Below are positions 1-22,243 of a stretch of DNA of 22,243 bases, piece by piece; within the stretch, counting starts at the first letter, position 1; each line of letters opens with the position of its first letter. Origin of the DNA: a virus. The notes beneath the pieces were generated by a model. The model was not told the DNA's origin. It saw only the letters and a list, made by a program, of their open reading frames with translations, and did no database searches. The position numbers and the translations under genes are program-made. Location: the IMG/VR virus record IMGVR_UViG_3300001341_000013, positions 1 through 22,243 of that record. The stretch is one strand, 5' to 3'.

Positions 1-12
1 GGGGGGGGCGGG

Positions 13-29
13 CCACGGCTTCGCCGTGG
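13..29. repeat. Short perfect inverted repeat (hairpin) at the window edge
   Basis: CCACGGC and GCCGTGG form a 7-bp stem around a 3-nt loop. An outer GGG (10-12) could pair with CCC (32-34) past a small bulge. No T-run follows on either strand, so it is not a typical intrinsic terminator. It follows a run of eight G at positions 1-8, which may be a sequence-end artefact. The remaining bases up to 157 hold no gene I can support. Confidence 0.4.
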
Positions 30-157
30 GTCCCATCAGCGCGAGATCGGGACTCTCTCTTGCCCCGACCATTTTTTGTCAGCGGCAAATCCACCCGATT
101 TGATTTTTCCCGGAAAGCCCGCCTTAATCTCCGCACCCCTACACCACGGAGCCCGCC

Positions 158-538
158 ATGAAGACGCACAGCAAACTTCTCCTTGGCCTCGCCCTTGCCG
201 GCGGCCTGACCGCCACTTCCCTCCCTTTCCTGCCCGCAGCATACGGCACAGAGCGACCCAGCCTGTTCCCCAACAGCTCGGCCGAAGACGTTCCCTTCAT
301 TTGGGACGCTTCACACATCGCCGCTTCCATGGTCGCGGATGTCGAGTGCGGCATCGACTGGGCTTCCGACTGGGTCTTCCGAGACGCCGGTCGCCTCTCC
401 GAGCACTACAATCTCGAAACCGATCTCATTATCGATATCTCCTCCGTCCTTGCCGACCGGCTGCGCGCCCGCATGTCTCCCGAGGCCGTTGCCGAGTTTT
501 GCACGACCTATGTCCGTGCCGCCGGCGATCCCACTTGA
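158..538 (+). CDS. Small exported protein of unknown function (signal peptide)
   Basis: This 126-residue protein begins with a classical Sec signal peptide: MKTHSK, a hydrophobic core rich in L, A and G, then a likely cleavage site after the AYG around residue 30. The mature part of about 95 residues is acidic and has two cysteines (in VECG and EFCTT) that could form a disulfide in the periplasm. The start is supported by GGAG at 148-151, six bases before the ATG. The gene stands alone: nothing precedes it in the window and a strong terminator follows, so it is transcribed apart from the packaging genes. I do not recognise a family. A phage-coded periplasmic protein could act in superinfection exclusion or lysis control, but that is speculation. 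It could also be a flanking host gene if this is a prophage. Confidence 0.7.
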   Translation: MKTHSKLLLGLALAGGLTATSLPFLPAAYGTERPSLFPNSSAEDVPFIWDASHIAASMVADVECGIDWASDWVFRDAGRLSEHYNLETDLIIDISSVLADRLRARMSPEAVAEFCTTYVRAAGDPT

Positions 539-618
539 TCCCCTGACTCGGCCCATATAACCTCACCCTAAGGGCTAGTCCCCCAGAAGAGACGATGCCC
601 TGCGCCCTACGTGCGCCT

Positions 619-660
619 GACCGCCCGCTGTGTTCCTACCGCAGCGGGCGGTCTTTTCTT
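619..660 (+). terminator. Strong rho-independent terminator
   Basis: A perfect 12-bp G+C-rich stem (619-630 with 642-653, GACCGCCCGCTG and its complement) closes an 11-nt loop. It is followed directly by TTTTCTT (654-660). It ends transcription reaching from the 158-538 gene and insulates the downstream packaging operon. The T-tract runs straight into the promoter-like element at 662. Confidence 0.9.
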
Positions 661-661
661 G

Positions 662-696
662 ACCGGACGACACCCTACCCCTCGCCCATCTAAAAT
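662..696 (+). promoter_or_regulatory. Candidate late promoter, site 1 of the ACCGGAYGACA family
   Basis: ACCGGACGACA lies at 662-672 and a -10-like TAAAAT at 691-696. The offset from motif start to hexamer is 29 nt. If the last six bases (ACGACA) are the -35 element, the spacer is 18 nt. Transcription would start at about 703, on the ATG of the next gene. The same motif recurs at 4706, 10016, 13185 and 18811. The promoter role is inferred from recurrence and position. Confidence 0.55.
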
Positions 697-702
697 TTGG
701 CC

Positions 703-1827
703 ATGCCGGTTTCCCCCTCATTTCGAACGGCCGGGTATGACCAACTTGCAAACATCGCCATTCCCGTTGGCCGAATCCTCCCGCCCATCTACGCCAAGAT
801 GGCGCGTGCAATCCTTTGGTCTCACCAAGACATCCCGATCCTGCACCCCAACAGCTATCGCGACATCCTTCTCGGCCCGGTGGCGCATAACGACCGAAGG
901 CCGTTTACTGACGCCGATCTGCCGACAAGAAGGCCCCACACCGTCTATCTCAGCTCATCCGAGCCGGGGGCCAAGGGTAAGCGTGGCAAGCGCGTCCCGG
1001 TCCATTTCAACTACGCCTCTCCCCACCTCGTTCCTGGCACCCACGCAGTCAAACCTGTTCGCTGCCTTGGCTGCGGCTCGACTGGCTTTGCCCCTCTTCG
1101 CTCCGTCGTCTCCCGGCACGCCTATTGCTCCCGTAGCTGTGGGCTGGCCCTCATCCTCTTCGTCCAAGACATGGCCACTCTCTACCGCTCGCCCTACGTC
1201 GTGCTCCCCCCGTCGGCGAAGGTCTTCCGATACCTCGTTCCTCACCACCACATGTACCCGAGAGGGAACGACAAGACCTTTCGCATCGTCGAATCTCGCT
1301 CGACCTCTTTCTCCCCATTCGTCCTCGCCGGCGATGTCTCTCGCCGGTTCGCACTCAACGTCTGCGGCTTTGCGGTCCCCCACCCGCGCCACCTCGTCGA
1401 ACACGTCCGGAGGCTTGTCTTGACCCACGATTCCAAAGCTGACGTTGGCGGACCACCCGCGCCCCTCAAAGAAGAGGAGGCCAAGCACCACGGCGCGCTT
1501 CCCGCGCCTCACATGACCATTGGCGCTCTCGACAATCCGATCACCCAGAAGGCTGCGCAAGTCGTTCTGGCTCACCTCGACACAGCCAATGATGTCTTGA
1601 AACCGACGCGCGCCGGCGCGGTGCGCGAGGCCGTCTGGTCCAAAGACCAGACCTCACTCTTCCTCGCCCTTCTCCGCCACACCGTGCCGACACTGTCGGC
1701 GTCGGTGAACATCACGCGCTCTGTCAGTCCCTCAGATCGCGATCCGGACGAGATGACCCAAGAGGAGATCATCAACACGGCCAAGGCCATCAAAAACCGC
1801 AACAAGCGCGAGGACGCCCCAAAGTGA
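703..1827 (+). CDS. Zinc-ribbon protein of unknown function, in small-terminase position
   Basis: A 374-residue protein, first gene of the packaging operon and two genes upstream of the large terminase. In the middle (near residues 120-150) is a four-cysteine zinc ribbon, CLGC then about 18 residues then CSRSC. It closely resembles the zinc ribbons of the HNH nuclease inside the terminase intein. The C-terminal third (ITQKAAQVVLAHLDTAN, then LFLALLRHTVP, then an acidic-basic tail) has the helical character of a packaging protein, and the position fits a terminase small subunit. I cannot show homology to a small-terminase family. ATG 703 was chosen over an in-frame TTG at 697. No Shine-Dalgarno is visible before either, which fits a leaderless transcript from the promoter at 662. 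The stop overlaps the next start (GTGA). Confidence 0.65.
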   Translation: MPVSPSFRTAGYDQLANIAIPVGRILPPIYAKMARAILWSHQDIPILHPNSYRDILLGPVAHNDRRPFTDADLPTRRPHTVYLSSSEPGAKGKRGKRVPVHFNYASPHLVPGTHAVKPVRCLGCGSTGFAPLRSVVSRHAYCSRSCGLALILFVQDMATLYRSPYVVLPPSAKVFRYLVPHHHMYPRGNDKTFRIVESRSTSFSPFVLAGDVSRRFALNVCGFAVPHPRHLVEHVRRLVLTHDSKADVGGPPAPLKEEEAKHHGALPAPHMTIGALDNPITQKAAQVVLAHLDTANDVLKPTRAGAVREAVWSKDQTSLFLALLRHTVPTLSASVNITRSVSPSDRDPDEMTQEEIINTAKAIKNRNKREDAPK

Positions 1828-2084
1828 GCAACATCCTCAATCGCAGCTCCACCAAGTCGACTGAAGACGGAGGCAACCGGGTGCCCTCCGACATGTCCCT
1901 GCGCGGCTTCGCCGAGGCCGTGGCCTCTTTCGATCTTGAGTCCGTCCCCCGCCATCGCCGCAAGCAGGCACTTCGCTCGCACGTCCTCAAGGTCATCTCG
2001 ATGCACGCCCGAGACAAGAACCTCGCTGACGCGATCCAGCGCTCTTACCTCTCCCACCTGGCGGCGTCACGAAAGAGCCACTGA
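1824..2084 (+). CDS. Small basic protein before large terminase, unknown function
   Basis: This 86-residue protein starts at a GTG whose last two bases lie in the preceding stop codon, indicating translational coupling. It ends five bases before the terminase ATG. The second half is helical and rich in Arg, His and Lys (SVPRHRRKQALRSHVLK, then a helix ending LAASRKSH), with no zinc motif or membrane segment. It may be the DNA-binding small terminase component or a terminase accessory factor, judged only by its place between 703-1827 and terL. Confidence 0.6.
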   Translation: MSNILNRSSTKSTEDGGNRVPSDMSLRGFAEAVASFDLESVPRHRRKQALRSHVLKVISMHARDKNLADAIQRSYLSHLAASRKSH

Positions 2085-2089
2085 CGCCC

Positions 2090-4732
2090 ATGGCCAAATC
2101 AGAAGAGGAAATCCTCCGCAGGGCCGCCTTGATGGCTGCCGCCAGTACGTCCTACTCGGCGTTCATCCAGTACATGTTTCCCGGACGGACCTTCCCGAAG
2201 TTTCAGCTCGATTTCATCGACCTGCTGGACCAGCTCGAAAAGCGCGCACTCGTCCACCCCACCACAGGCGAGCCGGTCTACAACCTCCTGATCAACATGC
2301 CGCCGCGCCACGCCAAGTCGCATTACGGCACCATTCTCTTTCCTGCCTACCTGATGGGCCGGAAGGCCACGCGCAAAACGATGGTCTCAGCATACAACTC
2401 CGATTTGGCCACCGACTTTGGCGGCGAAACCAAGTCCATTGTCACCAACCCTCGCTTCAAACAGGTCTTCCCGGACTTCAGGTTGTCCACCGACAGCCGC
2501 GCATCCGACACGTGGAAGACGAAACAGCGCGGCGCCTACTACGCCCTTGGCCTGAACGGCACGACTTCTGGCCGTCCGGCCAATTGTTTTGCGGCCGCCA
2601 CACTCGTCCTCACCCCGGACGGCCCGCGCGCGATCTCCCAGCTCCGCGCCGGAGACAAGGTCGTATCGTTCGACCACAGCACCAACGAAACCGTGATCAA
2701 AGAGATCGTTGCCACTCGCTCTCAGATGGCCGAAGTCCTTGATTACAAACTGCAAACCGGCGTAAAATTGACCTCAACGTCGGACCACCCCCTCTTCGAC
2801 ATCAAGTCGCGGCTTTATCTGCCGATGAGGGAATTTGCGGGTGGACAGTACAGCTCACCAATCGGTCTTAGCCGAGGCCAACGCGCGCAGCAGAGACCGC
2901 ATCTGTCAGCATTGTGGGGCGGCGTTCCGCGTCCCCTACCCCAGCGTTCGCAAGACGATGTGCTCAAGAGCGTGCAGAGGCGCCCGAAACGTCAAGCGCG
3001 CGGCGATTACGAAACAGTGCAAGGGGTGCGGCAACGAGTTTACCGGCCCACGCCACGCCACCAAAGATCGGCTGTACTGCACGAAGGCGTGCTGGGACGC
3101 GCACAAGCCCGTCACGCTTCAGCGTCTCCGCGAGAAAACGTGCCCGGTCTGCAAGGTGCGGTTTCAGCCCTTCAACAGGCATGCGGTGACCTGCTCGAAA
3201 GAATGCGCGCGCAAGCTCCATTCGCTTCGCATGAGCGGGCCGTTCAACCCACGGCATCGCAACGGCGCAACGCGCCAGAAGTACGCGCCACACTGGCGCC
3301 CTTTGGCCAAGGCAATCAGAGCGCGCGACGGCCACGAGTGTTTCCTGTGTCTCGCGCTGTCCCCGACCCACGATGTCCACCACATCGATCTGACCAAGTC
3401 GAACAACTGCGCGACGAATCTGATTTCCTTGTGCCGCCGGTGCCACACCATAGTGCATCGCTCGGACCACTTGGCCCTTGCATGGTCACCAGTGCTTCGG
3501 GCCGTCGCCGCGAGCCGGTCTTTGACATTCAAGTGGCCGATACAGCCAACTTCTTTGTTGGCGGTTTCCCCACCGGCGGCTTCGCCGAACCCGGTGCTCA
3601 TCCGACTTATGTGCTGGCGCACAACTGCCTTATCATCGACGACCCTATCAAATCCCGCCCTGACGCTGAGTCCCCCACCATCCGCCGCAACGTCTGGGAC
3701 TTCATCACCGGCTCGCTGTGGATGCGCCTCGAACCGGAAGAGGACGGCACGCCACCCATCCAGTTGATGACCCTGACGCGGTGGCACCCTGACGACCCCG
3801 CTGGCCGCCTCATGAAGCTCCCCGAGTGGGCCGCAGGCGAGTGGCACCATGTCTACTACCAAGGGCTCACCGAACTGCCGACCGATCCCGCAGAGCCGGA
3901 GAAGCGCCAGTATCGCGCCCTTTGGCCGGAGCGCTTCGATGTCCGCTACCTCCTCAAACAGAAGTCTCGCTCGGAGCGTGACTTCGCCGCTCTCTACCAG
4001 CAGCAGCCCCTCATCGAGGGCGGCAACATGCTCAAGCGCGCATGGTGGCAGTGGCTCCCTGAGGATTTCGATCCGCTCCTTCAGCGTTACCACTCGCTCC
4101 TCATCGCGGCCGATACCGCCTACAAGTCCGGAACCCGCAACGACTACTCGGCCTTGGCCATCGGCGGCATCACCCTCAAAGGCGACATCCACCTCCTCAA
4201 CATGGTCCGGGGCAAGTGGCAGCTCCCCGAACTTAAGCAGCGCCTTATCATCCTCAACAACCGCCTGCGTGGCCGTGGCCTTCGCGCGATCATCGTCGAA
4301 GACCACGCCTCTGGGCAGTCACTCGTCCAAGAGCTGCGTCGGGAGAGCGGCCTGTCAGTGATTGCGCGCCGCTGGCCGGGCGACAAGGTCACCCACCTTT
4401 CCTCAGTCCTTCCGCTGGTCGAGGGCGGCCGCGTCTTCCTGCCGCACAAGAACTCCACCAATCCGAACATGCACACGGAGTGGCTGCCGGACTTCCTTGC
4501 CGAGATCGAGCAGTTCCCGGCCGCCGCTTTCGACGATCAGGTCGATGCGTTCTCGCTCCTCGTCTACGAGCTTTCCAGAACCTCTATCACGGCCGAGATG
4601 ATGGAAGCTCAGTTCGCAGACTTCCAGCTCGCCTCATTGGCCAAGAAGCCCATCGAGCAGCTCGAAGGTCTCTACGGCCGCTCACTGGCCAAGCAGCTCG
4701 ACGTGACCGGACGACGGGGTTGGGGCGACTGA
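2090..4732 (+). CDS. terL: Terminase large subunit (TerL) containing an intein
   Basis: TerL is the ATPase/nuclease motor that packages phage DNA into proheads. The 880-residue precursor contains an intein at residues 166-512. Removing it leaves 533 residues, a normal TerL length. The ATPase P-loop-like motif is PPRHAKS (71-77). Walker B is LIIDDP (514-519), directly after the intein. The C-terminal RNase H-like nuclease shows Asp675 in LLIAADTAY, Glu737/Asp738 in IIVEDH, and FDDQVDAF (Asp815, Asp816, Asp819). The intein separates the P-loop from Walker B, so an unspliced protein should lack ATPase activity. The frame stays open across about 600 nt that also encode an HNH nuclease in the +1 frame. 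That middle stretch reads as an Arg/Pro/Gln/Ser-rich, probably disordered insert in the TerL frame. The call as TerL is firm; splicing is predicted from motifs. Confidence 0.95.
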   Translation: MAKSEEEILRRAALMAAASTSYSAFIQYMFPGRTFPKFQLDFIDLLDQLEKRALVHPTTGEPVYNLLINMPPRHAKSHYGTILFPAYLMGRKATRKTMVSAYNSDLATDFGGETKSIVTNPRFKQVFPDFRLSTDSRASDTWKTKQRGAYYALGLNGTTSGRPANCFAAATLVLTPDGPRAISQLRAGDKVVSFDHSTNETVIKEIVATRSQMAEVLDYKLQTGVKLTSTSDHPLFDIKSRLYLPMREFAGGQYSSPIGLSRGQRAQQRPHLSALWGGVPRPLPQRSQDDVLKSVQRRPKRQARGDYETVQGVRQRVYRPTPRHQRSAVLHEGVLGRAQARHASASPRENVPGLQGAVSALQQACGDLLERMRAQAPFASHERAVQPTASQRRNAPEVRATLAPFGQGNQSARRPRVFPVSRAVPDPRCPPHRSDQVEQLRDESDFLVPPVPHHSASLGPLGPCMVTSASGRRREPVFDIQVADTANFFVGGFPTGGFAEPGAHPTYVLAHNCLIIDDPIKSRPDAESPTIRRNVWDFITGSLWMRLEPEEDGTPPIQLMTLTRWHPDDPAGRLMKLPEWAAGEWHHVYYQGLTELPTDPAEPEKRQYRALWPERFDVRYLLKQKSRSERDFAALYQQQPLIEGGNMLKRAWWQWLPEDFDPLLQRYHSLLIAADTAYKSGTRNDYSALAIGGITLKGDIHLLNMVRGKWQLPELKQRLIILNNRLRGRGLRAIIVEDHASGQSLVQELRRESGLSVIARRWPGDKVTHLSSVLPLVEGGRVFLPHKNSTNPNMHTEWLPDFLAEIEQFPAAAFDDQVDAFSLLVYELSRTSITAEMMEAQFADFQLASLAKKPIEQLEGLYGRSLAKQLDVTGRRGWGD
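2585..3625 (+). mobile_element. Intein in TerL with out-of-frame nuclease insert
   Basis: A 347-codon intein in the terminase frame. It begins with Cys1 (CFAAATLVLTPDG, block A) and has the block-B motif TSTSDHPLFD with the Thr-x-x-Asp-His type signature. The splicing domain continues to about LPMREFAGG. Its C-terminal half reappears in the same frame near 3485 (SASGRRREPVFDIQVADTANFF, block F) and ends VLAHN followed by Cys+1 (3626-3628), the canonical His-Asn/Cys junction. All residues for class 1 splicing are present. It sits between GRPAN and CLIIDDP, at the TerL Walker B motif, a conserved site of the kind inteins favour. Between the two halves the DNA codes an HNH nuclease, but in the +1 frame. 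Confidence 0.92.
2841..3767 (+). CDS. HNH homing endonuclease nested out of frame in the TerL intein
   Basis: In the +1 frame relative to terL lie three tandem four-cysteine zinc ribbons (Cys22/25/41/45, 60/63/80/84, 101/104/118/122). They are followed by an HNH nuclease at residues about 150-206: RARDGHECFLC, His180-His181, Asn193, then LCRRCH and a final His206. This is a typical homing nuclease that would cut an intein-less terL allele. GTG 2841 is chosen because GAGGGA (2827-2832) lies eight bases upstream; TTG 2835 is possible but too close. A TGA at 2826-2828 closes this frame just before. No stop follows the HNH domain near 3458: the frame runs to 3767, adding about 100 residues of out-of-frame intein and extein sequence that look non-native. 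Alternatives are two compensating indels (real or sequencing error) in an originally in-frame nuclease. Alanine codons favour GCG here, unlike terL. Confidence 0.75.
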   Translation: MDSTAHQSVLAEANARSRDRICQHCGAAFRVPYPSVRKTMCSRACRGARNVKRAAITKQCKGCGNEFTGPRHATKDRLYCTKACWDAHKPVTLQRLREKTCPVCKVRFQPFNRHAVTCSKECARKLHSLRMSGPFNPRHRNGATRQKYAPHWRPLAKAIRARDGHECFLCLALSPTHDVHHIDLTKSNNCATNLISLCRRCHTIVHRSDHLALAWSPVLRAVAASRSLTFKWPIQPTSLLAVSPPAASPNPVLIRLMCWRTTALSSTTLSNPALTLSPPPSAATSGTSSPARCGCASNRKRTARHPSS

Positions 4733-4740
4733 AATACTAT
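4706..4740 (+). promoter_or_regulatory. Candidate late promoter, site 2 (upstream of portal operon)
   Basis: ACCGGACGAC (4706-4715; the final A of the consensus is G here) lies inside the last codons of terL. TACTAT (4735-4740) begins 29 nt after the motif start, exactly the offset of site 1. It would start a transcript near 4747, about 28 nt before the GTG of the small gene ahead of the portal gene. Confidence 0.45.
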
Positions 4741-4774
4741 CCGGCGCATCACACCAAGCCGACCAAGGTGCCCC

Positions 4775-4978
4775 GTGAAAAAGCCAATCCCTACAGTCGA
4801 CAGACCCGACCGGACCCCTGAACGCCTCAACCTTGAGTATGCCGCGACCACTGGCCCCGGCCGACTCAACGATCTTGGCCAAGGTACGCGCCAGCATGTC
4901 GAGTCTCTTCGTGAGCGGTACGAATCTCACCAAGTGTTCGCTCTCCCCGCAGACCCGGACTGCAAGACTGGGCGGTAA
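4775..4978 (+). CDS. Small hypothetical protein between TerL and portal
   Basis: A 67-residue, strongly charged protein starting at GTG (MKKPIPTVDRPDRTPERLN) and ending three bases before the portal ATG. AAGGTG, a few bases upstream, may serve as ribosome-binding site. It has no membrane segment, zinc site or familiar motif. Small ORFs between terminase and portal are common in podovirus-like genomes, and this one follows candidate promoter site 2. Function unknown. Confidence 0.55.
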   Translation: MKKPIPTVDRPDRTPERLNLEYAATTGPGRLNDLGQGTRQHVESLRERYESHQVFALPADPDCKTGR

Positions 4979-4981
4979 CCC

Positions 4982-6910
4982 ATGGCTTATCCGGCCTACA
5001 AGACGCTTGACCGCCCTGACGACCGGCGCGTGATCTTCAACCTAGGCGAGGTCCCGCAAGTCGCCAGCGCGCTCTTTGATTATGAGGACATCTCCGATGC
5101 CCTCAGCGAGGAGCAGGAGCAGCGTCTTGTCGATTACATCAAGGCTCTCGTCGACCTCTCTCATTCCAAAATCTCAAAGCGCTACGACCATTGGCGCGAG
5201 GCCGACGAGGCGCACGATGTCTATGTCCGCCCGGATACCACAGACTTCCGCGAAAAGGCGGTAATCGGCGACACGCGCGCCATCACCGAGACCGTTGTCA
5301 CCTACCAGATGGCGGCTCTGACGGGGCGCAACCCGATGTTTCAGCTTGAGGGTTTGAATGGAAAATCCCGCAAGCCCTCTCTCCTGCTCGAACGTGTCCT
5401 GCACCAGCATATGCGCCGCACCGCTGGCGAGGCGCGCATCGCCCAGTTCCTCCTCGACAGCTCGCGCTACGGCTTCGCTCCCACCAAGGTCACTTGGGAC
5501 GCCAATGGTCGCCAGAACTCTCTGATCAATGCCAACCCGCGCCTGACGTTTCCGGACCCCCGTCCCGGCTGGGGCAACTGGAACGATCAGTCCTTCGTTG
5601 TCCTCTCAGACTACAAGTCGACGCAGCAGCTCCTGCGTTCCGGCATGTATCCCAAGTTCAACAAGTACCCGGCCCTTCACGACGCGCAGCTCGGCAGCCG
5701 CCAATCATGGACGGCGCACAAGCACATCGCCGACGAGGGCCGTGGCCTTTCCATCGACCCCTCCGAGATCGATTCCAAGGACGCCCGCTTCTTCAAGACG
5801 GGTGACACCCACGTCGTGGACGAGGCGTGGTTCATCGTTTCAGGCTACGAGATCGGCCTCCCTCAAGTCGGCCTCGTCTGGATGGTGGCCACCGTCCTCA
5901 ACGAGAAGTTCATTATCCGCCTCCAGCTCTCGCCGTATGGCCAGCAGTTCCCAATGGTCTACGGCTCTCTCTACCACGACGTGCACAAGACGTGGGGCCA
6001 GTCGCTCTACGACCTCCTCCTGCCTCTCCACGACTTGGCCAATTGGCTCATGCGATCACGCATCGACAATGTGCGTGCGGCCCTCAACAACCTGATTTTC
6101 GTCGACCCCACCCAAGTCAACATCCCCGACCTGATCGACCGCAATCCGTGGGGCATTGTTCGCACGCTGCCTGGCGTAAAGCCGGGCGAAGGCGCCATGA
6201 TCGCAGACATCCCGGATGTCACCCGTGGCCACTGGAACGACATCGCCGCTCTATCCGATATCAAGCAGCGCGTCTCGGCCGCTTCCGATGCCCAGCAGGG
6301 CGTGCCCACTGCCGACGTTCGGTCGGCCACGGAGATCGCGCGCCTGACCCAGCTTGGCTCCCAGCGCCTTGGCGTCGCCTCTCGCATTACCTCGGCCATG
6401 TCGATCCGACCGATGGTCGAGATGATGGTTTCCAACATCCAAGACTCCCTCAGGTTCGAGGCATCCATTCGCGTCAACGATCAGATGCCCTCCGAACTCG
6501 TGGCCTTGGCCAAGGAGGACTATATCGACGTCGATGTCCAAGCCCTTCAGGGCGACATCAACTACCTCGTCATCGACGGCACCCTTCCCATTGAGCCGAC
6601 CCGCTCCCCAGAAGTGTGGGTCAACGTCCTTCAGGCGATGGCCCAGACAGGTCTCAACATGGAGTACCGGATGGGAGAGATCGTGGAAGAAGCGATCCGG
6701 GCGATGGGCGTTTCTGACCTCGACCGCTTCCGCATCTCCGACGAAGAGCGGGCGGCTAAGGGCCTCTCACCTAGCCAGCAACTGGCCATGATGGAGAAAG
6801 CGCGCGGCGCTTCGGTCATGCCTCAGGAACAGCTTTCCCAAGAGGTTCAGAAAGGCAACCTCGTTCCGTCCCGCGAGACCCTTCAGACCAAGGGAAGGGC
6901 CGCCGCATGA
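4982..6910 (+). CDS. Portal protein (head-tail connector)
   Basis: A 642-residue protein immediately after the packaging genes, with the size and character of podovirus portals. It has an early helical region (LSEEQEQRLVDYIKALVDLSHSK), a central mixed alpha/beta part with the motif-like stretch YGSLYHDVHKTWGQSLYDL, then a long helical part (DLANWLMRSRIDNVRAALNNL). A late Gln/Thr/Ala-rich segment (SAASDAQQGVPTADVRSATEIARLTQLGS) is typical of portal wing/stem regions. Portals form the dodecameric ring at one capsid vertex, bind TerL during packaging and hold the neck afterwards. The call rests on size, position and sequence character rather than one diagnostic residue. The end overlaps the next start (ATGA). 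Confidence 0.85.
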   Translation: MAYPAYKTLDRPDDRRVIFNLGEVPQVASALFDYEDISDALSEEQEQRLVDYIKALVDLSHSKISKRYDHWREADEAHDVYVRPDTTDFREKAVIGDTRAITETVVTYQMAALTGRNPMFQLEGLNGKSRKPSLLLERVLHQHMRRTAGEARIAQFLLDSSRYGFAPTKVTWDANGRQNSLINANPRLTFPDPRPGWGNWNDQSFVVLSDYKSTQQLLRSGMYPKFNKYPALHDAQLGSRQSWTAHKHIADEGRGLSIDPSEIDSKDARFFKTGDTHVVDEAWFIVSGYEIGLPQVGLVWMVATVLNEKFIIRLQLSPYGQQFPMVYGSLYHDVHKTWGQSLYDLLLPLHDLANWLMRSRIDNVRAALNNLIFVDPTQVNIPDLIDRNPWGIVRTLPGVKPGEGAMIADIPDVTRGHWNDIAALSDIKQRVSAASDAQQGVPTADVRSATEIARLTQLGSQRLGVASRITSAMSIRPMVEMMVSNIQDSLRFEASIRVNDQMPSELVALAKEDYIDVDVQALQGDINYLVIDGTLPIEPTRSPEVWVNVLQAMAQTGLNMEYRMGEIVEEAIRAMGVSDLDRFRISDEERAAKGLSPSQQLAMMEKARGASVMPQEQLSQEVQKGNLVPSRETLQTKGRAAA

Positions 6911-7203
6911 GCAAGACGCGACAGAACGCAATCTCGGACAAGGACCGGCTCTACAAACTCGAACAGGAATCCATCGCTCTCCGTAACGATCTTGAGGCGA
7001 GCCGAGACAAGATTGCCGATCTGAGAAAGCAATTGGCCAGTACGCCCGACTTCGCGGTCGCGCTCGATGCCGCGATCCACCAGTTCTCCGAACGCCTCGC
7101 TGTCCTTGAACGTAAGGTCGATAAGGAATTGATCGCCAGCCAGACCCGAGCGGCCGTGGCCAAAATCATGCGCGAGGAGCAGGCCAAGGAGCAGGCCAAA
7201 TGA
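6907..7203 (+). CDS. Small coiled-coil protein
   Basis: A 98-residue, highly charged, almost entirely helical protein with heptad-like spacing (YKLEQESIALRNDLEAS, then FSERLAVLERKVDKELIAS) and a tail of Glu/Ala/Lys repeats. The start ATG overlaps the portal stop, and its own stop overlaps the fibre gene start (ATGA), so the three genes are translationally coupled. It has no signal peptide or membrane segment. It may be a structural or chaperone protein acting with the portal or the fibre. Function unknown. Confidence 0.7.
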   Translation: MSKTRQNAISDKDRLYKLEQESIALRNDLEASRDKIADLRKQLASTPDFAVALDAAIHQFSERLAVLERKVDKELIASQTRAAVAKIMREEQAKEQAK

Positions 7204-8909
7204 CCAAACCTCGCTCCGAGCAAATCCGGTTCCTCTCGGCGGCCACTGGCACTGAAGTCATTCTCGATGCCTACATTGAGTCTGCCGAGCTGGGTGGCCG
7301 CACCATCGCCGACATCCTTGGTGACATCTTCGATGCTACCGGCACGTTCCGTGCCGACATCTTTGAGTTTCGCGAAGACCCCCTAACTCCTGGCATCCTC
7401 CAATCTCGTGTCGGCGACTTTGTCGACCCAAACGCCGGTTGGACAAACCTCTCCAACACGGATTTCCAATCCTTCGTCACCTCTTGTCAAACGGCTGCGT
7501 CTGAAGCCGATGCTGCGTGGGCCGCGACCGAAGCCATCTACGACCAGACGGTGATCGTCTACAACGACACTATCGCTGTGCGCGGCCAAGCCATCGTGGC
7601 CAAGGATGCTTCCATTGCCGCTCAGGGCCTTTCTGAGGCGGCCCGCGATGCCGCCGGAGATGCCGCCACTTTGGCCGGCGGTCATGCGGCCACCACCCAT
7701 GGCTATATGACGACGACCGAGGGTTATCGCGATCAGACGCTTGGCTACCGCAATGAGTCGGAGGGCTTCAAAAACGATGCGGAAGCCGCCGCGATTGTCT
7801 TCGCTACGCACATCGCGGACACCGCCAATCCTCATGCAGTGACCAAAGCCCAAGTTGGTCTCGGCCTTGTCGACAACACAGCGGATGCCAACAAGCCGAT
7901 TTCATTGGCGACCCAGAACGCGCTCAACGCCAAGTTTGATATCTCCGGCGGGACCCTGAGCGGCCCCCTTCTTCGCGACGCAAACTTCAAAATCGATCTC
8001 GACGGCGAAGATCCGACTCTCACCTTGGACTTGGCGGACAAGATCGTCTTTGACCGGTCGCACGACACGCTGGGGGTCGTGATCAACGACCTCTATCGTC
8101 TGGCCATCAGCCCGACCAATGTGCACGTCTATGGGTCAATGAGCACCGACGGCATTCTGTCGCCGTCCGCTTTGAACGTGCAATCGGATGCAGACGTTGC
8201 AGGTCTGCTGAGACGGGCCGGCAATACGGTTTGGGATGCCAGCAACTTTGATCCAGCTCTGAAAGCCGATCTCTCCGGCGCGACCTTCACTGGCCCAATC
8301 GTTGCGCAGGACGATCCAGCGCACGGCAAAGCCATGGTCTATCCGGGCTCGGCCATCCAGCCCGGCTTCATAAACTTCAACAAGCCGGACGGCAGCAACT
8401 TCGGCTACGTCGGCTGGTCAGACGGGGACGACTGGCTTCAGCTCTGGCACTACACCAGCACGCAAAAGGGCTGGCGCACCAACGGCATTCTCCGTGCCGA
8501 TGGCGTCCCGGCCTTTTATGCCTTCAAGGCCGGCGGCGCCCAAAGCTCTCTCGGCGTGGTCGAGTTCTCCGGCATAGGCAACAATAATGGCGGCTACTAC
8601 AACGGATCGACCTATCGATTCACTGCGCCGTGTGCTGGAAACTATGTGTTTCACGCCAACGTGTTCATCCAGTTCGCGTCACCCTCTGCCGGCTTCGGAG
8701 CTTGGTATTTTCGAAAGAACGGGGTGACCTTCGGCGGCACTCACCACACAAGCATCCTCACCAACACCCAGTCATACCAGATGGTTCCCGGCAGCATCAT
8801 CATGCAGCTCGAACCCGGTGACTATGTCGACATCTATTTTGGCGTCCAGACGAACACCTGGGTCTACAACAGCTCGTTCTCACAATTCTGCGGATACCTG
8901 ATCGGATAA
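7200..8909 (+). CDS. Tail fibre protein with C-terminal C1q-like domain
   Basis: A 569-residue fibre. Residues about 28-50 (ESAELGGRTIADILGDIF, then DATGTF) match the N-terminus of the fibre-like protein at 16830-18350, suggesting a shared virion-anchoring module. An Ala-rich helical segment follows (about 95-200). Residues about 204-235 carry the NPHAVTKAQVGLG / VDNTADANKPIS motif common in phage tail fibres. Beta-rich shaft repeats come next. The last 135 residues look like a C1q/TNF-type jelly roll: PAFYAF, NNNGGYYNGSTYRFTAP, GNYVFHANV, LEPGDYVDI, ending SFSQFCGYLIG. Such trimeric tips bind receptors, so this is the likely host-recognition end. It starts at an ATGA overlap with the coiled-coil gene. 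Confidence 0.85.
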   Translation: MTKPRSEQIRFLSAATGTEVILDAYIESAELGGRTIADILGDIFDATGTFRADIFEFREDPLTPGILQSRVGDFVDPNAGWTNLSNTDFQSFVTSCQTAASEADAAWAATEAIYDQTVIVYNDTIAVRGQAIVAKDASIAAQGLSEAARDAAGDAATLAGGHAATTHGYMTTTEGYRDQTLGYRNESEGFKNDAEAAAIVFATHIADTANPHAVTKAQVGLGLVDNTADANKPISLATQNALNAKFDISGGTLSGPLLRDANFKIDLDGEDPTLTLDLADKIVFDRSHDTLGVVINDLYRLAISPTNVHVYGSMSTDGILSPSALNVQSDADVAGLLRRAGNTVWDASNFDPALKADLSGATFTGPIVAQDDPAHGKAMVYPGSAIQPGFINFNKPDGSNFGYVGWSDGDDWLQLWHYTSTQKGWRTNGILRADGVPAFYAFKAGGAQSSLGVVEFSGIGNNNGGYYNGSTYRFTAPCAGNYVFHANVFIQFASPSAGFGAWYFRKNGVTFGGTHHTSILTNTQSYQMVPGSIIMQLEPGDYVDIYFGVQTNTWVYNSSFSQFCGYLIG

Positions 8910-8921
8910 GGCGAGATCGCT

Positions 8922-9557
8922 ATGAACCACAACATCACCCTGACGGATGGCCAGAAGCTGGCCCTTGAACTGGACATGGCCGATGTGGTCGAGTTCATCG
9001 ACAATTGGGTCAACTCGCGCCTCGACATCGCCGCCAACACGATCCGCAATGCCGATTGGTACGGTGAGGCGGTGGCCGGCGTCGTCGCCGATGGTGGCGA
9101 TCCAGTGGACCCGTTCGTGGTCGTCCTGAAGGCGCGCACTCTTGGCCTTGTCGAGACTGCCCAAGAACGCGCAGATCGTCTTGCCAGTGAAGCGCCGCCG
9201 ATCTCCGGGCCATCGCCGGAAGAAATCATCGCTTCGCGTGTCAATGGTCACGCCATCGTCCTCAAGGTCGATGCCGTCAACGCGCTTCGCACCGATGGCG
9301 GCGAGCCGTTCCCAGTTTCATCTGCCGGTATCGTTCTGATCCGGGACAACTATACAGATCGGATCAACGAGCTTTCAGCGAAGACGCTTATCGGCGACAC
9401 GCTTACAGCCGAGGAGGTCGCCGAGGTATCCCGCATCAAGGCTGGGTTCGCCTTCTTCAAAGGGGTCGACACAGCCGCGCAGGCAATCATCACGGCTGGC
9501 GATCCCGCTGACCCGATAGAGGCTGACCCACGATGGCCGACGCCTCCGACGCCCTGA
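8922..9557 (+). CDS. Hypothetical protein downstream of tail fibre
   Basis: A 211-residue acidic protein with AAGGCGAG a few bases before its ATG. The N-terminal half is helical (GQKLALELDMADVVEFIDNW, then SRLDIAANTIRNADWYGEAV). The C-terminal half has a beta-like segment (HAIVLKVDAVNALRT) and a helix (LSAKTLIGDTLTAEEVAEVS), ending in a proline-rich tail. Position directly after a fibre gene suggests a fibre-associated protein or fibre-assembly chaperone, but I see no chaperone signature. Its end overlaps the next gene by 25 bases in another frame. Confidence 0.65.
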   Translation: MNHNITLTDGQKLALELDMADVVEFIDNWVNSRLDIAANTIRNADWYGEAVAGVVADGGDPVDPFVVVLKARTLGLVETAQERADRLASEAPPISGPSPEEIIASRVNGHAIVLKVDAVNALRTDGGEPFPVSSAGIVLIRDNYTDRINELSAKTLIGDTLTAEEVAEVSRIKAGFAFFKGVDTAAQAIITAGDPADPIEADPRWPTPPTP

Positions 9558-10009
9558 CCTGCACCCTCGCTTTCTATCGCGGCTCAAGCCGTCCGACCGA
9601 CTGGATTATCCAGATATGGACATCCTCGCCCTACAGCCATGTCGAGTTGGCCACCGATCTCAAGCGCAACGGCAAAGGCGAGATCATTTCCTTCCGTGGC
9701 CATTCCGCCTCGCCGCGCGACGGGGGCGTCCGCTCGACCCACATTGACGCGAAGCCGGGCCACTGGGACTTCATCGAAATCCCCGGCAACGAAGCCGAGG
9801 CCGTCCAATTCATCGAAGCTTACCACGGCTACCCCTACGACTGGCCAAACCTCTTCACCCGGCACATCCTGAAGATCGGTCCCCTCCCCTACAAGCCGTT
9901 CCGTCGCATCGCCTTCCTGTGCTCCGAAATCGTCCCCATGGCCGTCGGCCTTGGCCATCTCACCCATCTCGATCCCGGCGCCATCCATGACGTGCTGCTG
10001 AGCCGCTAA
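9533..10009 (+). CDS. Permuted NlpC/P60-like (YiiX/papain-fold) cysteine peptidase or amidase
   Basis: A 158-residue protein with the signature of circularly permuted NlpC/P60 (YiiX/YaeF-like) enzymes: His36 in the early SPYSHVELA block and Cys130 in the late FLCSEIV block, the reverse of the usual Cys-then-His order. FYRGSSRPTDWIIQIWT before the His and GYPYDWPNLF between the blocks fit this fold. Family members hydrolyse peptide, amide or ester bonds in cell-wall or lipid substrates. Immediately upstream of the spanins and endolysin it may help degrade peptidoglycan at lysis or during DNA entry. No signal peptide or membrane segment is visible. The start overlaps the end of 8922-9557. Confidence 0.75.
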   Translation: MADASDALTCTLAFYRGSSRPTDWIIQIWTSSPYSHVELATDLKRNGKGEIISFRGHSASPRDGGVRSTHIDAKPGHWDFIEIPGNEAEAVQFIEAYHGYPYDWPNLFTRHILKIGPLPYKPFRRIAFLCSEIVPMAVGLGHLTHLDPGAIHDVLLSR

Positions 10010-10015
10010 CCGATA

Positions 10016-10049
10016 ACCGGACGACAGTTCTATAGCCCGCTGCCATTTT
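10016..10049 (+). promoter_or_regulatory. Candidate late promoter, site 3 (lysis genes)
   Basis: ACCGGACGACA is at 10016-10026 in the 46-nt gap between genes. CATTTT (10044-10049) is a weak -10-like hexamer at offset 28. The downstream TTTGGCC just before the ATG matches site 1, where TTTGGCC ends directly at the ATG. Predicted initiation near 10056 would make the spanin transcript leaderless. An alternative TATAGC at 10031 is too close to the motif. Confidence 0.45.
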
Positions 10050-10055
10050 GGCCGC

Positions 10056-10328
10056 ATGTTCGGATTGCCCTCAATCCCTGCCGCGCTGCTCCGCCCGCAG
10101 ACCTTCGTGGTCGGCGCTGCGATCCTGTTTGTCCTTTACGTGTACCTGATTGCAATCCCCTCAGCCGAGCAGCGCGGCAAAGCGGCGGCCTTTTTGGCCG
10201 CCTCTGAGCGCGCGCTTTCCCTCATCCAAGAGAAGAACGAGAACGCCGATGAAATCCGCGACCTTTCTGCCTCTGATCTCTGCCGTGAGCTTGTCCCTGA
10301 CGGCATGCCAGACGACGCCTGCGACTGA
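10056..10328 (+). CDS. Inner-membrane spanin subunit (Rz-like)
   Basis: A 90-residue protein with one N-terminal transmembrane segment (residues about 16-35, TFVVGAAILFVLYVYLIAIP). A charged helical periplasmic domain follows (RGKAAAFLAASERALSLIQEK). This is the i-spanin topology: cytoplasmic N-terminus, periplasmic coiled coil that pairs with the o-spanin to fuse inner and outer membranes at the last step of lysis. Identification is supported by the overlapping lipoprotein gene at 10249 in the +1 frame, the classic Rz/Rz1 arrangement, and by the endolysin downstream. No Shine-Dalgarno precedes the ATG. A small single-span holin is the main alternative. Confidence 0.8.
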   Translation: MFGLPSIPAALLRPQTFVVGAAILFVLYVYLIAIPSAEQRGKAAAFLAASERALSLIQEKNENADEIRDLSASDLCRELVPDGMPDDACD

Positions 10329-10461
10329 AGGCGCCGGCTTCGTCCTGATGACGCCCCAGCCGCCGACCGCAGCGTACATCTCGCGCAACGATCGCCAGTT
10401 TGCCGAGCAGGTCGCGGTGAACAACCGGACCTGTGGAGAGGCTCCGGCGTGCGAAAAGTGA
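10249..10461 (+). CDS. Outer-membrane lipoprotein spanin (Rz1-like)
   Basis: A 70-residue lipoprotein starting at ATG 10249 inside the i-spanin gene, in a different frame, overlapping it by 80 bases. It has a short signal sequence (MKSATFLPLISAVSLSLTAC) with a clear lipobox, LTAC, so the mature protein starts at Cys20, becomes lipidated and goes to the outer membrane. The mature part includes a short proline-containing stretch (TPQPPTAA), typical of o-spanins, and two further cysteines near the C-terminus (TCGEAPACEK). A longer open frame extends upstream, but the lipobox position fixes this start. With the i-spanin it would span the periplasm. Confidence 0.85.
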   Translation: MKSATFLPLISAVSLSLTACQTTPATEGAGFVLMTPQPPTAAYISRNDRQFAEQVAVNNRTCGEAPACEK

Positions 10462-10555
10462 TCAAGCGTTCCCGTCAGCAGACAAAGAAGCCGACGCATG
10501 GGCTCAAGCTCAGGCGCCTCCTCCCTCGCTCGGCCAAACGTCCCCGGAGAAAGTG

Positions 10556-11422
10556 ATGAACCTGCTCACCGAAGCCCAGCTCTACGAGATTGCCGGCGTC
10601 CGCTACCGCAGCGGCAACCGTGGGCGAAACCAGCCCAAGATCGTCAGCGAAACGGTTCGATACATCAACGAGTACGGCCACCACTTTGACCTCGACAATC
10701 TCCTCAACTTGTCCCGCTTCCTTGGCCAGACGGCGGTCGAATCCGCCTACTTCTCGACGACAACCGAGTTCGCATCCGGCAAAGACTATGAGGGCCGCAG
10801 CGATCTGGGCAACACACAGCCGGGGGACGGCAGACGCTTCAAGGGGCGCGGCCTAATCCAGACGACTGGCCGTTACAATACGACCAAGTTTACCAAGTGG
10901 GCCAAGGCCGTGCTGAGCCGCTTCGTCTCCAAAGCCATCCCCGACTTCGTCAAGAACCCAAAAGAGCTGGCTAATTTTCCATGGGCCTTTTTCTCGGCGG
11001 CTTATTACTGGTCCGAGGGCAACCCCACGCGCCGCTCTCTCAACCGGCTGGCCCAACAGGGCAATGACGAGATGATCACGCGCCGCATCAATGGCGGCCT
11101 CAACCATTTCTCTGAGCGCCTCGATGCGACCGACCGCGCAGCCCTCGTCCTCCTTGGCTACAAGACCGACAAGGGCGGCATCCGTGCTTTCCAAGAAAAC
11201 GCTGGCATCACGGTCGACGGCCTCACTGGGCCAGAGACGCGCAACGCCCTGATCTCGGCCCTCAAAGCGGCCAATCGACCCAAACCTGTGTCCACGCCGG
11301 GCCCCGAGAAGCCAGCTCCGCAACCGGCCAAAGAACCGGCCAAGCAACCCCAGCCGGCCGTGAGGCGCAACAACCCCCTGGCCGCCATCATCGAAGCAAT
11401 CCTGAACCTGTTCCGCCGATGA
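10556..11422 (+). CDS. Endolysin: GH19 chitinase-like muramidase with peptidoglycan-binding domain
   Basis: A 288-residue lytic enzyme. The GH19-type catalytic domain spans residues about 1-195. The likely catalytic Glu62 is in FLGQTAVESAYF and Glu71 in TTEFASG, followed by the family stretch YEGRSDLGNTQPGDG and FKGRGLIQTTGRYN. Residues about 205-235 resemble a PG_binding_1 domain (GIRAFQENAGITVDGLTGPE). A Pro/Lys-rich linker (243-270) leads to a short amphipathic C-terminal helix (NPLAAIIEAILNLFRR). It would cleave glycan strands of peptidoglycan. ATG 10556 is preferred, with GGAG at 10546-10549. The frame is open to a GTG at 10433, which would add 41 low-complexity residues overlapping the o-spanin. 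No signal peptide, so export needs a holin, none of which is evident. Confidence 0.92.
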   Translation: MNLLTEAQLYEIAGVRYRSGNRGRNQPKIVSETVRYINEYGHHFDLDNLLNLSRFLGQTAVESAYFSTTTEFASGKDYEGRSDLGNTQPGDGRRFKGRGLIQTTGRYNTTKFTKWAKAVLSRFVSKAIPDFVKNPKELANFPWAFFSAAYYWSEGNPTRRSLNRLAQQGNDEMITRRINGGLNHFSERLDATDRAALVLLGYKTDKGGIRAFQENAGITVDGLTGPETRNALISALKAANRPKPVSTPGPEKPAPQPAKEPAKQPQPAVRRNNPLAAIIEAILNLFRR

Positions 11423-11730
11423 AGTCAGTCACCGCCCACCGCCCCGTTCACGCGATCAGGCGCGATCTCGAAGAGATCGACGCCCTCGCTGCTTCGCGCG
11501 GCTGGTCTCTCCTTTCCAACATCCTCGACCGCGAGGCCGACTCCATCATCAAAGCGATGACCGGCAGCGTCCACACGGCCAAGGAGATCCTCGACTTCCA
11601 GCGTGCTGGCCTGCGCGCCGTCAAGCTCTTGCAGTCCCTTCCTGAAACACAGGCCCTCATCCTCAAAAACGAACTCGAACTTGCGGAAGCCCATGAGGGC
11701 GCCAAGGAGAAGACCGATGTCTCTGAATAA
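11419..11730 (+). CDS. Small helical protein of unknown function
   Basis: A 103-residue, wholly helical, charged protein (IRRDLEEIDALAASRGWSLL, then LDFQRAGLRAVKLLQSLP) with no membrane segment, so it is not an obvious holin. Its ATG overlaps the endolysin stop (ATGA). Its last 14 bases overlap the scaffold start, and its coding sequence contains the scaffold ribosome-binding site. The position at the junction of lysis and capsid genes suggests a head-assembly helper. No family recognised. Confidence 0.65.
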   Translation: MKSVTAHRPVHAIRRDLEEIDALAASRGWSLLSNILDREADSIIKAMTGSVHTAKEILDFQRAGLRAVKLLQSLPETQALILKNELELAEAHEGAKEKTDVSE

Positions 11731-12712
11731 TGAACAGCGCAAAGCCATTGCTGCCATCGACGGGCCGCCGCCGGAAGAGGCCGGCCAAGGCGGCACGCCG
11801 CAGCCTCAGGAAACGGCGCAAGGCCAAGCCCAGTCTGACGGAGCCCCGAAATCCGAGTCCGAAAAGCTGCGCGAAGAAGCCTTTATCGAGATCAACCTAG
11901 GCAATGGCCAGACGCGGAAGATGACCGAGTCCCAGATCGCTGGGATGGCGGCACGTTACACCGGCCTCAACCAGAAGAACGCCCAGATGAAGCCGGTCAT
12001 CGCATTGGCTGAAAAGATCATGCAGGCCAACCCGAACCTGACGCCGGCCCAGCTTGGCCAAGAGTTGGCTGAGTACGCTCAGCAGCGCATGTCGGGAGGA
12101 AGCCCACAGAACACGCCACCACGTCCGAACGAACCGGCCCCAAACTCCAACTCCGGCACACCGTCCGTCCCTTCAGATGACGATCTGGCCAAGTGGGAAA
12201 ACGAGAACGCCTCCACCCTGCCGCCCGGCTACAGGCAGATGCAGGGCAACATGAACCAGATGGCTCAACAGATGAGCCGGATGACTGAAGCCATGCAGCA
12301 GGTTCTTGCCCAGACGACTGGCCAAGTCGAAGCAGCTCGCATGGCCCAACAGGGCGCTCGCCAGGTACAGGGCCAATCTGTCCAGCAGACAATTGGCAAC
12401 AACCTTGACGCTGCCCAGCAGCGCCTTCAGCTCCCCACTGACATGGCCAGCCCCTTCATGGAGTTTGCCGCACAGCGTGGCTACACGATGGAAGACTTTG
12501 TTGATCCCGATCTGACCCTGACGGTGATGAACGATTTCAAGAACCATCTGTCCTCAGGTGAGATGGACCGTCTTCGTGGCATTCAAGAGCGCCGCCAAGC
12601 CTTCACCACTCCTACCGGTGGAGCGCCTTCCGGTCCTCAGGGACAGCCGAGCGAGGAGCAGGCTGACTTTGACGCCTTTGCCGGAAGGATGGCTGAGAAG
12701 CGGCGCCTTTAG
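11717..12712 (+). CDS. Capsid scaffold-like protein
   Basis: A 331-residue protein directly upstream of the major capsid gene (an HNH gene intervenes). It has the usual scaffold make-up: acidic, rich in Gln, Met, Ala and Pro, no cysteine, with a disordered N-terminus (PPPEEAGQGGTPQPQ), a helical core (MKPVIALAEKIMQANPNLTP), a Gln/Met-rich coiled-coil region (MNQMAQQMSRMTEAMQQVL) and a charged C-terminal helix (FDAFAGRMAEKRRL) of the kind that binds capsid protein. Scaffolds guide prohead assembly and then leave. ATG 11717 is chosen for its AAGGAGA (11704-11710). The open frame extends upstream to 11603, but that part overlaps the previous gene. Its 3' end overlaps the antisense HNH gene by about 100 bases. 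Confidence 0.8.
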   Translation: MSLNNEQRKAIAAIDGPPPEEAGQGGTPQPQETAQGQAQSDGAPKSESEKLREEAFIEINLGNGQTRKMTESQIAGMAARYTGLNQKNAQMKPVIALAEKIMQANPNLTPAQLGQELAEYAQQRMSGGSPQNTPPRPNEPAPNSNSGTPSVPSDDDLAKWENENASTLPPGYRQMQGNMNQMAQQMSRMTEAMQQVLAQTTGQVEAARMAQQGARQVQGQSVQQTIGNNLDAAQQRLQLPTDMASPFMEFAAQRGYTMEDFVDPDLTLTVMNDFKNHLSSGEMDRLRGIQERRQAFTTPTGGAPSGPQGQPSEEQADFDAFAGRMAEKRRL

Positions 12713-13103
12713 ATCGCATCATCCATCTCGGCTTCCAATATGGGTGCACGACGGGGGCGTTAACGCCGAGCATTGCGTAGGCCGTCTCCCGGCTCTTTTC
12801 CGTCGTGCAGTTTCCAAAAACGCCTGCGCGCCGCAGGACCCCGACGATCCTGCGAAACTGTCTCGGATTGGCCTTCACGGCCCCACCGAACCAGAACTTG
12901 GGATGCGTGTCGCCCTTTGCTTCATTGCACTTCCGGCACACCGCCACATAAAACCTGCCGCCCATCGCCTGCGGGATGACGTGATCCCTCGTCGGAAAAG
13001 CCCATTGGCTTTTTGTTGACATTCTGGTTCCGCAGTATGGGCATTCTTGTCCGTCATGCGCGCGAACCCATGCGCTCAATCCGGTCGGGCCTTTCCTCGC
13101 CAT
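12612..13103 (-). CDS. Free-standing HNH endonuclease on the opposite strand
   Basis: The only gene on the minus strand, a 163-residue HNH nuclease. It has CPYCG (first zinc knuckle), TRDHVIPQAMGG (catalytic Asp-His) and CRKCNEAKGD (second knuckle with the HNH Asn), giving a beta-beta-alpha metal fold with zinc pairs. A conserved-looking region continues through PRQFRRIVGVLRRAGVF. ATG at 13103 has AGGAGA about nine bases upstream on its strand. The last roughly 30 codons lie antisense to the scaffold C-terminus and look like antisense sequence, so the original stop may have been lost. Such nucleases behave as selfish homing elements inserted between phage structural genes. This one belongs to a different HNH type from that in the intein. 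Confidence 0.8.
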   Translation of the reverse strand: MARKGPTGLSAWVRAHDGQECPYCGTRMSTKSQWAFPTRDHVIPQAMGGRFYVAVCRKCNEAKGDTHPKFWFGGAVKANPRQFRRIVGVLRRAGVFGNCTTEKSRETAYAMLGVNAPVVHPYWKPRWMMRSKGAASQPSFRQRRQSQPAPRSAVPEDRKALHR

Positions 13104-13184
13104 GCTGGGCTGTCTCCTATGGCAGCACCCTCCCAGCAACAGCCTATGTCGTCCTCAAGATGATTTGCAATGGTCTTCAAGTTG

Positions 13185-13216
13185 ACCGGATGACAGATTC
13201 CCCAGAAGCGCATAAT
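13185..13216 (+). promoter_or_regulatory. Candidate late promoter, site 4 (capsid), in a 275-nt non-coding leader
   Basis: ACCGGATGACA (13185-13195, one mismatch to the other sites) is preceded by TTG as at site 1. CATAAT (13211-13216) lies at offset 26. Predicted initiation near 13223 leaves a leader of about 155 nt before the capsid ATG. The whole stretch 13104-13378 holds no credible ORF; it carries this element and the inverted repeat at 13210-13278. The antisense HNH gene ends just upstream, so this promoter would restore sense transcription for the capsid gene. Confidence 0.45.
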
Positions 13217-13278
13217 CTCTCGAACCAGAGCGCTTCGGCCCTCGATCTATAACCGAAAGACGGTCGCCCGAGAGATGC
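13210..13278. repeat. Interrupted inverted repeat in the capsid gene leader
   Basis: GCAT (13210-13213) plus CTCTCG (13217-13222) pair with CGAGAG (13269-13274) plus ATGC (13275-13278), with an AAT bulge: ten base pairs enclosing 46 nt. Inside, TTCGG (13234-13238) can pair with CCGAA (13254-13258). It overlaps the proposed -10, so it may be an operator-like or RNA structure, or simply chance. Confidence 0.3.
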
Positions 13279-13378
13279 CGGGTGAGAGTTGAACGGCCCC
13301 GTCCTGAATGACCGATGACGGCAGAGCGCCCGACCCGTCCTTCAGACCTAAACAAACGCAACCCAGATGGAGGCCAAG

Positions 13379-14557
13379 ATGGCCATTCTCGGCGTTCGCG
13401 GTACGGGTGAGTTCACGACGGATTTCCGCCCGACCAACTACCGCGAGCTTTACACCTTCCTTGAGCCGAACGGCGATGCGCCGCTCTCAGCTCTGATTGC
13501 AATGATGACCTCCGAGTCCACGGACGACCCGAAGTACAACAACTTCCGGGACGAGCTGCCGGATCAGGTGGTCACGGTCAACGGCGCTGTGGCTGACACC
13601 TCTACGGGTGCCGTCACGCTCGACGCCAACGACGACAACCAGTTCATCGTCGCGGGTACGATCCTCGTGAACGCCACGACCGGCGAAGTTATGCATGCCA
13701 CTGCTGATTGCACGGGCACGGCCCTGACCGTTACCCGCAACATTGGCGGCACCACGCATCAGATCGCCGACAACGCTGAACTGTTCATCGCCGGCTACGC
13801 AGCGAAGGAAGGCGCGGACACTCCGACGCCGATCTCCTTCGATGCCACGCTTGCGTACAACTACACCCAGATTTTCCGAACGGCCTTTTCGGTCACCGGC
13901 ACTCTGGCCAACACCAACCTTCGCACGGGACCCAAGGAAGACGAGTCTCGCGTGAAAGCCCTGAAGCTGCACATGAGCGACATGGAGCGTGCCTTCTTCT
14001 TCGGCACCCGCCACATCGCAAATGCCAGCTCTGCCGAGCCGACTCGCTACACCGGCGGTCTGATCAACTCTCTGACCAACGTCATCGACGTGACTTCCGA
14101 TACGGCAGCCTCGACGATCATGACGGAAGAAGAGTTCGACACGAAGCTGATCGATGACATCTTCGCCTACGGGTCGAAGGAAAAGATCGCCTTCATCGGT
14201 TCCACCGTGGCGCATCACCTCAACTGGTTCGCCAAAGACCGCTGGTCTCCTCAGCAGGTGGACGGTGCCTACGGCATCAACTTCACCCGCTACACAACGC
14301 CAGCGGGCGACCTGCTTGCATACCTGCACCCGATGTTCCGTCAGCTTCCGGGCATGAAAGAGTCCATGCTCATCCTCGACATGCAGGACATCTGTTACCG
14401 GTACATGCAGAACCGTGACACGCAGCTCCTCAAGGATCGTCAGGGCAACGGCGAAGACCGTCGCAAGCACGAGTTCCTGACGGAGTGTGGTCTGGAGCTG
14501 AAGCAGGACCGCACGCACACCTACGTCAAGAATTGGACGCTTCGCAAAGCGGCCTAG
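13379..14557 (+). CDS. Major capsid protein (DUF5309 / SU10-like, HK97 fold expected)
   Basis: A 392-residue protein that resembles the DUF5309 (SU10-type) major capsid family. Features are an N-terminal arm (GVRGTGEFTTDFRPTNYREL), a beta-rich insertion at about 60-140 (Thr/Val/Asp-rich), and a core with the characteristic Asn/Gln-rich start FDATLAYNYTQIFRTAFSV. Then come a long helix (VKALKLHMSDMERAFFFGT), TGGLINSL, and a C-terminal part ending LTECGLELKQDRTHTYVKNW. It would form the icosahedral shell. ATG 13379 is chosen because TGGAGG (13368-13373) precedes it; an in-frame ATG at 13367 overlaps that site. It follows a scaffold-like gene and is followed at once by a strong terminator, as expected for a very highly expressed gene. 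Confidence 0.88.
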   Translation: MAILGVRGTGEFTTDFRPTNYRELYTFLEPNGDAPLSALIAMMTSESTDDPKYNNFRDELPDQVVTVNGAVADTSTGAVTLDANDDNQFIVAGTILVNATTGEVMHATADCTGTALTVTRNIGGTTHQIADNAELFIAGYAAKEGADTPTPISFDATLAYNYTQIFRTAFSVTGTLANTNLRTGPKEDESRVKALKLHMSDMERAFFFGTRHIANASSAEPTRYTGGLINSLTNVIDVTSDTAASTIMTEEEFDTKLIDDIFAYGSKEKIAFIGSTVAHHLNWFAKDRWSPQQVDGAYGINFTRYTTPAGDLLAYLHPMFRQLPGMKESMLILDMQDICYRYMQNRDTQLLKDRQGNGEDRRKHEFLTECGLELKQDRTHTYVKNWTLRKAA

Positions 14558-14567
14558 TGACGACCCG

Positions 14568-14600
14568 GCTGGGGGCTTCGGCCCCCAGCTTTTTCTTCTT
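14568..14600 (+). terminator. Rho-independent terminator after the capsid gene
   Basis: A nine-base-pair stem (GCTGGGGGC with GCCCCCAGC) closes a TTCG tetraloop, an exceptionally stable C-UUCG-G loop, followed by TTTTTCTTCTT. It lies 11 bases after the capsid stop. No ACCGGAYGACA element follows before the next gene at 14619, so partial read-through probably sets a lower level of the downstream neck and tail genes relative to capsid. Confidence 0.93.
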
Positions 14601-14618
14601 CCAACATCGAGGTTCCTC

Positions 14619-14867
14619 ATGCCCGAAGCCACTCAAAAGGCAGCAGCAAAAGCTGAGCCGAAGGCCAAGCCCGCGAAGGCGGAGCTTCAGTTCCTCTACC
14701 GAACCACGCGCGACGAAGACCGAAGCTACAAATTCCTGGGTGTTCGCGGTCGTCGCAATCCCGAGCACCCCAACAAGGTCGAGTGGGTTCTGAACAAGGA
14801 ACAGGCCGAGAAGGCCGCCGTTCATCACCTCGTCGTCATCGGCCGTATCGCGGCGGTCGGAGACTAA
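14619..14867 (+). CDS. Small basic protein downstream of capsid gene
   Basis: An 82-residue protein with GAGG six bases before its ATG. The N-terminal 22 residues are an Ala/Lys/Glu/Pro-rich tail (TQKAAAKAEPKAKPAKAEL). The rest forms a compact mixed domain (FLYRTTRDEDRSYKFLGVRG, then WVLNKEQAEKAAVHHLVVIG). Position right after the capsid gene suggests a minor head or capsid-decoration protein. No family recognised. The stop and next start overlap as taATGa. Confidence 0.7.
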   Translation: MPEATQKAAAKAEPKAKPAKAELQFLYRTTRDEDRSYKFLGVRGRRNPEHPNKVEWVLNKEQAEKAAVHHLVVIGRIAAVGD

Positions 14868-15313
14868 TGACCTCCGGCCTCCCGAATGTCACATCGGGCG
14901 GCAAGTACGCCCATCTCAGCGAACTGATGGCCATGGGCCTCGTCATCTTCGGCGACTCCAACGTCGATATGATTGACGGGGCCTTGGCCCATTTGATGCT
15001 GAAGTTCGCCAATGACATCGTCGACGAAGTCAACATGCACCCTTATCGCGAGGGCATGGACCAGATCGCGCGATACATCTCCATCGAAGACAAGCGCCCC
15101 ATCGACGATCACATCATGATGGACGGTTTGGCCGCCGCCTATGCAAAACACCAGCGTAGCGACAAGGCCATCGTCCTGATGAGCGACTACTACAAAACCA
15201 TGAACCGGAAACTCTGGCAGGAGCGCAACGGAAACACCCCCATCGATGTCCGCGCTTTCGACGTGGCCAAGACCAACCCCAACAACGGGTCATTGTCGTC
15301 GGAGGGTGAATGA
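14867..15313 (+). CDS. Putative neck / head-completion protein
   Basis: A 148-residue protein starting at an ATG overlapping the previous stop; the open frame extends upstream but only as a shadow. It is mostly helical (YAHLSELMAMGLVIFGDSN, then GALAHLMLKFANDIVDEVN) with a central stretch of alternating polar residues (IEDKRPIDDHIMMDGLAAAY). Size and position, between capsid and nozzle-like genes, fit a head-tail connector (adaptor/stopper) protein of podoviruses, but I cannot name a family from sequence. Its end overlaps the next ATG. Confidence 0.65.
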   Translation: MTSGLPNVTSGGKYAHLSELMAMGLVIFGDSNVDMIDGALAHLMLKFANDIVDEVNMHPYREGMDQIARYISIEDKRPIDDHIMMDGLAAAYAKHQRSDKAIVLMSDYYKTMNRKLWQERNGNTPIDVRAFDVAKTNPNNGSLSSEGE

Positions 15314-16827
15314 CCACGCCCTCCAAATCGCCTCGCGCTGTCAAAGAGCGACCGATCGCATACGAAAACTTCATTGGCTTGGAGACCATCCGCGCGAGAA
15401 ACAACCAAGACACCGGCAAGCGCCAACCCTTGGCCGTTCTCTCAAACGGTTACGCCGATCCCATTGGCCAGATCGTGCGCGACCCCGGCGTCACCCGCAT
15501 CCAGAGCGGCGTCAACATCGCCCACGCCAAGCACTACGACCTCTTCTCGCTCCTCTGGTTCGAACGCCTGTCCGACGGACTGTACCCTCGCTCGACCACT
15601 GGCGCGCAAGCTCCCACATTTTTCACCGCTGGCGCCAGTCCATCGTCCGTCCATTTTGGCGACATCCTCTACACCTTCGCCCAAGGCGAGACGCCTGTCG
15701 CATTTAACGGCACGGCCTTCGAAGTCCTGCCAGCGACCAAGCCTCTATCCAATCGGCTGCGCCCTGCCTTCGCAACGACCGTGGCCTCCCGCCTCGTCGT
15801 CGGCGGCATGCCGCAATACCCGAACGTCATCGAAATCAGCCGCGTCAACGACGTCAACTTCTTCTCCGAGGAGGAGGCCAAAGACTCCGAGAATGTCCTG
15901 CGTGGCTTCAAGATCGATCTGGGTAACCAGCTCAAAAACAATGAGCGCATCACTGGCTTGGCCACCTTCGAAAACGACAAGCTGATTATCTTCACGACCT
16001 CTCGCGGCTTGATCTACCGGACGGGCGAAAACATCGAAGACTGGGGCATTGAATCCCGAACCTCCATCTCCGCTGGCTGCATCTCCCACAACACGATCCA
16101 AGAAGCCAACGGTGATGTCCTTTACTGCTCACGAACGGGCGTGCAGACCGTGCGCCGCTCCCGCGAAAACGGGGTGATGATCTACTCTCTGCCGCTCTCC
16201 TTCCCGATCACGACTCTCTATCGGGAGCTTGTGCGCGGCGTCAGCGACATCAAGGACATCTCGGCGGCCTTCGACGCTGACGAAAGCCAGTACCATGTCT
16301 TCTTCCCGTTCGAGGGCGCCATCAGCCGGCGCCTGACACTAACGCTCGATCCGACTGACCTTGACTCTTCCGGCACTTGGTCGCTGTCCGAGAGCTTCTT
16401 GTCCACGACCTGTGGCGATTACGCAGACGGCTCGCTTATCTACGGCACCCCGGACGGCCTCTTTCAGGTGGCCAAGGTCGAAGAGGAGACCGCCGGGAAG
16501 TTTCCCGACCTCAGCATCGAGACGCCTGACCTGTTCCTTGGCTCCTTCACCGACCACAAATCGCTGGCCGGCCTTGTCCTGTCCTGCGCCGGCAAGAGCT
16601 ACCTCAACCTCGAACTAATCGATGCCGTCACCGGCAAGGTCATCTGGTCGCGATACAATGTCGAGGCCGAGCCAGGGACCGCAATTGCAGACGCCCGAGG
16701 GACCCCTCTCAACCATAACCGCCGCGTGCCTGTGAATGTGCGGACGACGGCCTGCCGCCTGCGCGTTAAGGCTTGTGGAACGGGACAATTCCGTTTCGCC
16801 GGTTTCGCGCTGATCGTCGGAGAGTGA
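15310..16827 (+). CDS. Tail nozzle-like beta-propeller protein (P22 gp10 / T7 gp12-like)
   Basis: A 505-residue beta-rich protein. It starts with a short tail (RPIAYENFIGLETIRARNNQ) and then has repeated blade-like segments with the pattern of short beta strands ending in G-D/N turns: SSVHFGDILYTFAQGETPVA, ENDKLIIFTTSRGLIYRTG, QEANGDVLYCSRTGVQTVRR, and YADGSLIYGTPDGLFQVAKV. This resembles the DNA-stabilisation/nozzle proteins of short-tailed phages, which form the hexameric tube below the connector and close the filled capsid. GGAGG lies just upstream of the ATG. The family assignment comes from repeat pattern, size and position. Another beta-propeller tail protein is possible. Confidence 0.7.
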   Translation: MTTPSKSPRAVKERPIAYENFIGLETIRARNNQDTGKRQPLAVLSNGYADPIGQIVRDPGVTRIQSGVNIAHAKHYDLFSLLWFERLSDGLYPRSTTGAQAPTFFTAGASPSSVHFGDILYTFAQGETPVAFNGTAFEVLPATKPLSNRLRPAFATTVASRLVVGGMPQYPNVIEISRVNDVNFFSEEEAKDSENVLRGFKIDLGNQLKNNERITGLATFENDKLIIFTTSRGLIYRTGENIEDWGIESRTSISAGCISHNTIQEANGDVLYCSRTGVQTVRRSRENGVMIYSLPLSFPITTLYRELVRGVSDIKDISAAFDADESQYHVFFPFEGAISRRLTLTLDPTDLDSSGTWSLSESFLSTTCGDYADGSLIYGTPDGLFQVAKVEEETAGKFPDLSIETPDLFLGSFTDHKSLAGLVLSCAGKSYLNLELIDAVTGKVIWSRYNVEAEPGTAIADARGTPLNHNRRVPVNVRTTACRLRVKACGTGQFRFAGFALIVGE

Positions 16828-16829
16828 CC

Positions 16830-18350
16830 ATGGGACGCTTGGCCCAGCTCAACCCCAACAACTACGGTTCGTCTTCAAACATTCAGGCGGACTTCGAGAA
16901 CATCGTTCGCTACCTTGTCGCTGCCGAGCGCGGCAACAAGACGGTGGCCGAACTGATCACCTCAATCTTCGACGCCACCGGCCAGTTCGATGTCGCGTTC
17001 CAGTTCACCTACGATGCCGATGGACTGAAATACAAAACGGCTTCCGATGCAGACTGGACCGTCTTGGCCACACCTGAAGATCTGCGCGGAGACCCCGGTA
17101 GGGACATTGGCGATGTCGCCCTGCCAATCATCACGGCGCGTGTGGACACGACCGCAACTGCCAGTCAGACCGTCTTCCCCTATGTCCACACATCTTCCGA
17201 TTACATCTTCGTCTTCCAGAACGGTCTACTGCTCTCTGAGGACGACTACACTCTCGACCCTGACGCCGACACCGTCACCCTCGGCAGTGGCGCCACGCTG
17301 AACGACATCATCTCGATCTATAAAGCGCGCGGCTCCGGCTCCATCTCAACCACCAGACAGGACTTCACCGTGACCGGGGCAACCCAGTCCGTCTTCGGTT
17401 TGACTCTCCCGGAGAATGAATATCAGGCTCAAGTCTTCCTGAATGGCATCCTGCAAGCGCCGACGACAGACTATGTCATCAGCGACGGCACCTCCTCTCT
17501 GACGCTTATGCAGGCCGCCGTCACCAATGACGTCCTCTCCGTCATCATCATCGCTTCCACGAGCGCCACAGAAATCCCCGGCTTCATGTTGGAAGGCGTC
17601 TACACCGACAACAAGACAGGCAAGATTCCATACGACAGGGTGGCGATTGACGACGGAGACATCCCGCAGGCCAAAGTTGACGGTCTGGCCGATCACCTTC
17701 TCGAAGCTGCCGTCATCAATGTTGCCGCAACGGCTCCGATTATTCCCGCGTCCGGTGAACTCTGGATCGACACCTCGGTCACGCCAAACCAGCTCAAATT
17801 CTATGACGGCTCACAGTGGCTTTCGACCCGGCCGGAATCGACCCTTCCGTCGATCTCAACTGGTGAGGCCAACTATGCGGTCTACATCAACTCCACTGGC
17901 ACCGGCTTCGTCTACAAGCCTGTCGACTTCTCGGCTTTGGTCTACAAGTCGTCACTCGGTGTCGCCGGCGGCACGGCAACCCTCGACGGCGACGGTCGGC
18001 TCGCGGCCGCGCAGCTTCCGCTGGTTCGAGGGACGGATGTCATCAACATGGCCCTCAGCGGTGCGGTGGCAGACGACACCTACGATATTCGCCGCATGTT
18101 CGGCGAGAGGATCAGGATTATTGGGCTAACGGCTTCGTTGTCCTCCGGCTCCTGCTCCATCCAGCTTTCCGTATCCGGCGCAACAGTTGGCTCGGTCTAT
18201 GCCGTCTCCTCTACACCGACAGACCAGCTCTTCGGTACGGTCATCGAGGTCGATGCCGAAGTTCTGTCCAAGCTGCTCTCTGTCGTCGTGACCAGTCAGT
18301 CGTCTGCCGACACGCTGCTTCTGTCAATCGTGATCGAAAGACTCAACTAG
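16830..18350 (+). CDS. Second tail fibre / tail appendage protein
   Basis: A 506-residue protein starting two bases after the previous stop, with GGAG at 16819-16822. Residues about 31-53 (AAERGNKTVAELITSIF, then DATGQF) match the fibre at 7200-8909. Two tandem beta repeats follow at about 100-160 and 165-235, each with F-x-NG, DY, a Thr/Leu strand, and ND before a hydrophobic strand (YIFVFQNGLLLSEDDYTL and AQVFLNGILQAPTTDYVI). Later parts include GELWIDTSVTPNQLKFYDGS, common in phage fibres. The C-terminal domain is beta-rich with serine-rich hydrophobic strands (GSCSIQLSVSGATVGSVYAV), perhaps a second tip. It likely attaches at the tail beside the nozzle and binds the host surface or the other fibre. 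Confidence 0.75.
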   Translation: MGRLAQLNPNNYGSSSNIQADFENIVRYLVAAERGNKTVAELITSIFDATGQFDVAFQFTYDADGLKYKTASDADWTVLATPEDLRGDPGRDIGDVALPIITARVDTTATASQTVFPYVHTSSDYIFVFQNGLLLSEDDYTLDPDADTVTLGSGATLNDIISIYKARGSGSISTTRQDFTVTGATQSVFGLTLPENEYQAQVFLNGILQAPTTDYVISDGTSSLTLMQAAVTNDVLSVIIIASTSATEIPGFMLEGVYTDNKTGKIPYDRVAIDDGDIPQAKVDGLADHLLEAAVINVAATAPIIPASGELWIDTSVTPNQLKFYDGSQWLSTRPESTLPSISTGEANYAVYINSTGTGFVYKPVDFSALVYKSSLGVAGGTATLDGDGRLAAAQLPLVRGTDVINMALSGAVADDTYDIRRMFGERIRIIGLTASLSSGSCSIQLSVSGATVGSVYAVSSTPTDQLFGTVIEVDAEVLSKLLSVVVTSQSSADTLLLSIVIERLN

Positions 18351-18910
18351 TGACCGAGCCCATCGTCCCCTCCGATGCGTACAAGATGGTCTGGGATGAG
18401 AGCGGCGTTGCCGCCCACTATCTTGGCGACCGGCTCGATGCAGAGTTCCCGCGCCACTATGGAGGTTTTCTCTTCTTCGACAAGGGACGCATGCTGGGCT
18501 GTGTCTCCATCTACGACTACCGAAACAACAAAGGCCGACCGAGCGCCTTCATCGTTGGGGTAGCCGAGAGCCCTCGCATCTGGTCTCGAAAAAACATCCG
18601 CGACATGACCAAGATGTTCTTCGAGAAGCCGCCCTACGGCATGGGCCTCTGTCGCCTGAACTCCTTCGTCACTGACGACAACCTGCACTCACAGAAGATC
18701 ACCGAACGCTTCGGTTTCAAGCGCGAGGGTATGCTCCGTGAAGCCGGCCCGGACGGCGAAGACACATACGTCTTCGGCCTGCTCCCAAGCGATCTGACTT
18801 GGCACGTTAGACCGGACGACACGTCAGGCCAAAGTCTCGATAATCCGAAAAACGGCCCCCTTGCCGAACAGGAAGACGCGACTAATGGGCAAGAAGTCTC
18901 CGCCGCCTGA
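18350..18910 (+). CDS. GNAT-family N-acetyltransferase-like protein
   Basis: A 186-residue protein starting at GTG, overlapping the previous stop by one base. It shows the end of a GNAT fold: LCRLNSFVTDDNLHSQKITE followed by RFGFKREGMLREAGPDGEDT and YVFGLLPSD. In GNATs this is the N-x-x-S-x-k-x-x-e-k-x-G-F-x-x-E-G region that binds acetyl-CoA. The N-terminal half (FLFFDKGRMLGCVSIYDY) fits the early beta strands. The last 35 residues are a polar tail. Embedded among virion genes, its substrate is unknown; it could modify a virion or host protein. Similar genes occur in other podovirus structural clusters. Its 3' end overlaps the next gene by 26 bases. Confidence 0.75.
   Translation: MTEPIVPSDAYKMVWDESGVAAHYLGDRLDAEFPRHYGGFLFFDKGRMLGCVSIYDYRNNKGRPSAFIVGVAESPRIWSRKNIRDMTKMFFEKPPYGMGLCRLNSFVTDDNLHSQKITERFGFKREGMLREAGPDGEDTYVFGLLPSDLTWHVRPDDTSGQSLDNPKNGPLAEQEDATNGQEVSAA
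18811..18844 (+). promoter_or_regulatory. Candidate late promoter, site 5 (coiled-coil virion genes)
   Basis: ACCGGACGACA (18811-18821) lies in the 3' part of the GNAT gene. GATAAT (18839-18844) begins 28 nt after the motif start, giving a 17-nt spacer if ACGACA acts as the -35. Initiation near 18851 would leave about 34 nt before the ATG at 18885. Confidence 0.5.
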
Positions 18911-20702
18911 GCCAGACTACACGAATGAGCGTGCCGCCTTTGCGACGAGCGAGCTGGCACGACGGCAGACGCAGGCCGACGCCTATAACAAGGCGATCAA
19001 CTCCTACAACGCCGATCTTTCGTCCCTGAACTCCCAGCTCAATGAGCTGGGTTCGACCCTGTCCGGCTACTCCATCGTCGATGACGAGCACTTTGGTGGC
19101 GCCACCAGCAAGATTGCCTCCCTCGAAGACCGGCTAGCCGGTCTTCAGAGCAACCTTGGCGTCAGTGCAGCCAAACCAAACTGGACCAGCATGGTCCAGT
19201 CGGCCTATGGCCCCGTCGAAGTCGGCATGCCATCGCTCGTCGAGAAGAATACCGGCTTGGCCAACTCCTTCTCGGCCAAGCTGGGCGAGCTGGGAACCAT
19301 GATTGCCGGGCTACGCGATGAGCGGGCGGCCGAAGAAAAGCGCATCGACACCTTCTCGTCTGGCCTTGCAGGTACGCTTGCCGGCCTGACCTCGCAAGCC
19401 GACCAATTCACCATCTCCGACAAGGGCGGCATCACATCGTCTCTTGGCCAGCTTGCCGATCTCGACAGCCAGCTCACGACCTTCTCCTCACCTATCCTGA
19501 GTGAGTACAGGTCGGGTGATGTCGGACGATACCAAACGCAGATCGACGCGCTTCAGACCAGCCTCAACGACATCCTTGGCCAGCGCGCCACAGAAGAGCA
19601 GCGCATCCGAGACTTTGAGGGCACACTGAACGCCAACTTCGATGTCTTGAACGACCGGTTTGGCAACCTGACTATTTCCGATCTTGCGGGCATCGAGGCT
19701 CTTCAGCGCGATATCGACGCAAGGCAGCTAGGCGCGACCCGCTTTTCTTCTGTCCTGCCGACAACCTTCAACGACGAGCTGTCTGCCTACGCAGACCTCG
19801 AAGCCCGCCTTGGCTCTCTGGTATCTGAGCGCGATGCTGAACTCGCGCGCGTGGCCACCGCTGAACAGGAGGCCCGATCCGGCGCCAGTTCTTTGATGGC
19901 GCAGCTAGCGTCATCCGACATTTACTCCGGCTCCCTTCTTGGCCAAATCGAAAACGCGATCAATGAAGGTCGCTCTGACATTGCGGGTTTCTCGTCCGCC
20001 CTTGGCGGAGATTTTGCCGGCGTCCTTGGCCAGCTCGACCAGGCTGATGCCCAACTCGCCGCTCTACGTGCAGCACGTCAGGATCAGCTTTCCGGATTCG
20101 GAACCGACGCCTCATCCCTGATGGACAAGATCGGCTCAGCCGACCTTGCCGATGAGTCGCGCCTCCGTTCCAACCTCAACGCCGCGCAGCAATTGTCCGC
20201 CCGTCTTGGCCAGTATTCCGGCACCGATGTTCTCGACTACCGCAACCAGATTCGAGACGCCGTCGATGCGGCTCAGGGTCGCCTTGATGAATTGGGCACC
20301 GTGCGGTCGGGAATCGAAGGTGACGCACGCCGCCTTCTGAGCCAAGCGCGAACGACAGACTATACGAGCGCCGACATGCTTGATGCTTTGGCCGCCGAGC
20401 TTTCCGGCGTTTCAGATCAGCAGGCCAACTATGGGGCAACCCAAGCCGTCGACGAAATTGACGCAATCGCAGCCGTCATTGCCAACGAACGTGCCCGCCT
20501 GAAGGCCGACGAGGAAGCAGCCCTCGCCCGCCAAGAGGAAGAGCAGGCCGCCTTTGCAGGCTTCAATGGTTTTGGCCGCCCACCGACCGGTTTCAGCGCG
20601 CTGATGACGCAGTACGCTCCGTGGTTCAACGCGGACTTGTACCGTTCTTCAAGCGCTCTGCCGTCTTCTTTTGCCCGCCAGTTGGCGGTGCAATACGCCT
20701 AA
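18885..20702 (+). CDS. Long repetitive coiled-coil virion protein
   Basis: A 605-residue protein, almost all helical and poor in cysteine, built from about five or six degenerate repeats of roughly 65-90 residues. Each unit starts with a short SD or TD segment (FTISDKGGI, LTISDLAGI, SSDIYSGSLL, SADLADESRL, TTDYTSADML), then a helix ending in FSS or YSG (FSSVLPTTF, FSSALGGDF), then a helix of the L-x-x-R/Q-L-x-x-L type ending in a charged EQR or AEL stretch. ATG 18885 is used, with AGGAAG ten bases upstream; the open frame reaches back to 18861 without a better start. The C-terminal 50 residues are different (FGRPPTGFSALMTQYAPWFN). Likely an internal (ejection) or elongated tail protein. No enzymatic motif seen. 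Confidence 0.75.
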   Translation: MGKKSPPPEPDYTNERAAFATSELARRQTQADAYNKAINSYNADLSSLNSQLNELGSTLSGYSIVDDEHFGGATSKIASLEDRLAGLQSNLGVSAAKPNWTSMVQSAYGPVEVGMPSLVEKNTGLANSFSAKLGELGTMIAGLRDERAAEEKRIDTFSSGLAGTLAGLTSQADQFTISDKGGITSSLGQLADLDSQLTTFSSPILSEYRSGDVGRYQTQIDALQTSLNDILGQRATEEQRIRDFEGTLNANFDVLNDRFGNLTISDLAGIEALQRDIDARQLGATRFSSVLPTTFNDELSAYADLEARLGSLVSERDAELARVATAEQEARSGASSLMAQLASSDIYSGSLLGQIENAINEGRSDIAGFSSALGGDFAGVLGQLDQADAQLAALRAARQDQLSGFGTDASSLMDKIGSADLADESRLRSNLNAAQQLSARLGQYSGTDVLDYRNQIRDAVDAAQGRLDELGTVRSGIEGDARRLLSQARTTDYTSADMLDALAAELSGVSDQQANYGATQAVDEIDAIAAVIANERARLKADEEAALARQEEEQAAFAGFNGFGRPPTGFSALMTQYAPWFNADLYRSSSALPSSFARQLAVQYA

Positions 20703-20711
20703 CGGTGACCA

Positions 20712-22243
20712 ATGTTTTCGGCGGCTCTCGGCCTAATTGGAGGGATCGGCTCCATCGTCTCGGCTGGATACCAATACCAGCTCGGGATGGAGGAGCTTGC
20801 GCTCAAGCGGAAGGCCCTGAAAACGCAGACGGAGTTTGGCCAACTTCAGTACGGTATGGCGCTGGACGAAATCCGAAAGCAGGACGAGCAGCGCGAGTAC
20901 ATCAAGGAACAGAACGAGCGAAACCAGCTCGCCCAGTCTCTTGAGCGATCCAAGATTGAGGCGCAGCGACGCCAACGTTTGGCCGCCTACCAGGAAGAGC
21001 GCGACTATGTCGTCAACCGACAGGTCGAGATCGATCGAGCACAAGCCGAACAGTTTGCCCTCGAACTGGAAGCCTATCTCCAGAACCGGGAACTCGCCCA
21101 ATCAGAACGCGAAACAGCTCTTGCCTACCTCGAAGAGGCCAAAGCAACTGCGCGCGGAGAGCGTGACGAGGACATCCGCCGGCTCCGCATGGAACAGATC
21201 ACGGCGGCTCAGGAGCGAGACTTCGCCATCGAAGAAATGCGAGGCGCTCAGCAGATCGCGGCGGCGGAACGCGCTGACGACATCGCTTACCGAGATCGGA
21301 TCATCGGCGAGCTTGGCACAATGCAGGATAGCCTGTTCGAAGCCTACGCCCAGATGGAGCCCATCGAGGCTCCAAGCGGCTTCTCTGAAGCCGAACTGAT
21401 CAGCACGATTGCGAACTACGAAGACAATGCCGTGGCCAATGTGGACCGCGCCGCAGACCGTGTGGCCTCCATCGCCGAGGCCGGCTTGATCAAGGGCGGC
21501 ATGGCCAACTCTACCGCTGGCACCGCAGAGCGCAGCCGCATCGCTCAACGCCTCGCTCTCGACTATGACAATGCCCGCTTGGCCGCGCGCCAGCAGGCGA
21601 TGGACTACATCCAAGGCAAGGAGCGTCTGAAGTCCACCGACTTCGAGCGCAGGATGAGCGCGCGCGGAACCCGCTTCTCCGAGATCGAGGGCCTCTATGC
21701 GCCCATCGTCGACGCGCTTTCCCGAGAACGACGCACCCTGTCGGCAAACGATTACCAGACGCCGATTGGTGTTGGCACAGCCAACGTCGGCCGCCAGCTC
21801 GTCACCGCAAACCAGTATGCCTCACCCTTGGCCGTCAACTCCGCAGCTATCGCGCCCACCGGAATGTCAAGCCGCATGGGCAACACACTCAATCTGCCGT
21901 CCATTGCGGAAGCATATGTCACGACGGGAGACTACAACCAGTTTCAGCCCCAGCTCTGGAACATCGATGGCCCCGCAAACTACATGGCCAACGCCTCCCA
22001 GCTTGTTCAGACCGCAGGCTATCATGATCCGATGCCTTTCCTTGAGATGGCTGGCCAGACATCCGCTGCCGGCTTCAAGGCCATTGGCGGCGCTTTGAAC
22101 GATCTCCAGCGTGGCGGCTGGGGTCGCCGCTTTTCACCCTCTTCGTCAGCCTCTGGATCAACCGGTATGGCGGCTAGCGGCCTCAATTACCCGATCCCCC
22201 AGTCTCGGCCGGGCACAAACCCGTTCCCGATGGCTCAGTTCGG
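20712..22243 (+). CDS. Internal virion / DNA-ejection protein candidate (3' end beyond window)
   Basis: The frame is open from ATG 20712 to the last base (510 codons, no stop), so the gene is cut by the window edge. The N-terminus is glycine-rich and hydrophobic (MFSAALGLIGGIGSIVSAGY), like the membrane-active starts of podovirus internal virion proteins (T7 gp14 type). About 170 residues of charged coiled coil rich in Glu, Arg and Gln follow (LEELA/ERDEDIRRLRMEQ-like heptads). Then comes a region with IANYEDNAVANVDRAADR and SIAEAGLIKGGMANSTAGT, and an Asn/Gly/Ser/Pro-rich tail. Such proteins leave the capsid early and form a channel for DNA entry. The call is based on composition, the N-terminus and position. 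Confidence 0.7.
   Translation, partial: MFSAALGLIGGIGSIVSAGYQYQLGMEELALKRKALKTQTEFGQLQYGMALDEIRKQDEQREYIKEQNERNQLAQSLERSKIEAQRRQRLAAYQEERDYVVNRQVEIDRAQAEQFALELEAYLQNRELAQSERETALAYLEEAKATARGERDEDIRRLRMEQITAAQERDFAIEEMRGAQQIAAAERADDIAYRDRIIGELGTMQDSLFEAYAQMEPIEAPSGFSEAELISTIANYEDNAVANVDRAADRVASIAEAGLIKGGMANSTAGTAERSRIAQRLALDYDNARLAARQQAMDYIQGKERLKSTDFERRMSARGTRFSEIEGLYAPIVDALSRERRTLSANDYQTPIGVGTANVGRQLVTANQYASPLAVNSAAIAPTGMSSRMGNTLNLPSIAEAYVTTGDYNQFQPQLWNIDGPANYMANASQLVQTAGYHDPMPFLEMAGQTSAAGFKAIGGALNDLQRGGWGRRFSPSSSASGSTGMAASGLNYPIPQSRPGTNPFPMAQF

Follow-up and report, generated by a model that had tools for sequence, protein, structure and literature searches.

The window analysed here, a stretch of 22,243 nucleotides from a virus (IMG/VR record IMGVR_UViG_3300001341_000013), contains a gene for the large terminase subunit (TerL) that carries an intein and, inside it, an HNH nuclease gene in the +1 frame (Table 1). 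The initial annotation had assigned the splicing blocks and the Cys1, His-Asn and Cys+1 junctions to the terminase frame, with no stop across the nuclease; all were found in place, in a single open reading frame. It had also placed the nuclease between the splicing blocks: the nuclease does start and have its conserved part inside the intein, but its reading frame overruns about 140 nt into the C-extein, the intein itself ending at 3625.

Table 1. Features of the TerL locus (window positions).
Feature	Position	Strand	Details and evidence
TerL ORF	2090-4732	+	880 aa; 0 internal stops
TerL N-extein, C-terminal SGRPAN	2090-2584	+	ORF and TerL homology
Intein, Cys1 to Asn, 347 TerL-frame codons	2585-3625	+	Pfam Hint_2, family profile, AlphaFold, junction survey
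Splicing blocks A and B	2585-2788	+	Cys1 2585-2587; TSDH 2777-2788; C, T and H columns invariant in alignments
Putative internal ribosome-binding site and start	2827-2843	+	GAGGGA 2827-2832; GTG 2841-2843
HNH nuclease ORF, +1 frame	2841-3767	+	GTG 2841; stop TGA 3765-3767; homologues, conserved Cys pairs, HH/N
Three zinc-ribbon-like Cys clusters	~2904-2975, 3018-3092, 3141-3206	+	CxxC...CxxxC pairs, alignments
HNH core, CxxC...HH...N...CxxCH	3324-3458	+	Invariant columns, 21-row alignment
Splicing blocks F and G with Cys+1	3518-3628	+	His-Asn 3620-3625; Cys+1 3626-3628; alignments
TerL C-extein, Walker B onwards, RNase H-like domain	3626-4732	+	Pfam Terminase_6C 8.1e-7

The intein is inserted immediately 5' of CLIIDDP, assigned by motif to Walker B, where the TerL of the intein-free Roseobacter phage CRP-810 reads SGRPANLLLVDDP. 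Class 1 cis-splicing inteins are characterised by a Cys1 nucleophile, a TxxH in block B, a terminal Asn and a nucleophilic +1 residue, and all of these are present in the host frame of the window (C, TSDH, HN and C). As the host ORF is continuous, splicing would be expected to occur in cis.

Hint_2 scores above the Pfam cut-off in the TerL frame, and Pfam, profile search, AlphaFold and Foldseek agree on a Hint fold built from both ends of the insert. The intein family profile matches solved inteins (plus intein-like domains) within residues 3-113 or 304-342 only, and the AlphaFold model combines a Hint fold (block means of 73-94 for residues 11-90) with approximately 200 disordered residues at the nuclease position (below 50 for 93-203 and 207-302), in agreement with the disordered linker previously proposed for the TerL-frame product. 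Whole-chain TM-scores of this model are low because most of its residues are unfolded, and pTM is low both for the intein (0.40) and for the nuclease (0.38).

The reading of the +1 frame as a nuclease with three zinc ribbons and an HNH is borne out by its conserved Cys pairs and HH...N...CxxC, with R162, C167, C170, H180, H181, N193, C198 and C201 invariant across 21 rows; the 'zinc ribbon' label is by motif, and the first cluster is absent from some relatives. The single sequence matched NinG, zinc-ribbon and HNH_3 families in Pfam, all below threshold, and the 21-sequence profile matched solved HNH proteins, including HfmIscB (6.6e-8) and the phage HNH 5h0m (6.5e-5), as well as C2H2 zinc-finger proteins (1.2e-7 and weaker). 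Phage HNH records are among its homologues, and HNH motif, zinc-binding cysteines and relatives mark it, at the level of sequence, as a putative HNH homing endonuclease. The nuclease model has block means of 72-97 over residues 1-230, except for 131-150 (54-62), and a Foldseek search with it gave no match at E up to 0.001. Conservation ends at approximately 3475, the remainder being a tail into the C-extein that is modelled with low confidence.

The same frame relation, for which the initial annotation had suggested a search, recurs at both boundaries in homologous TerL inteins. Among 165 loci, 96 (67 records, or 43 clusters at 95% nucleotide identity) have an uninterrupted host ORF and an intein flank on either side of a nuclease that is at +1 relative to each; in neither the window nor these loci is the endonuclease in the frame of the splicing domain. 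The carriers are mostly uncultivated phages, spanning a G+C content of 0.32-0.66 and including two sequenced isolates, Gordonia phage Clown (gp5) and Synechococcus phage S-EIVl (TerL). Across the 43 cluster representatives Cys1, Asn and Cys+1 are each present in 43/43 and TxxH in 42/43, and the penultimate His is missing in 22/43; the Cys1 motif of L010 is CLCYNTEV, in which the first Cys is Cys1.

Other arrangements of related nucleases are also found. One related TerL intein, L221, has a related HNH in frame; four loci (L207, L212, L213 and L229) have a split host gene with the same HNH family between the halves, three C5-methylases (L061, L070 and L073) carry out-of-frame HNH insertions without splicing domains, and L060 and L189 show a +2 relation. 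In a nuclease tree of 73 rows (43 nested, 22 free-standing, four split, three methylase and one in frame), built by a quick method and with deep branches unresolved and many rows long, the nested form clusters, requiring 5 changes against 23.3 when shuffled. The free-standing rows are 22 of 27 picked by hand, the others having been dropped for short matches. A scan of genome contigs gave one weak relative, not nested, and the first two scans of viral contigs gave a duplicate of the window's contig and nothing else, a 68 kb IMG/VR contig that is 100% identical over window positions 1-8729 and 9000-22243.

Long open shadow frames are not in themselves proof of selection, a fair caution raised by the initial annotation and one that is answered by the G+C shift, the stop tests and the relatives. 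In the window, G+C content peaks at TerL codon position 3 in the N-extein (0.80), at position 1 across 2841-3475 (0.79) and again at position 3 in the C-extein (0.82). Over 2841-3476 the TerL frame contains no stop, against 4.8 expected when the nuclease protein and its codon usage are kept constant (P=0.0023) and 6.5 expected when codons are drawn anew from four stretches of phage coding sequence (P=0.0007). Across 41 representatives there are 0 host-frame stops under the nuclease against 439.4 expected by synonymous shuffling, with 517 in the third frame; taken singly, L004 (P=0.05) and L200 (P=0.08), both high in G+C, show weak stop avoidance. As controls, 23 of the 27 relatives from outside the TerL set lack an ORF in another frame that spans the nuclease, and in the four split loci one overlapping frame has 23-35 stops, the other 4-16.

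Selection on both frames, for which constraint tests had been proposed, is supported by this stop avoidance and by a switch in codon-position divergence in the S-EIVl clade (11 loci), where the most variable codon position changes frame within the intein and then reverts. Divergence at TerL codon positions 1/2/3 is.15/.08/.55 in the N-extein,.51/.30/.24 across the nuclease and.15/.07/.52 in the C-extein. For the window paired with L192 or L211, position counts approach saturation and carry little information. In L063 and L066 the nuclease frame is broken and the TerL frame is still open.

The TGA, GAGGGA and GTG reported ahead of the nuclease were confirmed at their coordinates, the +1 frame having a TGA at 2826-2828, a TTG at 2835 and the GTG at 2841, and a usable internal start is most evident in the relative L192, whose +1-frame stops are directly followed by GACGAGG and an ATG. 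Anti-Shine-Dalgarno pairing in the window is -6.1 kcal/mol, a strength equalled at 4.7% of sampled TerL positions, and is stronger in L192 than at the window's corresponding site; median pairing is -5.8 for the nuclease frame versus -3.3 and -3.3 for the other two, and L194, L195 and L226 have hardly any Shine-Dalgarno sequence. Within the S-EIVl clade no strong conserved start was found for the nuclease: a GTG with a Shine-Dalgarno sequence at S-EIVl position 2291 looks promising in one genome, yet the clade as a whole does not conserve it, and the invariant +1 TTG codons could be no more than a consequence of TerL residues. Avoidance of +1-frame stops upstream of the nuclease start was mostly non-significant over 19 loci (P<0.05 in two), and the window's own copy (L008) has more stops there than expected.

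The overlapping-frame arrangement is real, being the product of neither chance nor a pair of indels. A chance open frame is ruled out by the stop deficit, the shift in G+C periodicity and the relatives. Displacement of an ordinary in-frame HNH domain by a pair of compensating indels or by misassembly, previously listed as a competing explanation, might be suggested by the in-frame HNH of L221, and the identical 68 kb contig may derive from the same reads as the window; it is nevertheless extremely unlikely, as the relatives keep the +1 phase at both boundaries in 43 clusters of widely differing G+C content, two sequenced isolates among them, the missing host-frame stops require long selection, and G+C periodicity in the window tracks the nuclease frame for approximately 630 bases. 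Phage introns often contain HNH ORFs, which could point to a group I or group II intron removed before translation, but Rfam gave no match within 2400-3900 at E up to 1, and neither host-frame stop avoidance nor conserved splicing residues would be expected of an intron; this alternative, too, is extremely unlikely.

It is also conceivable that the nuclease frame is expressed and the insert stays unspliced as a tolerated TerL loop, a fate suggested for the methylase insertion of ShiLan; HNH insertions that are out of frame and have no splicing domain do exist, both there (PMC11855218) and in the three methylases above. This is very improbable given that Hint parts with their key residues flank the nuclease and that the insert lies directly 5' of the Walker B of a packaging ATPase. 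Programmed +1 ribosomal frameshifting within the intein, which would give a fusion of the TerL N-part, Hint-N and HNH and no separate nuclease, derives some weight from the S-EIVl clade, where the +1 frame has no stop from close to Cys1 onwards, constraint on it starts approximately 160 nt upstream of the best Shine-Dalgarno sequence and the start is poorly conserved. The +1 stops that run up to or just past block B in the window, L010 and L192, however, would leave only a short stretch for a shift, and in the window and L192 a Shine-Dalgarno sequence and start codon stand at that place; frameshifting is unlikely in these two and improbable overall.

The TerL intein is thus very likely a mobile element of two overlapping genes, one frame encoding cis-splicing and the other a separate homing nuclease that is translated from an internal start. 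Translation in the TerL frame would give a precursor with a Hint domain in two parts, separated by approximately 200 little-constrained and probably disordered residues, and the two parts would come together as one fold, release the intein and join the exteins into a functional TerL. Translation in the +1 frame from a start just past block B would yield the zinc-ribbon HNH nuclease as a separate protein, plausibly uncoupling its expression from that of TerL. Selection keeps the TerL frame free of stops under the nuclease, with most else there free to drift. The earlier proposal of a spliced TerL and a separate nuclease is supported wherever it could be tested, by the junction residues (43/43), selection on both frames, the structural model and the internal start.

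The nuclease would most likely cut intein-free terL near the insertion site, with repair copying the intein in. Among the matches listed, 80 of 80 S-EIVl-like TerL relatives have no intein, the nearest having exteins 98% and 95% identical, and homing by means of the nuclease would be consistent with this distribution.

The usual description of an intein is a single polypeptide that has both splicing and endonuclease domains. The closest precedents for a different layout are the out-of-frame HNH of ShiLan, which lies in a phage methylase and has no intein, and the split-intein 'fractured genes', reportedly described by Dassa et al. in 2009, whose halves are separated by an independent endonuclease gene. 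Fractured genes have the order N-half, endonuclease gene, C-half, and L207, L212, L213 and L229 look similar; their host gene is in two ORFs, whereas that of the window is one continuous ORF. A 2025 preprint by Gosselin et al., on actinobacteriophage inteins by its title, may describe overlapping-frame inteins, and Clown, which infects Gordonia, would relate to that scope. The ShiLan-type HNH is detectably homologous to that of Clown (Mantra 4e-7, ShiLan 8e-5). The authors of the 2025 ShiLan report found no splicing domain, placed the HNH in the third frame and called the methylase non-essential (PMC11855218). That insertion and the window have in common an open host frame, a zinc-finger HNH in another frame and a disjunct distribution; the window differs in that its +1-frame HNH sits within a Hint intein, in TerL. 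Mycobacteriophage TerL inteins (Kelley et al. 2016, PMC5050341) are inserted in the ATPase, with one site (TerL1-e) in Walker B; splicing was seen in all five terminase inteins assayed in that study, and both of those assayed for cleavage cut targets lacking the intein. Their endonuclease is a domain of the intein, whereas in the window it lies in another frame.

Read jointly, these observations probably represent a widespread class of dual-coded phage-terminase inteins, in which splicing domain and homing nuclease are separate, overlapping-frame genes of one mobile element, and internal translation of the nuclease would permit homing without its being part of the precursor. Such inteins would form a series with in-frame inteins, unspliced ShiLan-type insertions and fractured split inteins, with separate origins for at least the +1 relation and the +2 relation of L060 and L189, suggesting a path that links fused inteins, split inteins and free-standing nucleases. 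An out-of-frame HNH insertion in a packaging ATPase gene could be accounted for if splicing removes the nonsense linker. Overlapping-frame nucleases escape annotation, as in the Clown and S-EIVl records, which annotate only the terminase at the nuclease position. The element appears to retain both functions by overlap, offering a natural case of long dual coding in which selection can be measured for each frame.

The initial annotation had placed a terminase large-subunit (TerL) ORF with its splicing residues in one frame and an HNH nuclease ORF in the +1 frame beneath the intein, and these coordinates proved correct when rechecked in the 22,243-base window (see table); both Hint_2 and Terminase_6C exceed their Pfam cut-offs in the TerL ORF. 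A 68,309-base IMG/VR contig contains the window with 100% identity over the compared parts (1-8729 and 9000-22243), which is weak evidence against assembly error because the contig is possibly from the same sample. From block F to block G the window intein is longer by about 15 residues (~3566-3610; GGFAEPGAHPT and neighbours), which are absent in the other 16 aligned inteins and at which AlphaFold is unsure. Elsewhere in the window, a chitinase/endolysin-like gene (PHROG 14712, E 5.5e-50) is located between a portal-like gene and the major head protein gene.

Features of the window and of related loci
Locus	Feature	Coordinates	Frame or remark
Window	TerL ORF	2090-4732	no internal stop
Window	Cys1	2585	TerL frame
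Window	T-S-D-H	2777-2788	TerL frame
Window	His-Asn	3620-3625	TerL frame
Window	Cys+1	3626	TerL frame
Window	HNH protein ORF	GTG 2841, end 3767	+1 frame; three CxxC...CxxxC clusters
Window	Portal-like gene	4982-6910	
Window	Chitinase/endolysin-like gene	10433-11422	
Window	Major head protein gene	13367-14557	
L060	Different HNH, TerL intein	3060-3737	+2 frame; same contig as L188
L189	Different HNH, TerL intein	3486-4073	+2 frame
L061	HNH insertion, C5-cytosine methylase	3465-3959	+1 frame
L070	HNH insertion, C5-cytosine methylase	3234-3695	+1 frame
L073	HNH insertion, C5-cytosine methylase	3234-3692	+1 frame
L221	TerL intein, related HNH	2670-5219	in frame
L206	HNH ORF with C-terminal domain	1701-2903	
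L219	HNH ORF with C-terminal domain	3276-4496	
L227	HNH ORF with C-terminal domain	3213-4472	
L217	TerL ORF, apparent second intein	1228-4833	
L193	TerL ORF, apparent second intein	2201-5104	

Within the window, the codon position richest in G+C shifts in the nuclease interval: it is TerL position 3 before it, position 1 (the third position for the nuclease) inside it, and position 3 again in the C-extein (the TerL part after the intein). The TerL frame under the nuclease contains no stop, compared with a mean of 4.8 expected when synonymous codons were permuted inside the nuclease with protein and codon usage fixed (P=0.0023), and 6.5 expected when codons were resampled from four phage coding stretches (P=0.0007). 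The same avoidance extends to 41 of the 43 representatives of the nested form, in which the nuclease lies in another frame under a continuous host ORF (L063 and L196 were excluded for a stop in the nuclease frame): host-frame stops under the nuclease numbered 0 vs 439.4 predicted by shuffling, and the third frame held 517. Individually, the avoidance is weak in L004 (P=0.05) and L200 (P=0.08). Among the 21 representatives of an earlier set, the nuclease third position was never T before AA, AG or GA (0/912 vs 1166/2868 elsewhere), a count that restates the missing stops. As a control, 27 relatives of the nuclease from outside the TerL set were compared: 23 have no other-frame ORF across the match, and the four that do are L060, L061, L070 and L073; 58 further loci comprised 25 nested and 33 not nested, the latter including four with a split terminase (4-16 stops in one overlapping frame, 23-35 in the other).

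Divergence at TerL codon positions 1/2/3 was determined among 11 loci of the clade of Synechococcus phage S-EIVl. The exteins gave.148/.077/.550 (N) and.153/.069/.517 (C), the two intein halves.265/.168/.321 (N) and.171/.114/.450 (C), and the nuclease.508/.298/.241. The window's nearest relatives are too distant for a profile of this kind. The nuclease body in this clade is therefore under selection in the +1 frame, and the TerL frame there is little constrained beyond openness. All three codon positions are conserved at the edges (~2128-2300 and ~2929-2982 of L005, the S-EIVl locus), consistent with coding in both frames across block B and ahead of block F.

The window's +1 frame is closed by a TGA 12 nt upstream of GTG 2841, and GAGGGA lies 8 nt upstream of this start, a pairing equalled at 4.7% of the TerL positions sampled. 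L192 has exteins 46-47% identical to the window's; there, GACGAGGTAACCC and an ATG come immediately after +1 stops, the ATG lying five residues ahead of the first ribbon Cys. Across the 43 representatives, the best Shine-Dalgarno (SD) pairing before a nuclease-frame start has a median of -5.8, vs -3.3 and -3.3 in the other frames, and is stronger in 15/19 and 25/36 comparable loci (Wilcoxon P=0.004 and 0.0008); since the frames differ in start-codon count, this hint at an internal start is suggestive only. L016 has no candidate nuclease start within the stretch examined, and several representatives have no SD before theirs. In the S-EIVl clade, the peptide read in +1 across block B is conserved too. 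Constraint upstream of the SD in this clade leaves room for an earlier nuclease start or for frameshifting.

A tblastn search of 50,697 phage records found a related nuclease in 20, of which three, from two phages, carry it under a TerL annotation (gp5 of Gordonia phage Clown, in two records, and S-EIVl); in both phages the terminase CDS is continuous and the nuclease lies +1 to it. Most surveyed loci came from IMG/VR scans, four with window and S-EIVl nuclease queries (sequences and two alignments) and a fifth that used a second type of nuclease. The surveyed set comprises 165 loci (L004, L005, L007-L107 and L188-L249), the intein-free C-extein loci L108-L187 lying outside it. The frame relation described for the window recurs in homologous TerL inteins, with both flanks present and the nuclease +1 to each within one host ORF in 96 of the 165. 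The others have a C-flank only, with the nuclease again +1 (4), a +2 nuclease (2; L060 and L188, one contig), a split terminase (4), no intein flank by profile (56, a bin including the in-frame L221 and the methylases L061, L070 and L073) or no nuclease at the survey threshold (3; L189, L190 and L191). The nested loci represent 67 records, since 29 of them repeat a contig already in the set (hand count), and form 43 clusters at 95% nucleotide identity. The scans each contributed a limited number of loci (80 of 288 confirmed in one of them), so the nested form is at least this common.

Pfam was also applied to the host genes of 14 further nested members (L004, L005, L010, L012 and ten later ones). 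Terminase_6C was over its cut-off in ten (L004, L005, L192, L193, L195, L200, L211, L228, L240 and L248) and under it in L012 and L199; L010 and L226 gave no match at E 0.01. Intein or Hint models scored over cut-off in 11 of these members and sub-threshold in L195, L199 and L200. The remaining nested hosts were called terminase by tblastn or by eye. The intein precedes Walker B in most representatives and is closer to the N-terminus in L228 and L240. By eye, the TerL ORFs of L217 and L193 apparently contain a second intein nearer the P-loop, beside the nested one.

All 43 representatives have Cys1, Asn and Cys+1, 42 have TxxH and 21 the penultimate His. Sixteen TerL-frame inteins were combined into a profile, whose 54 matched sequences, BIL domains among them, include NrdJ-1 (1.4e-18) and the Spl DnaX mini-intein (7.1e-17); the best stretches are confined to residues 3-113 or 304-342. 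The AlphaFold intein model, built from an alignment of the same 16, has block means of 73-94 over residues 11-90 and 85-86 over 311-330, and falls below 50 over 93-203 and 207-302, the nuclease-overlapping part (mean pLDDT 53, pTM 0.40 overall); Foldseek ranks inteins and intein-like domains highest for this model. In the nuclease model, residues 1-230 reach block means of 72-97 apart from a lower stretch at 131-150 (54-62), and values drop under 50 over 234-301 (pTM 0.38).

Related architectures include TerL inteins at a different insertion site (DDVD-C...TN-T) that carry another HNH type in the +2 frame. One is L060, where terminase and intein Pfam matches are slightly below cut-offs, and the other is L189, assigned by eye; these nucleases are 45% identical and stop avoidance is seen in both (P=0.018 and 0.00015). 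In L207, L212, L213 and L229 the terminase gene is broken in two at the intein, and the HNH occupies an ORF of its own between the two pieces; in L207 and L213, judging from the different frames of the pieces, trans-splicing would be needed. The same-family HNH ORFs of L206, L219 and L227 continue in frame into a conserved C-terminal domain, which looks cupin-like.

TerL inteins that splice and cut have been described (Kelley et al. 2016, PMC5050341). Among the literature matches listed, out-of-frame HNH insertions appear in the methylase of phage ShiLan (PMC11855218), the subject of an earlier paper (PMC9957025), and in one mention in a genome announcement (PMC12613952). In the window a Hint intein surrounds the HNH, whereas the ShiLan insertion has no splicing domain according to the analysis of its authors (PMC11855218). 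A 2025 preprint concerning inteins of 'non-canonical architecture' in actinobacteriophages may report part of the finding. Like ShiLan, the C5-cytosine methylase genes L061, L070 and L073 of uncultivated viruses have +1-frame HNH insertions with no Pfam intein match, and they avoid host-frame stops under the HNH, which suggests that ShiLan-like elements may extend past mycobacteriophages.

Matches to the S-EIVl C-extein number at least 600, and the best 80 are all intein-free at the same place, the 18 junctions shown reading KRSHL then V, and the intein alleles KRSHL, intein, then C. The exteins of one intein-free locus (L108) are 98% and 95% identical to those of S-EIVl. In L063 and L066, with an insert 126 codons shorter than that of L033 and an intein of 211 codons, the nuclease frame is interrupted by a stop and the TerL frame is open, so the nuclease can be lost from an element whose host frame persists; this natural deletion together with the stop marks a decay stage of the element. 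Inteins have a homing cycle, with which the intein-free alleles and this decay are consistent. The TerL intein of L221, recognised by eye where the flank profile missed it, has a related HNH in frame, and this canonical form is a useful comparison for the origin of the frame relation.
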